DNA of 64,000 nucleotides from Acidobacteriota bacterium (GTDB lineage: Bacteria > Acidobacteriota > Blastocatellia > Pyrinomonadales > Pyrinomonadaceae), in NCBI GenBank assembly GCA_025463135.1, contig JAOAPY010000031.1, positions 1-64,000 on the forward strand, read 5' to 3'. Positions 1 to 64,000 of this stretch are shown here, in pieces (the first letter of the stretch is position 1; each line of letters starts with the position of its first letter). The notes below the pieces were generated by a model. The model had not been told where the DNA came from, did no database searches, and saw only the letters and a list, made by a program, of their open reading frames with translations. The position numbers and the translations under genes were made by a program.

Positions 1-448
1 GCCGGATTCATACGGGGTTTCACGTGCCACGCACTACTCGGGATCCGTCTAGAATTGGGCTCACTTTCGGCTACGGGCCTTTTACCCTTTCCTGTCGGCC
101 TTTCCAGACCTGCTCGCCTACTGAACCTTTCGTCACATCGACGTCCCACAACCCCAGAGAGCAAGCCCTCTGGTTTGGGCTGTTCCGCGTTCGCTCGCCG
201 CTACTGACGGAATCACTATTGTTTTCTCTTCCTCGAGGTACTGAGATGGTTCACTTCCCTCGGTTCGCCTCATCCACCCTATGTATTCAGGTGGTGATCG
301 TACGACATGACTCGTACGGGGTTGCCCCATTCGGATATCCCCGGATCAAAGCGTGCTTGCCGCTCCCCGAGGCTTTTCGCAGCTTGCTGCGTCCTTCATC
401 GCCTCTCTGTGCCTAGGCATCCACCGTCAACCCTTAGTAACTTGACCA
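1..448 (-). rRNA. rrl: 23S ribosomal RNA, 5' portion (cut by window edge)
   Basis: Read on the minus strand, the segment shows the conserved 5' start of bacterial 23S rRNA: a GGTTGACGGTGGATGCC-type block near 420-440, then GAGGCGATGAAGGACG. It continues to the window edge at base 1, so only about 450 nt of some 2.9 kb are present. The 5' end near 448 is estimated by homology and is not exact. It lies downstream of tRNA-Ala in the usual 16S-Ile-Ala-23S order. The spacer 449-729 shows no further gene. Confidence 0.96.
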
Positions 449-729
449 TAAAGTGCCTTGATCTCATGCGATCTGCAGCTCGAAATGTCAAAAGACATCT
501 CTCGTGCATTTTCTTTACAACCCATATTCAATTGTCAAGGAACGCTGGATCGCGAAGATCGACGCTGAGAACAAACCGCCTGCGCGTGTTGCACTCACCG
601 CTGATGCTCGCGGCTCGCTTCCGTTTCTGCTGCGGGTACGGTGTAACCGGGGAAGGCCGGCCCCTATTTCGGCCGCTGTCTCTCGCGTTTTGGCCGCTGT
701 CTCTCGCGGGGAAGGTCGATGGAACCGAC

Positions 730-805
730 TGGTGGAGCTGATCGGGATCGAACCGACGACCCTCTGCTTGCAAAGCAGATGCTCTCCCAGCTGAGCTACA
801 GCCCC
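730..805 (-). tRNA. tRNA-Ala (anticodon TGC)
   Basis: The minus strand folds as a 76-nt tRNA starting GGGGCTGTAGCTCAGCTGGG, with anticodon TGC in the CTTTGCAAG loop, a GGTTCGATCC T-arm and a CCA end encoded in the DNA. It sits in the 16S-23S spacer next to tRNA-Ile, as in many single-unit rrn operons. Confidence 0.97.
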
Positions 806-922
806 GGTCGGCGGTCGGTGTGTCGAGGACTGAGTGATGGGGATGAAGGCCGGTCGATCCGGCGGTCGTTCCGCATGGCTCAGTGCTCGTTCGTGTCCCA
901 GGCTCGGTTGCCCAGGGTCAGA

Positions 923-999
<77 letters not shown>

Positions 1000-1198
1000 T
1001 TGATTGCAAAGCGTGACGGTTGTGTCCGGTCCAGCCAGCCACCTGCCGCAGCATTCGATTGTCAGTGAGCGAGGACCGGAGGCGGTTCTCTGAAAACTGA
1101 ACAGGAAGACAAGTCGGGGTTGACGTTAAAGCGATTCCTCTCGACCTAGGAAATGCATCCTTCACGACCTCGTTTTGATCCGAGGCGGAGGTTGCTCC

Positions 1199-2766
<1,568 letters not shown>

Positions 2767-2975
2767 TTGTTCTCTGGAACATCATCTCGTACTGGTTGTT
2801 GTTCAGTATCCGATAATGACTCTTCTTAAGAGTTTTGAACGCGAGCTTTATCGCTCGGCGTTTGACTCCCAAAGATCATTGATATGGACACGCTCTATCT
2901 AGTTTTCAAACATCGATTCCAATTTGTATTGGATTTGCCGTACAGACGACCAAAACTCGCCCTAAGCAAACGGGG

Positions 2976-3004
2976 AGTTTAACCGACCACTCTTCCCCTG
3001 TCAA
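2976..3004 (-). promoter_or_regulatory. rrn promoter P2
   Basis: On the minus strand there is a perfect -35 TTGACA (3004-2999), 17 nt of spacer, then -10 TAAACT (2981-2976). It lies about 210 nt before the 16S gene. This matches the tandem-promoter layout typical of rRNA operons. Confidence 0.6.
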
Positions 3005-3145
3005 GGCAGCTTTGTTGTTTGCGAGATTTTGTTTCCCGCCGACAAAAAGGCCGCCTTTCTCTAGTCAATTCCTGAAGAGAAAAGCGGCATCTGCAAATGC
3101 CTTTTGATTCCCTGACTGTCAATCCCCGCTCAAGAGCGAAAGGGC

Positions 3146-3173
3146 ATTATAGAGAGATTAATCTAATTGTCAA
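3146..3173 (-). promoter_or_regulatory. rrn promoter P1 (full consensus)
   Basis: The minus strand has TTGACA (3173-3168), a 16-nt spacer and TATAAT (3151-3146). Both hexamers are exact sigma70 consensus. It lies about 145 nt upstream of P2, pointing to the 16S gene, and is probably the main rRNA promoter. Confidence 0.75.
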
Positions 3174-3316
3174 TCGCCGATACAAAAGTTCACAAACCGA
3201 CCGGTATTCAGAAGCTGAGAATGCTGAGTTCGGCCCTTGTATGCGGGCTCCCAGGTGAGTTTGCCCAATAAGAACTGGTATACCGATAGCCCGCTCGTTC
3301 GAGCTCCGCCAGCCAT

Positions 3317-3964
3317 TCAAGCAGCAACCAATGACAACGCCCGATGCACCACCGTGACCAACTGAGGTATGTCGCGCCAGGTGTAAACAGGCAGATTCAT
3401 GAAAGAGCCGAGTCGCGACTCCTTCAGCCATTCTGTGAACTGCTCTTGCTCCCCCTGACTCGCCTGCAAATTGCATTTGCCCGTGAGAACAAATCCGGCG
3501 GACTTCGCTAATGCTACTCGTGCTGACTTCTTGATGGTCGCGCCCCCGGCTCGAGCTACCATGATCATCAAGTCAGGCTTCACAAATTCTGAATAGCTGT
3601 TGCCTTCAATGAAAACACCTTCGGAGTTGACAAGTTTCACGGCTTCGCTGATTCCCCGCTCGACTTGCTCATCTGTCGCGATCACCCAATGCACATTGGC
3701 AGCGCCTGCTTCCCAATAATAACCGGTGTCTTTGTCGCTGGCATATGTCTCTGCACGTCCCGAGCGGATGCGTGGTTCGTCACCAAGCAGGTGGCTCACA
3801 CAGCAGGAATGGGGATCCTTCCCACAAGAACGGTAGTGTCCGCGCGTGGTCTTAATCGCTTCCCATCCGGGGAACATTCGTAACAGCTCGCACATCAAGG
3901 TTGTCTTGCCGCTGCTTGATGCAAAGCCGCCGATTCCGATTATGGCTGGCGGGTATTTGAGCAT
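3317..3964 (-). CDS. P-loop NTPase, MobB-like
   Basis: A 215-residue cytosolic protein. It opens with a beta strand and a Walker A loop, GGFASSSGKTTL (about residues 12-23). The fold start and the GKTT loop resemble the molybdopterin-guanine dinucleotide accessory protein MobB and related small GTPases, but the rest does not match a family I can name. A Cys/His-rich stretch follows (GHYRSCGKDPHSCC, about 42-55) and could bind metal. A second strand ends in IVFIEGNS-like residues (about 116-122), a possible Walker B. It starts 3 nt after the stop of the SH3 lipoprotein gene, so the two are probably co-transcribed. The function is unknown; a cofactor-insertion role is only a guess. Confidence 0.7.
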   Translation of the reverse strand: MLKYPPAIIGIGGFASSSGKTTLMCELLRMFPGWEAIKTTRGHYRSCGKDPHSCCVSHLLGDEPRIRSGRAETYASDKDTGYYWEAGAANVHWVIATDEQVERGISEAVKLVNSEGVFIEGNSYSEFVKPDLMIMVARAGGATIKKSARVALAKSAGFVLTGKCNLQASQGEQEQFTEWLKESRLGSFMNLPVYTWRDIPQLVTVVHRALSLVAA

Positions 3965-3967
3965 TGG

Positions 3968-5122
3968 TTATTTCCGCTTCTTTTCTTTGGGAGCGGCACC
4001 CGGAGCGGTGATCTTCAGATATCCTCGGGCGTCTTTGTAAATACTGTATTGGACATCTTTCACTTGTCCGCCCTCATCCTGCACGCGGATCGTAAAGGTC
4101 TTGTTTTCACCAGAGCCTTCAACTCTGCAAGGTAGAAATCCTTTGAGGTCCGGACTTCGATATGCCGTGTAGTGTTCCTGATCTCGCTTGTCGTAGCCGA
4201 GGACATAGATGCGATCGAAATCCGGCTCATCGAGAGTATGCGGTTGATCGGAGCTGCTCTTTTCAAGAATGACCCAGCTCCCAGGTCTGACGTCCTTGCC
4301 TGCATCTTTGCCTTTGCCGGCCGAATCGGAACCGCCTGAGTCACCGTCGAGTCGTTGCCAGGCTACAAATTCCCTTCCCGTTCTGTAGAAGATTATGTCG
4401 CTCGGGACCATCAATTCAACCTGCTTGCCGTAAATCCAACCAGCAGGCGCCGGTGAGATTTCTGTGGGAAGTCGGACCTTATACCAAAGCTCATTAGTCT
4501 CTTCCGGCTCCTTCTCCTCATCGCTTCCCTTCGTGCTTTTGCTGACCGATTGTGGGGCGCTACCGGCTTTAGGCGCCACATCGCTCTCGATTGTCTCCGA
4601 GGCTTTCGGCTTGGGCACGCGCTTCCAGCCGGCAATCTCAAAGCTGGAGCCACTATCTAAACGCATGATGATGTTGTCGTTTCCGCTGCGGTCCGGGCTC
4701 AAACGCAAGTTCGAACTGGCACGAAGTTGACCGGCGGCCTGTGAAGGTATGCCCTTGTCCTCCGCGGCAAGTTTGCGGGCGCTCTCGTGAACGTCGTGGG
4801 GCATTACGTTGCGGGATTCAATCCAACCTTCGGTGTTTTCCTCGTCCTGCGCGCGCACCCGCAACCAACGTTCTTTTCGGGAATTGTCGGTCGGATCAAT
4901 TACGTCCGTCGATTCCAGGATCTCGACCTCATCGCCGCGATTTACTTCCAAAAGTTTCGCCGCCACCACTGCGGTTGAACTGCGAATTTCAGCGCGCCGT
5001 GCAACCACAACGCCGGAATTGTTTTTCTTGGCGAGCGTATTACAACCGGTTGCCACTGACAGGCCAAGCAGCAGCGAAATCAGAAAGGCTTTTGAGCGCA
5101 TCAACCTCGGGTCAATTTTCAT
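3968..5122 (-). CDS. Lipoprotein with SH3-like domains
   Basis: A 384-residue envelope protein. It begins with a signal segment and a likely lipobox ending ATGC (Cys about residue 27), so it is probably lipid-anchored. A first bacterial SH3-type domain (about 38-105) has the pattern of VVAR..EIRSS...LEVNRGDEVEIL...WLRVRA...GWIES. A second (about 130-235) repeats LRLSPDRSGN...LWYKVRLP...GWIYGKQV. A charged linker rich in Ser, Lys and Glu separates them. The C-terminal 130 residues form a separate unrecognised domain. Such SH3 modules commonly bind peptidoglycan or peptides in the periplasm, so a wall-associated role is likely. It is followed immediately by the P-loop gene. Confidence 0.8.
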   Translation of the reverse strand: MKIDPRLMRSKAFLISLLLGLSVATGCNTLAKKNNSGVVVARRAEIRSSTAVVAAKLLEVNRGDEVEILESTDVIDPTDNSRKERWLRVRAQDEENTEGWIESRNVMPHDVHESARKLAAEDKGIPSQAAGQLRASSNLRLSPDRSGNDNIIMRLDSGSSFEIAGWKRVPKPKASETIESDVAPKAGSAPQSVSKSTKGSDEEKEPEETNELWYKVRLPTEISPAPAGWIYGKQVELMVPSDIIFYRTGREFVAWQRLDGDSGGSDSAGKGKDAGKDVRPGSWVILEKSSSDQPHTLDEPDFDRIYVLGYDKRDQEHYTAYRSPDLKGFLPCRVEGSGENKTFTIRVQDEGGQVKDVQYSIYKDARGYLKITAPGAAPKEKKRK

Positions 5123-5178
5123 AAACTTCCAATTATCTTAATGTATTAGTTCGTCGCAGGTGAAGTGCCAGTTAGCCT

Positions 5179-6780
5179 TCATCGTTTGCGATACCCTAGT
5201 GATTCCACCAGCGTCCGCTGAACATCTGTCAGCGGCTCGCCAACCACCAAACGCTTTTGAGCTCTCGTGTTTGTCACGCGGATGCCGTAAGCGGGCAGGA
5301 TTTTCTCGAGTGACAAGACACCAGATGTTTGAATGGAACTCCTGACAAATTGTTCGTCACCATCGAGGTGCAAGAGCGCCGAGATTACCGACTCGTTACC
5401 TTCAGCTCGCTTGGCGGTGGAGGGAAAGCGCCGCAACAACTCCTGGTACACATCGTCAAGAGAGCGATGGCTCCGACTGCTCTCCCTCAACTTCAAATCA
5501 TAAAGGAAGGCCACCAGCATTCCTTTGTCGTAAACCAACGATGAACCACTGGTCCAACGTCGTTGTGACGCTTCGATCAGCGAGAGGCTATCGCGCTCCG
5601 CCGATGCAAGATAGGAATCATAAACGCGTCCAAGCGTGTCAAGATACTCTTGAAAGTCAATGAATCCAAGACGGACCGCGCAGCGCAGCGCTTGATAGAG
5701 TGTGAAGCCTTCATAAAACCAGTCATAGTCACCGTCTAATGAAAGTCCGTTGGGTACCCAGACGTGAAATAGCTCATGGCAAAGCACCACGCTCAATTGT
5801 CCCAGCAAAGCCCTGGGTGGAGAGTTCCGACCCAACAGCAAAATAACATTGCGTCCGCGTGTCTCGGCGCTCCACCGCTCGGAACCGAACGATCCGGGAA
5901 ACGGCGTTAGCATCAACACCACTCTCCCCTTTGGCTCAAATCCGGTGTGTCTGCCATAGTCCCTGATTATCCTGGCGGCGACCTCCGGAACCTTGTCATT
6001 CGCAAATGGCCATTCACCCGCGGTGACGAAAACAATTTCAGTCGGACCAACTCTCTTGCGCTTCTCTTTCAAATCATGGCCCACGAAAAAGACGCCGTCG
6101 CTTGGATTTTCCAGGTCGTAAAAACCATCACTTGGCAGCACGCTGGAAGCGACGCTCCATCCCGGAGGTGGTTTGATGGCCACGCGAATGCCGTTTGCGG
6201 GGAGCACCGGCAGCAAGTCTGCCAGCATTAGATAACCGTATTGGTCGTTGAGCCCGGAAATATGCGCGGCATCCGCGGGATTTGCAGGACGATCCAGGAC
6301 AACCTCATAAGTGAACTGCCTGGCCACTCGATCCGATTTGAATTCTCCGACAGTAACTTGGCGTACTGGTATATTCGTGCCGTTCTCATCAGCCAGAGAG
6401 AGTTTCTGAATGCGCTCGCCCAGGCCGGCTATTCTTCCGTAGCTGTTACGGAACGACCATAAGGTTGACCCCGATCCAAAATCTCCTTCAACCCGCAATC
6501 TTGCTGGCTCGTTGAGGTTAACAACGCTAAGGCGCACCCTGAGAGCCTGGCCCCGGCCTTCGAGACAGCTTAGAAAGAACAGGCAAACCAATACAAGAAG
6601 CGGAAAAGTGTAGAAACGATCCTGCTTAGAATAGCTCAACGCAGTCTTCCGCGTAGTTATCGAGGTTGAAACCACACTGTACCCTACGGCATCTGCTCCC
6701 TGGCCTGCAATATCTCCAGGATACCCATCATTCACGGGCCCAAAAATTATCTTCTGAAGAATGAAATTGGGCGAATCCAT
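5179..6780 (-). CDS. M61-like zinc metallopeptidase, exported
   Basis: The open frame holds 533 residues, but its first 50 or so are unlike a coding N-terminus. The true start is probably just before the hydrophobic signal segment (FPLLVLVCLFFLSCL, about 59-73). The catalytic motif HELFHVW (about 331-337) is HExxH. It is followed about 15 residues later by DWFYEGFTLY, carrying the third zinc ligand Glu, as in the M61 glycyl aminopeptidase group. N-terminal beta-rich sequence matches the usual M61 substrate-binding half. It is likely periplasmic and cleaves peptides, but its substrate is unknown. It diverges from the VWFA operon at 6836. Confidence 0.75.
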   Translation of the reverse strand: MDSPNFILQKIIFGPVNDGYPGDIAGQGADAVGYSVVSTSITTRKTALSYSKQDRFYTFPLLVLVCLFFLSCLEGRGQALRVRLSVVNLNEPARLRVEGDFGSGSTLWSFRNSYGRIAGLGERIQKLSLADENGTNIPVRQVTVGEFKSDRVARQFTYEVVLDRPANPADAAHISGLNDQYGYLMLADLLPVLPANGIRVAIKPPPGWSVASSVLPSDGFYDLENPSDGVFFVGHDLKEKRKRVGPTEIVFVTAGEWPFANDKVPEVAARIIRDYGRHTGFEPKGRVVLMLTPFPGSFGSERWSAETRGRNVILLLGRNSPPRALLGQLSVVLCHELFHVWVPNGLSLDGDYDWFYEGFTLYQALRCAVRLGFIDFQEYLDTLGRVYDSYLASAERDSLSLIEASQRRWTSGSSLVYDKGMLVAFLYDLKLRESSRSHRSLDDVYQELLRRFPSTAKRAEGNESVISALLHLDGDEQFVRSSIQTSGVLSLEKILPAYGIRVTNTRAQKRLVVGEPLTDVQRTLVESLGYRKR

Positions 6781-6835
6781 TGAACTTGCGGCATCCGAAT
6801 ACCGTATAGCCTCTCGAACTTCAATCTGGCATTCG

Positions 6836-6865
6836 TTGACACCTCGAGGAGTGGGCTTTTAGAAT
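6836..6865 (+). promoter_or_regulatory. Promoter for the small membrane protein and VWFA gene
   Basis: TTGACA (6836-6841), an 18-nt spacer, then TAGAAT (6860-6865). It is placed 57 nt before the GTG of the 25-codon gene and points toward the VWFA gene. Confidence 0.5.
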
Positions 6866-6922
6866 AGCGGCGTTTCGTAGCCGATTTTCACCAACTGACC
6901 TCTGAGTTTCGAGGGACCGGCC

Positions 6923-7000
6923 GTGACTCTGGTTAAGATCATCGTAATAACCCTTCTGCTGATATTGAGCATCTTGCTCCTTGGGCGGTTCTTTATCTAA
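6923..7000 (+). CDS. Candidate 25-residue single-span membrane protein
   Basis: A GTG-initiated frame of 25 codons is preceded by GAGGG (6911-6915) at 7 nt spacing and by the consensus promoter at 6836. The peptide is one hydrophobic helix (MTLVKIIVITLLLILSILLL) with a short GRFFI tail and a single Lys near the N-terminus. It ends 15 nt before the start of the VWFA gene, so the two would share a transcript. Function is unknown; small membrane peptides often tune a partner protein, and the VWFA protein would be the natural candidate. Chance occurrence of a short hydrophobic frame cannot be excluded. Confidence 0.45.
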   Translation: MTLVKIIVITLLLILSILLLGRFFI

Positions 7001-7015
7001 GCCCAACCAGCCTGA

Positions 7016-8110
7016 ATGCTCGTGCCTTCGGAAGTTCGTCCATCAAACCCGCAGACTTCAATCGCAGTTTGCCTGGTTTCAGCACCCGGGGCATTCAAGC
7101 CTTCCTTTCTCGCGTGCGTCCTACTGCTCACACTACTCTTCAATACCTTGCTTCCACTGGCCCCAATCAACGCGAAAGCGCAAACACAGGCCGCTGATGA
7201 CGACATTGTCCGCGTCAATACGGAACTGTTGCTCTTCCCTGTCCGCATAAGGGATAAGCATGGACACGCCGTGCAGGGTTTGACGGACGGGAGCTTTTCG
7301 CTGAAGGACCCCGACAAGGTAGCGTCAGGCCTGTATTTTTTGCCGGGAGCAGATCATGTCGCGCTCCTTTTTGCTCTGGATCGATCCGGTAGTTTGCGTG
7401 ACATTATTTCAGAACAGCAGAATGCCGCACTCTCGTTGTTTGCTCGATTCAGCCAGAGCTCGAGCATCGCAGTTCTTCGTTTCGCTGAAAAGCCGTTACT
7501 GGTGTCGACATTCGACAAGGACGTCACAGCCGCACGTGAGGCCTTTAGATTTTCCGCGGCGATAGAGCAACGCACAGCGATTTTCGATGCGGCGAAAGTC
7601 GCGGTCGAAGCCTTTGATAGCCTGCCGCGAAATCGAGCAGAACGACGCATAGTCATTCTGATCAGCGATGGACTGGATACCGCCAGCACGGTCAAACCCA
7701 ACGTGGCAATCCAGGCGGCACTTGAAAGGCGCGTGTCGTTTTATGTAATTCATCTGCCGCTCTTCGAACCGCGTGACGGACGACTCGCGGTGCGGACACC
7801 GGCAAAGGGCTTTCGGGAACTTGGCGAAAAAACCGGAGGCAAGTATTTTCTTGTTGGTGACGCAAAGACCGCGCTGGCTCCGCAGAAGAACGTTGATCTA
7901 ACGCCCGTCTTTCAGGCAATTGAAGACGATCTAAAGAGCCAATACCTGCTTGGCTTTTATTTAAACCAAAGGGCGCGCGCTGAGAGTCGTCGGGAAATAT
8001 CGCTCAGTCTGGTGCCGCCCGGAATTGAGTATTCCGTAAGCGGGCTCGGCTACTCCCGCACGCATAAGTTCTTAGTCAACGGTTCACGCGTTGGGCCAAA
8101 TCCTAAATAG
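7016..8110 (+). CDS. VWFA-related acidobacterial secreted protein
   Basis: A 364-residue exported protein. The N-terminus has a hydrophobic signal segment (about residues 30-50). After it comes the mature start, DDIVRVNTELLLFPVRIRDK, a strong signature of the Acidobacteria-specific VWFA-related family. The von Willebrand A domain (about 105-300) carries the MIDAS motif as DRSGS (about 124-128) and a second conserved LISDGLDT block (about 212-219). Members are expected to bind metal and protein ligands outside the cytoplasm; no ligand is known. It may share a transcript with the small membrane protein upstream, and purH follows 49 nt downstream on the same strand. Confidence 0.88.
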   Translation: MLVPSEVRPSNPQTSIAVCLVSAPGAFKPSFLACVLLLTLLFNTLLPLAPINAKAQTQAADDDIVRVNTELLLFPVRIRDKHGHAVQGLTDGSFSLKDPDKVASGLYFLPGADHVALLFALDRSGSLRDIISEQQNAALSLFARFSQSSSIAVLRFAEKPLLVSTFDKDVTAAREAFRFSAAIEQRTAIFDAAKVAVEAFDSLPRNRAERRIVILISDGLDTASTVKPNVAIQAALERRVSFYVIHLPLFEPRDGRLAVRTPAKGFRELGEKTGGKYFLVGDAKTALAPQKNVDLTPVFQAIEDDLKSQYLLGFYLNQRARAESRREISLSLVPPGIEYSVSGLGYSRTHKFLVNGSRVGPNPK

Positions 8111-8159
8111 TCGGACAGGTTGTTTTCGATTTTCTTAGAACTGTCATCAGGCAAAACTA

Positions 8160-9764
8160 ATGAGTAAAGCTAACGACCTGGGCCTACGCAAGATTCGCCG
8201 AGCGCTGATCAGCGTCTCTGACAAATCCGGTATTGTCGATTTCGCCCGCGAATTGCGACGCTTTGATGTTGAGATAATCAGCACTGGCGGAACTGCCGGC
8301 GCCTTACGAACGGCTGGCGTTGAAGTTCGCGACGTGTCGGATGTCACCGGCTTTCCCGAGATGATGGACGGTCGCATAAAGACTCTGCATCCACGTATTC
8401 ACGGTGCGCTTCTTGCTCTGCGCGATAATCCTGAGCATCAGGCAGCGATGAGCGAACATGACATCGAGCCAATCGATCTTGTCGTCGTAAATCTCTATCC
8501 GTTTCAGGAAACAGTAGCTCGTCGGGAGACTACTCTGGAAGAAGCGATCGAGCAGATCGATATTGGCGGTCCGGCAATGATCCGCTCGGCAGCCAAGAAT
8601 TTCCGGGATGTAGCCGTTGTGGTTGCACCCGATATGTACGAAGAAGTCCTTCAGGACTTGCGAAGGAACGACGGCGCACTCTCGCTGGTGTTTCGCAAGC
8701 GGTTGGCACTAGGAGCATTCATGGCCACCTCGCAATACGATAAAGCTGTAGAACGCTATCTCTCAAATCAAGTGATACCCGAATTGGAATTTCAACGAGC
8801 TGAGCAAACGAGTAACGCTTCCGCTCAAGCGCTGCCTGCGGTGCTTAATCTCGCTTTCGACAAGATCTCCGATCTTCGTTACGGCGAGAATCCCCACCAG
8901 GTAGCGGCCGTTTACGCCGTTGAGGATGGGCCGCATGGGGTGGTGCAGTCCAGGGTCCTTTCGGGAAAGGAAATGTCTTTCAACAACTACGTCGATGCCG
9001 ACGCGGCGTGGCAGCTCGTTTGCGAATTTGAGGAAACAGTTTGCGCCATCATAAAACACACCAACCCCTGCGGCGTCGGGCTGGGAGGTTCAACCGAAGA
9101 AGCCTATCGCAGAGCCTTAGCATGCGATCCCGTCTCGGCATTTGGAGGCATCGTCGCTTTCAATCGGCGGCTCGACGAAGCCACGGCACGAGCGTTGACG
9201 GAAATCTTTACGGAAGTAATTATCGCCCCTGACTATTCAGACGCGGCCCTCGGAATACTTCAGACAAGAAAGAACCTGCGGGTTTTGCGCGGCGAAATGC
9301 CCGGGATAAACCTGGAATACAAACAAATCTCCGGGGGAATGCTGGTGCAGACGCACGACGCGCATAAGCTTGGCCGCAACGATCTAAGAGTCGTCACCAA
9401 GCGGGCGCCATCCGATAAAGAGATCACTGATCTGCTCTTTGCCTGGATTGTCTGCAAGCACACCAAGTCCAACGCGATCGTCTACGCGCGCGACGGCCAG
9501 ACTGTCGGTGTCGGAGCCGGCCAGATGTCTCGCGTGGACTCGGTCAAACTCGGCGCCATGCGTGCACAATTGGCTGTCGCAGGTTCTGTGCTGGCCTCCG
9601 ACGCGTTCTTTCCTTTTCGCGACGGCATAGATGAAGCCGCGAAACACGGCATCACGGCCGTTATCCAGCCCGGAGGCTCAGTGAAAGATGCGGAAGTAAT
9701 TGCGGCCGCGGACGAGCACGGACTGGCAATGGTATTTACCGGCATTAGACACTTCAAACACTGA
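8160..9764 (+). CDS. purH: Bifunctional AICAR transformylase/IMP cyclohydrolase
   Basis: A 534-residue cytosolic enzyme for the last two steps of IMP synthesis: formyl transfer from 10-formyltetrahydrofolate to AICAR, then ring closure. The N-terminal cyclohydrolase (MGS-like) domain spans about 12-150 with [17 protein letters not shown] and [11 protein letters not shown] blocks. The transformylase domain follows, with LRYGENPHQ (about 240), the hallmark [10 protein letters not shown] (about 297-306) and [11 protein letters not shown] near the end. Length is as expected and all key blocks are intact. The ATG start fits, though no strong ribosome site is obvious. It is the only purine gene here, so its regulation is not evident. 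Confidence 0.97.
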
Positions 9765-9773
9765 TCTGGGACC

Positions 9774-9862
9774 GCAGGCATCCTGCCTGTCAGGCTGCTC
9801 GTCGCTTCGCGGTAACGACCAAAGGACCTGGCGCCCATACGCTCAGCAGGCAGGATGCCTGC
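9774..9862. repeat. Inverted repeat, GCAGGCATCCTGCCTG type
   Basis: The 16-nt arm 9774-9789 (GCAGGCATCCTGCCTG) is repeated as its exact complement at 9847-9862, with a 57-nt loop. Each arm is itself palindromic. It lies just after purH. It could act as a terminator stem or be a mobile REP-like element; there is no T-tract beside it. Confidence 0.7.
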
Positions 9863-9893
9863 GCTCCCGGTAGTGGGTCAGTTTCGCGGCAAA

Positions 9894-9949
9894 TGTCCGA
9901 CAAACTTTAGTTTGTCGCGGCGTTACGACAAGCTAAAGCTCATCGGACA
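9894..9949. repeat. REP-like palindrome, GACAAACTT family, copy 1
   Basis: Arm 9894-9917 (TGTCCGACAAACTTTAGTTT plus GTCG) faces a related inverted arm at 9926-9949 ending CGGACA. Each arm holds an internal palindrome, CGACAAACT/AGTTTGTCG. Related copies occur at 12517-12600 and 24608-24631, which makes this a dispersed family rather than a local hairpin. Confidence 0.75.
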
Positions 9950-10048
9950 TCAAACTGCACCACTGCCTGCGCCCACAGGTAGCTTGCTCCGCGACCGGGA
10001 ATATTCGATACTTCCAGCACTTGAAACAATCGGTGAGGACATAAGTCA

Positions 10049-11032
10049 TTGGCTAAAGAAGAACCAACTCCATCTATTGAAAGCAGCGATTCGATCCGCT
10101 GCCGCTACTGCGGCCAGCGCAACCAAACGCGCACAGTCGAAAACGGTGAAGCACGCTGCGGCCGTTGCCACCTCCTGCTTTCGGACGCGCCGCACAAAAA
10201 GTTCGCCCACCTCGATAAGAACCAATACGTCCACCCGGCCGATAGCCGCGCCCTGGCTGCGTTGAGGGCCATTCCCGGCATCGATTCGGCTCTGAAGAAA
10301 CTGCTTGCGGTCACAGGCGAGTCTGCCATTCGCGTAATCTTTACCGCGAGCGCTGTGAAAGTTACGCCCAAACAGTGTCCGGATCTCTACGCCAAACTTC
10401 AGATCGCCTGCACGACGCTGGGCGTCGATATGCCGGAACTCTTTGTGCAGCAGAGTCCGATCGTCAATGCCTTTACCGGAGGCGTCGAACGGCCCGTGAT
10501 TGTGCTTTACTCCCAATTGCTGGAGCGTTTGACTGATGAAGAAGTGCTGGCCGTGGTCGCACATGAAGTGGGCCATATTCACGCCGAACATGTGCTCTAT
10601 TTAACGGCCGCGCGGTTGATTGAATTTCTCGCGACGGCGGCGGTGTTGGCTTCGCCACTCGCATATATCGTCAAGGAATTATTGACGCTTACGATGCGCG
10701 CCGCACTCCTGGCCTGGGCGCGCCGGGCCGAGCTTTCGTGCGATCGCGCTGCTTTGCTGGTAACCCAGGACGCGAATGTAATTGGCCGCACGATGATGAA
10801 AATGGCCGGTGGCACCTTTGCTTCCAAAGTCGACTATGAACAGTTCCTGGTGCAGGCTCGTGATTTCCAAAAAACATACGACGAGAAAGCGCTGGATCGA
10901 TTCTGGGCCGACGTCGTCACCGCCGGTTTGAGCCATCCGTTTCCCGTCTGGCGTGTCTCAGAGATCTTGAAGTGGGTCGAGAGCGGCGAATACAAGGCAT
11001 TGATGAACGCGCCGGAAACCGCAGCAGCGTAG
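10049..11032 (+). CDS. M48-family zinc metallopeptidase with N-terminal zinc ribbon
   Basis: A 327-residue protein that starts at TTG after GGTGAGGA. A short zinc ribbon lies at the N-terminus (CRYC about 18-21 and CGRC about 37-40). The peptidase core carries HEVGH at 172-176 in LAVVAHEVGHIHAEH. This is followed by two hydrophobic stretches (about 181-225) and the downstream RRAELSCDRAAL block (about 226-237), whose Glu is the expected third zinc ligand of the HtpX/M48 type. It is probably an integral membrane protease for misfolded proteins. The cytosolic zinc ribbon is unusual for HtpX and suggests a regulatory or partner-binding role. Confidence 0.87.
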   Translation: MAKEEPTPSIESSDSIRCRYCGQRNQTRTVENGEARCGRCHLLLSDAPHKKFAHLDKNQYVHPADSRALAALRAIPGIDSALKKLLAVTGESAIRVIFTASAVKVTPKQCPDLYAKLQIACTTLGVDMPELFVQQSPIVNAFTGGVERPVIVLYSQLLERLTDEEVLAVVAHEVGHIHAEHVLYLTAARLIEFLATAAVLASPLAYIVKELLTLTMRAALLAWARRAELSCDRAALLVTQDANVIGRTMMKMAGGTFASKVDYEQFLVQARDFQKTYDEKALDRFWADVVTAGLSHPFPVWRVSEILKWVESGEYKALMNAPETAAA

Positions 11033-11085
11033 CCACGCGATGGTAAGATTGCCATGCAGCGCCAACCAATCGCCAGGGAGTCTTA

Positions 11086-11661
11086 ATGTCTACGGTTAGA
11101 AAAACAAGAATATCGCCTCAGGAGTATTTAGCGCTTGAAAGGAAGGCAACAAATAAGAGCGAATACTATAAAGGCGAGGTCTTTGCCTTCGCGGGGGCGA
11201 GCGAACCTCATAATCTGATCGTTTCGAACGTTCTCACACTCTTCAATCTGCAGCTGAAGACCAAGCCATGCAAGGTCTACCCCTCGGACATGCGAGTAAA
11301 GGTCTCAGAGACTGGCCTGTATACCTATCCGGATGTAACAGTTGTTTGTGGCGAAGTCGAAGTGGAAGATGAGCACCTTGACACATTGTTGAATCCAACC
11401 GTAATTGTTGAAGTGTTGTCACCTTCAACAGAAAAAGATGACCGCATAGTGAAGTTCGCCCATTACAGGCGCCTGCCCTCGGTGAATACATACGTCCTAA
11501 TCGCCCAGGATTCATTGAGGCTGGAACAATACGTCCGCCTAGAAGACGGGCGCTGGGTTTTGTCAGAGTATTCCGATTTGGAAGTAACCGCAGACATACA
11601 ATCGATCAATTGCAAACTTCCCCTGAAAGATGTCTACCACAAAGTGGTATTCGCAAACTGA
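11086..11661 (+). CDS. Uma2 family (DUF820) PD-(D/E)XK-like protein
   Basis: A 191-residue protein with the Uma2 pattern: EYLALERKATNKSEYYKGEV (about 12-31), HNLIVSNV (about 42-49), the conserved YTYPDVTVVCG (about 79-89) and PTVIVEVLSPSTEKDDR (about 105-121), holding the Asp, Glu and downstream Lys expected of a PD-(D/E)XK nuclease fold. Such genes are abundant in cyanobacteria and Acidobacteria, and their biological role is unproven. A GGGAG ribosome site (11075-11079) precedes the ATG. It stands alone between the M48 protease and fabI. Confidence 0.88.
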   Translation: MSTVRKTRISPQEYLALERKATNKSEYYKGEVFAFAGASEPHNLIVSNVLTLFNLQLKTKPCKVYPSDMRVKVSETGLYTYPDVTVVCGEVEVEDEHLDTLLNPTVIVEVLSPSTEKDDRIVKFAHYRRLPSVNTYVLIAQDSLRLEQYVRLEDGRWVLSEYSDLEVTADIQSINCKLPLKDVYHKVVFAN

Positions 11662-11745
11662 GTTACTAAGACAGCGTTGTACTTCAAGCGGTCTAAACAC
11701 TTTCGTCCACGCTAACTTAAGGCTGTCAGGAAGACACAAAAGTTC

Positions 11746-12510
11746 ATGCTGCAAAACAAAAACGGAATCATCTTTGGTGTCGCCAACAAGCGTTCCATTG
11801 CCTGGGCCACGGCGCAAGCGCTGCATGAAGCCGGCGCGCGTTTGGCTTTTGCTTATCAGGGCGAGCGCCTGAAAGAAAACGTCGAGAAGCTCACCAAAGA
11901 AGAGATGCCGGACTCGCCGTTACTTTCCTGTGACGTGACGAAACAGGAAGAGGTTGACGCAACCTTCAAACAGTTGGGCGAAGAGTTCGGACGGCTCGAT
12001 TTCCTGATTCACAGCATTGCTTATGCGCCTCGTGAGGCTCTGGGCGGAGAGTATCTCGACACCAGCCGCGAAGCTTTCCTTACCGCGCTTGAAGTCAGCG
12101 CCTATTCGCTGGTGCAACTGTCTCGGGCGGCCGCCCCTTTGATGACCGACGGCGGCAGCATCGTCTGCATGACATACTACGGCGCCGAGAAAGTCATAGC
12201 CGGATACAACGTCATGGGAGTGGCCAAAGCGGCGCTTGAAGCCAGTACACGTTATCTCGCCAATGACCTTGGATCGCGAAATGTTCGTGTTAACGCTATC
12301 AGCGCCGGACCAATTCAAACTCTCTCGGCGCGCGGCGTTTCCGATTTTAGTTCCATGTTGAAGCATGCGGCCGACTATGCGCCTTTGCATCGCAATGTCG
12401 AAGCGCGGGAAGTGGGCAATGTGGCCCTTTTCTTATGCAGCCAGCTGGCTACAGCCATTACCGGCGAAGTGATCCACGTCGATTGCGGTTACAACATCAT
12501 GGGCATCTGA
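11746..12510 (+). CDS. fabI: Enoyl-ACP reductase (NADH)
   Basis: A 254-residue short-chain dehydrogenase. It catalyses the last reduction in each cycle of type II fatty acid synthesis in the cytosol. The FabI-specific cofactor motif GVANKRSIAWATA occurs at about 11-23, a SIAYAP block at about 90-95, and the catalytic pair is Tyr154 and Lys161 in YNVMGVAK, the Y-x6-K spacing of FabI rather than the Y-x3-K of other SDRs. The C-terminus ends in HVDCGYNIMGI as in other FabI. An AGGAAG ribosome site precedes the ATG. FabI is the target of triclosan and isoniazid-type inhibitors. Confidence 0.96.
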   Translation: MLQNKNGIIFGVANKRSIAWATAQALHEAGARLAFAYQGERLKENVEKLTKEEMPDSPLLSCDVTKQEEVDATFKQLGEEFGRLDFLIHSIAYAPREALGGEYLDTSREAFLTALEVSAYSLVQLSRAAAPLMTDGGSIVCMTYYGAEKVIAGYNVMGVAKAALEASTRYLANDLGSRNVRVNAISAGPIQTLSARGVSDFSSMLKHAADYAPLHRNVEAREVGNVALFLCSQLATAITGEVIHVDCGYNIMGI

Positions 12511-12516
12511 AGTACA

Positions 12517-12600
12517 GTCCGACAAACTTCAGTTTGTCGTTTTGTGGCACCAGCTATGGTGCCTTGTGCAGAACAACGACAAGCTGAAGTTTGTCGGACA
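12517..12600. repeat. REP-like palindromic element, GACAAACTT family, copy 2 (full form)
   Basis: The left arm 12517-12539 (GTCCGACAAACTTCAGTTTG plus TCG) is matched by an inverted arm at 12577-12600. Between them is a perfect hairpin, GGCACCA/TGGTGCC (12546-12563). The three-hairpin structure looks like a compact non-autonomous mobile element. It sits between fabI and the LOG gene. It also creates an open frame upstream of the LOG protein that I consider artefactual. Confidence 0.75.
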
Positions 12601-12628
12601 TTCAAAACGCTTTCATTGGATAAGCCAA

Positions 12629-13390
12629 ATGCCAGATCCATCTGATTCGAACAAACACCCCGCCGGTACCACTCAAGACGAGCAACTACTCGAGAGCCCG
12701 CGCCCGGATGAGTTTACGCACACCGATACGTGGCGTGTGTTCCGCATCATGGGAGAGTTCGTGGAAGGCTTTGATGAGCTGGCAACTCTGAGTCGTGGCG
12801 TATCGATTTTTGGCTCCGCGCGCACGTTGCCGACTGACGCGGATTACCTGGTCGCGCAGGAAACAGCAGCACTCCTGGCCCACGCAGGTTTCTCCGTCAT
12901 TACCGGCGGCGGCCCGGGAATCATGGAAGCCGCCAATCGGGGCGCCTTTGAAGCGGGTGGAATTTCCGTGGGCTGCAACATCGAACTCCCCTTCGAGCAA
13001 AAGCCCAATCCCTACCAAACGCTTTCGCTGAAGTTCAAATACTTCTTTGTACGCAAAATGATGTTCGTGAAATACAGCGAGGCCTTTGTCATTTTTCCCG
13101 GCGGCTTCGGCACGCTGGACGAGCTATTCGAAGCCCTGACGCTGATTCAAACAAAAAAGATTCGCGACTTTCCCGTCGTCATGTATGGCAAACGCTATTG
13201 GGGTGGATTGATGGATTGGATTCGCGATTTTGCCTTGAAGGAAAACAAGGTTTCAGAAGCTGACATGCTCCTGCTGCACCTGACCGATTCACCGGAAGAA
13301 GTAGTGCGGATAATCGTCGAGAGTCAAAGCTCACTGCGTCATCTGGGAACGGTAACGAGTGACGACTATCGTGCCTTAAAGGAACCCTAG
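12629..13390 (+). CDS. LOG family (lysine decarboxylase-like) nucleotide hydrolase
   Basis: About 253 residues from the ATG at 12629. An upstream in-frame start exists at 12542, but those codons are made of the palindromic repeat, so I reject it. The LOG/TIGR00730 family motifs are clear: SIFGSAR near the N-terminus, GGGPGIMEAANRGA in the middle and FPGGFGTLDELFE near residue 160. Family members hydrolyse nucleoside 5'-monophosphates to base and ribose phosphate, and some release cytokinins. The bacterial role is often nucleotide salvage or detoxification. It stands alone and convergent with cutA. Confidence 0.9.
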   Translation: MPDPSDSNKHPAGTTQDEQLLESPRPDEFTHTDTWRVFRIMGEFVEGFDELATLSRGVSIFGSARTLPTDADYLVAQETAALLAHAGFSVITGGGPGIMEAANRGAFEAGGISVGCNIELPFEQKPNPYQTLSLKFKYFFVRKMMFVKYSEAFVIFPGGFGTLDELFEALTLIQTKKIRDFPVVMYGKRYWGGLMDWIRDFALKENKVSEADMLLLHLTDSPEEVVRIIVESQSSLRHLGTVTSDDYRALKEP

Positions 13391-13417
13391 CAGACTCCTA
13401 ACAGATTACAGAACGGA

Positions 13418-13470
13418 GCGACCGGATGCACAAGACCGCTGATCGCAAGTAGATTGTGGGATCCGGTCGC
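13418..13470. terminator. Inverted repeat between convergent LOG and cutA genes
   Basis: GCGACCGGAT (13418-13427) is perfectly complementary to ATCCGGTCGC (13461-13470), with a 33-nt loop. It lies between two converging genes and may end transcription from both sides, though no T-run follows. A repeat element is the alternative. Confidence 0.4.
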
Positions 13471-13511
13471 TTACCGAGCCCGGTTTTGTAACTGCCTGGT
13501 TGCAGTCGTGA

Positions 13512-13856
13512 TCATTCAACGCTCTGATTGGTTTTACTAATACTATCTACGAGCCATTCAAGATAGGGAGCGGATCCGTCAGTAATTTGGAGAGCAACGA
13601 TCTCCGGGACCTCATAGCTGTGAAGCGCGCGCACTTCCCTTTCCAGCTCATCAAATCTGGACCTGATTGTTTTGGCGATTAGCAGCACTTCTGATTGCCG
13701 CTCTATCGCTCCCTGCCAACGGTAAACCGACTCCATTGCCGGCATGATCTGCACACAAGCCGCCAGCTGAGCTCCAACTAACATCTCCGCGAGGCGCGCG
13801 GCTTCCTCGCCACTGGCGGCCGTTAGCAAAACTAAGATTGGATCAGTGTCGGTCAT
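13512..13856 (-). CDS. cutA: Divalent-cation tolerance protein CutA
   Basis: A 114-residue protein of normal CutA length. Typical blocks are ILVLLTAASGEEAARLAEML (about 7-26), LAACVQIMPAMESVYRWQG (about 31-49), EVLLIAKT (about 56-63) and HSYEVPEIVALQI (about 79-91). CutA forms a PII-like trimer and is linked to copper or other divalent metal tolerance, although its exact function remains unsettled. Right upstream of its start is an array of 7-bp repeats (13868-13930) and no clear purine-rich ribosome site, so translation may be weak. Confidence 0.94.
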   Translation of the reverse strand: MTDTDPILVLLTAASGEEAARLAEMLVGAQLAACVQIMPAMESVYRWQGAIERQSEVLLIAKTIRSRFDELEREVRALHSYEVPEIVALQITDGSAPYLEWLVDSISKTNQSVE

Positions 13857-13867
13857 TGATGAAGGAA

Positions 13868-13930
13868 GGTCTTTGGTCTTTGGTCTTTGGTCTTTGGTCT
13901 TTGCTCTTAGTTCTTTGCTCTTTGGTTTCT
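13868..13930. repeat. Heptad tandem array, GGTCTTT type
   Basis: Nine consecutive 7-bp units are in exact phase. The first five are identical GGTCTTT (13868-13902); the rest are variants such as GCTCTTA, GTTCTTT and GCTCTTT. It lies between cutA and the DUF2007 gene. The same unit reappears in the inverted pair at 60705-60830. Confidence 0.9.
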
Positions 13931-14008
13931 TAATGCCTCAGTTGAGAACGAGTCTTAGGGCGGCGGCCTGCTCCTGCCGTCTGCCCCTGCCGTCTGCTCC
14001 TGTCCTCG

Positions 14009-14416
14009 CTAGTCGGCAGAGTCGTCTTCCCTGTCGTTTTCGTCGTCGTCCTCTTCACCTGTTGAGCCTGTCAATGGCGTCGTGTCTTCGCCAAAGAAAG
14101 CCTGGTAAAGCTCCAGCGCACGGTCATAATCGCGTTCGTCGACCAGTATCGCGGCGCCGGGCGCCACGCTGGAAAGCAGCGGTGACAACGCATCCAGATT
14201 TCCGGATTGCACGGCGGAACGAATGTCATTCTGGCGCAAAATATCGTTGACCATCTCAGCTTCGGCAGGTGAACCGAGATGATGAAGCAGAACAAAGCGC
14301 GCGTCGCTGTCATCATGACTGGTGTCCGGGTTCAGCTGCTGGACTAACTCAGTGTTGTCATCAGGACAGCTGGTTACGCCGGCTTCGTATTCCGATTCGC
14401 AGACAGGGCAGAACAT
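14009..14416 (-). CDS. Zinc-ribbon plus DUF2007 protein
   Basis: A 135-residue cytosolic protein preceded by a good AGGAGG ribosome site. The N-terminus has CPVC (about 3-6) and a single later Cys in TSCPDD, an incomplete or minimal zinc ribbon. The centre (about 40-110) matches DUF2007, with the pattern SPAEAEMVNDILRQNDI and AILVDERDYDRALELYQAF. The tail is strongly acidic (EEDDDENDREDD). DUF2007 is called a putative signal-transducing domain on weak grounds; no function is established. A second DUF2007 protein is encoded at 63138. Confidence 0.85.
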   Translation of the reverse strand: MFCPVCESEYEAGVTSCPDDNTELVQQLNPDTSHDDSDARFVLLHHLGSPAEAEMVNDILRQNDIRSAVQSGNLDALSPLLSSVAPGAAILVDERDYDRALELYQAFFGEDTTPLTGSTGEEDDDENDREDDSAD

Positions 14417-14433
14417 AAGAACCTCCTGGGGCT

Positions 14434-14607
14434 GTGGTCAATAGTCAGTTGTTAGTTGTCAGTAGTCAGTTGTGAGTTGTCACCTGTGAGTGGTCAGGTA
14501 TTATTATCAGCGTCAGATCCGCCTGATCAGCTCTGGTCCTTCTCCGACTAGCTACAACTAACGACTGACAACTAACGACTGACTACTAATTACTGACTAC
14601 TGACCAC
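14434..14607. repeat. Inverted pair of heptad arrays, GTNGTCA type
   Basis: Left array 14434-14496: nine in-phase heptads of consensus GTTGTCA/GTAGTCA on the plus strand. Right array 14552-14607: eight heptads of the same consensus on the minus strand. Both start with GTGGTCA at the outer edge. Together they could form a long imperfect stem around a 55-nt loop. The right array runs into the PfkB kinase gene and encodes its last five residues and stop. Confidence 0.85.
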
Positions 14608-15531
14608 TGTACGTGCAAACGGTATTTCCTCGAAATGCGTCATCTGTTTGAAGGTGCGAAAGCGAGTGTTGATTTCATCCGGCGTTAGTCGTTTCACCCG
14701 TTCAGTACCGAATTCTTCCACATTGAACGAGGCCATGACAGAACCAAAAATCATCGCGCGGCGCATAGCCGCCTCGTCCAGCGCCTCCTGGCTGGCAAGA
14801 TATCCCATGAAACCACCGGCGAAGGTGTCGCCCGCGCCTGTCGGATCGAATACAGCTTCCAGTGGATAGGCGGGAATGGCAAAGTAGTTGTCCTTCGTAA
14901 ATAATGCTGCTCCGTATTCACCGCGTTTCACGACCAGCGCTTTCGGTCCCCACGAGAGAATTTTGCGCGCGGCTTTTATGAGATTGGGAATGTCAGTCAA
15001 TTGTCGCGCTTCCGCGTCGTTGATGATCATTACATCCACGCACTCAATGGTTTTCTGCAAAGACTCGCGCGTGCTCCCAATCCACAAATTCATCGTGTCC
15101 AACGCGACCAATTCTGCATTTGGTACCTGCTCGCGCACTTCGCGTTGCAGATCCGGCTGGATGTTGCCGAGGAAAAGCAGACGCGATTTTTTGGCGGCTT
15201 CTGAAAGCTTCGGCTTGAATTCGGCAAAAACATTCAATTGCGTGTCGAGCGTATGGGCCACGTTGAGATCGTAGTCATAGCGACCGCGCCAGCGAAAAGT
15301 CTTGCCCTCTGGAATACACTCGAGGTCGCTCGTATCGATGCCGTGAGTAGCAAAAACATCTCGCTCCTCAGCGCCAAAGTCGCCGCCGACGACCGCCACC
15401 AGACGGACATCAGTAAAGTAACTGGCCGAGATCGAGAAATGCGATGCTGAGCCACCCAGCATCTTCTCGCACTTGCCGAAAGGCGTTTCCACTTCATCAA
15501 AGGCAACTGAACCGACTGCGAGTAAGGACAT
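14590..15531 (-). CDS. PfkB-family carbohydrate/nucleoside kinase
   Basis: A 313-residue sugar-kinase fold. The substrate-binding motif MLGGSASHFSISAS lies at about 24-37. The catalytic block DPTGAGDTFAGG carries the base Asp235. KRGEYGA near 200 is also typical. The sequence is closest in style to adenosine/ribokinase-like members seen beside nucleoside salvage genes, and mtnP is nearby. The substrate cannot be read from the sequence. The last residues VVSSQ and the stop come from the heptad repeat, so the ancestral C-terminus has probably been replaced. Confidence 0.88.
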   Translation of the reverse strand: MSLLAVGSVAFDEVETPFGKCEKMLGGSASHFSISASYFTDVRLVAVVGGDFGAEERDVFATHGIDTSDLECIPEGKTFRWRGRYDYDLNVAHTLDTQLNVFAEFKPKLSEAAKKSRLLFLGNIQPDLQREVREQVPNAELVALDTMNLWIGSTRESLQKTIECVDVMIINDAEARQLTDIPNLIKAARKILSWGPKALVVKRGEYGAALFTKDNYFAIPAYPLEAVFDPTGAGDTFAGGFMGYLASQEALDEAAMRRAMIFGSVMASFNVEEFGTERVKRLTPDEINTRFRTFKQMTHFEEIPFARTVVSSQ

Positions 15532-15732
15532 AGGTTTGATATTAGATTGTGAATTCAGATTTTGGATTGATTGGAACTTTGTTCTTGGCTGTTAGTTCTT
15601 CGTATTTGCACCTGTGCCGAATACTTGACGCTGCTATTGTCTTCTGCGCGTACTCACCCGCCAACGCAGGTGGTACTGACCTGCCTGCTGGGCCCTCCTG
15701 GCGACTGCCGCTGCCGACTGCTCCCCGTTCCC

Positions 15733-16197
15733 TTACGGCTTAACTGGTTTCGGCAACGGGCCGCCGAGGGCTTGTAGATCGTCCTGGGCCTGTTTGCTAA
15801 AAGGGCTTTGCGGATAGTCACTCGCGAGACGTGACAAATAGACGCGAGCCTCGGTGCGCAACTCTTCGGTGGTCTTGTCCTTGTAGGTCTGCTTGCCCTT
15901 GTTTTCTGAAAGCAGGAAATAACTTTCACCGGCGATAAAGAGAACTTCGTCCATCTTCGCAAAGTTCGGATTACCGGCATCAATCTCTTCGCAGCGTTTC
16001 AAGGCCGCCACATACGCTTTCTTGAGTTTGAAATAGTGTCGCGCGACTTCGAGGTTGTGGAGCGAGTCTTTCTCCAACTCAGGATCACGAAGGGTCGACG
16101 CCTCAGGCCCCGACTTGATGTTCCCCTGTGCGGAGGCCGTGGCGGCACCCAATCCAAACAACACCAACAAGACCAACAACAGTAAAATCTTCTTCAT
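15733..16197 (-). CDS. Exported TPR/BamD-like protein
   Basis: A 154-residue protein with a clear signal peptide (MKKILLLLVLLVLFGLGAAT, cleavage probably after ASA). The mature part resembles a short BamD/YbgF-type tetratricopeptide segment: AGESYFLLSENKGKQTYKDK (about 89-108) and ARVYLSRLASDYPQSPFSKQA (about 116-136). It is much shorter than BamD and lacks a lipobox Cys, so a role in outer-membrane assembly is only suggested. It sits between the PfkB kinase and mtnP, all on the minus strand. Confidence 0.75.
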   Translation of the reverse strand: MKKILLLLVLLVLFGLGAATASAQGNIKSGPEASTLRDPELEKDSLHNLEVARHYFKLKKAYVAALKRCEEIDAGNPNFAKMDEVLFIAGESYFLLSENKGKQTYKDKTTEELRTEARVYLSRLASDYPQSPFSKQAQDDLQALGGPLPKPVKP

Positions 16198-16235
16198 AAC
16201 TTTCCTTTCCGTAAAACCGACCGACGAACGGCGGC

Positions 16236-16304
16236 GTTCAGAGTACCGACTTCAGTCGGAGTCTTTGGCGGTCACAAGTGCCCGACTGAAGTCGGTATCT
16301 GAAC
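16236..16304. repeat. REP-like inverted repeat, ACCGACTTCAGTCGG type
   Basis: The arm 16236-16259 (GTTCAGAGTACCGACTTCAG plus TCGG) is repeated inverted at 16282-16304 with one base missing. Each arm also contains the palindrome CCGACT/AGTCGG. It lies between mtnP and the exported TPR gene. It has the same build as the GACAAACTT family but a different core. Confidence 0.75.
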
Positions 16305-16322
16305 ACCTGTTAACAGCGCGCA

Positions 16323-17201
16323 TCACTTGGCAGGCATGTACTTTCCAATGATTGCTTCCAGCTTTTTCCTGGTCGCCTCGGGCCAAAGATCTGGAGCGGT
16401 AAAGATGGCATTTTTCAGCGCCGTACCGCACTTGCACTCTCGCGGTCGATCGGCAGCTCGCTTCACAGCTTCCCGCATGATGTTCTGGGCGTTGCGCACG
16501 TTTTTGTTTAAGTACTCGATGACTGTCTCGACACTTACAGCATCATGTCCGGGGTGCCAGCAATCGTAGTCCGTGACCAGTGCCAGCGTGGCGTAACAAA
16601 TCTCGGCCTCGCGCGCGAGCTTTGCCTCCTGCAGATTCGTCATGCCGATAACATCCATGCCCCATGAACGATAGACCTCTGACTCGGCTTTGGTCGAGAA
16701 GGCAGGGCCTTCCATGCATAGGTAAGTCCCACCGCGATGGGCCTGAACCTCAACTGCCCGGCACGACTCTTCCAACAGATCCCCTAACGCGGCACAAATA
16801 GGATGCGCAAAACCGACGTGCGCGACGATGCCTTCGCCAAAAAAAGTGGATTCTCGAGTGCGCGCCCGGGTGCGGTCGAAAAACTGGTCCGGAATGACCA
16901 TGTCCAGCGGCGCGTATTGCTCCTGCAGCGAACCAACAGCAGAGGCCGACAAAATGCGCTCGACACCAAGCATTTTCATACCGTAGATGTTAGCGCGGAA
17001 AGGCAGCTCAGTCGGCGTGAAGCGATGACCGCGACCATGCCGTGGGAGAAACGCAACGCGCTGACCTTCCAGCGTTCCCAAGATAAAAGCGTCGGAAGGG
17101 CTGCCAAAGGGAGTCTGGATCGCAATCTCCTCAACGTCTTTCAGCTCGGGCATTTGATAAAGCCCGCTGCCCCCGATGATGCCGATCTTAGCTATGGTCA
17201 T
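16323..17201 (-). CDS. mtnP: S-methyl-5'-thioadenosine phosphorylase
   Basis: A 292-residue purine-nucleoside-phosphorylase-family enzyme. It splits methylthioadenosine to adenine and 5-methylthioribose-1-phosphate in methionine salvage. Motifs seen: [10 protein letters not shown] (about 6-15), [20 protein letters not shown] (about 52-71) for phosphate and substrate binding, [16 protein letters not shown] (about 159-174), and [19 protein letters not shown] (about 186-204). Length is standard. No other methionine-salvage gene is adjacent. It is followed by a REP-like repeat. Confidence 0.95.
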
Positions 17202-17221
17202 CCGTTTCTATCCAACTTGCT

Positions 17222-17740
17222 CTATTTACCCTTGCAGCCGGTCATTGCGGTTTTTACGAAATCGGCAAGTTGTCCTGCCTGCTGCTTCGCGAGTAACTCC
17301 TCAAGTGGCTCCATCGTGACCTTTGGCTTGGCGAGTTTGATCTTTTGATAAGCTCGCAGCATACCCTCGACTCCCGCCAAGTACTCCTGGTATACGTCAC
17401 TGGATTGTTCCGGATGTTCGATAACGAACTTCGCTTGAGAGAAAGTTAACTGCGAAGTAATAGTGGGAGAGTAGTCACCCTTCAGTTTTTTATAATCGCC
17501 GAGCACATTAGTACAAAGATGGACATTAATATCGGGGGCCTGAATAAGGAACAACAGCAACTCGCGGCTAAGAGCCTTGGCATCTTGATTTAGTGGGTCA
17601 TTTTCAAGCAAGGTTGCTATCTCGACGGCCCGCTTTCTCTCTTCAGGAGTCGAAGGACCGCGCTGTTGAGCCAAGTTAACATTCGTGCCGAGGGCCAACA
17701 GAAAAATAAAAGCCGTCGGTAAAATTCGTTTTATCCACAT
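17222..17740 (-). CDS. Exported protein of unknown function
   Basis: About 172 residues if started at the ATG at 17740; another ATG six codons upstream (17758) would overlap the MBL gene by 17 nt. The signal peptide is clear (IKRILPTAFIFLLALGTNVN). The mature protein is helical and soluble, with two Cys (about residues 76 and 169) that could form a disulfide. I do not recognise the family. Its start abuts the stop of the MBL hydrolase, so it is probably translated from the same message. Confidence 0.7.
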   Translation of the reverse strand: MWIKRILPTAFIFLLALGTNVNLAQQRGPSTPEERKRAVEIATLLENDPLNQDAKALSRELLLFLIQAPDINVHLCTNVLGDYKKLKGDYSPTITSQLTFSQAKFVIEHPEQSSDVYQEYLAGVEGMLRAYQKIKLAKPKVTMEPLEELLAKQQAGQLADFVKTAMTGCKGK

Positions 17741-17741
17741 T

Positions 17742-18614
17742 TCAATTTCTCTTTTCATTTACCAGACTATCGGCACGCAGCGTGCCGTTGTCTTCCACGA
17801 TGCGACACAACGCTGCATCCGCATCATGATAGAACAAGCAAGTCCATCCTTCTCGCGCTGCCCGTGGCAACAGCCTCTTCTTCGTTTCCAAAGTCTCAAC
17901 CGGATAAAGGTCATAGCCCATGATCCAGGCAAACGATACGTGAGCGCGAGTGGGAACAATATCGGCAAACCCAAACAGGGTTTTTCCGTCCCGCTCTAAC
18001 CGCGCGCACTGCATTGAACGGTTGTGTCCGGGATACATTTCCATGCGCAACCCGGGCACTACTTCGTAATTCGTTCCTTTTAACTCCAGTTGCCCGGAAT
18101 TCATGAGCGGGCGCCAATTCTCAGCCAGATAGCTGGCGCGATCTCGTTCGGTCGGGGCCTCGGCGTGTTCGAACTCGTCACGCGAAACCAGATAGCGCGC
18201 ATTTGGAAAAGCGGGCACCGCCCGCCCCTGTGCATCCAGCCTGGTGTTTCCGCCGGCATGATCGAAGTGCAAATGAGTGTTGATAACGATGGTGATGTCT
18301 TCTGGCGTGGTTCCGCTGATCGCTTGTAGTGATTCCCGAAACGGTCGCTTGCGTTCGATGCCGTACATCGCCGCCTGCTTACCTGACCACTTCTCGCCAA
18401 TACCGGTGTCGATCAGGATGCGTTCACCTCCAGCTTCGACGTACAGGCAATTCATATTCAAGCGAACGCGGTTCTGCTCATCCGGCGGGCAAACCTTCGA
18501 CCATAGATTCCGGGGCACTACTCCGAACATTGCCCCGCCGTCCAGACGAAATTCGGTGTCGGGCACTATCTCAACACGATAATCACCGAACTCCATGCTA
18601 AATCTCTGGGCCAC
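17742..18614 (-). CDS. MBL-fold metallohydrolase
   Basis: A 290-residue metallo-beta-lactamase-fold enzyme, starting at GTG (18614) or at the ATG six codons later. The dinuclear zinc motif is THLHFDHAGGN (about 111-121), with further His in YPGHNRSMQC (about 193-202) and an Asp in GFADIVPTRAH. The arrangement resembles the YtnP/AHL-lactonase group, but the substrate cannot be deduced. It heads a probable two-gene unit with the exported protein at 17222. Confidence 0.87.
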   Translation of the reverse strand: MAQRFSMEFGDYRVEIVPDTEFRLDGGAMFGVVPRNLWSKVCPPDEQNRVRLNMNCLYVEAGGERILIDTGIGEKWSGKQAAMYGIERKRPFRESLQAISGTTPEDITIVINTHLHFDHAGGNTRLDAQGRAVPAFPNARYLVSRDEFEHAEAPTERDRASYLAENWRPLMNSGQLELKGTNYEVVPGLRMEMYPGHNRSMQCARLERDGKTLFGFADIVPTRAHVSFAWIMGYDLYPVETLETKKRLLPRAAREGWTCLFYHDADAALCRIVEDNGTLRADSLVNEKRN

Positions 18615-18673
18615 AATGCCGACCCGATAACCGGGCCGGCGTCTTTTCGTTTCAAAGAAAGGTTGAGCGACGC

Positions 18674-20020
18674 CTACTTGGTCGGCTTCTTGTTTCCCGG
18701 CTTCTCGCCTGTCTTCGGTTTCTCAGGAGCAGGTTTCTGCGCCGGTGGCGGTCCCTGATCCGGATCGCCGGGGCTCATGCCTGGAGGCAGACCCGGCATT
18801 TCCTGTGGTGGCGGAGCGGCAACCTGGAAATTCTCAGCCACTTTTACGTGCGAACGCTTAACGACGTCTTCAATTACCTGTTTCTGTTTCTCCTGTTCAA
18901 CGGCGCCCTTCGCCTGGTCGCGACCGGATTTTCCTCCCGCGCCTTCGCTGATCAGGATGTGCCGCGCATGCACCTGCTCTTCGGGTTTGCCATCCTTGGT
19001 TTCGGTACGGCGCTCGTCAACCTTGATGATGTGGTAGCCATATTTTGTCTCGACGATGTCGCTGGTCTGACCCGGCTTAAGAGCAAAGGCTGCTTTCTCG
19101 AATTCCGGAACCATCTGGCCCGGTCCAAACCAGCCCAGGTCTCCGCCTTTATCTTTGTTGCTGGAATCGGTAGAAAATTCTCCCGCCAGCTTTGCGAAAT
19201 CCTCGCCGGCGCGCAGTCGTTTAAGAACCTCTTCGGCCTTGGTGCGCGACTGTTTCGAGTCGAGCTCAGGATGTTTAGCGAGATACGCATCGACCTCCTG
19301 ATCCGTAGCTTTCATCCGCGGAACCAATTCCTCTTGAGCATAAGCCGAAGCCAGCACCCTTGCCTGCTCCATCATCATTTGCAATTGAACTTCACGCTTT
19401 TTGTCAAAGCCTGCTTTGATTCCCTTTTCTTCTCCAATCAATACCTGACCCAGTTGTTGTCTGACCTGCTTTAGCTGCGCGTCCGGAATTTGACTGCCCG
19501 CCATTTGCGGATTCTTTGACTGTGCGTCCTTAATAAACTGATCGAATTTAGTCTGGTGCGCAGGCTGTTTAAAGAATTCATCGATTTCAGCTTCCGACAC
19601 GTTGGGATTCGTTGGGCCCGCCGGGTTGGCTTGCTGCGATTTGAAGTAATTCTCAGCAATCACAACCGAACGCATCAGCTCCAGCTGGCGTTTGACCTCG
19701 GGACGATCTGCGATCAACTCCTTCTTAACCGTAAACGTTCCGTCCGGCTTGGGAGTCTTTACCTCAACCGGTGTAGTGCGAGCCTCTTCGGCCACGGCGA
19801 GCAACTCCCGGATATTCTTGGCAAAGTCTTTGCGCGCCGTTTCGTCGGCGGCCAATCGCGCTTTGATTTGCGGTGACTGATCTTCGGCAATGATCTTCAT
19901 GTCATCCGCAGAGAGGTTGACAGCTTGAGCACGCCTGCTTTTTATTTGCCAGCCGATCAAACCTATGGCGAACGCCACGGCGATTGCGGCTGCGATTAAT
20001 GCTTTAGTTGTTGATGTCAA
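18674..20020 (-). CDS. Membrane-anchored PpiC-type peptidyl-prolyl isomerase
   Basis: A 448-residue protein with one N-terminal transmembrane helix (about 6-26), so the bulk is periplasmic. A SurA/PrsA-like helical chaperone region precedes the parvulin domain (about 260-345), which shows [36 protein letters not shown] and [22 protein letters not shown] start of a second parvulin repeat (about 357-367) is cut short. The tail is rich in Pro, Lys and Gly. It starts at TTG in TTGA, overlapping the methylmalonyl-CoA epimerase stop by 4 nt, so translation is coupled. It likely helps fold exported proteins. Confidence 0.88.
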
Positions 20021-20454
20021 AATAAATTCCTTTCGTTAATAAAATTTTCGGCGGTTGCCAATTGATGCTGTACAAGTTCCAGCAACACGCCCCCTGCGGA
20101 CGACGGATGCACGAATGCCACGAGGCAGCCGCGGGCGCCAATGCGGGGTGTTTCATCAATCAAGCGCGCTCCAGTGGTTTTCAATTTAGCGAGTTCCGCG
20201 CGAATGTCATCGACACGAATGGCAATATGATGAATGCCTGGCCCGCGCTTCTCTAAAAATCGTCCTACCGGCGAGTCAGCACTGAGCGGTTCGAGCAGTT
20301 CCAATTGCGTCTCGCCCAGTGACAACATACTCACGCGCACCCCTTGCTCGGCAATCTCCTCGGTATGTTCAAGTCCCAAACCAAGGGTCTTTATCCATAG
20401 CTCCATTGCCTCGTCAATCCCTCGGGTGGCAATTCCTATGTGGTCGAGTTGCAT
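20017..20454 (-). CDS. mce: Methylmalonyl-CoA epimerase
   Basis: A 145-residue vicinal-oxygen-chelate enzyme that interconverts (R)- and (S)-methylmalonyl-CoA in propionate metabolism. Metal-binding blocks are [18 protein letters not shown] (His about 5), TQLELLEPL (Glu about 53), [14 protein letters not shown] (His about 75-76) and GGVLLELVQ (Glu about 126). Length is standard. The functionally linked meaB lies just upstream at 20636, separated by repeats. Confidence 0.93.
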
Positions 20455-20460
20455 AAAATA

Positions 20461-20653
20461 GTAATCAGTAATCAGTAATCAATAATTAGTTGCTTATCCG
20501 GTTTTGGCACTTTGTCCTTGGTACCTTGATGACCTACTACCTCGCTCTGACCAAATTAGGTCGGAAAAGACACAAACAAAGTACCAGGAACCAAGCACCA
20601 AGAACCTAAATCCAAAGAACCACTGACAACTCTGACTACTGACTATTGACTAC
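20461..20653. repeat. Heptad arrays flanking a repeat-rich intergenic region
   Basis: On the plus strand, GTAATCA units (20461-20481) are followed by ATAATTA. On the minus strand, GTAGTCA, ATAGTCA and GTAGTCA run in phase down from 20653. Between them are further short inverted words around GGTACC and CCAAG. The minus-strand array runs into meaB and supplies its last residues and TAG stop. Confidence 0.8.
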
Positions 20654-21595
20654 TCTTGCGATAATTTCATCCACCGCAGAATAAGGATCGCGACGACGAC
20701 TTGCAACCTCATCCGTCAGGCGCTGTAGTACCGCGGCTGTCGAAGCCTGCGCCAGGGTCCGCTTTAACAGTTGTTCTCTCAGCAATTCCAGGATGCGCCA
20801 GCGAGCGATTGCTCGTTTGCGCTCCAGCCCCTTCGCGCTCTGAAGCTGAGTCTGGCTAAAAGCACTAATCGCCTGCCTCAGTTCATCCACGCCCTTATTC
20901 TCCGTCGCCACGGTCTTGATAATCGCCGGTTGCCAATCGTCCGCACGCGAGGCCAGGGACAACAAAGCCTCGAGCTCCTTTTCCGTGGCGTACGTACCTT
21001 CGCGATCTGCTTTGTTGATCACAAAGATATCGCCGATTTCCATTATTCCGGCCTTGATGGCCTGAATATCGTCGCCCATACCGGGAACCAATACAACCAC
21101 AGAGATATCCGCCGCTTTGACGATTTCGACTTCATCCTGCCCCACACCCACGGTCTCGATGATGATCTTTTCGTAGCCTGCCGCATCCAGGATGGCCACT
21201 GCATCAACCGTGGCCCGCGCCAGACCGCCGAGATTGCCGCGCGTAGCCATCGAGCGAATGAAAACCCCTTTATCTAGGCCCAGCGCCTGCATGCGAATGC
21301 GATCGCCGAGGATAGCGCCGCCGGAAAAAGGGCTCGATGGATCTACCGCTATTATTCCGACCCGCTGACCTTGCTGCCGATAAAGCAACGCCAGCTTGTC
21401 AACCAGTGAAGACTTTCCGGCTCCAGGTGATCCGGTGATTCCGATTACGAGGCCGCGCCCGGTAAGCGGAAAGATCCCTTTCATCAAGTCGGAGGTGCCC
21501 GCCTTTCCGTCCTCAACATTCGAGATGGCGCGAGCTACGGCGCCCGGCTCTCCGGCTGCCACTCGCTCTATCAATGATCTATTGTCCGGCACCAA
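20636..21595 (-). CDS. meaB: Methylmalonyl-CoA mutase-associated GTPase MeaB
   Basis: A 319-residue SIMIBI-class GTPase (ArgK/MeaB) that gates cofactor loading and protects adenosylcobalamin-dependent methylmalonyl-CoA mutase. Walker A is GITGSPGAGKSSL (about 53-65). DPSSPFSGGAILGDR, a MATRGNLGGLA switch region, IETVGVGQDE and the NKAD guanine motif follow. It starts 9 nt after the stop of an acyl-CoA dehydrogenase gene, suggesting one transcript for short-chain acyl-CoA oxidation. The final VVNSQ and the stop are encoded by the heptad repeat. Confidence 0.95.
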   Translation of the reverse strand: MVPDNRSLIERVAAGEPGAVARAISNVEDGKAGTSDLMKGIFPLTGRGLVIGITGSPGAGKSSLVDKLALLYRQQGQRVGIIAVDPSSPFSGGAILGDRIRMQALGLDKGVFIRSMATRGNLGGLARATVDAVAILDAAGYEKIIIETVGVGQDEVEIVKAADISVVVLVPGMGDDIQAIKAGIMEIGDIFVINKADREGTYATEKELEALLSLASRADDWQPAIIKTVATENKGVDELRQAISAFSQTQLQSAKGLERKRAIARWRILELLREQLLKRTLAQASTAAVLQRLTDEVASRRRDPYSAVDEIIARVVNSQ

Positions 21596-21604
21596 ACCCT
21601 CGAT

Positions 21605-22750
21605 TCAGGTCTGCCTCAATAACTCTCGCGCAATGATGATCCGTTGAATTTCCGACGTTCCTTCGCCAATGGTGCACAGCTTGGAATCGCGCCAGTACTT
21701 TTCTGCCGGATAATCTTTCGTGTAACCATAACCGCCGTGAATCTGGATCGCCTCTTCACAGACACGCACGCTCACTTCCGACGCAAACAGCTTGGCCATC
21801 GAAGACTCTTTCGTCGTTCTCTTGCCCTGGTCTTTCATCCAGGCGGCGCGATACATCAGCAGGCGGGCGGCATCTATTTGCGTGGCCATGTCGGCAAGCT
21901 TGAACTGGATTGCCTGGAATTCGCGAATGGGTTTTCCGAATTGCTGCCGCTCTCCCGAATAGCGCAGGGCCGATTCAAAGGCCCCCTGGGCGATGCCCAC
22001 GGCAAGCGCGGCAATGGAAACTCGCCCACCGTCCAACACTTCCATCGCATTTACAAATCCCTGGCCTTCCGCACCCAGCCTGTTCTCGTCGGGAACAAAA
22101 CAATCTTCGAAAACCACGCTCGCTGTTTCGGAAGCGCGCAGCCCGAGCTTGTTCTCCTTTTTTGATGGTGAAAACCCCTTCATCCCTTTTTCAAAAATAA
22201 AAGCAGTAATCCCCTTGCTGTGTTTGGAGCGATCGTTTGAGGCAAAAGCGATGCAGGTGTCGGCATGAATCGCATGCGTAATAAAATTTTTGGAGCCGTT
22301 GATCAACCAACCGTCGTTCTGGCGCACCGCCGTCGTGCGAGTTCCTGAAGCGTCAGAACCCGCGCTGGGTTCGGTCAACCCCCAGGCTCCGAGATGTTCT
22401 CCACGCGCCAACGGCGCAAGATATTTCTCTCTCTGCGCTTCCGATCCAAATTGGTAGACGTGGTTAGAACAAAGCGAGTTGTGAGCGGCGACGGAGATAC
22501 CGACAGAGCCGTCCACGCGGGACAATTCTTCGATGATGGTCGCGTACTCGACATAGCCCATGCCGGCGCCACCGTATTGCTCGGGGAAAAGAACGCCCAT
22601 CAACCCCAGCTCCGCAAGTTTGGGTTTCAGCTCGATGGGAAAATGCTGGGCCTCATCCCATTCCATTACGTGAGGCGCAATCTCGGCTTCAGCAAACTCG
22701 CGGACGCTAAACTTGATCTGTTTCTGCTCTTCGCTTAACTCGAATTCCAT
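21605..22750 (-). CDS. Acyl-CoA dehydrogenase
   Basis: A 381-residue flavoenzyme for the first step of beta-oxidation or branched amino-acid breakdown. FAD and substrate motifs are [13 protein letters not shown] (about 122-134) and NFITHA. The C-terminal [12 protein letters not shown] region leads to GEGTSEIQR with the catalytic Glu363 at the butyryl/short-chain position. Placed beside meaB and mce, it most likely acts on short or branched acyl-CoA, but chain length cannot be fixed from sequence. Confidence 0.93.
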
Positions 22751-22881
22751 TCAAATCCTTTTGTAACGCAAACGGTTAGTCTGCGATAACGTTGAATGCT
22801 CCACACGCAAGCCCGCGGTCCCGGCGGGGGCAGCCTGCTGGGGTGACCTTACAGCGCGCGTTACACCTCCGAACATAAATT

Positions 22882-22925
22882 CGAGTTTCGCATTTCGATC
22901 TCTGAATCTCGAAGCGCGAAACTCG
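22882..22925. terminator. Hairpin downstream of rluB
   Basis: CGAGTTTCGC (22882-22891) pairs perfectly with GCGAAACTCG (22916-22925), and an inner TTCGA/TCGAA extends the stem. Flanking AAAT and ATTT can add to it. It lies just past the rluB stop and before the acyl-CoA dehydrogenase gene. It may end rluB transcription. A GC-rich palindromic fragment also lies at about 22808-22845. Confidence 0.45.
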
Positions 22926-22949
22926 CAATTTAATTGCTGTTATTGTACC

Positions 22950-23750
22950 TCAACGACGGCGCGAACCGTGACCAGCCAATCGCGTCTTCGGCGGTCGCAC
23001 CGGTCGCTCGGCCTGCTTGCCCTTTAGTACCTGATCGACTTCCGCCGGACTCAGAAAACGGTATTCGCCGGGCCTTAGTCCCTGATCGTTCAGTGGACCG
23101 ATGCGGACGCGCCGCAGTTTCACCACTGAATGGCCGATCAGATCGAACATACGCCTTATCTGTTGGTTTCGTCCCTCGTGCAGGATCACTTCGAACCAGG
23201 CATTAGCGTCAGTAGACTTTACCAACGCAATCTCCGCACGAGCAGTTCGCACTCCATCGTCAAGCACGACGCCGGCCCGCAGGCGTGCAAGCGCCGATTC
23301 CTGAGGCACGCCCTTGACTCTGGCCTCATAGACCTTACCTACCCTGTTGCGCGCCGCGGTGACGAAATTCGTGAAAGCACCATCATTGGTAAGTAACAAT
23401 AAACCTTCGGTATTGAAGTCGAGCCGGCCTACCGGATGCAGTTTGGCCAGCGTGGGCGGCAAGAGATCCATAACCAAGGGTCGTTTATCGGGATCCGATA
23501 CGCTCGACAAATAACCTTTGGGTTTATTCAACAGAACGTAGACGTTCTGGCGTCGTTGGATCGCCGGATTGATGAGCTTACCGCGGACCTTGATATGGTC
23601 CTTCTGAGGATCGGCCTTCGTTCCCAGTTCGGTAACGACTTTGCCGTTGACGGTGACCTCGCCCGCGGTGATCATTTCTTCCGCATGACGCCGCGAAGCG
23701 ATGCCCGCCTGGGCGATTAATTTCTGAAGTCGTTCCTGCATAACGTTCAA
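22950..23750 (-). CDS. rluB: rRNA pseudouridine synthase, RluB/RsuA family
   Basis: A 266-residue RNA-modifying enzyme. The N-terminal S4 RNA-binding domain (about 5-60) reads [20 protein letters not shown]. The catalytic block is [20 protein letters not shown] with the nucleophile Asp111. A later [16 protein letters not shown] motif is typical of RluB/E/F. By family it should modify 23S U2605 or a neighbouring site; the exact target is inferred. The C-terminal tail is basic. A 105-bp heptad array lies directly upstream of its start. Confidence 0.92.
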
Positions 23751-23772
23751 GTCGGCAGTCGACAGGAGCTTC

Positions 23773-23877
23773 CTGCCTTCTGCCTTCTGCCTTCTGCCTT
23801 CTGCCTTCTGCCTTCTGCCTTCTGCCTTCTGCCTTCTGCCTTCTGCCTTCTGCCTTCTGCCTTCTGCCTTCTGCTTT
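23773..23877. repeat. Heptad tandem array, CTGCCTT x15
   Basis: Fourteen perfect tandem copies of CTGCCTT (23773-23870) plus one variant CTGCTTT, giving exactly 105 bp. Looser CCTCCTG-type copies follow to about 23900. It occupies most of the gap between rluB and scpB, which both read leftward. The near-perfect copies imply recent expansion or active homogenisation. Confidence 0.95.
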
Positions 23878-23908
23878 CCGCCTCCTGCCTCCTGCCCCTG
23901 CCGCCTCT

Positions 23909-24586
23909 TTAAGACCCCCCCGCCAGGTCCTGAAAATCTTCCATGCTCGGCAACTCGGAAAGGTCTTTTAAACCAAACTGCATCAAAAATTCTTTTGAAG
24001 TGCCGTACAGCATTGGATGACCAACCGTGTCCTTGCGGCCTTTCGCGACGATCAGTTTCTTATCCAGCAAAGTCTTGATGGACGAAGGCGATTGCACACC
24101 GCGTATCTCGAGAATTTCAGGCACCGTCACTGGTTGCTTATATGCAATCACCGCAAGAGTCTCGAGCGAAGCAAGGGAAAGTTTTGCGCTGGGCCGCGAT
24201 CTTAAAAATGCGCGAACGTGCTCGTGGTATTGTGGGCGCGTGGCAAACTGCCAGCCCCCAGCGAGTTCGCGCAAGTGCAACCCGCCGTCGCGTCCGTTGA
24301 ACTCGGCCGCCAGCTCCCTAATCGCCTCTTCAACGACCGCGCGATCATCTTTGAGAACGTCAGCAATCGTTTTAGCGCTCAGCGGCTCTCCCGAAACGAA
24401 AATCAAAGTCTCAATAACCGCCATGCGCTCGGAAAGCGTGCCGATTTCGTAGGCTTCGCCGGTATCCTGGGCCGCTTCAATTGCAGCATTGTCCGTTTCC
24501 GCCTCGGAAATCATGGCCGCGAGTTCCTGACTCGCTTCTTCGTTCAGCGCCACTTGATCCTCGGTTTCAGTTTTTTCTTTGGCCAT
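23909..24586 (-). CDS. scpB: Chromosome segregation protein ScpB
   Basis: A 225-residue kleisin partner that binds ScpA and SMC in the bacterial condensin. Tandem winged-helix regions are seen: [20 protein letters not shown] (about 53-72) and [20 protein letters not shown] (about 137-156), then [20 protein letters not shown]. The acidic N-terminal extension of about 45 residues is longer than usual. It follows scpA on the same strand after 127 nt that contain a REP-like copy. Confidence 0.94.
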
Positions 24587-24607
24587 CTCTTAATCTCAAT
24601 CCCAAAT

Positions 24608-24631
24608 TGTCCGACAAGCTTCAGCTTGTCG
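24608..24631. repeat. REP-like palindrome, GACAAGCTT family, copy 3 (single arm)
   Basis: The 24-nt arm TGTCCGACAAGCTTCAGCTT plus GTCG has the same outer TGTCCGACAA and inner palindrome as the copies at 9894 and 12517, but stands alone. It lies between scpA and scpB. Confidence 0.7.
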
Positions 24632-24713
24632 CTTTCTCTCCAAACCATTCTCTATCCAGTTATGTCACGATGCTCCGTTTAGAAAAGCGGACTCTATCTT
24701 TTTCCAAACGCGC

Positions 24714-25625
24714 TCAACTCGCGACCCTAGCAACGATCTCGCCGAACGTTTGTGGCTGAAACAGTTTGATCTCTGTCGTGCGAACCAGTTCGAGCACGGA
24801 AAGGAACGCCAGCACAAGCTCGCGCCGCGACCGGGCTCGTTCAAAAAAGATGCGCAGGTTCAGCTCGCCCGCCGACATCACCATGTTTCGCAAACGCTCG
24901 AGCATTTCCGTCATGGAAATCTCTTCGCGCTCGATCTCCATCAGCACTTCTTCTTTGTGCCGCGCCAGAATTTCATTAAAGACCCGCAGCAAGTCAAAAA
25001 CACCGACTGCTACTTCCGGGTTGGCCTTATCCGTTTCCAATTCGGCCCGGCGAAAGATGGCGCGCTCCACAGTCGCCCTGGACCAGAGCATCTGTGCCGC
25101 CGCTTTGTATTTCTGATATTCGAGCAACTGGTCGACCAGATCACGTCGTGGATCGTCTTCGTCCGCTTCGGGCGCGGCAAAAGGATCGCGCGGCAGCAGC
25201 ATTTTCGTCTTCAGTTCGATCAGCGTTGCCGCCATCACCAGAAAATCACCGGCGACAGCAATATCCATCTCCTGCATCAACTGCAGGTAGCGCAGATATT
25301 CATCCGTGATCTTGGCGACGGGAATGTCATAGATGCTAACCTGCTCCTGGCGAATAAGGTGCAGCAAGAGATCCAGGGGCCCATCAAATTCACCCAGCAG
25401 AATCTGCAGGTCGTCAGTGACCTCGTCCGGATAGATCTCAGGTGTCGCTCCCAGAACATTGATCATGTTGATGGTCGGTGCTTCCTTCTTGCCCGCCGCA
25501 CTGTTGGCAGGCACATGAGCAGCCGGCTCTTCAAGCGAAGCAGCGGCGTCCGGCACACCACCGTCGGTGGCCTCGGGAAACTGCGCCGTCTGCTCGGTCT
25601 CGTTAATTTCTTCAGTCTCTTCCAT
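24714..25625 (-). CDS. scpA: Segregation and condensation protein ScpA
   Basis: A 303-residue kleisin that bridges the SMC heads. After a variable acidic N-terminus (about 1-75), the conserved start is LGEFDGPLDLLLHLIRQEQV (about 77-96), followed by KITDEYLRYLQLMQEMDIAV and ATLIELKTKMLLPRD. The C-terminal winged helix ends in FLSVLELVRTTEIKLFQP. It is transcribed after trpS (9-nt gap), so scpA and scpB probably belong to a trpS-scpA-scpB unit, an arrangement seen in several phyla. Confidence 0.95.
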   Translation of the reverse strand: MEETEEINETEQTAQFPEATDGGVPDAAASLEEPAAHVPANSAAGKKEAPTINMINVLGATPEIYPDEVTDDLQILLGEFDGPLDLLLHLIRQEQVSIYDIPVAKITDEYLRYLQLMQEMDIAVAGDFLVMAATLIELKTKMLLPRDPFAAPEADEDDPRRDLVDQLLEYQKYKAAAQMLWSRATVERAIFRRAELETDKANPEVAVGVFDLLRVFNEILARHKEEVLMEIEREEISMTEMLERLRNMVMSAGELNLRIFFERARSRRELVLAFLSVLELVRTTEIKLFQPQTFGEIVARVAS

Positions 25626-25634
25626 TACTTGAAA

Positions 25635-26621
25635 TCAATTGCGCGCGCCGACTAGTCCCATACGCTCCATCGCACTCCGCAGCGTCGGGTCGGCAATACT
25701 CCTGGCGCGGTTCCGGCCCTGCTCGAGTAGTTGATTCAGATCCTCGTCAGTAATGCTTTGCACCCGTTCCTGGACCGGCTTCAAAAACTCGATAGTCACT
25801 TCGGCCAGTTCCTGTTTTAATCGAGCGTAACCACTTCCGGCAAAGTGGTCCTCAATCTCATGCATTTCCTTGCCGGTCAGCAAATGGTAAATCGTCAACA
25901 GGTTTGCGAGCGCCGGACGAGTTTCATCAAAGCGAATATCGGCACCGGAATCTGTAACCGCACGTTTGAACTTTCGGCTAACCGTGTCCCCATCATCCAA
26001 CAACAACACGCAACCATTCGGGTCGTCATCCGACTTTGACATTTTCCTTGTCGGATCGGACAAAGACATAATCCGAGCGCCGACCTTGGGAATATAGGGT
26101 TCAGGAACGCGAAAGGTCTCGCCATAGTCGCGATTGAACCGGATTGCCAAATCGCGCGTCAACTCCAGGTGTTGCTTCTGATCTTCGCCGACCGGCACCA
26201 GGTCGGTTTGATAAAGCAGAATGTCGGCGGCCATCAATACAGGATAATCCAGTAACCCTACGCCGACGTTATCGCGTTGCTTGCGCACCTTGTCCTTGAA
26301 CTGCGTCATGCGCTCGAGTTCGGACAGACGCGCAATACAATTCAGCAGCCAGGTCAGCTCCGCATGCGCCGGCACGTCAGACTGGATAAAAATGGTGGAC
26401 ACCTGTGGGTCGATCCCCACGGCGAGATAGATGCGGGCAAGTTCACGGGCTTTCTCAGCCAGAACTTTCGGATCCTGCGGCAAAGTAACGGCGTGCAGGT
26501 TAACAATGCAGAAGATACTTTCGTACTCGTGCTGCAATGCTACCCAGTTGCGCAAAGCGCCGAGATAGTTTCCCAGATGTGTGCTGCCGGTCGGCTGTAC
26601 GCCGCTAAAAATTCGCTTCAT
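25635..26621 (-). CDS. trpS: Tryptophanyl-tRNA synthetase
   Basis: A 328-residue class I aminoacyl-tRNA synthetase of standard bacterial length. The ATP-binding HIGH-like motif is TGSTHLGNYLGAL (about 11-23) and the KMSKS motif is present as RKMSKSDDDPNG (about 192-203). The GEDQKQHLELTRDLA block (about 146-160) is the usual Trp-pocket region. It begins 3 nt after the M50 protease stop, so the genes are probably co-transcribed. Confidence 0.96.
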   Translation of the reverse strand: MKRIFSGVQPTGSTHLGNYLGALRNWVALQHEYESIFCIVNLHAVTLPQDPKVLAEKARELARIYLAVGIDPQVSTIFIQSDVPAHAELTWLLNCIARLSELERMTQFKDKVRKQRDNVGVGLLDYPVLMAADILLYQTDLVPVGEDQKQHLELTRDLAIRFNRDYGETFRVPEPYIPKVGARIMSLSDPTRKMSKSDDDPNGCVLLLDDGDTVSRKFKRAVTDSGADIRFDETRPALANLLTIYHLLTGKEMHEIEDHFAGSGYARLKQELAEVTIEFLKPVQERVQSITDEDLNQLLEQGRNRARSIADPTLRSAMERMGLVGARN

Positions 26622-26624
26622 TTA

Positions 26625-27311
26625 CTATGCGCCAAGGAAAACCAGAGCCCAGGCAATGGGAATAAAAAACCCGATGATCTTACCTACGATACCGGTGAAG
26701 AGAGCGACGAACAGGAGCAGAAAACCAAACTGCTGCAACTGTTCCATGCCCGCTTCAAAGCTGGGCGGTAACAGGCTGGCGAGAATTCCACTGCCATCAA
26801 GCGGTGGGACCGGCAGCAAATTAAAAACGCCCAGCATGATATTGATACTGAAAAAAGTTTGCAGCAGGCTGACCGCTCCGATGGCAATCATCGAACCGGT
26901 TGTTGCCGGAACCAAACCGCCCTGCGCGATATCAATTACGCCAAAGCTGTAGAGCAGCCGAATCGCAATGCCGGCGATTATCGCCATAATGAAATTGCAA
27001 ATCACTCCCGCGGCTGATACCCAAAAATTAGCGACGCGTTTGTTGCGCCATGCCAAAGGATTAACCGGCGTCGCCTTGGCCCACCCGAGCAATGGCACGT
27101 GCGTGAAAAAAGCGATCGCCGGAAACAACAGCGTCCCAAGCGGATCGATGTGCACCAGGGGATTAAGACTGATCCGTCCCTGAGAGCGGGCCAAATCATC
27201 GCCGAAATGGCTTGACGTCCAGGCGTGTGCCGATTCATGCACGGAGGCGGAAAACAGGAACGCCACCATGTTCAGAATGAATTCGCCGATTTGTTTAGAA
27301 CCGAATTCCAC
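26625..27311 (-). CDS. Site-2-protease-like membrane metalloprotease (M50)
   Basis: A 228-residue integral membrane protein with about five hydrophobic helices. Zinc motif HESAH is at residues 25-29, and the second motif NLLPVPPLDG carries Asp172. This is the compact S2P subfamily without a PDZ domain. It lies directly upstream of trpS and scpA, a linkage seen in many bacteria. A protease role is expected from the family; the substrate is unknown. Confidence 0.92.
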   Translation of the reverse strand: MEFGSKQIGEFILNMVAFLFSASVHESAHAWTSSHFGDDLARSQGRISLNPLVHIDPLGTLLFPAIAFFTHVPLLGWAKATPVNPLAWRNKRVANFWVSAAGVICNFIMAIIAGIAIRLLYSFGVIDIAQGGLVPATTGSMIAIGAVSLLQTFFSINIMLGVFNLLPVPPLDGSGILASLLPPSFEAGMEQLQQFGFLLLFVALFTGIVGKIIGFFIPIAWALVFLGA

Positions 27312-27429
27312 TTAGTCCTCTCCAGCATAATTGCCCCTAATAATAGCTCGCCTCACCATACTTGAAGATTCCTGCCGTTCCAAGTCGCTAAGCCGCAGGA
27401 GTTGTGAAAAACTCCGGCCCGTTTAGGAA

Positions 27430-27443
27430 GCGGACTTGTCCGC
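27430..27443. repeat. Short palindromes before the M50 gene
   Basis: GCGGAC-TT-GTCCGC (27430-27443) is a perfect hairpin, and GGAGTT/AACTCC occurs just left at about 27398-27415. They lie between the M50 gene and the beta-propeller gene and look like another REP-type fragment. Confidence 0.45.
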
Positions 27444-27459
27444 CTGCTGATAACACAAT

Positions 27460-28641
27460 TCAACCAAGCAAAATGCCATGAATGCCCGCGGCCAGACTGT
27501 AAACCGAGTCATTGGTCACGACCACCATCTCGCCCAGCGCGCTGAAAGCCAATCCCACCAGGTTCACGCCTGCCACAAAAACCTCAGCCTTCTGACCGTC
27601 GGGAGTGATCCGCACAATGCCTCGCCGTCCACGCAATGTCGCGGCCACGTATAGATTGCCGTTTGTGTCAAAGGCCAATCCCTGCGGTCGCCCCAAACCG
27701 CGATAGAACACGCTCACATTTCCGTCTCGATCGATTCGGTTTACCACATCAAAGCTCGTGACTGTTGGACCAGTCACGTATAGAGCATCGTCAGGGCCGA
27801 AGGCCAGGTGATAAGCCGAAACCGATGGCTCAAGCTGGGCCCAGCTTTGGTCCTCTCCAATTTCATTCACCTTAAAGATGGTGCCGTTTCTATCACCAAC
27901 ATACATCTGGCCCAACGAATCAAAAGCGAGACCAGTGGCAACTCCGAGATTCTTGGCAAACGGGACCGCTTCCTTAAACGGCGTCACCCGATAGACGTTT
28001 CCCTCCAATCGGCTGGTGACAAACATCTGGCCTTCTTTATCAAAGGCTATGGCCGTCGGATTCGTTATGTCGCCCAGGAACTCCGTCAATTCCCCGTCAA
28101 CGTCGATGCGAAAAAGCGAGACCGGCAACTGCTCTCCACGCGAACCCGACCGCGTGACAAACAGCGAGCCGTCATCCGGATCGAAAGCGGGACTGGTAAC
28201 GGGATGCAGGTCTTCGGCAATACGCCGGCCGGCGAGAAACTGAGCTGGCTCGCTGCTCTCTCCCTGGCTTTCGAGCACCACCTCCACCGTTCGGCCGGCT
28301 TCTGTGCTTTGCTCTATGCCCTCCGCCCCTTGCCCTTCGCTCCCTGCCCCTTGCCCTTCGCTCCCTGCCCTTTGCCCTTCGCTCTTTGCTCTTTGCCCCT
28401 TGCCCCTCTTAATCTCCGGCACAATCGCCAACACACGCTTCGTCGACAGCGCCACCAACGGCGCCACCTCACCATCCATCATCACCGCACACTGCGATGG
28501 TTCACTGGTATCGAGCCCCACGCACTCGATCACCACCTCGCCCCCCGGAATCCCGGCCCCCGGCTCAATCCGCAGTATCCTTCCTGCCTTATTCAATCGC
28601 TGGTCCATCCCCATTAACCCATTCCTGTGGTCCAATGCCAA
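27460..28641 (-). CDS. IPT/TIG plus SMP-30/NHL-type beta-propeller protein
   Basis: A 393-residue protein without an obvious signal peptide. Residues about 20-130 resemble an IPT/TIG beta-sandwich (GIPGGEVVIEC, VLAIVPEI, VEVVLESQGESSEPAQF). Residues about 150-390 hold repeated propeller blades: PTAIAFDKEGQMFVTS, ATGLAFDSLGQMYVGD, AYHLAFGPDDALYVTG and PQGLAFDTNGNLYVAA. The IPT domain is split by a Gly/Ser/Glu/Gln-rich insert (about 79-113) encoded by heptad DNA repeats. It may bind a ligand or act as a lactonase-like propeller; catalysis is not evident. Confidence 0.82.
   Translation of the reverse strand: MALDHRNGLMGMDQRLNKAGRILRIEPGAGIPGGEVVIECVGLDTSEPSQCAVMMDGEVAPLVALSTKRVLAIVPEIKRGKGQRAKSEGQRAGSEGQGAGSEGQGAEGIEQSTEAGRTVEVVLESQGESSEPAQFLAGRRIAEDLHPVTSPAFDPDDGSLFVTRSGSRGEQLPVSLFRIDVDGELTEFLGDITNPTAIAFDKEGQMFVTSRLEGNVYRVTPFKEAVPFAKNLGVATGLAFDSLGQMYVGDRNGTIFKVNEIGEDQSWAQLEPSVSAYHLAFGPDDALYVTGPTVTSFDVVNRIDRDGNVSVFYRGLGRPQGLAFDTNGNLYVAATLRGRRGIVRITPDGQKAEVFVAGVNLVGLAFSALGEMVVVTNDSVYSLAAGIHGILLG
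28304..28408. repeat. Heptad array inside a coding sequence (105 bp)
   Basis: Fifteen in-phase heptads such as GCCCTTC, GCTCCCT and GCTCTTT lie within the beta-propeller gene. At 105 bp the block equals 35 codons and keeps the frame. It encodes GSEGQGA-type 7-residue repeats that interrupt the IPT domain between IVPEI and VEVVLES. Confidence 0.85.
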
Positions 28642-28849
28642 ACTCGATTGAGGTTCATGATACGACGGCCCAAAGAATCATGTCTAACGGGCAGTTTGTA
28701 TATGGAGCACCATTGCTATGAGGCGCGTTCGGCGTGCAATTTAGATCGCCACGTGTCTTCAGATTTGTAGAGCTGAGAAGAGGGGAACAAGGCAGAACAC
28801 CGTTGACTAATAATTAAATGGGGGCAGCGCTACCAAAGAGAGCTTTTGA

Positions 28850-29206
28850 CTAGCGGGGCCGAAGCGGTATCCGAATGCTTTTTTCGGCCGAAAGTTTAAT
28901 TTCCTTCTGACCTCGCGCATTGTTGGCATTGAGAATGGCGGGTTCGCTGACGCCAAAGCGTGATGCCAAACCTTCAACGGATTGCAGAGGCAAAGAAGAG
29001 ATCGGCGCCTTGACAGTGTAATAAATGAATCCTCGCTCAGCCAGGAAGGTGCTACTACCTCTCAACTTCTCTCCGGAAACGATTGAGCCCGGTTGGGTCC
29101 CTGCAAGATTGGCTGAACCCAACCAGGACGCGAGGCCCAATACTCCTAACAAAAGCATCGGACCCACTAACCAGATTCTGTTATCACCAGGAACCAGTTG
29201 CATCAT
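28850..29206 (-). CDS. Small membrane-anchored LysM-like protein (A)
   Basis: A 118-residue protein with one N-terminal transmembrane helix (about 11-32) and an outside domain. The C-terminal half (about 60-118) has a LysM-like outline: ERGFIYYTVKAP, then SVEGLASRFGVSEPAILNAN and a closing IRIPLRPR strand. It shares this outline with the next gene upstream (29203), so the two look like paralogues. It is the last gene of the cell-wall cluster and overlaps its predecessor by 4 nt. It probably binds peptidoglycan. Confidence 0.7.
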   Translation of the reverse strand: MMQLVPGDNRIWLVGPMLLLGVLGLASWLGSANLAGTQPGSIVSGEKLRGSSTFLAERGFIYYTVKAPISSLPLQSVEGLASRFGVSEPAILNANNARGQKEIKLSAEKSIRIPLRPR

Positions 29207-29616
29207 TGAATAGGAATCCTTACTTCCTGACCGGTTTCAAGTTTGAATTGAGATTTTTCCAAGTCTGACGAATTCAGGCCTTTCCGGTCGCGATCCAGCG
29301 TGGCCGCTGCAATCCCCTTCCAGCCGCCGGCCACGCCAAAGCGGTCTGCGATCGCCGAATACCAATAACGTTTTCCCGTTCCGGCAATCCGATAGCGAAT
29401 GTATCCGCGACTTCTGGCAAAATCCGCTTCAACCTGATTTTGTCCGTATGACACAACAATCCCGGGCTTATTCGCACGATTTCCAAAAGCGACTAACCAA
29501 AAGCCAATGACAGCCAGAACCAACAACGCCGAAAAGACCGCCGTCCTTTTGGCCAGCAACGAAGTCAACCTCAGGCGAGGTCTGCCCCTGCGTAGAATCT
29601 TACTGCGATCCGCCAT
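29203..29616 (-). CDS. Small membrane-anchored LysM-like protein (B)
   Basis: A 137-residue protein: basic cytosolic start (RRGRPRLRLTSLLAKR), one transmembrane helix (about 25-46) and an external domain. Shared features with protein A are ARSRGYIRYRIAG, AIADRFGVAGGWKGIAAAT and the final GQEVRIPIQ. The central repeat-like region is degenerate, so LysM is a tentative call. It overlaps the PP2C-LysM gene by 17 nt and protein A by 4 nt, so all three are translationally coupled. Confidence 0.68.
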   Translation of the reverse strand: MADRSKILRRGRPRLRLTSLLAKRTAVFSALLVLAVIGFWLVAFGNRANKPGIVVSYGQNQVEADFARSRGYIRYRIAGTGKRYWYSAIADRFGVAGGWKGIAAATLDRDRKGLNSSDLEKSQFKLETGQEVRIPIQ

Positions 29617-31300
29617 TTGCGTTTTTGTTAGGCAGCTTCAACTTCTGGCCGACGCTCAATTTGCCATTCTTTACTTCCGGATTGGTCTTGAGGATATCCT
29701 CCTTGGTAACGTTGTACTTGGCGGCGATCTTCTCAAGAGTATCGCCGGGCATTACCGGCACTTCCAAAATCACATCATCGTTTTGCGGCCGCGGTGTCCT
29801 GGAAGCCGTTTCGCCGGCACCGCGTTGTGTCACACCCAGACTGGTCAAGTATTCTCCGACTTGCTTAAACGTCAACATTTCCTTTTCTTGCGGTGCGCCG
29901 CCTCGGATGGGAGTGGCCAGCATCAGTTCCACTCGGTCGATCTGCCCGTTGGGGTCTGTTCTGATCACTGCTACGGTATTCTCCGATGCTTTGACACGCC
30001 ACAACTCGCCGGTTCCTCCGCTTCCGGACATATAACCTGTTAGCCAAGCCAGGAAGAATCCCAGCGATATCAGTATTATCGCAGTAGCCAAAGTCGGAAT
30101 GACTCTGCGCCAATTGATAGAATCACCTGGGTCTGGTCGGGGCGGGTGCATTCCAAGAATAGTGCCGGGCGTCGATTCTATGTTTGGCTGCGCCGGTCGT
30201 TCCGCCGGTTCGATGCGCTTTTGAGACAACCAGGTCGGATCAGCGGCCATTAACTGATCGATGGTTTGCTTCACCGCGTCCGCGTCAAGGCTATTCGATT
30301 TTCGGCCGCCTTTTCCTTCCTTCTTTGAGTTACCTCTATTTTCCAAAGCTTCGATTCGGCTTTTGAGTTGTCCCAGCGACGCCAACTGGCCTGTTGCCGC
30401 CATCTCGGAATGAGACGATAGAGCGCTCAACGAAGCAGACGATTCCCGGATCTGTCTCTCCAGTTCGGCTGTTCTGCCTGCCAGGTCATTATTGAGCTCG
30501 TTCTGATTTTCATTAATTGTTCCGAGCTGGTTTTGCAATTCGGACATTTCCTGTTGTACGCGCTTGGCAAGGGGATCCTCCCGGGCCGCCTCGTAGGGAC
30601 CTTTTATTACCGCCAACGTCCGGTCATCTTGCACTGCAGCCGTAAGTTGAATAAGCGCCTCATAGATTTCCCGCGGTTCCGCGGATGCAAGCCGGCGCAG
30701 CTCGCGGAGCCGATCAGGTGGTGCCAGGACCTCTTCCACACCATCACTAAACATCAGGACCGTGTCGGAATCTTTCAGACTAATTCTCTGTGTCCTGTCG
30801 ACCAGGGGTGAGTCAAAGTATTTGGCACCCAACTGCTCAGGATTCTCCTCAATCGGTCTGAGATGTTCGTTTGGTTCCGAAACGATAGTCAACGTTTGAT
30901 ACTTTGCTCCGTTCAACAAAATGAGGTTGTTGCCGTCAAAGATATTCACGCGCGCGTCGCCATAGGTAAGGCAGGTGAGTACGTTCGCATCCAGCAGGCA
31001 CAGCGCCGCGACGCAGTTAAGCCTGCCGGCGCAAAACTCTTGTCCCATCCGGTAAACGTAATTGTTGAGCTCTTTTGCCACATAACCCAAAAAGAGCTCT
31101 GACGTCATGCCCTCTAAAGTATCGAGCTGATCAATCAAGGTAGCAAAGTCACTGCGCAGTTTGAGACCGAAATTCTCATAGTTGTAGCCCGCGAAATCCA
31201 GCACCACGCATAAAAGTCCGTATTTGGTTTTCTTGCTGAAGTAGACGTCCTCGTTCTGACTCTTACTCGCTTCCTTGACAGAGTCACCATGGTATTGCAT
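29600..31300 (-). CDS. PP2C-type phosphatase fused to a transmembrane segment and LysM
   Basis: 566 residues, with a strong GGAGGTGA ribosome site 6 nt before the ATG. Residues 1-235 follow the PP2C fold: NEDVYF (Asp18), VVLDFAGY (Asp35, where DGMGG is usual), MFSDGVEEVL (Asp186) and QDDRTLAVI (Asp225/226). The metal ligands are thus largely kept, but the DGxG motif is altered. A coiled coil follows (about 245-325), then a Pro-rich linker, a single transmembrane helix (about 399-421) and an external LysM (about 512-556: VMPGDTLEKIAAKYNVTKED). A cytosolic phosphatase tied to a periplasmic wall-binding domain fits a role in sensing peptidoglycan. It is cotranscribed with the kinase-like gene. 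Confidence 0.82.
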   Translation of the reverse strand: MQYHGDSVKEASKSQNEDVYFSKKTKYGLLCVVLDFAGYNYENFGLKLRSDFATLIDQLDTLEGMTSELFLGYVAKELNNYVYRMGQEFCAGRLNCVAALCLLDANVLTCLTYGDARVNIFDGNNLILLNGAKYQTLTIVSEPNEHLRPIEENPEQLGAKYFDSPLVDRTQRISLKDSDTVLMFSDGVEEVLAPPDRLRELRRLASAEPREIYEALIQLTAAVQDDRTLAVIKGPYEAAREDPLAKRVQQEMSELQNQLGTINENQNELNNDLAGRTAELERQIRESSASLSALSSHSEMAATGQLASLGQLKSRIEALENRGNSKKEGKGGRKSNSLDADAVKQTIDQLMAADPTWLSQKRIEPAERPAQPNIESTPGTILGMHPPRPDPGDSINWRRVIPTLATAIILISLGFFLAWLTGYMSGSGGTGELWRVKASENTVAVIRTDPNGQIDRVELMLATPIRGGAPQEKEMLTFKQVGEYLTSLGVTQRGAGETASRTPRPQNDDVILEVPVMPGDTLEKIAAKYNVTKEDILKTNPEVKNGKLSVGQKLKLPNKNANGGSQ

Positions 31301-31306
31301 AAGTCC

Positions 31307-32344
31307 TCACCTCCAAAAACTTGACAGTTCCCCGTGGATCTCACACGCGAGTTTGTCTTCCTCTGCTTTGGTTACAGTGCGCAATAAATTGCGGGCCCGC
31401 ATTGCACTTTGAAATTGTGGTTCGCCGGTGTTCGTAAGGCGGGTTGCGAGCATTCGCCAGAGCCTGCGCCTAATCTCGGATAGTTTGATGCGGTCCGCGG
31501 GAGATGGTGCCAACATTTCCTGCACGAGATTTACAAAATCGATTCGTTCTTCGTCGCTAAAGCTACCTTCCTGCGGATTACTTGTCGCCCTTATTCGCGC
31601 TTGTACGGGCGGATCCTCGATGTGACCTCCGTCAAGCAGACTCACAGTCAGATACCCCAGGCTATATGAATGGTAGGCATCCGGTTGCAGTTCCCTGGCG
31701 GCTGCAACCAAGCCGTCAAACATACCCATATTGGGTCGAAAGTTCTGGTAAATCAGGTCATAACGTTCGCCCTCGGGTGGACGAAAGCCGCGGTCCGTCG
31801 GTATACAGATCTTTCTCCTGGGAAGGTCCTCGGGCTGTAACAAATCGGTGAAGTCAATCAAGCGCAGCCCGCCCTGTGCGTCGAGTCGCAATGATTGCTG
31901 TTTCAAATCGAAATAAATTCGCCCGTCCCGGCTAAAGTAACCAAAGACATCAGCGAGGTTCAAAACACAGGCCAGCACTTCGATGAATGAAGGACCCTGA
32001 AACTCATACGGGAAATACGATATCAATATCGCCAGGGGAAGATGTCCGCCCTCAAAGAAACCATTGATCAACTTGGGAAAGATCGGATGCCGGTCATAGT
32101 GGCGTTGACTATAGTTCGTCCACTCCACCACACCACCTTCTCGTTCGCTGCGCCCGAGGTGATAGCATTTTAGAAGATACTCCTCTCCCTTCCGCCTCAC
32201 GAGGCAACTCAGGCGCGTGTAGGCGCCGCCGAATGCCGGACGATTGAAGTGATCGGTCGGCAGTTCGAAATCCTCGTCGCCCCAAAAATCCTTTAGCCAT
32301 CCGAAAACCTTCGGCCGCTCGTCAACTGAGGATAACGTGGCCAT
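31307..32344 (-). CDS. Divergent protein kinase-like protein
   Basis: 346 residues from the ATG at 32344, chosen for GGGAGG about 10 nt upstream; a TTG at 32437 has no ribosome site. The sequence follows the protein kinase fold in order: a Gly-poor loop FGGAYTRLSCLV (38-49), YLLKCY with Lys59 as the ATP lysine, YFDLKQQS (Asp146, Lys148) in place of HRDLKxxN, LIDFTD (Asp164) in place of DFG, and GFRPPE (186-191) in place of the APE region, then DAYHSYSLG for helix F. The catalytic Asp and metal Asp remain while His-Arg and the Asn are lost. It may be a weak kinase or a pseudokinase. It lacks a membrane segment and PASTA domains. Confidence 0.72.
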   Translation of the reverse strand: MATLSSVDERPKVFGWLKDFWGDEDFELPTDHFNRPAFGGAYTRLSCLVRRKGEEYLLKCYHLGRSEREGGVVEWTNYSQRHYDRHPIFPKLINGFFEGGHLPLAILISYFPYEFQGPSFIEVLACVLNLADVFGYFSRDGRIYFDLKQQSLRLDAQGGLRLIDFTDLLQPEDLPRRKICIPTDRGFRPPEGERYDLIYQNFRPNMGMFDGLVAAARELQPDAYHSYSLGYLTVSLLDGGHIEDPPVQARIRATSNPQEGSFSDEERIDFVNLVQEMLAPSPADRIKLSEIRRRLWRMLATRLTNTGEPQFQSAMRARNLLRTVTKAEEDKLACEIHGELSSFWR

Positions 32345-32396
32345 TAACTGAGAGCCTCCCTCGAGTAAGCACAGCGGACTAGCCGCTTTCGCCGGG

Positions 32397-34289
32397 TTAT
32401 TGGATCGGACGTAGTGTGTGTCGGGTGGCGATATCAAAATACGAAGTCCCGATTATCAAACCGTTGCTGACGCCGTTGAACTCGACGCCGGGAATCTCCA
32501 CCAGCTCACGCAGACCTTTGGGCCAGGGCCACGGTCCACTTCGCCACTGCCCGGTGGCCGAGGGTTTCACAAACAAGGGCAATTCGCCGCCGCTCAACAG
32601 CACTAATTTGAATACCGGATAATCCTGGAGATCGGTATCGACATACTTGATAACTACATTACCGCTGCGGCTTAGATATTGATCCTGAGTCTTGCTGAAC
32701 AGAGGTGTCCCGCGCATCATCACATCAGTTCTATGCTGTCTGCCAATCACCCAACTGTTGGCGCTACCCTTTACCACCGGCAAGGATTCCGAGGGACAGT
32801 CCTCCGAGCGCTCGTAAGACAGTCGGCCGATGACTTCTTGAGGAAGTCCGTTTGTCAGCCAGATAAAACGCATGCGACCGATTGTCACGAAGGTTCGCTC
32901 CTCGAGGAGGTACGTGTTCGGCAGGATCTGCTGCGGAGGCTCAACGGTGATATTGCTACTTCCATCCAAGTCCACAACGTATGAGTTGCCGTCATGCGAG
33001 GCATATAAGTAGACCTTGCCCTCGAGTCGGATAGCGCTGACACAAGTGATGGCATTGTTCTGTAGGTGGGCTTCCAATTCCTGCGGTGGCTTGAAGTCTC
33101 TCGGCAAGACTCGCCCTACAAGTTTTATCGAAGGAGGAAGCTCTGGCAGACCGGTAACTTGAGAGATGGTGATATTTGGGTGCTCCATGACTTCGAGGGT
33201 GCACGACCAACCGTCTCGATCTTGAAGACCAAGTTGCCAGGTCGCTGGTTGCGTGTTCGGCATTTGGTTAATCGGGCGACCGGCCCGATCAGCGAGAGTC
33301 TTGCGGACCGGAAACTGGTCTGGCGACAATACCCTCAACTGATACCACTCATCTGACGGCATTCCCTCGACCTGAATGTCATCATAAGCGTTTGGTCCTA
33401 TAAAGAAGACGCTGGTGGCCCGGCCTTCAATGACGCAAATCGTATCGCCGCGCCCAACGCTCTTGCTCCTTTGCGACTCGCGAGTGTGCGGATTAACATT
33501 GGCACTTCCCTGAACATATATTTGCGCAATCACCCGTGGATCCTTGCCCTGGTCGCGCAGGCGAACGACCTCGACGGCCAAACTCTCGCGGCCTACCACA
33601 CAAGGTTCGGTCTCATTCTCTACCGGATGGAGCAGGACCTCGACGAGGCGGGCAACCTTCGCGGCGTTGATACGATTCCGGTAGGTAACCTCAACCACCT
33701 CCGTATTGGCTGGTACCAGGGTCCTCAGGCCCGGTTCAATCATTAGCGAGCCAGGCGAGGAACTTTTTACCAGATAGTTCTGGCCGGCAATCGTGACTAC
33801 ACTGCCGGCGAGAATTGCGCCGGCACCGACCGGAATGGTCCTGGTACCGGCAGTGAGATCGGGGCCGGCAATGATTCGGTGGCGGCGCGCGACGCCTACA
33901 TTGTCGTCCGCGGTCGCCTGCGTCCATACGCTGGCGCCAATCTTGTCACGCAGATAAGAATCGAAAACTCCATGTTGGTCCTGAACCATCTCTTGTATGA
34001 GGTCGCCGGCAATTTCATCTGCCTTCAGTGAAGCAAACGCCTGAAAGGTGCTGGGTGGATAAACCACGTAGAAGGTCTGAACGAAGATATCGCTGATCGC
34101 AGTGGCGTCCGGCTGGCGAGTGATAATTGATTTAGTATTGAAGGGTCTCGGTGGATCGCAGTTATTTTCGATGAGTGTCCAAATTGCTGATTTTATGATC
34201 TCACTGGCAGACTGGCCGCGCTTTATTGTGAGTGGCACACGGCGGCCTGCATGGGGATCGGATGGGTTATTTGATGAAAAGAATTTCAT
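32397..34289 (-). CDS. Large protein with FHA-like segments (cluster protein 2)
   Basis: 630 residues, no signal peptide or membrane helix, so cytosolic. I do not recognise a family overall. The N-terminal 200 residues are mixed helix and strand. Segments resembling the FHA beta-sandwich are seen at about 300-380 (FFIGPNAYDDIQVEG, VRKTLADRAGRPI) and near the end (about 505-590: SWVIGRQHRTDVMM, QYLSRSGNVVIKYVD). The SR-S/N pair in the latter resembles phosphothreonine-binding FHA loops. It lies between another such protein and the kinase-like gene. I infer a phospho-dependent scaffold; this is a weak sequence-based call. Confidence 0.6.
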   Translation of the reverse strand: MKFFSSNNPSDPHAGRRVPLTIKRGQSASEIIKSAIWTLIENNCDPPRPFNTKSIITRQPDATAISDIFVQTFYVVYPPSTFQAFASLKADEIAGDLIQEMVQDQHGVFDSYLRDKIGASVWTQATADDNVGVARRHRIIAGPDLTAGTRTIPVGAGAILAGSVVTIAGQNYLVKSSSPGSLMIEPGLRTLVPANTEVVEVTYRNRINAAKVARLVEVLLHPVENETEPCVVGRESLAVEVVRLRDQGKDPRVIAQIYVQGSANVNPHTRESQRSKSVGRGDTICVIEGRATSVFFIGPNAYDDIQVEGMPSDEWYQLRVLSPDQFPVRKTLADRAGRPINQMPNTQPATWQLGLQDRDGWSCTLEVMEHPNITISQVTGLPELPPSIKLVGRVLPRDFKPPQELEAHLQNNAITCVSAIRLEGKVYLYASHDGNSYVVDLDGSSNITVEPPQQILPNTYLLEERTFVTIGRMRFIWLTNGLPQEVIGRLSYERSEDCPSESLPVVKGSANSWVIGRQHRTDVMMRGTPLFSKTQDQYLSRSGNVVIKYVDTDLQDYPVFKLVLLSGGELPLFVKPSATGQWRSGPWPWPKGLRELVEIPGVEFNGVSNGLIIGTSYFDIATRHTLRPIQ

Positions 34290-34349
34290 GTTGACATCTC
34301 AAGAATGAATAAGTTCTCTCACTGATGGAACTTCTTCCCAGGCCACCTC

Positions 34350-35969
34350 TCAAGAGAGTTCGGCAATATGGATTGACTGGTAGAGACCACTCCAATGCGT
34401 TTGCAGGTCGTAAGCTTTGCCATTAGGTGCCAGTGAGAAGACCGACGAGCCAAAAGTAAATTTACAAGGAGCTTCCAACTTCACCGAGTCTGTTTCATCG
34501 CGAGTGTGTCGACAGTGCCATTCTTGTCCCTGCAGTGTAAAAAGAGTGCGCAAGGCTGAGGTTGACGCCACCGCGATGTCGAAAGAACCTCGACCATTCG
34601 ATCTAACCAAAATGCTGCCGCGACGGCTCAATAGTTCATCATCACGATATTCCGTGAGCAAGGGAACTTTGCCGGTCGCAATTACACCAGTCCCCGCGAC
34701 TACGCCGTCCATGGTTTCATCAGCAGGAATTCGTCGAGTACGCTTTCGCTGTTTGTCTTCGCTGCTCTCCTCAAAAATAAGGAAACCATAAAAGGTTCCG
34801 GTTGGATCAACCTGCCACGTGTATTGAGTACCGCCGATAGTCTGACCATCCTCCAGCTCGAGACTGGTACCTTTTCCTTCATCTTCCAGGGAGACAATGC
34901 CCTTTTCATCTGCCACAATCGACATATTGGCGGCCAATCTGAGCGACACCACGATGCGCCGCGCGGCTGTACTCAGTCCACACCAGTCCGAACCATAGCC
35001 GCCTTTTCCGTCTCCATTTCCTCTGGGCAGGACCCTCGCAATTACTTTCAGAACAAAATCGGATTGCTTCAACCGGCGCTGTATGATGCTGCCAAACTTA
35101 CTCGATTCATGCCCATCAGAAATATTGTTTGGCAGATAGCGCAGAGTGAAGTCAAGACCCTCGACAGAGTCACCTTTCACCTTCATTCCACTGTCGGCGG
35201 TGATTCCTCCTCGGTGGGGATCGAAAGTGATCCAGCAAGCTGACGTTAACGAATCTGCCAGCAGGTCACATCCCGGATGCGGCCCGATCAAAATCCTGTT
35301 GGCGCCCTCCGTCAAGTACAGATGCGAGTCTCTCCCACGCACACCGCGCTGGCTCAGATCCATGTGCGGCGCGATCGCGACATTCCCTTCACAAACTAAC
35401 TTCCCATAGACCTCTTCCCGATCACCGACTACCGGCAACACGCGAGTGAGGGTGGTGAAACGTCCCTGGGCAGTCAGGTCTGACGCTTCTTCACATAAGA
35501 AAATGTCCGCATCAACGCTAAACCAATCTTGAGCGGTCGAGCCCGGCGCGCTTTTCCTGAGCCGGCAGCGAAAGGGCCGCTCGGGCTCGTCAAGGGTTAA
35601 GGCGAAACCCCAGTCAGTCAACATCGCCTGTTGTACCCCGGCTGATTTCAAGTCGCCCTTAAGAGCGTTCCGCAGAACAACGAGCCCCAGCTTCTTCAAT
35701 TCGAGTCTGACGTTCCACGAGTTAAATGAGTTCCGATCTTCAGGCGAGTAGAGCAAGTAAAGCGCCACCGCCCAGTTCTTGTCGTCGTGTAGATTCGAGA
35801 AGACCACCTCGAATCTCTCCATAACTCCATCAGCGAGTTGCTCATCGATGACGCCTCGGTGATAAAGCGTGTCCCAGGCTGGACGGGGAGCACGTTGATT
35901 ACCATTCGGGAGTGGCTCGCGATGCGCGTCGGTGTGGTGCAGGCGTTTGAGTAACCTCTTGAAATTCAT
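34350..35969 (-). CDS. Large protein with FHA-like segments (cluster protein 1)
   Basis: 539 residues, soluble and probably cytosolic. No family is recognised. The clearest FHA-like stretch is at about 220-285 (RILIGPHPGCDLL, ITFDPHRGGITADSG), followed by similar beta patterns at about 350-400 (IVSLEDEGKGTSLELEDG) and 440-530 (LLSRRGSILVRSNGRG). The repeated build suggests several beta-sandwich domains in a row. It starts 10 nt after the SEDS-PBP gene, so the two are surely co-transcribed. By analogy with FhaA/FhaB next to rodA-pbpA in actinobacteria it may link the kinase to the synthase. Confidence 0.6.
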   Translation of the reverse strand: MNFKRLLKRLHHTDAHREPLPNGNQRAPRPAWDTLYHRGVIDEQLADGVMERFEVVFSNLHDDKNWAVALYLLYSPEDRNSFNSWNVRLELKKLGLVVLRNALKGDLKSAGVQQAMLTDWGFALTLDEPERPFRCRLRKSAPGSTAQDWFSVDADIFLCEEASDLTAQGRFTTLTRVLPVVGDREEVYGKLVCEGNVAIAPHMDLSQRGVRGRDSHLYLTEGANRILIGPHPGCDLLADSLTSACWITFDPHRGGITADSGMKVKGDSVEGLDFTLRYLPNNISDGHESSKFGSIIQRRLKQSDFVLKVIARVLPRGNGDGKGGYGSDWCGLSTAARRIVVSLRLAANMSIVADEKGIVSLEDEGKGTSLELEDGQTIGGTQYTWQVDPTGTFYGFLIFEESSEDKQRKRTRRIPADETMDGVVAGTGVIATGKVPLLTEYRDDELLSRRGSILVRSNGRGSFDIAVASTSALRTLFTLQGQEWHCRHTRDETDSVKLEAPCKFTFGSSVFSLAPNGKAYDLQTHWSGLYQSIHIAELS

Positions 35970-35979
35970 TTACAACACG

Positions 35980-38900
35980 CTACCTAAAGGCATTCCTGTT
36001 CCATCCAAAATGTTCATTCAGAACGCTCATTAGCCGCGCGGCCAGGAGTGTCGCGCGGCCGGAGTCTCCTTTCTTATTACCTTTCTCAATAAAGATCGAA
36101 ACTACGACACCTTGTCGCAGAACTCGAGTTACCGGGTTATACATGCCGGCAGCGAATATGATGTTTGAATCGTTTCGTCCGCTTTTGTACTGCCCCTCCA
36201 GCGTCCCTGTTTTGGCAAAAACTGCGAAACGTTCTCCATTCTGCGTCAGACTGCCTGAATTGATCGCACTGATGGCAGGGAAGAGTGCGGCGGCAGTACC
36301 GCCGGGGCGCGCCACTCCTTCCAGAGCATCCAAGAGCGCCGGACGCACGACATCGAAGGCATTGTCTAACTTGTCGAACTGCGGCGTCGACTCGGGCCGC
36401 ACCATCGTAGCCTGGACACGCCGACCAGTGACCAGCCGCGAGAAAGCTTCAGCGGTCTTTACATTGCTCCACAGGTTTGTGTTGCCACCCAGGCAGACCC
36501 CAACGAATCCGCGCGCGGTTCGAACATTATTTAGCGCGAGATTTGTGGACTCGGGAGAGATAAACGAGAGTCCTGAGCTTTGAACTGGCAGCAGCGACTT
36601 CTTCTGTGCGTCTTGCCAGACCTCAATCATAGGCTCGGCGTCAGGGCCTGAGACCTGGATATCGAAAAGCCCGTTAAGCCGGCTTGCCAACAAAGAGTTT
36701 TCGATCTTAAGAGCCTCACCCGTTTTAGAGTCGAACACATCAGTAAAGTCAGGCTGAAGCGTTCGGAACTGGCCATCAATCTGGTAGCGCAAGGGTACGG
36801 TATGATTCAAGAATCTGAGGCGGCTATCTGAACTGTTGGACAAGCCGAGAAAGCCCGTCGTAACCGCAAAGAGATTATTCGATTCGGAAAAAAATCGGTT
36901 CCAGCCGGTAATTCCGCGCGCGCCTCCCAACCAATCTGGAGTGGTGGGAATCCCAAGGACCTGGTTGTATTGTCCGGCATTATCGTCGACGACAAGTGTT
37001 AGGACTTGAGGGAACGCGCAGGCGGCAGCGCTGGCAATAAACGGCTTGGTGGCCGATCCGATAACATGCCGCGTGAGATTGTGGTTCAGGAGGTACCGTC
37101 TGCTTTCCGGGCTGCGGCTGGCAAGGAGACTGGTATAGGAGCGGGGATTGCTTTTTTCCTGATCGGCCGGTTGTGGATTGGGATCAAATGCCGGCCAACT
37201 CGCCAGCGCCAATACCTCACCTGTCTGCGGGTTCATTGCGGTTACGGCGAGCCGCGGCGTCAAGCCACGCCGCTTGTTAACTTCCTGCCATAGTCCCTGG
37301 GATTCTCCGCTCTTGTCCTTGTAACCCTCGGCCTCTCTTACCAGCAAGTTGTAAATTTGGCGATTGAGTTCTGGTTCGAGCGGCAGCCTAAGGGATTGCT
37401 CGGCTGATTTCTTAGCATCTTCCCGTAAATTGGTTATGGACTGCTGGCTAACGTGGCTGTTGATCGCGTCAATGATAGGCCGCGCCAGGGCGAACACTTC
37501 TCCCTGCGGGAAAGTATATTCTTCGCGCCCATTGAGCCAGTGGCTTTTTGCAAGGAGACCCGGTGACTCGTTACGAAAAGCGAAGACCAGGGTTCGATTG
37601 AGCGTCTGTGGCGATCCCTTAATAGCGATAATGTCGCCGGGCTCGAGCCGGGTCTTATCGCGAACTTCCTGTCCGTTGACGTAAGTGAACTCTGAGTGCG
37701 GCTCCAGCACTGTGTCAGCTTCGATGGAGTAAATATCAAAGAGATGCTTGGCTGGTTGATTGCCGACTTCATCGCATTTGCCGGCGCATACCTTAAACCG
37801 CCGGCTGGTCAGGAATTCGCCCGGAAAAACCGCGCGCCCGGGAGTGATTACCGCCGCCTTTTCGTCGTTGATGCCCGGTATTGGTTTGTCCGAATCGATC
37901 ACGTGAGGCAGAAACAAATTGATTCCCTCACCTGCAAGATAACCTCGCATTTGACCGTCCGTTCCGGACAAGAGATCGCCGTGCCACCTAACCCGTGCGA
38001 GAAATGGTGAAGGCCGTCTGAAATAATTTTGATCGACTGTCAACACCGTCTCTCGATAACGATCGTCCGGACCTTCGCCGCCAAATACATCTTCATCAAG
38101 AACCTGTTCGCTGAGAACGAAGAAGTATTTTCCGGACCGCTTCTCTTCCGCTGTGCCGGCATTGAATTGATCTCGCAAGAGACGGAGATATTGCTTCTCG
38201 GCAAGTCCTTTGGCCTGCGCCGTTTTCAAACTAAGCTGTTCTGTTTTCTTGTCGAGTTCGATTAGGCCGTCGGTAATGTATTGTTTGGCTTTGGCCACGA
38301 AGGCGCCCAGGTCGTAGTCACCACGATGGAGGTTGTCATTCGACGCCCTGACTGACCAGTAACAAACCGCTGGGAAGAATAGCAGCGAGAAAACTCCGGC
38401 AATCAGCAGGAGCCACTTGTTGAGCATGTTTCCGCCACCGGCAAAAGCTAGTAACGGGTTCTGCCCGTTATCAGGAAGATCCTGTCGGCCATTCCCAAGA
38501 ACGCTGAAGGCCATGGCAAGCAAAAAACCAATAAGCAGTATGTCGGCTGTGGAGTTCAAACTGAGAAGAGGTAAATTTTTTCCCGTAAAGGGTAAGCCAT
38601 TGACATTGCCGGAAGCGTGATAAAAAGCGCCGAAGAGAATTGTTAGTGCGATGCCCCCCACAATCAAAGTGGGCTCCAACTCGTTTCCGAAGTGCTGTGA
38701 GAGGATGAAGAGTAGCAACAGGGTCAGGTAAAGGTAGAGGGATAGCAAGGCGATCCCACCCCAACTGCCATGCTCTGCCAGGACATAGATGCTGTAGGTG
38801 TTATCGCTTTGCGCTATGCCGTCAGCGAAAGGCACACGCTCTATTGGAGCTTCGCCGTAACCAACACCAGTGGATCCGCGAGCTGCAAAATGGAACATGG

Positions 38901-41259
38901 TCCAAAAGTGCTCGTTCACCGCCATGAGTCGACGTGCCGCGCTCGCGTTCACAGCACACGCCGGCCGCGACCCCCCGAAACTGAGAGCTTGGCGAGCTTT
39001 TTGCAGCAGACCAGCCTCGCGATCGTCGTCCTTCGCTTCCAGCACTGCTTCCTGCAACCAACCAGTGTTTTGGTAGGCAAGGTATCTATATTCAACTGTG
39101 CTGCCCTGCGGGAGAACGGCGCCAAGGTTCTGCGTAAAGAGTGATGTCCCAAAGAACAAGAACAAGACTACCGCTGAAAAAGCCGTCACACCGGCCGAAA
39201 CGCCAGGGTGGGCTCGCCATGAGACAACCACCGCCAGGAAAAAAATGGGCACTGAGTAAATCAAGAATCCCCAATCGCCGACGACAACTGCTTCAGCAAA
39301 ATACATCAGGTTAGGTAACGCCAGCCATAAATGCGAAAGAGGCTTGGGTGGCTTGCCCGCCACGCCGAAGTGCTCATGAAAGAACCACATGAAAAGACGG
39401 CAGGAGCCGAGAAATAAACAGGGTAGATAAATCAGTTCAGCACGCAAGCCGGTGAATGGAATGACCTCCGTCCCGAAGCCTCCCAATCTCAGCAGTACAG
39501 GCAGCCCGAGCGGCACTGCAAAAAGAACAATGATGTCCACGCGTCCTTCCTTTGCGAGCCAATCAACAAGTGGCTCCTTGCCACGATTCCAACTCTGGAC
39601 GGTGGAAAACAGGAAGGCGATTATTACGGACACCACAAAGAACCCGAGCATTAGGGCGAACCTTGCCGCAGAGGCGACTCCTACCATCCAGAGCAACGCG
39701 AATGAGATCAGCATGTACATTAAAGGGGGCGCAGTGAAAATCGTCTTCGCGATGTTCATTCCAGCACGCCCAAAGATTTTGCGCTGATCGGCAACGTAGC
39801 CCGTCATGTCAAAAGGTTCGCTAAGCTCGCGCACATGAAGCCAAACAAAGATTGCGAAGGGGATAAAGATGAGGGCGAAAAGCGCCTTTTCATAACTCTC
39901 TTCGTAGGCTGGAGGCAAAACGTACGCGCGATAACTAAGAACAAGTCTAATAGCCAGCATCATCTGTACTGTCGGTACGAGCGCGAACAGGTAATTGCGA
40001 TTGGCAATTCCGCCAAAGAAAAAGAACACCAGGGTTACGACAGCCCAGACGACGCCAATGGAAATCAAGGGCCGCCATTGTGACATTCGCTCATCCGTCA
40101 AGCTGAGCACGATGCCACCGTCGCTGGATCCAAGGGCGGCGGTTTCACTCGCACCGAACGACCGCAACTCCATGCCGCTGTTCAACGCGAACTGCTTAAC
40201 TATGCCACCTTCAAATTTGTACTTGAGTGATCCCTTTATCAACTCGCGGTTACGCTCACCGAATGGGAGTTGGTACGCGGGATTGGCACTGGTCGGGGCC
40301 GAGGAAATAAAGACTTCGGCATCGGTGTTCGATCCTGCCACGGGTTGATAAAGTGGGTAACTAAGCCGGTGTTCGGGCCGAACGTAAATCCGATTACTTG
40401 AAGGATCCAGCTCAATTGTGAAGCCCGTGGTCCTCCTCCCGGTGCCATAGACAAGCTTGTCGCCGCTCTTGATCGTGAACTTGATTTCAGGCACAAGTTC
40501 AACGCCGTCAACTTTGACTGATTCTGTGGAACCATTGACCAGGCCCAGTGTCCACCAGTCTTTTCGCACGAGCCAAACGTGGTCTAATGGATTTTCCGCG
40601 TGAGCCGAATTTCCTGGATCGGCGCCGCCGGGAGCGATGGGCTGAGCAGACATGCTGAGCTTTTGTTGCGCCTTTCGATCAAGACCATAGCGGCAAAGCA
40701 ACTCGCCAATCGTGAGTGCGGAGCCTGAGTCTGGCCATGAAAACGGATACGCTGCCGGCCCGATAACAAAGCGACTTCGCAAGAAAAGACCATTCTCAAA
40801 CTTGAGCGTGACCCCGCCAATAGTCAGTTCATTACCAGACTCAAGCGGACGAATGTTGACGATTTGATCATTGTGACGAAGAGGGCGCGCCGTCCCTTTC
40901 GCTGTGACCTCCAAAGTTGATCGACGATCATCGTACCCCGCAATCCTGATGGTGGGGTTATCCTGCGTCGAATCGTCCTCGCCCCGAAGCAAAAGTGAAG
41001 GCGCGTAATAGTCAGCGGTGGCCGGATCTCCGCTGATTAGAATTGAGGTTTTGAGCGGAAAATACTGGCCCTGAATTTCCAGCTTACCGGTAGTTACGAA
41101 CGGGGCAAGGTGTCGATAATGATAGATGACGACCAGCAGGGAAAACATCATCAAGATCAAGAAGCACAAGCGTCGCCATCGCTGATTCCTGTACTTAAGA
41201 TCGATGACTATAGAGATCACCGAGAAAACGAGAAACACGAAAATGGAAAGTGCAAACAT
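35980..41259 (-). CDS. SEDS glycosyltransferase fused to class B penicillin-binding protein
   Basis: 1759 residues, the largest gene here. Two N-terminal helices (about 1-21 and 31-48) precede a beta-rich domain (about 50-385) with FHA-like patterns (130-157 and 236-272, for example ESVKVDGVELV then KSGDKLVYG). The SEDS core of the RodA/FtsW type follows (about 390-930): the catalytic Asp819 lies in QSDNTYSIYVLAEHG, and LPFTGKNLPLLS matches the conserved end block. A single helix near 950 leads to a periplasmic bPBP: dimerisation region, then transpeptidase with SATK (Ser1402, Lys1405), SNN (1460-1462) and KTG (1683-1685). All catalytic motifs are kept. One polypeptide would polymerise glycan strands and cross-link them. 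Normally these are separate proteins (RodA-PBP2 or FtsW-FtsI). Confidence 0.88.
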   Translation of the reverse strand: MFALSIFVFLVFSVISIVIDLKYRNQRWRRLCFLILMMFSLLVVIYHYRHLAPFVTTGKLEIQGQYFPLKTSILISGDPATADYYAPSLLLRGEDDSTQDNPTIRIAGYDDRRSTLEVTAKGTARPLRHNDQIVNIRPLESGNELTIGGVTLKFENGLFLRSRFVIGPAAYPFSWPDSGSALTIGELLCRYGLDRKAQQKLSMSAQPIAPGGADPGNSAHAENPLDHVWLVRKDWWTLGLVNGSTESVKVDGVELVPEIKFTIKSGDKLVYGTGRRTTGFTIELDPSSNRIYVRPEHRLSYPLYQPVAGSNTDAEVFISSAPTSANPAYQLPFGERNRELIKGSLKYKFEGGIVKQFALNSGMELRSFGASETAALGSSDGGIVLSLTDERMSQWRPLISIGVVWAVVTLVFFFFGGIANRNYLFALVPTVQMMLAIRLVLSYRAYVLPPAYEESYEKALFALIFIPFAIFVWLHVRELSEPFDMTGYVADQRKIFGRAGMNIAKTIFTAPPLMYMLISFALLWMVGVASAARFALMLGFFVVSVIIAFLFSTVQSWNRGKEPLVDWLAKEGRVDIIVLFAVPLGLPVLLRLGGFGTEVIPFTGLRAELIYLPCLFLGSCRLFMWFFHEHFGVAGKPPKPLSHLWLALPNLMYFAEAVVVGDWGFLIYSVPIFFLAVVVSWRAHPGVSAGVTAFSAVVLFLFFGTSLFTQNLGAVLPQGSTVEYRYLAYQNTGWLQEAVLEAKDDDREAGLLQKARQALSFGGSRPACAVNASAARRLMAVNEHFWTMFHFAARGSTGVGYGEAPIERVPFADGIAQSDNTYSIYVLAEHGSWGGIALLSLYLYLTLLLLFILSQHFGNELEPTLIVGGIALTILFGAFYHASGNVNGLPFTGKNLPLLSLNSTADILLIGFLLAMAFSVLGNGRQDLPDNGQNPLLAFAGGGNMLNKWLLLIAGVFSLLFFPAVCYWSVRASNDNLHRGDYDLGAFVAKAKQYITDGLIELDKKTEQLSLKTAQAKGLAEKQYLRLLRDQFNAGTAEEKRSGKYFFVLSEQVLDEDVFGGEGPDDRYRETVLTVDQNYFRRPSPFLARVRWHGDLLSGTDGQMRGYLAGEGINLFLPHVIDSDKPIPGINDEKAAVITPGRAVFPGEFLTSRRFKVCAGKCDEVGNQPAKHLFDIYSIEADTVLEPHSEFTYVNGQEVRDKTRLEPGDIIAIKGSPQTLNRTLVFAFRNESPGLLAKSHWLNGREEYTFPQGEVFALARPIIDAINSHVSQQSITNLREDAKKSAEQSLRLPLEPELNRQIYNLLVREAEGYKDKSGESQGLWQEVNKRRGLTPRLAVTAMNPQTGEVLALASWPAFDPNPQPADQEKSNPRSYTSLLASRSPESRRYLLNHNLTRHVIGSATKPFIASAAACAFPQVLTLVVDDNAGQYNQVLGIPTTPDWLGGARGITGWNRFFSESNNLFAVTTGFLGLSNSSDSRLRFLNHTVPLRYQIDGQFRTLQPDFTDVFDSKTGEALKIENSLLASRLNGLFDIQVSGPDAEPMIEVWQDAQKKSLLPVQSSGLSFISPESTNLALNNVRTARGFVGVCLGGNTNLWSNVKTAEAFSRLVTGRRVQATMVRPESTPQFDKLDNAFDVVRPALLDALEGVARPGGTAAALFPAISAINSGSLTQNGERFAVFAKTGTLEGQYKSGRNDSNIIFAAGMYNPVTRVLRQGVVVSIFIEKGNKKGDSGRATLLAARLMSVLNEHFGWNRNAFR

Positions 41260-41343
41260 TGAGAGTCACCACCCATTTCTGGTTGAGAGAAAAGGATCGA
41301 TCCTACCCTCTGAGGCCAGCTCGCTTGAACCTTCTTAATCTAA

Positions 41344-41366
41344 GTCAACCGGCACAGCCGGTTGAC
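41344..41366 (-). promoter_or_regulatory. Leader hairpin of the cell-wall cluster
   Basis: GTCAACCGGC and GCCGGTTGAC form a perfect 10-bp stem with a 3-nt loop. AATCT/AGATT on either side can extend it after small bulges. It lies in the predicted leader, 85 nt before the SEDS-PBP start and downstream of the promoter at 41493. It could be an operator palindrome, an attenuator or a stability element. Confidence 0.6.
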
Positions 41367-41492
41367 ACAAGATTAATAGGAATCAACTGTTCCCTCAGCG
41401 AGCAATACTGGAATCTCGAATCGCGGGGAATGTGGGTTTTGCGAGCGCTTACTGCTTAGCCTGAGAGTTTCCAAATGAGAACGAGGTGTCGA

Positions 41493-41521
41493 ACAATAAG
41501 TCCTATCTAAAACTTTGTCAA
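41493..41521 (-). promoter_or_regulatory. Promoter of the SEDS-PBP cluster
   Basis: TTGACA (41521-41516), a 17-nt spacer and TATTGT (41498-41493) on the minus strand. It points at the SEDS-PBP gene and implies a leader of about 225 nt that includes the hairpin. No other promoter as good was seen within the seven-gene run. Confidence 0.6.
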
Positions 41522-41807
41522 TGATTGCGTTCAAGTTGTAAACCCCAAGTTGAAATGTCACCCAAATGCGCAAAAGATAGATGTCACCTTCTACTTGCGC
41601 ATGAGTGGGAGATACCCTGGTTCTGAGTTGGGCGAGATCGATAGCAACCAGACCTTGGCCTATCTCAACATTGTTGGAAGAGTTGGCATAGAAGTAAGAT
41701 CAAGCCGGGCATACGCCACCGAGTTGCGCTGGTTTACCACATGGCTCAATTTGAAAAACGATCACCGCCTGTTCCTGTTCGCGATCAACCTGGCAGCGCT
41801 AACGCTG

Positions 41808-41816
41808 TGTTATAAT
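41808..41816 (+). promoter_or_regulatory. Extended -10 promoter toward hflX
   Basis: TGT followed by TATAAT (41811-41816) is a perfect extended -10. No good -35 lies upstream, which is acceptable for this class. It would start an hflX message with a leader of about 240 nt. Confidence 0.45.
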
Positions 41817-42047
41817 CCCACCTTGTTCAAGCCTCGGATCAGTGGTGGCGGATCAATTCGTTTTGCAGGGATGGCAGATCAGTACCAGGGTGATGCTCAA
41901 AGAACCAGGCGAGGTAAGTCGCAAGTTATTTCCCACGCCCCTTTCTCCACCGTTCGAAGTCTCCCTACCAATCTGTTCGAGAGTTCTCCACGTTCCTGCT
42001 TCCCGGAAACAAATCCGGGTACGCAGACGGCTACTCAGTTGCGGCTG

Positions 42048-42065
42048 AAAGGAGAAGAGTAAATT
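42048..42065 (+). promoter_or_regulatory. Ribosome binding site and ATT start of hflX
   Basis: AAAGGAG (42048-42054) lies 8 nt before ATT (42063-42065). An in-frame TAA directly precedes it (42060-42062), so no longer start is possible. The codons after ATT read STVLGNTLGLK, matching the usual HflX opening, while the next TTG at 42093 has no such site. Confidence 0.6.
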
Positions 42066-43952
42066 TCTACTGTTCTGGGTAACACGCTGGGGTTGAAGGC
42101 GAATCAGTTGCGGCGGATTGAGAAGCTGTACACGAGACGGATTCCGCCGCGTGAAATCGTGACCGCGGAGTTTGCTCGGCAGCTGGCAGAGTTGTCGCAT
42201 GAGACGCGCCGGCAGATTGGCGCGCTGATCGATCGCAAGGGCCATGTCGAGTACGTGATGGTGGGCGACAACCGGCGTATTGAGCTGCCGGATTTCAAGC
42301 GTGTGCGTGTGGCGACGGACCGGTTTCGCGGGTTGCGGTTTGTGCATACGCATCTGCGCGGTGAAGAATTGACGCAGGATGACCTGACGGATCTGGCGCT
42401 GCTCAGGCTTGATTTGATCGTGGCGATTGATGTCGATCCGGAAACGGGGCTGCCGGGGTTGTTGCGCGCGGCGCACTTGCTGCCGATGATGGCGGGACGC
42501 GTTGAGAAGGGAAGATCGTTCGGAAGAGAAGAAGGACAGACTGCCGATCAGGCTTTGTCGATAGGACCGGACGAGCTGCCGAACGTGAGCGCGCAGGAGG
42601 AGCACCCCAGTGGGGCTGCCCCACCGGGGACCCCGAAGGCCCGCGGTCCCAGGGAGGGATCTGGCGGACATCTTTCACAATCTGAACAACGATCAGCTCG
42701 GGCGGGGCGCCCGAGCCACGTAGAGTTTCTCGCTCCAAAGATTGCGTCGCAGATGGACGTTGATTTCCTCTCGCTGATCAATTCACTGGAAGAAGAAATG
42801 GCGCGGAACCGCCGCACCACGAGAAAAGCGGAGGTGCGCGACCGAACAATTCTGGTGGGCGTCGCCACGGGCTCAGTGTCAGATGCCGAAGAGTCGATGG
42901 CCGAGCTATACGAACTCGCAACCTCAGCGGGCGTAGTGGTCCAGGACCAGATTATTCAGCGACGCTCGGCAGTTGATCCGCGGACGGTTCTGGGCAAGGG
43001 CAAGCTTGACGAGTTGCTTATTCGGGCCTTGCAGTCAGGCGCGGACATGCTGGTCTTTGATCGTGAACTACAACCAGCGCAGGTGCGCTCGCTTTCAGAA
43101 GCAACGGACCTAAAAATCATCGATCGTTCGCAATTGATTCTGGACATCTTTGCGCAACGGGCCCAATCCAGTGAGGGCAAAATTCAAGTGGAGCTGGCGC
43201 AGTTGAAGTATCTGCTGCCACGGCTGATCGTGGGACAGGACTCGGCCTTCTCGCGTCTCGCCGGCGGCATTGGTGGTCGCGGCCCGGGTGAAACCAAATT
43301 GGAAACTGATCGACGCCGGGTCCGCGATCGCATCAACCGTTTGGAAAAAGAGATCGAAGCGCAGCGCCAACGCCGGCAGGAACGTCGTAAGGCAAGAACG
43401 CGGCAAGGGCTGCCGGTGATTTCCCTGGTCGGCTATACCAATGCCGGCAAATCCACTTTGCTAAATACCCTGACCAACAGTGAGGTACGTGCAGAGAGTC
43501 GTATGTTCGCCACCTTGGATCCCACTTCCCGTCGTTTGCGGTTGCCGCGCGAACAGGAAGTGATTATCAATGATACGGTGGGGTTCATTCGTGAGCTGCC
43601 CCCCGATCTGCTGTCCGCGTTTCGCGCGACATTGGAAGAAATCAACGACAGCAACCTGATTATTCACCTCGTGGACGCGGCGAATCCCCGCTGGTCTCAG
43701 CAGGTCGATTCGGTTGAAAGAATTCTCGGAGAGCTTCACTTTCAGGAAATTCCGCGTATCGTAGCGTTGAATAAAGTCGACCTGATCGATTCGGAAACCA
43801 GGGAAGCGATTATGAGACAGGCGCAGCACGATGGCGCACGCGAATGTGTGGCCATCTCGGCGGTGGAGCCAAAGACCCTCCAACCGCTACTCGAAAGGGC
43901 CGGGGCAATTGTGGCCCGTAACCTGCTTGCGCCGTTTGCCAAAACTGCCTGA
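42063..43952 (+). CDS. hflX: GTPase HflX with in-frame repeat insertion
   Basis: About 629 residues from the proposed ATT start (619 from TTG at 42093). HflX binds the large ribosomal subunit and splits stalled or hibernating ribosomes. The N-terminal domain, then RTILVGVATGSVSDAEESMA and DPRTVLGKGKLDELL, GGIGGRGPGETKLETDRR, a coiled linker, and the G domain with SLVGYTNAGKSTLLN, DTVGFIRELP and NKVDLID are all present. Between the first and second N-terminal parts lies an extra stretch of about 60 residues rich in Gly, Pro, Ala and Arg, encoded by palindromic DNA (42603-42716). The G motifs are intact, so the protein is probably active. pgpH follows 8 nt after the stop. Confidence 0.93.
   Translation: MSTVLGNTLGLKANQLRRIEKLYTRRIPPREIVTAEFARQLAELSHETRRQIGALIDRKGHVEYVMVGDNRRIELPDFKRVRVATDRFRGLRFVHTHLRGEELTQDDLTDLALLRLDLIVAIDVDPETGLPGLLRAAHLLPMMAGRVEKGRSFGREEGQTADQALSIGPDELPNVSAQEEHPSGAAPPGTPKARGPREGSGGHLSQSEQRSARAGRPSHVEFLAPKIASQMDVDFLSLINSLEEEMARNRRTTRKAEVRDRTILVGVATGSVSDAEESMAELYELATSAGVVVQDQIIQRRSAVDPRTVLGKGKLDELLIRALQSGADMLVFDRELQPAQVRSLSEATDLKIIDRSQLILDIFAQRAQSSEGKIQVELAQLKYLLPRLIVGQDSAFSRLAGGIGGRGPGETKLETDRRRVRDRINRLEKEIEAQRQRRQERRKARTRQGLPVISLVGYTNAGKSTLLNTLTNSEVRAESRMFATLDPTSRRLRLPREQEVIINDTVGFIRELPPDLLSAFRATLEEINDSNLIIHLVDAANPRWSQQVDSVERILGELHFQEIPRIVALNKVDLIDSETREAIMRQAQHDGARECVAISAVEPKTLQPLLERAGAIVARNLLAPFAKTA
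42603..42716. repeat. GC-rich palindromic block inside hflX
   Basis: The block contains CACCCCAGTGGGG with GCCCCACCGGGG, then GGCCCGCGGTCCC, and ends in the perfect hairpin GCTCGGGC/GCCCGAGC (42696-42716). A related fragment, in the opposite sense, is in the rluB-acyl-CoA dehydrogenase gap near 22808-22845. It stays in frame and extends the HflX linker. Confidence 0.65.
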
Positions 43953-43960
43953 CCTTAAAA

Positions 43961-46357
43961 ATGGGCCGTCGTCCAAGATTCACAACGCCACTAACCAGAC
44001 TGCGTGACACGCTGGTTAAAAATGTGATCCGTCCGCTCGACGTATTCTCTCCAGAGGTTCGGCTCCTCATTGGCTTTTCGCTGCTGATCGTTACCACCTC
44101 GCTTTTGCTTTTCACAAACTATTCCTCCGCCTTCTATGCAAATTACAAAGATGGTGAAGTAGTAAAGGCAACCGTTGTTTCACCCAGTGACGTGACGACG
44201 ATCGACATTGCCGAAACTGAACGACGCCGAGATGCTGCCAGAGAAGCAACGCGGCCTGTCTTTTTTTTGGATTCCACGCGCGGCGAGAGTTCGGCGCAAA
44301 GTTTCCAGGCAGCATGGGACGAGCTCCGAATGGATGCGGAGCGAAACCAAAGAAAGCCGGGCGAATGGAACGGCGAAGGTGGGGCAGCCGTTGCCCGAGT
44401 AATCATTGCTCATCGATTCGATCCGGAGGCGCTGGATCGCTTGACAGCGCTGATTCGTGAAATCGGCGAAGGCTACATCTACGACGATAGCGACGCCCGA
44501 CATATGAAACAGGAGATTGTGCTGGTCGATTATCGCAATCCCACGGCGCAGATGATCATGCCGGCGCCGCAGACGCGCATGACTACCCTGAACGCCGCGC
44601 GTCGCAATCTTGAGCTCCGCATCAGAAATCTTGGTGGGTGGTCGGCAGATGAAAAGACCGCACTTTACTCTGCGATTGCTCCATTGATTAAGCCGAATGT
44701 TGTGCTCGATCAGACTGCCACCGCGGCTGCGCGAGAGGCGGACGCGAGCAAAGTTGTCCCGGTCAGGATTTCATTGAAGAAAAACCAGGTCATTGCCCGC
44801 GAGGGCGATACGGTTACACCCGCGATGCGCGCACAGTTCGACGCCATACAGAACTCTGGCCACGCCGGTCGACCATGGCAGAGATTGCTGGGACTGTTTC
44901 TGCTGGTCACCGCTCTATACTGGGCCGCCTGGAAATTCACCGAGCATCGCAGTACCAGCACGACCTTAACACTGTCGAAGGAAAGGACGTTTGCGCTGAT
45001 CGGTTCCGCGATCCTGGTGCAAACGGTTCTCTTGAGGGTGGGCTTTTACGTCGGTAGCAGCGTGGCCGCGCAAAAGCTGAACGCTCCCTTTAACGATCCG
45101 ACGATTTGGAATTTTGCGATTCCTTTTGCCGCGGCGGCCCTGCTGGTTGCCATGTTGGTGGACACGCAACTCGCTTTCATGACCGGCATCGTAACGGCCC
45201 TTTTTGCCGGCTTGCTGGCCCAAAGCGGGATGCAAAAGTCGGTGTACGCCACTGTAGCCTGTGCCGTGGCTATCTATGGAATTGGACGTTATCGCGAACG
45301 CCAATCGGTGACGATCGCCGGCTTACTGGTAGGCGCAGCGAATGCTGTCATGGCGCTGGCCCTGATTGCCTATGCCGAACAACAGCTTACAATCAATACC
45401 ATCCTTCTGGCCCTCGCTTGCGGGTTTGCCGGCGGCCTGTTGACGGCCATCTTTACGGCTGGGGGTTTGCCGATCAATGAATCGCTGTTCGGCATTCTGA
45501 CGGACGTAAAGCTCCTCGAGCTCTCCAACGCCGATCTGCCGGTACTGGGACAAATGGCACTGCGAGCCCCCGGGACAAATCAGCATTCTCATGCGGTGGG
45601 CCAACTGGCCGAGGAGGCGTGCCGAGCTATTAACGCCAATCCCCTGCTGGCACGCATAGGCGCGCTTTATCATGACATCGGCAAGTTGGCGGCCCCCGAC
45701 TACTTTGTGGAAAACCAGCAGGGCAGTAATCCGCACGACCATCTGCGGCCCTTACAAAGCGCGAAGATCATTATTAGTCATGTTACTTATGGTATGAAGT
45801 TGGGCAGGGAGTTAGGTCTGCCGAAAAAGATCCGAGACTTTATTCCGCAGCATCACGGCACTCGGACATTGCACTTCTTTCTGCGCAAGGCGGAAGACGA
45901 AGCCAAACCCGAAGAGACTGTCGACGCAGAAGAGTTTCGTTATCCCGGGCCTAAACCGCAGTCGCAGGAGGCTGCGATCATGATGCTCGCCGATTCCTGC
46001 GAAGCTGCGGCGCGTTCGCTGGCACGTCCCGATCCGGACAACATTCGCGCGATCGTGGTGAAGATCGTGGATGCGATTGTCAGCGACGGGCAACTGGACG
46101 AATGCGATATATCGCTTCGCGAACTCACTACCATCAGAGAAACAATGATTCATTCACTCACAGCCATCTATCATGCGCGAGTCGATTATCCCGGATTTAA
46201 TCCTCCACGCTTAACTGGACCGCTGGCGCCGCTCCCGCAGGGTGATCTGGACAGTGAAGAGCGCGGCGTTCTTTATAAGAGGGCTTCAGAGGTTCCTATC
46301 AGCAAAGGCGGCGAAGTCGAAGACGAAGCAGTTCCGCAGCGGGTGGCAAAGCGGTGA
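43961..46357 (+). CDS. pgpH: 7TM-HD phosphodiesterase, PgpH type
   Basis: A 798-residue membrane enzyme of the YqfF/PgpH family, which hydrolyses c-di-AMP to 5'-pApA. One N-terminal helix (about 35-54) precedes a large extracellular 7TMR-HDED domain (about 60-285). Several membrane helices follow (about 290-490). The cytosolic HD domain (about 530-760) contains QHSHAVGQLAEEACR, GALYHDIGKLAAPDYF (HD motif) and QHHGTRTLHFF. Placement right after hflX suggests co-expression. No diadenylate cyclase gene is in the window. The C-terminal TGA overlaps the outer edge of a heptad inverted repeat. Confidence 0.92.
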   Translation: MGRRPRFTTPLTRLRDTLVKNVIRPLDVFSPEVRLLIGFSLLIVTTSLLLFTNYSSAFYANYKDGEVVKATVVSPSDVTTIDIAETERRRDAAREATRPVFFLDSTRGESSAQSFQAAWDELRMDAERNQRKPGEWNGEGGAAVARVIIAHRFDPEALDRLTALIREIGEGYIYDDSDARHMKQEIVLVDYRNPTAQMIMPAPQTRMTTLNAARRNLELRIRNLGGWSADEKTALYSAIAPLIKPNVVLDQTATAAAREADASKVVPVRISLKKNQVIAREGDTVTPAMRAQFDAIQNSGHAGRPWQRLLGLFLLVTALYWAAWKFTEHRSTSTTLTLSKERTFALIGSAILVQTVLLRVGFYVGSSVAAQKLNAPFNDPTIWNFAIPFAAAALLVAMLVDTQLAFMTGIVTALFAGLLAQSGMQKSVYATVACAVAIYGIGRYRERQSVTIAGLLVGAANAVMALALIAYAEQQLTINTILLALACGFAGGLLTAIFTAGGLPINESLFGILTDVKLLELSNADLPVLGQMALRAPGTNQHSHAVGQLAEEACRAINANPLLARIGALYHDIGKLAAPDYFVENQQGSNPHDHLRPLQSAKIIISHVTYGMKLGRELGLPKKIRDFIPQHHGTRTLHFFLRKAEDEAKPEETVDAEEFRYPGPKPQSQEAAIMMLADSCEAAARSLARPDPDNIRAIVVKIVDAIVSDGQLDECDISLRELTTIRETMIHSLTAIYHARVDYPGFNPPRLTGPLAPLPQGDLDSEERGVLYKRASEVPISKGGEVEDEAVPQRVAKR

Positions 46358-46487
46358 CCATTTTCCATCTGTGATTTGACATTTCTCATTGGTCATTTGA
46401 AACCAATTTCTTCACTCACCACAGCAAGGTTCAACTCGCATCTCAATGAGCAATGAGAAGTGTCAAATCCCAAATGGAAAATGGTCA
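46355..46487. repeat. Inverted pair of heptad arrays joining two stop codons
   Basis: The left arm (46356-46397) and right arm (46486-46445, minus strand) each hold six in-phase heptads beginning GACCATT TTCCAT, then TGACATT/TGACACT and TCTCATT. The arms are near-exact inverted copies around a 47-nt centre. The outer TGA of the left arm is the pgpH stop and the outer TGA of the right arm is the stop of the convergent HIT gene. It probably acts as a two-way terminator stem. Confidence 0.85.
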
Positions 46488-46976
46488 GAATTTCTCTTTG
46501 AGTTTCCGATAGGTGGTGGCCAGGTCCTCCGGAATAACGCGAGTGTTTCCAATCGTCGACATAAAATTTGTATCACCAATCCATCGAGGCATGATGTGGA
46601 TGTGTATATGATCTGCAATTCCCGCGCCCGCACCACGTCCCAGATTCATGCCAAGATTGAATCCGGCCGGTTGGTACACTTCACGCAAGGCTGACTGGCA
46701 ACGTTTGGTTAAGTCCATCAACTCGTCTGTTGTTTCTTTGCTCGCAGCGTCGAGTTCAGCGAGATGCTGATAAGGAACAATCAGCAAATGGCCACTGATG
46801 TACGGATAGATATTAAGGACTATGAAGTTGTGTGAAGCGCGATGCAAGACAAAATTTGATTCGTCGCGTTCGGGACTTTTTTGAATCGCACAGAAGACGC
46901 AGCCACTGGATTGGTTGGTATCACTACCGGCGGAAGCTATGTAGTCGTAACGCCAGGGGCTCCATAAGGTCTCCAC
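46485..46976 (-). CDS. HIT-family hydrolase
   Basis: A 163-residue histidine-triad protein. The catalytic motif is HIHIHIMPRW (about 122-131), the His-x-His-x-His signature. GCVFCAI (about 25-31) near the N-terminus and SGHLLIVPYQH (about 61-71) are typical of the Ap4A phosphorylase/Fhit-like subgroup, so it probably cleaves dinucleoside polyphosphates or nucleotide conjugates. It lies between pgpH and the HU gene. The stop overlaps the heptad inverted repeat. Confidence 0.92.
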   Translation of the reverse strand: METLWSPWRYDYIASAGSDTNQSSGCVFCAIQKSPERDESNFVLHRASHNFIVLNIYPYISGHLLIVPYQHLAELDAASKETTDELMDLTKRCQSALREVYQPAGFNLGMNLGRGAGAGIADHIHIHIMPRWIGDTNFMSTIGNTRVIPEDLATTYRKLKEKF

Positions 46977-47005
46977 TTTCGTTACCCTTCGCGCTCGTGG
47001 CCAAA

Positions 47006-47356
47006 TCAGAAAACGGGAGGCCGGCTTTCATCGTCCTTGTTACCCGGCGGGACATCGGCGCCGGGAAGAGACGAAGCATTGGTGTCATTGATCAGCTCTT
47101 TGAGTTCTTTGCCGGGCTTGAAATAAGGGACACGCTTGGCAGGAATACTCACCGGATCACCGGTCTTGGGGTTTCGCCCGCGGCGCGCGCCACGCTCGCG
47201 AACACGGAAGCTGCCGAAACCGCGCAACTCGATCTTCTCGCCCTGATTCAGACTCTCGATAATACTCTCGAAAACAATTTCAACCAGACGTTCAGCATCT
47301 TTTTTTGTAAGTTCAGCCGCTCGCGCCACGTCTTCGACGAGTTCCGCTTTTGTCAT
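47006..47356 (-). CDS. HU/IHF-family DNA-binding protein
   Basis: A 116-residue nucleoid protein. The core (1-90) is standard: TKAELVEDVA, GEKIELRGFGSFRVRERGAR and the DNA-clamping arm RRGRNPKTGDPVSIPAKRVP with the intercalating Pro region, then YFKPGKELKELI. The extra 25-residue tail, rich in Pro, Asp and Asn, is unusual. The GARRGRNP arm is IHF-alpha/beta-like rather than HU-like. It lies downstream of rpsA, an arrangement recalling the rpsA-ihfB pair of proteobacteria. Confidence 0.93.
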   Translation of the reverse strand: MTKAELVEDVARAAELTKKDAERLVEIVFESIIESLNQGEKIELRGFGSFRVRERGARRGRNPKTGDPVSIPAKRVPYFKPGKELKELINDTNASSLPGADVPPGNKDDESRPPVF

Positions 47357-47470
47357 GCGTCACCTCAAAGTTTTCGACAGACCCTTCAGGCCTAACTCAG
47401 TTTGAAACACCGAAAATTTGCTGCAAGTCTTTAATGGCGAGGTCGATCAAAACGGGCGTACAGTATCAGA

Positions 47471-47530
47471 AATCCATCGCTTCGGGCAAGACCATAACCG
47501 TCACCGGTACAGCGCTTTAAGCGATGGATT
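47471..47530. terminator. Inverted repeat downstream of rpsA
   Basis: AATCCATCGCTT (47471-47482) is perfectly inverted as AAGCGATGGATT (47519-47530), with a GC-rich 36-nt loop that can form a smaller hairpin. It sits 30 nt after the rpsA stop and before the HU gene. It may reduce read-through; no T-run is present. Confidence 0.4.
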
Positions 47531-47560
47531 ATGGCCGGACTGAGACTTTCCAGCGAGCTC

Positions 47561-49420
47561 TTACTTCTCGGGTTCTTCACTGCCGGCGGAGCGGCCAATA
47601 CCAAAGTCCGCCAGTTCACCCAGCGAGGCCATGCCGCCGCCGGCCTCTGACGAGTAGACCTTGGTGTCGACGATGGGCTCGTCCTTGCCAACGGCGCGGG
47701 CCGACAAACCAATCTTCTTGCCTTCCGAGTCTATCCTGAGAATCTTGAAATCCATTTCCTGCCCAAGTTGGACCACCGCCTCAGGTTTCTCTACCCGTTC
47801 TTCGGACAGCTCTGAAATATGACAGAGACCTTCCAGGTTCTCTTCCAGTTCGACGAAGGCGCCGAAGTTGGCAAAGCGGGCGATCTTCCCATGAACCACG
47901 TCTCCAGGTTGGTGTTCGGCTACGAAACGCTCCCAGGCATTGGGCTCGAGATCTTTTATAGACAGGGACAGCCGGCGATTCTCAATGTCGATGCTCGTGA
48001 TAACTGCTTCGATCTCCTGTCCCTTCTTGAGCAGTTCGCTGGGATGTTTGATGCGTCGCGACCACGAAATGTCGGAGACATGGACCAGCCCGTCCACGCC
48101 GTCTTCGATTTCGATGAAGGCCCCGAAGTCAGTGAGGTTACGCACGCGTCCCTGTACTCTGGAACCCACCTGATAACGTTCGTTAAGAGTGCGCCAGGGA
48201 TTATCCTGAATCTGCTTCATGCCCAGGCTGATGCGGCGGGCTTTGGGATCGACAGCCAGCACTTCAACTTCGACCGTATCGCCCGGGTTCACAATTTTGC
48301 TCGGGTGCTTGACTCGCTTGGACCAGCTCATTTCGGAAACGTGGACCAAACCCTCGACGCCGTTTTCCAACTCTACAAACGCGCCATAGTCGGCAACGCT
48401 GGCAATTTTTCCGGTGATGCGAGTGTGCAGCGGAAAACGCTCTTCGACTGAGGCCCAGGGATCGGGGAGCAATTGTTTGTAACCAAGCGATACTCGCTCG
48501 CGCTCTTTATCAAACTTCAGAACCTTGACCTGGATCGTATCGCCAACGCGGAAGATCTCACCTGGGTTCTGCAGACGACCCCAGGACATATCCGTCACGT
48601 GCAGCAAGCCATCCACGCCACCGAGATCGACAAAGGCGCCGTAGTCCGTGAGATTCTTGATCTGGCCCTCGACGATAATATCTTCCTCGATACCGCCGAG
48701 AGTTTCGTCCTTGCGGCCGACGTTCTCTTCTTCGATTACAGCCTTGCGTGAGAGCACGACATTGGAGCGCTTGCGGTTGAGTTTGATTACCTTGGCTTCA
48801 ATTTCCTGGTTCCTGAGACTGTCGAGGTTGCGGATGGGGCGCACGTCTACCTGCGAACCGGGCAGGAACGCGGCGATACCATCGATGTCTACGCGCAGAC
48901 CACCTTTGATTCGCTCAGCGATGCGACCCTTGATGTTTGTGCCGTCGCGATACGCCTTCTCCAGATCGTCCCAGGCTTTCATGCGCACTGCGTCGGCGCG
49001 CGACAACACCGGTAGACCATCGTGTGAGTCCATGCTCTTAACGAGCACATCAACTTCATCACCAGGCTTCACCGTGATCTGTCCGTCTTCGGTGAATTCC
49101 GCGGGGTTAACAATACCTTCGGACTTGTATCCGAAGTCGATCACCACTCCACGTTCACTAATTCCAACCACGGTTCCGCGAACAACCTCGCCTTCCTGGA
49201 GACTAGCCTGTTCCTGTTCGAACTGATCCAGAAGCTGTCCAAAGTCTACATCGCCCGCCGGGCGTGTTTCTTCTTCGTCAGCAGATGAGTCGGACGCGAC
49301 GGACGGAGCCGCAGCGGTCGCTACGGGAGCGGACTGGGCCGACGAAGTTTCAGGTTCGCCGGATGATGGTTGATTAATATTTTCCTCGCTGTTATCCAGC
49401 TTCGGTTCTTCACTAAACAT
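47561..49420 (-). CDS. rpsA: 30S ribosomal protein S1
   Basis: A 619-residue protein with six S1 RNA-binding repeats. They begin at roughly 78 (VVRGTVVGISERGVVIDFG), 163 (IKGRIAERIKGGLRVDI), 248 (VEGQIKNLTDYGAFVDLG), 333 (ITGKIASVADYGAFVE), 420 (VQGRVRNLTDFGAFIE) and 507 (VHGKIARFANFGAFVE). The acidic, Ser/Ala-rich N-terminus of about 65 residues is an extension. S1 unfolds and docks mRNA on the 30S subunit. It is a full-length proteobacterial-style S1. A candidate promoter lies about 280 nt upstream. Confidence 0.96.
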   Translation of the reverse strand: MFSEEPKLDNSEENINQPSSGEPETSSAQSAPVATAAAPSVASDSSADEEETRPAGDVDFGQLLDQFEQEQASLQEGEVVRGTVVGISERGVVIDFGYKSEGIVNPAEFTEDGQITVKPGDEVDVLVKSMDSHDGLPVLSRADAVRMKAWDDLEKAYRDGTNIKGRIAERIKGGLRVDIDGIAAFLPGSQVDVRPIRNLDSLRNQEIEAKVIKLNRKRSNVVLSRKAVIEEENVGRKDETLGGIEEDIIVEGQIKNLTDYGAFVDLGGVDGLLHVTDMSWGRLQNPGEIFRVGDTIQVKVLKFDKERERVSLGYKQLLPDPWASVEERFPLHTRITGKIASVADYGAFVELENGVEGLVHVSEMSWSKRVKHPSKIVNPGDTVEVEVLAVDPKARRISLGMKQIQDNPWRTLNERYQVGSRVQGRVRNLTDFGAFIEIEDGVDGLVHVSDISWSRRIKHPSELLKKGQEIEAVITSIDIENRRLSLSIKDLEPNAWERFVAEHQPGDVVHGKIARFANFGAFVELEENLEGLCHISELSEERVEKPEAVVQLGQEMDFKILRIDSEGKKIGLSARAVGKDEPIVDTKVYSSEAGGGMASLGELADFGIGRSAGSEEPEK

Positions 49421-49832
49421 GCAAACTCCTACTTCTCGCGCAATATCAGCGTGTCAGAGATCTTGTCACGCTTTACCCGGCGCACCAACAGTCGCAACTG
49501 TTCACGACCTCTGGACAGCTTGTCGCGTCCTGTTGGCTTGCTCACCTGGCGATGTGTCGGATTGAAAATTCGAGCGAGGATTCGAGCCGTCTAGATTTGG
49601 AAAAGGAGGTGTAATTTGTTTCGATTTCCGTCGTGCCCGTAGTCACCCGCTTGGTCCGACCACTTACCAGTCGCTTAACCGGGTAGGTGGGCAAATGTAC
49701 ACGGCTGAACGAGCGTGTGTCAAGGCGCTAACCCTCACTCACAGGCCGGATTAGCTGTTCGCCCAACTAAACGCGAACCGGCGAGTTAGCACCTCACGAT
49801 GAATTGCATGTGCAGGGGTTGCTTCCACAATC
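49421..49832 (-). other. rpsA upstream region
   Basis: 412 nt between the BNR-repeat gene and rpsA. It contains one candidate promoter (49694-49723) and otherwise no gene that I can support. The long leader could carry translational control of rpsA, but no known motif is seen. Confidence 0.5.
49694..49723 (-). promoter_or_regulatory. Candidate rpsA promoter
   Basis: TTGACA (49723-49718), an 18-nt spacer and TACATT (49699-49694) on the minus strand. It lies 274 nt before the rpsA ATG. The -35 is perfect and the -10 is moderate. Confidence 0.45.
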
Positions 49833-52223
49833 CTAACGACGAGTCGCCGTCGTACGATCGGCGCTGCGGGGGACGACGTAGATTCCCGCAGAATGCGAAC
49901 CGACAAACAGCGTTCCCTGATTCTGGGAGTCTATTGCCAGGGCCCAAATCCGCAGACTCGGCAAGCGTCGATCCTTCGGATCAATCCTGGTCCAGGACAA
50001 CCCGGCATTTGCAGAATGGTAAACACCTCCACCCGATTCTCCATTCTGATAGGCATTGCCGACAAAGAGCTCGTCGCCATTTCGCGGATTAACGAGGATG
50101 CTTGTGAAATCTCCAAACGGGAGATTGCCTCCTCGTCGTTGCCAGTGTTGGCCCGCGTCGTGTGAAGAATAGAATGCCTGTTTGGTTCCTACGTAGACAT
50201 AACTCGGCCGCTGTGGATCCTGAACAATCACATTGATCGGTGCATCGGTCGGAATTCCATCCACCTGCCGCCATGACCTGCCAGCGTCGGTCGATACCAG
50301 AACACCGGACGAGGCTGTTCCTGCCCAGATAGTATCGGGGAGCTTGCTGTTAGCGCTGATCGCGGTGGTGTGCAGATCGAACCCTGGGCCAAAGGGAAGT
50401 TTGCGCCAGCCCTTAGCTGGGTCGAACGTCTTGTACAATCCGGAATTGGTGGCGGCAAGCATAACGGACTTTTGGCTTTCTGAATCCGTCGTTTGGACCA
50501 ACTCTGTAATCGCATCGGTCAGGAGCAAAGACGAACCCTCGCCTGCACCTACAGCCGCTGACCCATCGCTGCCGCTGAGGCCGAGGGCAGCCAAAGTGAC
50601 GTTGTCCAACTCGCCGGTGACGGGAAGACTCTTATCTGTCTGGTAACGCCTGACGGCGGCCACTGTCTGAACGCCGGCATGGCCATCGGGAATTCCTACC
50701 GGATAGCCGGCGGCATTCAGGGCTTCCTGAGCGCGGCGCACGCTCTCGCTCGCTCGCTTGGCCACCGGTGGACGCTTTGCCGCCGGTGCGCGTCGGACCG
50801 GCGCTCGGCCTTTGCGTCGTGGCGGCGCTGTTGGCTTCAGTTCGACCGGCCGGGTTCCAGCCCACACTGGAGCCCACGAAATACCCCGATCAAGCGAGCG
50901 GTAGACCCCCAAATTAGTGCCCAGGAAAATTGTGTCCGGATCGACGGCATCTTGAAGAATCGAATAACTGATCAAGCGCGAAGGCATGTTGCGCATTGAG
51001 GGATGCCAGTTTTGTCCGCTATCATCGCTCACAAAAAAGAAGCCGCCGCCTGTCGTGGTATTGATCGTGCTCGCATAGACCCTGTTGGGCATCGCACGAT
51101 CGGAAAGAATCGCATTTGCGAAGCGACCGCTGTACCCGCCGTTGCTGGGAACAAAACTTTTCCCACCATCGTTGGAAATCATCACGCCGTAGTTATTCGT
51201 TCCGATATAAACCGTTTCAGGATGCGACGGATGAACAGCGATGGAATTAACTTCCAATTGGCGCGACGTCGTCACCATCCAGGAGTCCGCGTCGCCGCCT
51301 TTTTCTGACCGCCAGAACCCTTCGGTGGTACCGGCAAAGACCACACCGGGTAATGATGGGTGCTGCATAATGGCGCGGGTGCGGCGCGATTGCGACGGAA
51401 TTCCCTGCACCTTCTTCCAATTGCCGCCGGCGTTGCGCGTCTCATAGATACCGCTGCATGCTGAGGCGATGATGTGATTCCGATCGCGTGGATCAATGTC
51501 TATCGCAAAAATATCCGAGTCATCGATGATGCCATTCTTAATGATGGACCAGCTCTTACCACCATCGGTTGTCTTGTAAGGAAGATACCAGGTGCCGGCA
51601 TAAATAATATTGGCGTTGGCGGGATCGATTGCCAGCGATTCGACATGGACCAGTCCCTGGGTATTGTAGGTGGGCAACTGACTCCAGCTGGTCCCCGAGT
51701 CGTCTGAACGAAAGATGCCGTTGAAGGTACCGGCAATCAAAATATTGGGATCGAAAACCGACTGCGCCAGCGAATGTATAGCTTCATTGCGGAGTTCCCT
51801 GCTCTCGCGCCATTTGCGTCCGCCGTCAGTGGATTTGAAAAAGCCGCCTGCCTCCTTGTGACGATGCGCTCCCACATACAGCGTGTTGGAATCGCGCGGG
51901 TCGACAAGTATATGGTCGACGAACAGTCTGGGAATATTGAAATTGTAAAGCAACCGCCAGGTCCTGGCGCCGTCAGTCGAAGTGTAGATTTGCCCATCGA
52001 GCGTGCCGAAATAAAAACGAGAAGCATCTCTTGGGTCAACCACCAACGCCCGCACGTCCCCTCCCGGCGGGCCGGTTGAGCGCCAATCCTCCGCATACAA
52101 GATGGGTTCGGAATCAAGCGGTGGTCCATCAGCGGCCGCAGTCGAGCGGCCGACAATTCCCATGCTGCCGGTCACCAAAAATAAAATGAAAAGGGTAATT
52201 TGAAAAACTTTATGTAGCTTCAT
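49833..52223 (-). CDS. Exported BNR/VPS10-type beta-propeller with peptidoglycan-binding domain
   Basis: About 796 residues from the ATG at 52223, chosen because a signal peptide follows (HKVFQITLFILFLVTGSMGI). Many Asp-box/BNR-like repeats (S-x-D-G-G-x-x-W) are seen: STDGARTWRLL, STDGGRKWRE, TTDGGKSWSI, SNDGGKSFVP, STDAGRSWRQV and SHDAGQHWQRR. The repeats form two propeller halves. Between them (about 490-550) lies a peptidoglycan-binding-1 domain: VRRAQEALNAAGYPVG and VRRYQTDKSLPVTGELDN. A basic Pro/Ala/Arg linker precedes it. It is probably periplasmic or surface-exposed. The combination suggests a wall-bound sensor or scaffold rather than a sialidase. Confidence 0.85.
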   Translation of the reverse strand: MKLHKVFQITLFILFLVTGSMGIVGRSTAAADGPPLDSEPILYAEDWRSTGPPGGDVRALVVDPRDASRFYFGTLDGQIYTSTDGARTWRLLYNFNIPRLFVDHILVDPRDSNTLYVGAHRHKEAGGFFKSTDGGRKWRESRELRNEAIHSLAQSVFDPNILIAGTFNGIFRSDDSGTSWSQLPTYNTQGLVHVESLAIDPANANIIYAGTWYLPYKTTDGGKSWSIIKNGIIDDSDIFAIDIDPRDRNHIIASACSGIYETRNAGGNWKKVQGIPSQSRRTRAIMQHPSLPGVVFAGTTEGFWRSEKGGDADSWMVTTSRQLEVNSIAVHPSHPETVYIGTNNYGVMISNDGGKSFVPSNGGYSGRFANAILSDRAMPNRVYASTINTTTGGGFFFVSDDSGQNWHPSMRNMPSRLISYSILQDAVDPDTIFLGTNLGVYRSLDRGISWAPVWAGTRPVELKPTAPPRRKGRAPVRRAPAAKRPPVAKRASESVRRAQEALNAAGYPVGIPDGHAGVQTVAAVRRYQTDKSLPVTGELDNVTLAALGLSGSDGSAAVGAGEGSSLLLTDAITELVQTTDSESQKSVMLAATNSGLYKTFDPAKGWRKLPFGPGFDLHTTAISANSKLPDTIWAGTASSGVLVSTDAGRSWRQVDGIPTDAPINVIVQDPQRPSYVYVGTKQAFYSSHDAGQHWQRRGGNLPFGDFTSILVNPRNGDELFVGNAYQNGESGGGVYHSANAGLSWTRIDPKDRRLPSLRIWALAIDSQNQGTLFVGSHSAGIYVVPRSADRTTATRR

Positions 52224-52279
52224 ACAACAATTTCTCTCGATCAGGAACAATGCTTTGGGAACGCGTCGCCTCGATTAGT

Positions 52280-52308
52280 GTAATACAGACATTCGTATTC
52301 AGTGTCCA
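52280..52308 (-). promoter_or_regulatory. Candidate promoter of the BNR-repeat gene
   Basis: TGGACA (52308-52303), a 17-nt spacer and TATTAC (52285-52280), minus strand. It lies about 57 nt before the proposed ATG at 52223. Confidence 0.45.
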
Positions 52309-52375
52309 ACTTTCAACATGCATTAGGATGCGCGGGTTTCACCCATCCGTTGTGTTTTAGCTATGGCTCTAAACG

Positions 52376-52420
52376 CCAAGCGGGCGATGCATCTCGGTAT
52401 CGAGAACATCGCCCGCTTGG
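52376..52420. terminator. Strong hairpin after the OmpA-family gene
   Basis: CCAAGCGGGCGATG (52376-52389) pairs perfectly with CATCGCCCGCTTGG (52407-52420). A small CTCG/CGAG hairpin fills the loop. It begins 40 nt after the stop of the OmpA-family gene. No T-run follows, so it is a structural rather than a classic Rho-independent terminator. Confidence 0.55.
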
Positions 52421-52459
52421 GAAATCATCGCGTTACTGACGCGATTGGATTAGTCAGGC

Positions 52460-55051
52460 CTACTCGTCATCCTCGTCACTGGCCTTCTTCTTGCCGTGAC
52501 GAACCGGGCGTCGAGAGACTCGCCGCTTGGTCTTGCATTCCGGACACGGAGTAACGGCGCCGTCAGTCATTGCAACTGGCGGGGTCGCACCGGTCGCGCA
52601 AACGTACAGCGAGACCCAAAGCTCTGGTCGGCAACCACCATCGACTACGTTAATACGACCGGCGTCGATGCCGCGAGTATTGACGAGATAGTCCTTGGCG
52701 CGATTGGCGCGAGCCAGACCCTGGCCTTCGCAAGTGCCGTATCCGATGATGTAGCCTTGCGAACCAGTTTCGGTCTGCAGTTTCGACGCGAAGTTATCGA
52801 GACGGGCTTTCTCATCGTTGAACTTGATGTCCCCGTACTCATCAAACTTGTCGCACATCGGCGGCGCGGGTGGAGTCTTCACTTGCGTCGAGCACGAAGC
52901 CGTTCTCGTACATGAAGGATCCAAACCGCCCAGTTCCAATGTGGCAGTTACAGTCTGGCCACCCAACCCTGTCGAATCAACCGTGATCGAGGAAGTGCCC
53001 TGACCACCGGAGATTGTGCCAGCCGAAACTGACCAGTTATAGGTGACGCTGGCAGTCGTGCTGCCAACAGCCGCAGTGAAGGCGATAGGCGCGCCCAACT
53101 CAACTGAATCGGGACAGCTCACATTCACTGTCGGACACGGTGTGACGCAGTCGTTGCACAAGGCAATCGTGACTGACGTGTTTCCAGAGACAGCCGGATT
53201 GGTGCCGTCACTGACCTGAACGGACGCTGTATAAGTCCCCGGCATTGCTCCGGTGAGGTCCCAGGTAACGTTCTTGCCGTCGCCTGTGATCTTGCCACCG
53301 GTAACTGTCCAGGTATAGACGAGGACGTCCTGATCAGGGTCATTCGCCAAGGCACCCAACTGAAGAACGAGGTTGGCGCTGGTCGGACACGAGTTGGAAA
53401 TTTTCCCATCCGTGCAGGGTAATGTGATCGACGAACTGGACGCAGTAACACTGGTAACAGTCGGCGGCTGATTCGGCGGTGGCGGTAACCCTCGCGGATT
53501 ACGGTGACCGGCAAAGAACTGCACGATGAACCCATTCGGGTCATGCGAGAACTTGAAGCCTGTCGGGAAGCCACCAGTCGTTGCCGGCACTGTAGTGCCA
53601 GGAACAATGATAATTCCTCGACCAGGAACAAAGACCCCCGACAGGTTAGCAACTGAAACGTTCGCATCAACCTTTTGGATATGACCCTCATCCTGCTCAT
53701 TCAGGTGACGGCGATATGCAACACCAAATCCCCACCAGCGCTTCGGAAAGATTTTGACGCCGCCCAAAACTTCGACGGGATTGTTTTCAAAAGCGTTCTG
53801 CGTGCGATTGCCGACGTACCTGGTCATGCGGGTTTCGGCAATTGGCTGGAAGTGCTTGTTAACCGGGAAATCCAAGCCTACGCCAACCAACAACTCATTC
53901 GGTCGGTCCAGCAAGACTGCTTCTTGCATAACTTTGGACTTTTCATTGCTGGTCAGGATATAGCCGAAGTTAACCGATACATTCGCGTGTTTGTGAACGC
54001 GGGCATCGACGAATCCAACCAGACCCAAGTCACCCTTGAATAAATTGCCGCCCGGGCCGGCGCCGCGCTGCATTTGATTGAAGCCGCGGAAGTCGTCGGC
54101 ATTATCCGGATACCAGCGATAGAACGGAATAATACCCACGCCCAGCGGATTGTGCGGTCCGGTCAAGCGAATCTTGGCGCCTATGACGTAATTCGTAAAG
54201 CTCGTTTCGCCGTACTGTCGAGAAATGAAGGGCGCATCCGGCAGGTAAGTCGGCGCGATTGTGAAAGTAGTCGGAACAGTGATGGGGTTCTGCGGTCCGG
54301 GATTTCCCGGAGGCTGGCAAGCACCCGTCAACGCCGTGCAAGGCAATATCTGTGTAGCCAGCACGATGCCAGGCAGAATACTTCCCACCGGTGAACCGAG
54401 ACCGGGGAACGAATTCGCTCCCGAGAATCTGCCGCCACTGCCGATCGGTGACCCTATCAGCGCCTGAAAACCCGGAAACCCAAACAACGAACCTATCTGG
54501 CCCGGACCTTGTCCGAACGTTCCTGCCGATCCTCCGATGAACGGAAACTGCACGAACGGCTGATTGTTCAAGGGACGAAAAAGCGATGTTCCGGCAAGTG
54601 TGCCAACGTTCGGCCCTGAGGGCGCGAGAATAATGGCCGGCCCGGTGCAGGGTGAAATCGCGGAGCACAAGCTCACGTTCGGTAGATAAAAACTGGAAAG
54701 CATCGACGGATTATTGACTTTGATCCCGCGCATCAGGTTGCTCTTGAAGAACAACTCAATGTGGTCGTTTAAGCCCACATTGAAACTGCCGGGAACGTCG
54801 ACGATGTCAGCGTTACCAGGATCGCGATCATAATTGCTGTACGCGATACTGAACGTAAACTCGCCCTTGCGAATCGTCGAACCATCGTAGATGGTGAAAA
54901 GGCCTGTGGCGCCCCCTTCGGGCCCCCCTGTACCAACAGACGGAGACTGGTTCCGTGGATCCTTCTCCGCCCTTCGTGTCTGCGCGGAAATGGCAGCACA
55001 TATGATCAACATTGCGAGCGCGGCAATAAGCGCTCTGTTTGCGAGTCTCAT
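52460..55051 (-). CDS. Outer-membrane protein with PKD-like and OmpA-like domains
   Basis: About 863 residues from the ATG at 55051, which has AGGAGG 6 nt upstream; the ATG nine codons earlier lacks one. A signal peptide is present (LIAALAMLIICAAISAQ). Residues about 50-500 form a large region with beta-barrel features (alternating aromatic strands such as EFTFSIAYSNYDRD and KHANVSVNFGYILTSN). Two PKD/Ig-like domains follow (about 530-720, TWTVTGGKITGDGKNVTW and YNWSVSAGTISGG). The C-terminus holds an OmpA-like module (about 735-830: GYGTCEGQGLARANRAKDYL), in which the usual NxxLSxxRA pattern is changed. It ends in a basic RRVSRRPVRHGKKK tail. It may anchor the outer membrane to the wall. A consensus promoter precedes it. 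Confidence 0.82.
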   Translation of the reverse strand: MRLANRALIAALAMLIICAAISAQTRRAEKDPRNQSPSVGTGGPEGGATGLFTIYDGSTIRKGEFTFSIAYSNYDRDPGNADIVDVPGSFNVGLNDHIELFFKSNLMRGIKVNNPSMLSSFYLPNVSLCSAISPCTGPAIILAPSGPNVGTLAGTSLFRPLNNQPFVQFPFIGGSAGTFGQGPGQIGSLFGFPGFQALIGSPIGSGGRFSGANSFPGLGSPVGSILPGIVLATQILPCTALTGACQPPGNPGPQNPITVPTTFTIAPTYLPDAPFISRQYGETSFTNYVIGAKIRLTGPHNPLGVGIIPFYRWYPDNADDFRGFNQMQRGAGPGGNLFKGDLGLVGFVDARVHKHANVSVNFGYILTSNEKSKVMQEAVLLDRPNELLVGVGLDFPVNKHFQPIAETRMTRYVGNRTQNAFENNPVEVLGGVKIFPKRWWGFGVAYRRHLNEQDEGHIQKVDANVSVANLSGVFVPGRGIIIVPGTTVPATTGGFPTGFKFSHDPNGFIVQFFAGHRNPRGLPPPPNQPPTVTSVTASSSSITLPCTDGKISNSCPTSANLVLQLGALANDPDQDVLVYTWTVTGGKITGDGKNVTWDLTGAMPGTYTASVQVSDGTNPAVSGNTSVTIALCNDCVTPCPTVNVSCPDSVELGAPIAFTAAVGSTTASVTYNWSVSAGTISGGQGTSSITVDSTGLGGQTVTATLELGGLDPSCTRTASCSTQVKTPPAPPMCDKFDEYGDIKFNDEKARLDNFASKLQTETGSQGYIIGYGTCEGQGLARANRAKDYLVNTRGIDAGRINVVDGGCRPELWVSLYVCATGATPPVAMTDGAVTPCPECKTKRRVSRRPVRHGKKKASDEDDE

Positions 55052-55078
55052 CGCATTCCTCCTGCGAAACACTTTCAA

Positions 55079-55501
55079 ATATAGAATTCTTGTAGGGGCC
55101 TATCGTTCAACGGGTTGCACGCGCCAGCAAAATCCTGGAGCGGGACCAAGCCGCGCATTGACTTTCCCGGACTTCAGCACCCTAACTACGAGCTGTCAAA
55201 CCAGGAACGATCTCACTATTCACCGTGTGACTAGTGGGTAATAACTCAGGCAAAGTGGAAGAGTATAACTAAGCGCCTTCCGCCCTCCTGGCTTTCTTTT
55301 CGACGTCCTGAAAAACCGAGTGACCTCTTATACGAAACCAGTCACTTAGTGTCAATCGTCCCGCACCCAGGCCCAGAGCGTGATTCAAAAAACTTTTCGC
55401 GCATGGTCCCACGTACTAAACTGAGCCAGACCATACTCCACCTTCAGGCGGAAATCAAGACTTTTTCACGACTTAGCGGCTCAGGACTTATGTTTTTTCC
55501 G
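55079..55501. other. Intergenic region upstream of the OmpA-family gene
   Basis: About 420 nt between the gdhA-type gene and the OmpA-family gene. It holds a strong promoter (55327-55355) and about 270 nt of leader. No gene is supported. Confidence 0.5.
55327..55355 (-). promoter_or_regulatory. Promoter of the OmpA-family gene
   Basis: TTGACA (55355-55350), a 17-nt spacer and TATAAG (55332-55327) on the minus strand. It gives a leader of about 270 nt before the ATG at 55051. Confidence 0.6.
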
Positions 55502-56800
55502 TCACGCATAGAAGCCCCGAATCCTCGTGTCATAGGCCACTCGGTCGATTGCCAACATGTAGGCAGCAGTCCGCGTGTCTACCGAATGCGCGTCCGCGTA
55601 ACGGCATAAATCATTAAAACTCGCCACCATCGTATCCTGCAGGCGCTGGTTTACGACATCCTCGCGCCAAAAATAGCCCATCCGATCCTGAACCCATTCA
55701 AAATAGGAGACCGTAACCCCTCCGGCATTCGCTAAAATATCAGGAATAACGAAAATTCCCTTTTGATGGAGCATTTCGTCAGCGGCTGCGGTCGTGGGTC
55801 CATTGGCTCCCTCGGCAAGCACTTTGCACTTAATCTTATCGGCATTTTGCGAAGTAATCTGATTCTCAGTCGCCGCAGGTACCAACACGTCGCAGTCCAG
55901 CTCCAGAAGTTCGTGGTTGGAAACGGTCTCGACGCCCTCATAGCCTTCGAACGACCGAGTGGTGCGGAGATACTTCAAGGCGTTGGGAATATCGATGCCC
56001 GCCGGGTTGTAAATGCCTCCGTGAACATCCGAAATGGCGACAATCTTATAGCCGGCCTCATGGAGCAATTCGGCGGCAATGCCGCCCACATTCCCCGAAC
56101 CTTGTACCACGACTCTGGTTGAGGTTGGGGCCATCTGAAATCTTTTTACGGCTTCGTTAATAACAAAGAGCAGGCCGCGACCGGTGGCTTCGCGTCTACC
56201 CGATGAGCCGCCCAGGTCGACCGGCTTTCCAGTAACGCAGGCGGTCACGGTATGGCGGGCGTGCATGGAATAAGTGTCCATGATCCACGCCATGGTCTGT
56301 TCGTTCGTATTCATGTCCGGGGCGGGGACGTCTTTCTCGGGTCCGATAAAATCAACCAACTCGGCCGCGTAGCGACGCGTCATCCGTTCCAATTCCCCGA
56401 GCGACATCTGTTGTGGATCGCAGATGACTCCACCTTTAGCGCCGCCAAAGGGGACGTTTACGACCGCACACTTCCAGGTCATCCACGCGGCCAGGGCTCG
56501 GACTTCATCCAGCGTGACGTCCGGCGAATACCGGATTCCACCTTTCGCCGGTCCCCGAGCAAAGTTATGCTGCACCCGGTACCCTTCGAACACCTGCATC
56601 CGTCCCGAGTCCATTCGGGTGGGAATGTAAACCTTTAATTCCCGATTGGGGACCCGCATCACGGCATAAAGGTCCGCGTCGAGCTCCAGCAGTTGTGCCG
56701 CGCGATCAAAGCGCGACATCATCGATTCAAAAGGGTTCTCTTCTTTTATCTCACGAATGTCGTCGACGTATGATGAACTGTACATGCTTTCCATAACCAT
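55502..56800 (-). CDS. Glutamate dehydrogenase (Glu/Leu/Phe/Val dehydrogenase family)
   Basis: A 432-residue enzyme that interconverts glutamate and 2-oxoglutarate plus ammonia. Motifs: [18 protein letters not shown] (about 77-94), [17 protein letters not shown] with the catalytic Lys (about 112-128), [17 protein letters not shown] (about 158-174) and GSGNVGG in the nucleotide fold (about 233-239). Length matches the small hexameric type. Two ATGs three codons apart (56800 and 56794) are both plausible; GGAG favours the second. Cofactor specificity (NAD or NADP) is not certain. No regulator is adjacent. Confidence 0.93.
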
Positions 56801-56894
56801 CTCCGCCTTTTGATAATCTCTTTTCGCGTGGCCGGTGCCGGCTTACCCGCGGAAGCCACCAGTGACGTGGCGGGCGACGCGCGCAGCCTCGCCC

Positions 56895-57767
56895 TTAACT
56901 CAGTACTTCATTCATCGCGCCACTACGGTAACCATGTAAATCGAGAGTCACGTATTTGAAGCCCAGACCGCGAAAGCGTTTGGCCAACGCGTCAATTACT
57001 TCGCGTTGCAGAGCATGGTCCAACTCTGACGGTGCAACTTCAACCCGAACCAAGTTGTCATGATGTCTGACGCGGAATTCGCGAAAGCCCAATTCGCGCA
57101 GGATCTCTTCGCCGCGATCCACGGATTCCAGCCGCTGAATGGTCACCGTCGTACCATAAGCTATGCGCGAAGAGAGACAGGGACTGGCCGGCTTGTCCCA
57201 GGTGGGAAGTCCAGCGCGATGACTGAGCTCGCGCACCTCGCGCTTGCTCAGGCCGACTTCAATTAGAGGACTGCGCACGCCGTGCTCACTGGCGGCGGCG
57301 CGACCGGGACGAAAGTCGGTCGTATCATCCATTGTAGAACCGTCGACGATCACTTCGATGTCACGCTCACGCGACAGGGCTTGAAGCTTGCCATAGAGCT
57401 CGTCTTTACAAAAGTAACAACGATTGGGAGCATTGGCGCGGTAGTGAGGGTCATCGAGCTCCTCGGTCAGAATTATTTCTCGATGAAGGCCGAACATCTC
57501 GACAAGGCGGGCGCACTCGGCGCGCTGATATTGTGGCAGACTAGCCGACTCGCCGGTCACGCAAATAGCGCTCTCGCCCAACTCGGCATTCGCGATGTAG
57601 GCGACATAAGTACTGTCGACGCCTCCCGAGAACGCCACAATGACGGATCGCAGCTCGCGAAAGAGCTCCCGCAGTCGTTCCTCTTTCGCCAACACGTCGG
57701 CCGAAAGCCTCTCTTTACTTTGCCTCTCACCGTCGATTGTGACCTCCGCGGTTACGATACTATTCAC
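56895..57767 (-). CDS. larE: ATP-dependent sacrificial sulfur transferase LarE
   Basis: A 290-residue PP-loop enzyme that donates the sulfur of its own Cys to the pincer nickel cofactor of lactate racemase. The ATP-binding SGGVDS motif is at 47-52. The sulfur-donor Cys is Cys197 in the conserved WDKPASPCLSSR, and NRCYFCKDELY (116-126) is typical. Length and key residues are intact. larB, larC and larA are not in this window, so the cofactor user must lie elsewhere. It is divergent from the TPR gene at 58012. Confidence 0.92.
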   Translation of the reverse strand: MNSIVTAEVTIDGERQSKERLSADVLAKEERLRELFRELRSVIVAFSGGVDSTYVAYIANAELGESAICVTGESASLPQYQRAECARLVEMFGLHREIILTEELDDPHYRANAPNRCYFCKDELYGKLQALSRERDIEVIVDGSTMDDTTDFRPGRAAASEHGVRSPLIEVGLSKREVRELSHRAGLPTWDKPASPCLSSRIAYGTTVTIQRLESVDRGEEILRELGFREFRVRHHDNLVRVEVAPSELDHALQREVIDALAKRFRGLGFKYVTLDLHGYRSGAMNEVLS

Positions 57768-58011
57768 ACCGGGTTCCCTCTTTGTAAGAAGCGAAAGCTT
57801 GCGCGAAGCGCGTCATCTCGGTCAACTCAATCACTGTTTGGGATTACGAAATCGCATGGTAGCGCATGACCTGAGAGAGCGCAACCACAAGTATTTTCAT
57901 CGCGGCGTGATACCAACCAGCAGTCTTTGGACGTCGCGAGTTAGCGCGTGCTAACATCAAAGCCTCCCCGAATCTATCTTCCTTAACGCTGTAGTCGGTC
58001 TTCGATCCTGA

Positions 58012-59487
58012 ATGGTTAGCTGGTTTCCCAGACTTCTGTGGTCACGCTCTCGGCTCGCTGCTTTCATCACTTCAGCGCTGTTGTTTTCGTCGCTTCTTGC
58101 GGTGGGCGCCACGGCGCAAACCGATGACCTCGGCGACAGCTCCGCCGATCCCATAAAATTATTCGAGCGCGGACAGAATGCACACGCTCACGGCGATTTT
58201 GAAAGAGCAGTGGACTTTTATGAACAGGCGATCAAGCTGCGTCCTGAATTTCCCGAGGCCGAATTTCAACTTGGCAGTGCGCTGATCGCGTTGAACCGCT
58301 TGCCGGAAGCCGAAGCCGCTTTGCGGCGCTCGATTGCACTGCGCAAAGATTGGGCCCTGCCTTACTCGTCGCTGGGCACCCTTTTGTCCCGAGACAATCG
58401 TGATCGAGAAGCCGAACCCGTCCTGCGCCAGGCCCTCAAACTTGATCCACAGAACACCGCCGCGCTACGCGCGCTTGCCGAACTTCGTCTGCGCGCCGGC
58501 GATGCCTCGGGCGCTGCCGAGCTGGCAAAGCGCGCCACCGACGATAAGGACGCTCCCGTTTCGGCCTGGGTTCTGCGAGCCATGACCGAGCGTGCCCTCG
58601 GAGACAAAGTGAGTGCAAAAGCGAGTCTGGACCGTGCGCTGCAAATGGAGCCTCAGAACATCGCCGCGCTGGTTGAGCGCTCCGACCTGCGTGCGGCTGA
58701 AGGTGACTTGGAACACGCAATCGAAGATCTGAAAGCTGCCGAGCACGTCAAGCCCGCTGATAAGCAAATTCTTTTTCGCCTGCTGGAGCTTTATCAGCGC
58801 GCCGGGAAGGACGAAGAAGCGGAGCGCACGGCACAATCTCTGGGAATTGCAAGGAGGCCTTCTCCCGCCGCGGCTCAGGGCGAAATCAAAGTCATAGGAA
58901 CTGCGGCAGAAATTGAGGCGGCCAATGATGCCGATCCCTCGAAGGCGCGGCAGGCCCTGGAAATTCTTTTGCAAAAGAATCCGCGCCATGCCCTGCTGCT
59001 GGCGCGACTCGGCGCATCATACCGAACGGACGATCCGGCGCGTTCTTTGGAATTCTATCGCCGCGCCAACGAGATCGATCCAAAGAATCCTGATCACGCC
59101 ACGGGATACGCGGCCGCGCTCGTTCAATCGCGACACTTCGAGGACGCAGTCAACATCCTGCGCCACGTGATCTCAACGACACCCAATAATTATGTGGCTC
59201 ATGCTAATCTAGCCACCGCGCTCTATGAACTGAAGAGATTCACCGAGGCTTTGCCGGAGTACAAATGGTTACTGGAAGCGAAACCTGATCTGGTCGTTAC
59301 TTATTACTTTATCGCCACCGCCCACGACAAACTCGGCGAGTTCGAAGATGCGCTCGCGAACTACGAACTATTCATGACACGAGCCGACCCCAAAGTGAAC
59401 GAACTCGAGATTGAAAAGGTGAAACTCCGACTGCCACCGCTGCGCCGGCAGATCCAACTGAAGCAGGGCGTCAAGCGCAAGGGATAG
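58012..59487 (+). CDS. Exported TPR-repeat protein
   Basis: A 491-residue protein with a signal peptide (LAAFITSALLFSSLLAVGAT). About nine TPR repeats run through it, for example ARGQNAHAHGDFERAVDFYE-type units at 50-83, FQLGSALIALNRLPEAEAAL, YSSLGTLLSRDNRDREAEPVL, and later RLGASYRTDDPARSLEFY and AHANLATALYELKRFTEALP. The tail is basic (KQGVKRKG). TPRs mediate protein contacts, so it is probably a periplasmic adaptor. It heads a three-gene run with two small exported proteins. Confidence 0.85.
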   Translation: MVSWFPRLLWSRSRLAAFITSALLFSSLLAVGATAQTDDLGDSSADPIKLFERGQNAHAHGDFERAVDFYEQAIKLRPEFPEAEFQLGSALIALNRLPEAEAALRRSIALRKDWALPYSSLGTLLSRDNRDREAEPVLRQALKLDPQNTAALRALAELRLRAGDASGAAELAKRATDDKDAPVSAWVLRAMTERALGDKVSAKASLDRALQMEPQNIAALVERSDLRAAEGDLEHAIEDLKAAEHVKPADKQILFRLLELYQRAGKDEEAERTAQSLGIARRPSPAAAQGEIKVIGTAAEIEAANDADPSKARQALEILLQKNPRHALLLARLGASYRTDDPARSLEFYRRANEIDPKNPDHATGYAAALVQSRHFEDAVNILRHVISTTPNNYVAHANLATALYELKRFTEALPEYKWLLEAKPDLVVTYYFIATAHDKLGEFEDALANYELFMTRADPKVNELEIEKVKLRLPPLRRQIQLKQGVKRKG

Positions 59488-59528
59488 TTACTCGACAGAA
59501 GTCTCGTTGGACCAGCGTCAGGTCAAGA

Positions 59529-60128
59529 ATGAACCTCAGACGAACTCATCGGTGCATTCCGAAAGTCCTGCGGTGGGCCATGGTGGCCGCAGCTTTTTGT
59601 GCCGTGACCTGGTGTCAGGAGGCGAAGCCTCAGGATCAACTTCCCGCCCCACCGCCAATGAAGACGATCCCTGAAGTCGATCGTATCCAGCTTAACGAGT
59701 CCAAAGATCCCAAAGCGCACATTCGGCGCATCATTGAGTTGGCCGATCTTCACTTGCAGCGCGCTGAGACGGCAGCTACGCAACAAAGATACGATGCGTC
59801 CCTGATGGAACTCGGCAATTACCTCGCTCTGATCGAGGACGGCTTTAAGTTTCTTGCCAAAATGAATTCCGATCGCGGCAAAGCTCGTGATCATTATAAG
59901 CACCTGGAACTGGCCTTGCGCGCGCAAGGTCCGCGTTTGACCGCCATGCGGCGGGCCACCCCGCTCGAATACGCGTTGCGAATGAAAGAGGTGGAAGACT
60001 TCGCGCGCGAAGGCCGCACCGATGCGCTGAACGCGTTTTATGGCCACACTGTTGTTCGCGATGGCCATAAGAAGCTCGATGAAGACGACAAACCGAAGAC
60101 CACCCCCAAACCCGAAAGACAACCGTGA
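59529..60128 (+). CDS. Exported helical protein of unknown function
   Basis: 199 residues with a hydrophobic N-terminal segment (VLRWAMVAAAFCAVTWCQ); a Cys near the end of the signal could be lipidated, but the lipobox is poor. The mature part is helix-rich (HIRRIIELADLHLQRAETAA, MELGNYLALIEDGFKFLAKM) and ends in Lys and Pro. A convergent frame on the opposite strand is longer but lacks a signal and family features, so I choose this strand. It overlaps the next gene by 4 nt (ATGA). No family is recognised. Confidence 0.75.
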   Translation: MNLRRTHRCIPKVLRWAMVAAAFCAVTWCQEAKPQDQLPAPPPMKTIPEVDRIQLNESKDPKAHIRRIIELADLHLQRAETAATQQRYDASLMELGNYLALIEDGFKFLAKMNSDRGKARDHYKHLELALRAQGPRLTAMRRATPLEYALRMKEVEDFAREGRTDALNAFYGHTVVRDGHKKLDEDDKPKTTPKPERQP

Positions 60129-60703
60129 TGCAAATAAAAGCCTGTTCGAAATTCCTCGCCCTAATCCTTTTATTATTGCTAACCAGTTTCGCCGCCGCTG
60201 CTCAGTCGCGGGATCACCTGACACCTCAGGAAGTCGAATTGGTCCAGGAGTCACAAGTCCTGGACAAGAGAACAGAAATATTTGTCAAGGCGATCGAGCG
60301 GCGCATGCTCGCACTGAATGGCGCAGCGGCAAGCAACGTGAAGCAGCTTCAGAAGGATTCAGAAAAGTGGGGTGAGCTGCCCAAGGGCACAAGGGCGGAA
60401 TTGATTGGCGACATCGCGAAGATCCTCGAAGAAGCAATCACCAACATCGATGACGTTAGCTTCCACGATGAAAAGAATCCACTGCTCTCGAAAGCGCTGC
60501 GCAAACTCGACACGACCGCCGAGCAACTCATCACGCAACTAACGCCGCTCGGTGAGCAGACCAAAAACGCCGACGAGATTAGCAGCATTTCCCAAGCGCT
60601 GGAAAACGCTCAATCGATCATCGAGGCTGCCAAGAAGCTGCCCGCGCAAGTCGAACCGGAAAAGGGCAAAGGGAAGACGAAGAAGCCGAAAGAGAAACCG
60701 TAA
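60125..60703 (+). CDS. Exported helical protein of unknown function
   Basis: 192 residues with a clear signal peptide (FLALILLLLLTSFAAAAQS). The mature protein is predicted helical with repeated Leu/Lys/Glu heptads (VELVQESQVLDKRTEIFV; ALRKLDTTAEQLITQLTPL) and a very basic tail (GKGKTKKPKEKP). It overlaps the preceding gene by 4 nt and is probably a partner of it and of the TPR protein. The heptad inverted repeat begins 2 nt after the stop. Confidence 0.75.
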   Translation: MMQIKACSKFLALILLLLLTSFAAAAQSRDHLTPQEVELVQESQVLDKRTEIFVKAIERRMLALNGAAASNVKQLQKDSEKWGELPKGTRAELIGDIAKILEEAITNIDDVSFHDEKNPLLSKALRKLDTTAEQLITQLTPLGEQTKNADEISSISQALENAQSIIEAAKKLPAQVEPEKGKGKTKKPKEKP

Positions 60704-60704
60704 A

Positions 60705-60840
60705 GGTCTTGGGTCTTTGGCCTTCGGCCTTTGGTCTTGGGTCTTTGACGTTTTCGATGCGCCGCTGGAATCGGACCACTTACAATTTGCAGTCCAAAGA
60801 CCAAAGACCGAAGGCCAAAGACCCAAGACCACTTACAATT
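60705..60840. repeat. Inverted heptad pair with flanking 12-bp direct repeats
   Basis: Plus strand: six in-phase heptads 60705-60746 (GGTCTTG, GGTCTTT, GGCCTTC and so on). Minus strand: an array of the same type, 60830-60794. The right array is bordered by the direct repeat CCACTTACAATT at 60776-60787 and 60829-60840. The inverted pair lies between two convergent genes and encodes the C-terminus of the gene at 60780. Confidence 0.85.
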
Positions 60841-62231
60841 AATCCTCTCTTCTTACTGGCCGCACTAACGGCCTTTGCTTCGGCATCAATCGCAGCGCCG
60901 GCGCTGGCATCGTCGCCTTCTTCTTTTCCTGAGGACGTTGATTGCAGTCGCGGCGAAGTCTCTCCCACCGGAATTAGTTTGAACTCAACCTTCGCTTCAG
61001 TCTTACCAATGCTTCCTGATCCGACTCCGGTAGCACGGCCCAACATTCCGCCGAATGCTTTCGCCGCAGAGAGCTTCAAAACAGCAATGTCGGTGTAAAG
61101 GACAAAGTCGCACTGTTTGGCTTTCGCTTCGGCATCAGCGTCCGCAGTTGAGCTGGCATTCAGCGGTACAGCCTCGACGTTTCCTCCACCAAGACTACTG
61201 ATCAAGCGCTCGCGCAAGCCTTCAGTTGATACCGAATTATTCGTCCGGTTGTTGATTTGGACCACACCGATGCGGATCGTTCCGGGCCGCTTTGATTCAG
61301 TGGCCGCACTCATCCGGTTTCGTTCCGGTGACTCGGTCGCGGGGCGATTGCGGCCCATCGCTTCGGCCATCAACGCATTGGCATCCGGCTGGCCGTTCAA
61401 TTCCTGCCAGTTTCCGGCTTCGCTATAGCCGGAGGGAATATCGAATAGCGCCGCATCAAGCGGCTGGCGCGATAGCTCGACAACTTCTTTTGTCGAGCTG
61501 AACGACGGCTGGTCGTTTTGATCGTAAATCGTGGTGGTTTCGCTTAGCGGAAACCCGGTGCGTGCGGTTCCTTCGCGGCGGAACTGCGTACGATCCTGAC
61601 AACCGCCAGTCGGCATCTGCGGCGGTCGTACCATTTGCGCATGACCCAAGTCGCAACTGAGTCCGAAATTCAAATCGATGTACCAACCGTCCTGCTCAAA
61701 CCGTTGCTTTTGGGGGTTGCAGGCATCGGGAGATGATTCAATCCGAGTCGCGGTCTTCACATGCCGTGCAGTGAATCCAAACATTTCTTTACGCTCGCCG
61801 GTGTCCCTGGACGAAGTTATGTAAGTGACAACGCCACCGCGACGGGATGGTCCAGCCGAACTCGGTCTCGTCGCCGGCGCCGCGGGTGAACTGCTTGCCT
61901 CACTATCCTGCATCGTATTCACGATGTATTTTCTGGTCTTGTCGTTGAGTTGGATCGTCCGTTTCAGATCGCATTGCATGATACTGACGCTGTCATAGTA
62001 ACCACGATGATCTTCCGTTCGTTCGCGCACGCCCTTGATCATGGAAGTGCTTTCCGATGCGGGCATGGAATTTCCGGCGGAATTCATACTCACCTTGTAA
62101 GTAATCTTCAGGTCCGACTGCGGACGCGGGGTTCTGTTTTGCTGGGCCAGGACCAACGATGCAGCCGCGAGCACACCGGCGATACAGATCAGAATGACGC
62201 CGGTCCTGGGTTTGAAATTGCGATCTCTCAT
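60780..62231 (-). CDS. Exported protein of unknown function
   Basis: About 483 residues from the ATG at 62231, preceded by AAGGAG at 9 nt; an earlier ATG at 62291 lacks one. It has a signal peptide (GVILICIAGVLAAASLVLAQ). The mature region has a mixed beta domain (about 30-270, with Cys pairs) ending in ALFDIPSGYSEAGNWQELNG. The second part (about 320-430) reads IRIGVVQINNRTNNSVSTEG and CDFVLYTDIAVLKLSAAKAF. No family is recognised, but the first half recalls DUF4412-like lipid-binding folds. The last about 16 residues (GLGSLAFGLWSLDCKL) derive from heptad repeats. Confidence 0.75.
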   Translation of the reverse strand: MRDRNFKPRTGVILICIAGVLAAASLVLAQQNRTPRPQSDLKITYKVSMNSAGNSMPASESTSMIKGVRERTEDHRGYYDSVSIMQCDLKRTIQLNDKTRKYIVNTMQDSEASSSPAAPATRPSSAGPSRRGGVVTYITSSRDTGERKEMFGFTARHVKTATRIESSPDACNPQKQRFEQDGWYIDLNFGLSCDLGHAQMVRPPQMPTGGCQDRTQFRREGTARTGFPLSETTTIYDQNDQPSFSSTKEVVELSRQPLDAALFDIPSGYSEAGNWQELNGQPDANALMAEAMGRNRPATESPERNRMSAATESKRPGTIRIGVVQINNRTNNSVSTEGLRERLISSLGGGNVEAVPLNASSTADADAEAKAKQCDFVLYTDIAVLKLSAAKAFGGMLGRATGVGSGSIGKTEAKVEFKLIPVGETSPRLQSTSSGKEEGDDASAGAAIDAEAKAVSAASKKRGLIVSGLGSLAFGLWSLDCKL

Positions 62232-62551
62232 TTTCCTTGCTCCTTTTCCTCTTGTTCTAATTGATTCGTGAACTCGAATGAATCGTTTCAATGCTTGAAC
62301 TCATCACGCTTAACTTTCGGTTAGATCAGACGCAAGCTTTCAACGTCGCATACTACGCTTTCGCAAACTCTTAGTGGCGTGCCTGAACGCAGCAACGATT
62401 CGCTTCCGATGCCAGGGCCTCAGGCCAATATCCGCGTAGCTGCCAGATTATAGAAAGCCCGGCATATTTCTCAAACAGTACGGTGCGACCTTCTTAGCTG
62501 AACCTTATTCGGCATCTTCGCGTAGAATACCTGCAAGAGGACAACACATAT

Positions 62552-63121
62552 ATGGACAGCAGATACTATCCTGGCGTTGAAGCCAACGTTCCGAATTTAA
62601 TTGCAGAGCTGCGAACCCTGTTTGATGCCGATTACGAAGTCCAAACAATGCAGGTGTCTTCGACCACCGTTTTGCAAGCACGCAAGTCCGGCACTCTGCG
62701 CGAAATGACCGGTTTGTCGGCGGCGTTAACGGTCAAGATCACTCCAGAGGCCGGCGGTACGCGTGTCGAAATCGGCATGCAAAAATGGTTTGACAAAGCT
62801 GCCGTGGCCGCGATTGCCATCGTGTTGTCCGCCGGATTGCTGATTGCACTGCCGGCGCTCGGTGCATACTGGCAATTCAAAATTACCGAAGACGCGTGGA
62901 AGATAATCGAAGACCACATCGCGCGCAAAGCGGGCGGCTATGTTCCACCCCTGCCCGGACGCTGTGGAACCTGCGGCGCGGCGAATACCGCAGGCGCTGC
63001 GTTTTGTTCCGGCTGCGGCGCGAACCTGCGGGTCGGTCTGACCTGTGGTAGTTGCGGAGCAGCCCAAAAAGATTCATCGGCTCGTTTTTGTAATAGTTGT
63101 GGCAAACCCCTTTCAACTTGA
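62552..63121 (+). CDS. Membrane protein with two zinc ribbons
   Basis: A 189-residue protein. A globular N-terminus (about 1-85) of unknown type is followed by one transmembrane helix (about 85-108). The cytosolic or external tail carries two zinc ribbons: CGTCGAANTAGAAFCSGCGA (about 138-157) and CGSCGAAQKDSSARFCNSCG (about 165-184), both CxxC-x(10-12)-CxxC. The same double-ribbon layout is seen in small bacterial regulatory membrane proteins. It precedes a DUF2007 gene by 16 nt, so they are likely co-transcribed. Confidence 0.78.
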   Translation: MDSRYYPGVEANVPNLIAELRTLFDADYEVQTMQVSSTTVLQARKSGTLREMTGLSAALTVKITPEAGGTRVEIGMQKWFDKAAVAAIAIVLSAGLLIALPALGAYWQFKITEDAWKIIEDHIARKAGGYVPPLPGRCGTCGAANTAGAAFCSGCGANLRVGLTCGSCGAAQKDSSARFCNSCGKPLST

Positions 63122-63137
63122 GTAGCCAGGAGAACTT

Positions 63138-63356
63138 ATGCCAGATGATATAGTTGCGATCAGAGCCTTCTCAGATGAGATCGAGGCCGATATGGCTCTC
63201 CAGCTCCTCGAGGGCGGAGGCGTTCGCGGCTTTGTCTTCAAAGACGACGCAGGAGGAATGGAACCTCATCTGCAGCGAACGTCAGGTGTTCGGCTAATCG
63301 TCAACCGGGCGGAAGCCGAGCGTGCCCTGGAAATACTCCAGTCCCTGGACATATAG
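63138..63356 (+). CDS. DUF2007 protein
   Basis: A 72-residue protein almost entirely made of one DUF2007 domain: IEADMALQLLEGGGVRGFVF then GVRLIVNRAEAERALEIL. It lacks the zinc ribbon of its relative at 14009. No function is established. It sits after the zinc-ribbon membrane protein and 27 nt before a GNAT acetyltransferase. Confidence 0.85.
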   Translation: MPDDIVAIRAFSDEIEADMALQLLEGGGVRGFVFKDDAGGMEPHLQRTSGVRLIVNRAEAERALEILQSLDI

Positions 63357-63383
63357 AGCTCTTCGCGTTCAAAGTCTTTCACC

Positions 63384-63926
63384 ATGACACAGAAGTTCAT
63401 CCCCGTGATCCGTCAGGCGACTAATTCTGACGCAGCGCTGCTGATCGAACTTGGTTCACGGACATTTTCTGAAACTTTCGCCGCGGACAATACAGCGGAA
63501 GATATGGCCGACTATCTGGCTGCCGCGTTCAGCCCGGAACAGCTGGCCGCGGAATTAGCCGACGGTCTCGCCACTTTCCTAATCGCCGAAATTGATCAAA
63601 CAGCGGTGGGCTACGCCATGCTTCACGCCGGCGCCTTACCACATCAGTCCAGTGGTGAGAAACCTATCGAGTTGGTGCGTCTTTATGTATCCAGTGAATG
63701 GCATGGTCGCCAGGTGGGCGCGAGTCTGATGCAGGCTTGCATCGACCTCGCACAGAAGCGAGGCTATCGCACCTTATGGCTGGGGGTTTGGGAACACAAT
63801 GGCCGGGCCCGAGCGTTTTATCGCAAATGGAAGTTTGAGGAGTTTGGGGAACATCTTTTTCAGTTGGGCGGCGATCCTCAAAACGATATCCTGATGGCGC
63901 GGACACTACAGTCTTCAGACAACTGA
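63384..63926 (+). CDS. GNAT-family N-acetyltransferase
   Basis: A 180-residue acetyltransferase. The acetyl-CoA motif is RLYVSSEWHGRQVGASLMQA (about 103-122), with GYRTLWLGVWEHNGRARAFY (about 130-149) as the second conserved part. Substrate is unknown. The following gene also starts like a GNAT/RimJ protein, suggesting a tandem pair. Confidence 0.9.
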   Translation: MTQKFIPVIRQATNSDAALLIELGSRTFSETFAADNTAEDMADYLAAAFSPEQLAAELADGLATFLIAEIDQTAVGYAMLHAGALPHQSSGEKPIELVRLYVSSEWHGRQVGASLMQACIDLAQKRGYRTLWLGVWEHNGRARAFYRKWKFEEFGEHLFQLGGDPQNDILMARTLQSSDN

Positions 63927-63935
63927 CAAACACGC

Positions 63936-64000
63936 ATGAATGTCCTCGAAACCGAGCGCTTGACGCTGCGCAAACTGTCGCTCGATGATGCGGGTTTCAT
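63936..64000 (+). CDS. Partial GNAT/RimJ-like acetyltransferase (cut by window edge)
   Basis: Only 21 codons are present: an ATG at 63936 followed by NVLETERLTLRKLSLDDAGF. The ETERLxLRxL opening is typical of RimJ/RimL-type N-acetyltransferases. It begins 9 nt after the upstream acetyltransferase stop. Confidence 0.6.
   Translation, partial: MNVLETERLTLRKLSLDDAGF

Follow-up and report, generated by a model that had tools for sequence, protein, structure and literature searches.

A seven-gene cluster encoding a predicted SEDS-class B PBP fusion, a kinase-like protein and a PP2C-LysM phosphatase in an Acidobacteriota genome

The window analysed here is a 64,000-nucleotide stretch of a contig from a soil-type bacterium of the Acidobacteriota, and positions refer to it unless another locus is named. 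Between positions 28850 and 41259 it contains seven ORFs, all reading leftward (Table 1). P0001 and P0002 are separated by 10 nt, and P0002 and P0003 by 60 nt. The spacing of P0003 and P0004 is a 53-nt gap if P0004 starts at the ATG at 32344, which is preceded by a GGGAGG-type ribosome site, or a 41-nt overlap if the TTG is used. P0004 and P0005 are 6 nt apart, and further downstream the genes overlap by 17 nt and then by 4 nt. The initial annotation had described a seven-gene cell-wall cluster read from one promoter. The genes are real and operon-like; the single promoter is unproven. A TTGACA-17-TATTGT match lies at 41521-41493, where the originally annotated region ends, and promoter-like matches were no commoner than in shuffled sequences (5 found, 8.2 expected). 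Terminator and promoter scans gave nothing beyond chance level. GC3 in 28850-41259 is slightly lower (0.53-0.60) than in the flanking genes examined (0.60-0.65).

Table 1. Features of the cluster, and the corresponding genes of genome G185 (positions on its own locus, L058)
Feature	Position	Strand	Description	Basis
P0007	28850..29206	-	118 aa, single TM, LysM-like	Pfam; position matches G185 P0012
P0006	29203..29616	-	137 aa, single TM, P0007 paralogue	hhalign
P0005	29600..31300	-	PP2C/SpoIIE-type phosphatase, coiled coil, one TM (400-418), C-terminal LysM (517-557)	Pfam, motifs
P0004	31307..32344 (TTG start 32437 possible)	-	divergent protein-kinase fold	phmmer, motifs
P0003	32397..34289	-	630 aa, orphan	without FHA signal
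P0002	34350..35969	-	539 aa, soluble orphan	marginal FHA signal only
P0001	35980..41259	-	SEDS glycosyltransferase and class B PBP fusion, 1759 aa	Pfam, TIGR02614, profile-profile, Foldseek
P0001 transpeptidase domain	35983..37248	-	SATK (1402-1405), SNN (1460-1462), KTG (1683-1685)	Pfam, motif comparison
P0001 Asp 819	38803..38805	-	invariant Asp, SEDS loop	sequence comparison, profile alignment
P0001 soluble domain	40069..41115	-	aa 49-397, between predicted TM2 and TM3	hydropathy, positive-inside
G185 SEDS	11046-13682			
G185 PBP	8765-11053			
G185 kinase	6643-8730			
G185 PP2C-LysM	5387-6664			
G185 LysM	5103-5390			

P0001, which had been read as a SEDS-PBP fusion, carries both parts. Its transpeptidase domain matched Pfam Transpeptidase above the cut-off (1.8e-5), and the SxxK, SxN and KTG motifs that mark a class B PBP were invariant in all ten sequences compared. 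The match to the FtsW model TIGR02614 (4.4e-5) fell under that model's cut-off. When a profile of the N-terminal half, built on seven members, was aligned with canonical SEDS proteins of the same clade using hhalign, a match of E 2e-9 over 298 columns was obtained. A structural model of this half (7 sequences) was poor, with a pLDDT of 42, and was used solely for Foldseek retrieval of SEDS structures; the best matches were E. coli RodA, WaaL ligase and FtsW. The fold match is accompanied by the Asp of the large SEDS loop, kept in 10 of the 10 sequences compared, which in the profile alignment precedes the canonical catalytic Asp by about two residues. Because of this displacement polymerase activity is likely but not certain.

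Natural SEDS-PBP fusions in a single ORF have been mentioned previously (PMC10449877), and P0001 shares this organisation. In comparison with those fusions, known here by mention only, P0001 has two extra N-terminal TMs and an adjoining domain of about 350 aa, which hydropathy and the positive-inside rule predict to lie outside the membrane. Its PBP stalk is longer and includes an FHA-like segment, and its gene sits in a regulatory operon. An FHA-like half motif is present in the soluble domain near aa 242-290. Identity to the nearest kin is 25% or less.

A kinase-like protein had been proposed for P0004, and phmmer matched it to 112 protein kinase sequences in the PDB (best 6e-4). The ATP-binding Lys, an HRD-type Asp and a PPE motif are retained; DFG is replaced by DFT, losing the Gly, and the catalytic Asn is missing. 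P0004 may therefore not phosphorylate anything, and is possibly a pseudokinase. The corresponding protein (P0010) of G185, a genome from another Acidobacteriota class, has lost these residues too (DFS, no Asn). P0004 has neither a PASTA domain nor a convincing TM, in agreement with the earlier statement that no PASTA kinase is present.

The wall-binding domain had been placed on the phosphatase rather than the kinase, and P0005 does carry both a PP2C/SpoIIE domain and a LysM. Pfam matched LysM at 4.4e-11 and SpoIIE at 9.4e-6, and the PP2C metal-binding motifs are kept (NED, LDFAG, SDG, DDRT). The LysM is predicted to be outside, with the PP2C domain on the other side of the single TM. The description of the two small membrane proteins as LysM-like was confirmed. 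P0007 matched Pfam LysM just under the cut-off (0.0046), and its positional counterpart in G185, P0012, matched at 5e-8. P0006 gave no Pfam LysM match and is assigned by paralogy with P0007 (hhalign score 29.5 over 96 columns, reached by 0 of 40 shuffles). PP2C-LysM proteins that stand alone, each bearing two LysM-like segments, are encoded in G137 (L045 6590-8803) and G009 (L046 6251-8008). Both have lost SDG (TPG and TRG, respectively), which suggests that they are inactive wall-binding pseudophosphatases.

For P0002 and P0003, the two large proteins in the middle of the cluster, the FHA-like segments originally seen were not confirmed. Neither protein, whole or in pieces, matched FHA or FhaA_N in Pfam even at E 10, and neither matched the PDB. 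Against a local FHA profile P0003 scored at the level of shuffled sequences, and P0002 was marginally above every shuffle. Single-sequence AlphaFold prediction of P0003 gave a mean pLDDT of 32, too low to use. No homologues of P0002 were found in 119 genomes of the family, where a match to an MnmA-type tRNA gene was dismissed as chance, and none of P0003 in nine selected genomes. The clearest FHA-like scores, though weak, came from P0001, where hhalign to the FHA profile gave 29.3 for aa 50-395 and 27.2 for aa 1100-1300. Of 145 natural non-FHA segments, the one that scored highest reached 20.9; it was the counterpart region of the G185 SEDS protein. The segment at aa 1100-1300 also gave a partial Pfam FHA match below the cut-off (0.005). 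Both P0001 segments are predicted to lie outside the membrane, so they could not read cytoplasmic phospho-threonine.

A canonical cluster is present on another contig of the same genome. At C24 (L033 5331-14204) the order is fhaA-pbpA-rodA-pstP-pkn-fhaA, intact, with matches to FhaA_N and FHA, class B PBP, SEDS, PP2C, Pkinase, and again FhaA_N and FHA. Four further genomes of the class have similar clusters, which vary in gene content and order; we know of no description of such a cluster in Acidobacteriota. RodA and FtsW are also encoded elsewhere in the genome. The window copy is thus an extra one. In a PBP tree, eleven canonical PBPs formed a branch with 100/100 support, and seven divergent PBPs, including that of the window, fell apart from it; one long-branched row in this tree is unsurely placed, and support at the base of the divergent group is weak. 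By this comparison the window SEDS-PBP belongs to a separate deep lineage.

That lineage is rare. A profile of the fusion found it in 4 of 396 genomes of the phylum, and a PP2C-LysM profile in 3 of 396. Fusions occur in G024, G025, G417, G563, G564 and one contig of a MAG labelled Chloroflexi, and unfused SEDS/PBP pairs in G185, G382 and G554. The test of conserved synteny gave a divided answer. The complete seven-gene order was found in no relative, and in most close relatives the cluster is missing entirely; a five-part set in G185 (SEDS, PBP, a kinase protein with a TM, PP2C-LysM and LysM) is unfused, reads in one direction and keeps the order of the window, its SEDS and PBP genes overlapping by 8 nt. 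The contigs of G024 and G025 end at the fusion.

In G564 and G563 the fusion is directly followed, with a 4-nt overlap, by a small membrane protein resembling the G185 LysM protein (E 2e-5 and 3e-4, respectively). An unassigned protein comes next, and then a Zn-ribbon DO-GTPase2 (5e-12 in G564). In G564 this is followed by a GAP1 protein, a partial match below the cut-off. Upstream of the SEDS and PBP genes of G554 lie a DO-GTPase2 (7e-9) and a GAP1-N2 protein whose match was just under the cut-off (5e-4), and G417 encodes a P-loop protein that resembles the G564 GTPase in pairwise comparison (1.6e-4). The core conserved across these neighbourhoods is the SEDS-PBP, often accompanied by a small LysM protein, and the control module varies. 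From two cases with kinase/PP2C (the window and G185) and three with DO-GTPase2/GAP1 (G564, G563 and G554, two of which belong to one genus), the regulator seems exchangeable.

We favour, with slightly better than even confidence, the reading that the window operon specifies an accessory peptidoglycan synthase of a deep SEDS-class B PBP lineage, placed under wall-sensing phospho-control by a regulator that seems interchangeable across Acidobacteriota. It builds on domain content, active-site conservation and a recurring neighbourhood, from which we infer enzyme activity, phosphorylation and wall sensing. The SEDS half of P0001 would polymerise lipid II and the PBP half would crosslink the strand, at a level set by intracellular phospho-signalling. 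P0004 and the orphan soluble proteins P0002 and P0003 would act on P0001 or relay the signal to it; since P0002 and P0003 have no detectable kin, the role given to them is a guess. P0005 would read the state of the wall through its LysM domain and reverse the signal, and P0006 and P0007 would anchor or position P0001 on the glycan. The positions of the G417 fusion, away from kinase/PP2C genes, and of the PP2C-LysM genes of G009 and G137, away from SEDS-PBP, count against this explanation.

A further reading, which we put forward tentatively and as somewhat unlikely, is that this is a separate, undescribed Acidobacteriota SEDS-PBP lineage whose interchangeable switch modules (kinase/PP2C-LysM or DO-GTPase/GAP1) would, on firing, lay down an emergency or barrier wall, as distinct from growth-linked synthesis. 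Limited searching of the open-licence literature found no paper on this gene arrangement.

Another explanation, which we consider unlikely, is that the SEDS-PBP lineage carries out wall synthesis for NTP-dependent switch systems (GAP1-N2/DO-GTPase, kinase-PP2C-vWA), serving stress or conflict and not growth. Kaur et al. 2020 (PMC7159879) described GAP1-N2 systems with Zn-ribbon GTPases, FNIII proteins and HSP70, and one of their themes comprises kinase, PP2C and vWA. SEDS-PBP genes of the window lineage sit among such genes, with DO-GTPase2 and GAP1 adjoining in G564 and G554 and DO-GTPase2 in G563, and the kinase and PP2C of the window correspond to the theme described there. A weak SrfB-like match, below the cut-off (0.0025), lies upstream in G564, and the fusion on the Chloroflexi-labelled contig (L054) has vWA, kinase-FHA and Zn-ribbon-FHA genes at a distance of 3.6 kb. 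Given that distance, and at least one intervening gene on the opposite strand, the L054 genes were not counted as an operon with the fusion. No further fusion copies were found in the family of the Chloroflexi record, so the L054 copy may have arrived by transfer or sit on a misplaced contig. Against this explanation, the window genome gave no DO-GTPase2 match, the window cluster contains no recognised GAP1, DO-GTPase or vWA gene, and the conflict function of GAP1-N2 systems is itself a prediction.

The initial annotation took the cluster to be a rearranged actinobacterial module, that is, the fhaA-fhaB-pstP-rodA-pbpA-pknA-pknB locus (PMC6554272) fused and shuffled but with the same housekeeping job. 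The two share clustered genes for SEDS (RodA), class B PBP, a transmembrane PP2C phosphatase (PstP; the PP2C/SpoIIE fold of P0005) and a kinase fold, and the SEDS halves are homologous to the SEDS of the canonical cluster. Unlike the actinobacterial locus, the window has SEDS and PBP fused, LysM on the phosphatase, a kinase without PASTA, TM or a full set of catalytic residues, and no FHA protein confirmed by sequence in P0002 or P0003; genes of the FhaA type are at C24, in the separate canonical version. With that module intact and the window PBP placed outside the canonical clade, the window operon is additional and not a rearranged canonical copy. Nearly all close relatives lack the window cluster, and we regard a fused and shuffled housekeeping module as quite improbable. 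An origin by duplication of the C24 cluster finds no support in gene order or in the PBP tree. A paralogue that is degenerating or non-catalytic, serving as a scaffold or decoy synthase alongside a pseudokinase, would fit the fast divergence, the motif losses of P0004 and the slightly low GC3, but is very improbable given that every catalytic motif of the PBP and the metal residues of the PP2C are kept, over 1759 codons without a stop.

SEDS-PBP pairs are core builders of the bacterial wall and a drug target. A ready-fused lineage beyond the housekeeping pairs, with swappable control, would give a compact natural setting in which to study the switching of SEDS-PBP activity. It would also tie wall synthesis to GAP1/DO-GTPase systems, whose purpose has so far only been predicted. 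The link to GAP1-N2 GTPases is a new angle, as a text search of the founding paper (PMC7159879) for penicillin-binding protein, FtsW and LysM found none of these terms.

Two other kinds of feature were observed in the window. Arrays of 7-base units (GGTCTTT, CTGCCTT, GCCCCTT and others) occur at 13868-13926, 14437-14609, 23773-23896, 28317-28407 and 60794-60831; the array at 28317-28407 has a 21-base period and lies in frame in an NHL/SGL-type ORF (27460-28641), where it encodes a SEGQGAG repeat. An ORF at 49833-52250 contains propeller repeats of the sortilin/BNR type with a peptidoglycan-binding domain inserted between them.
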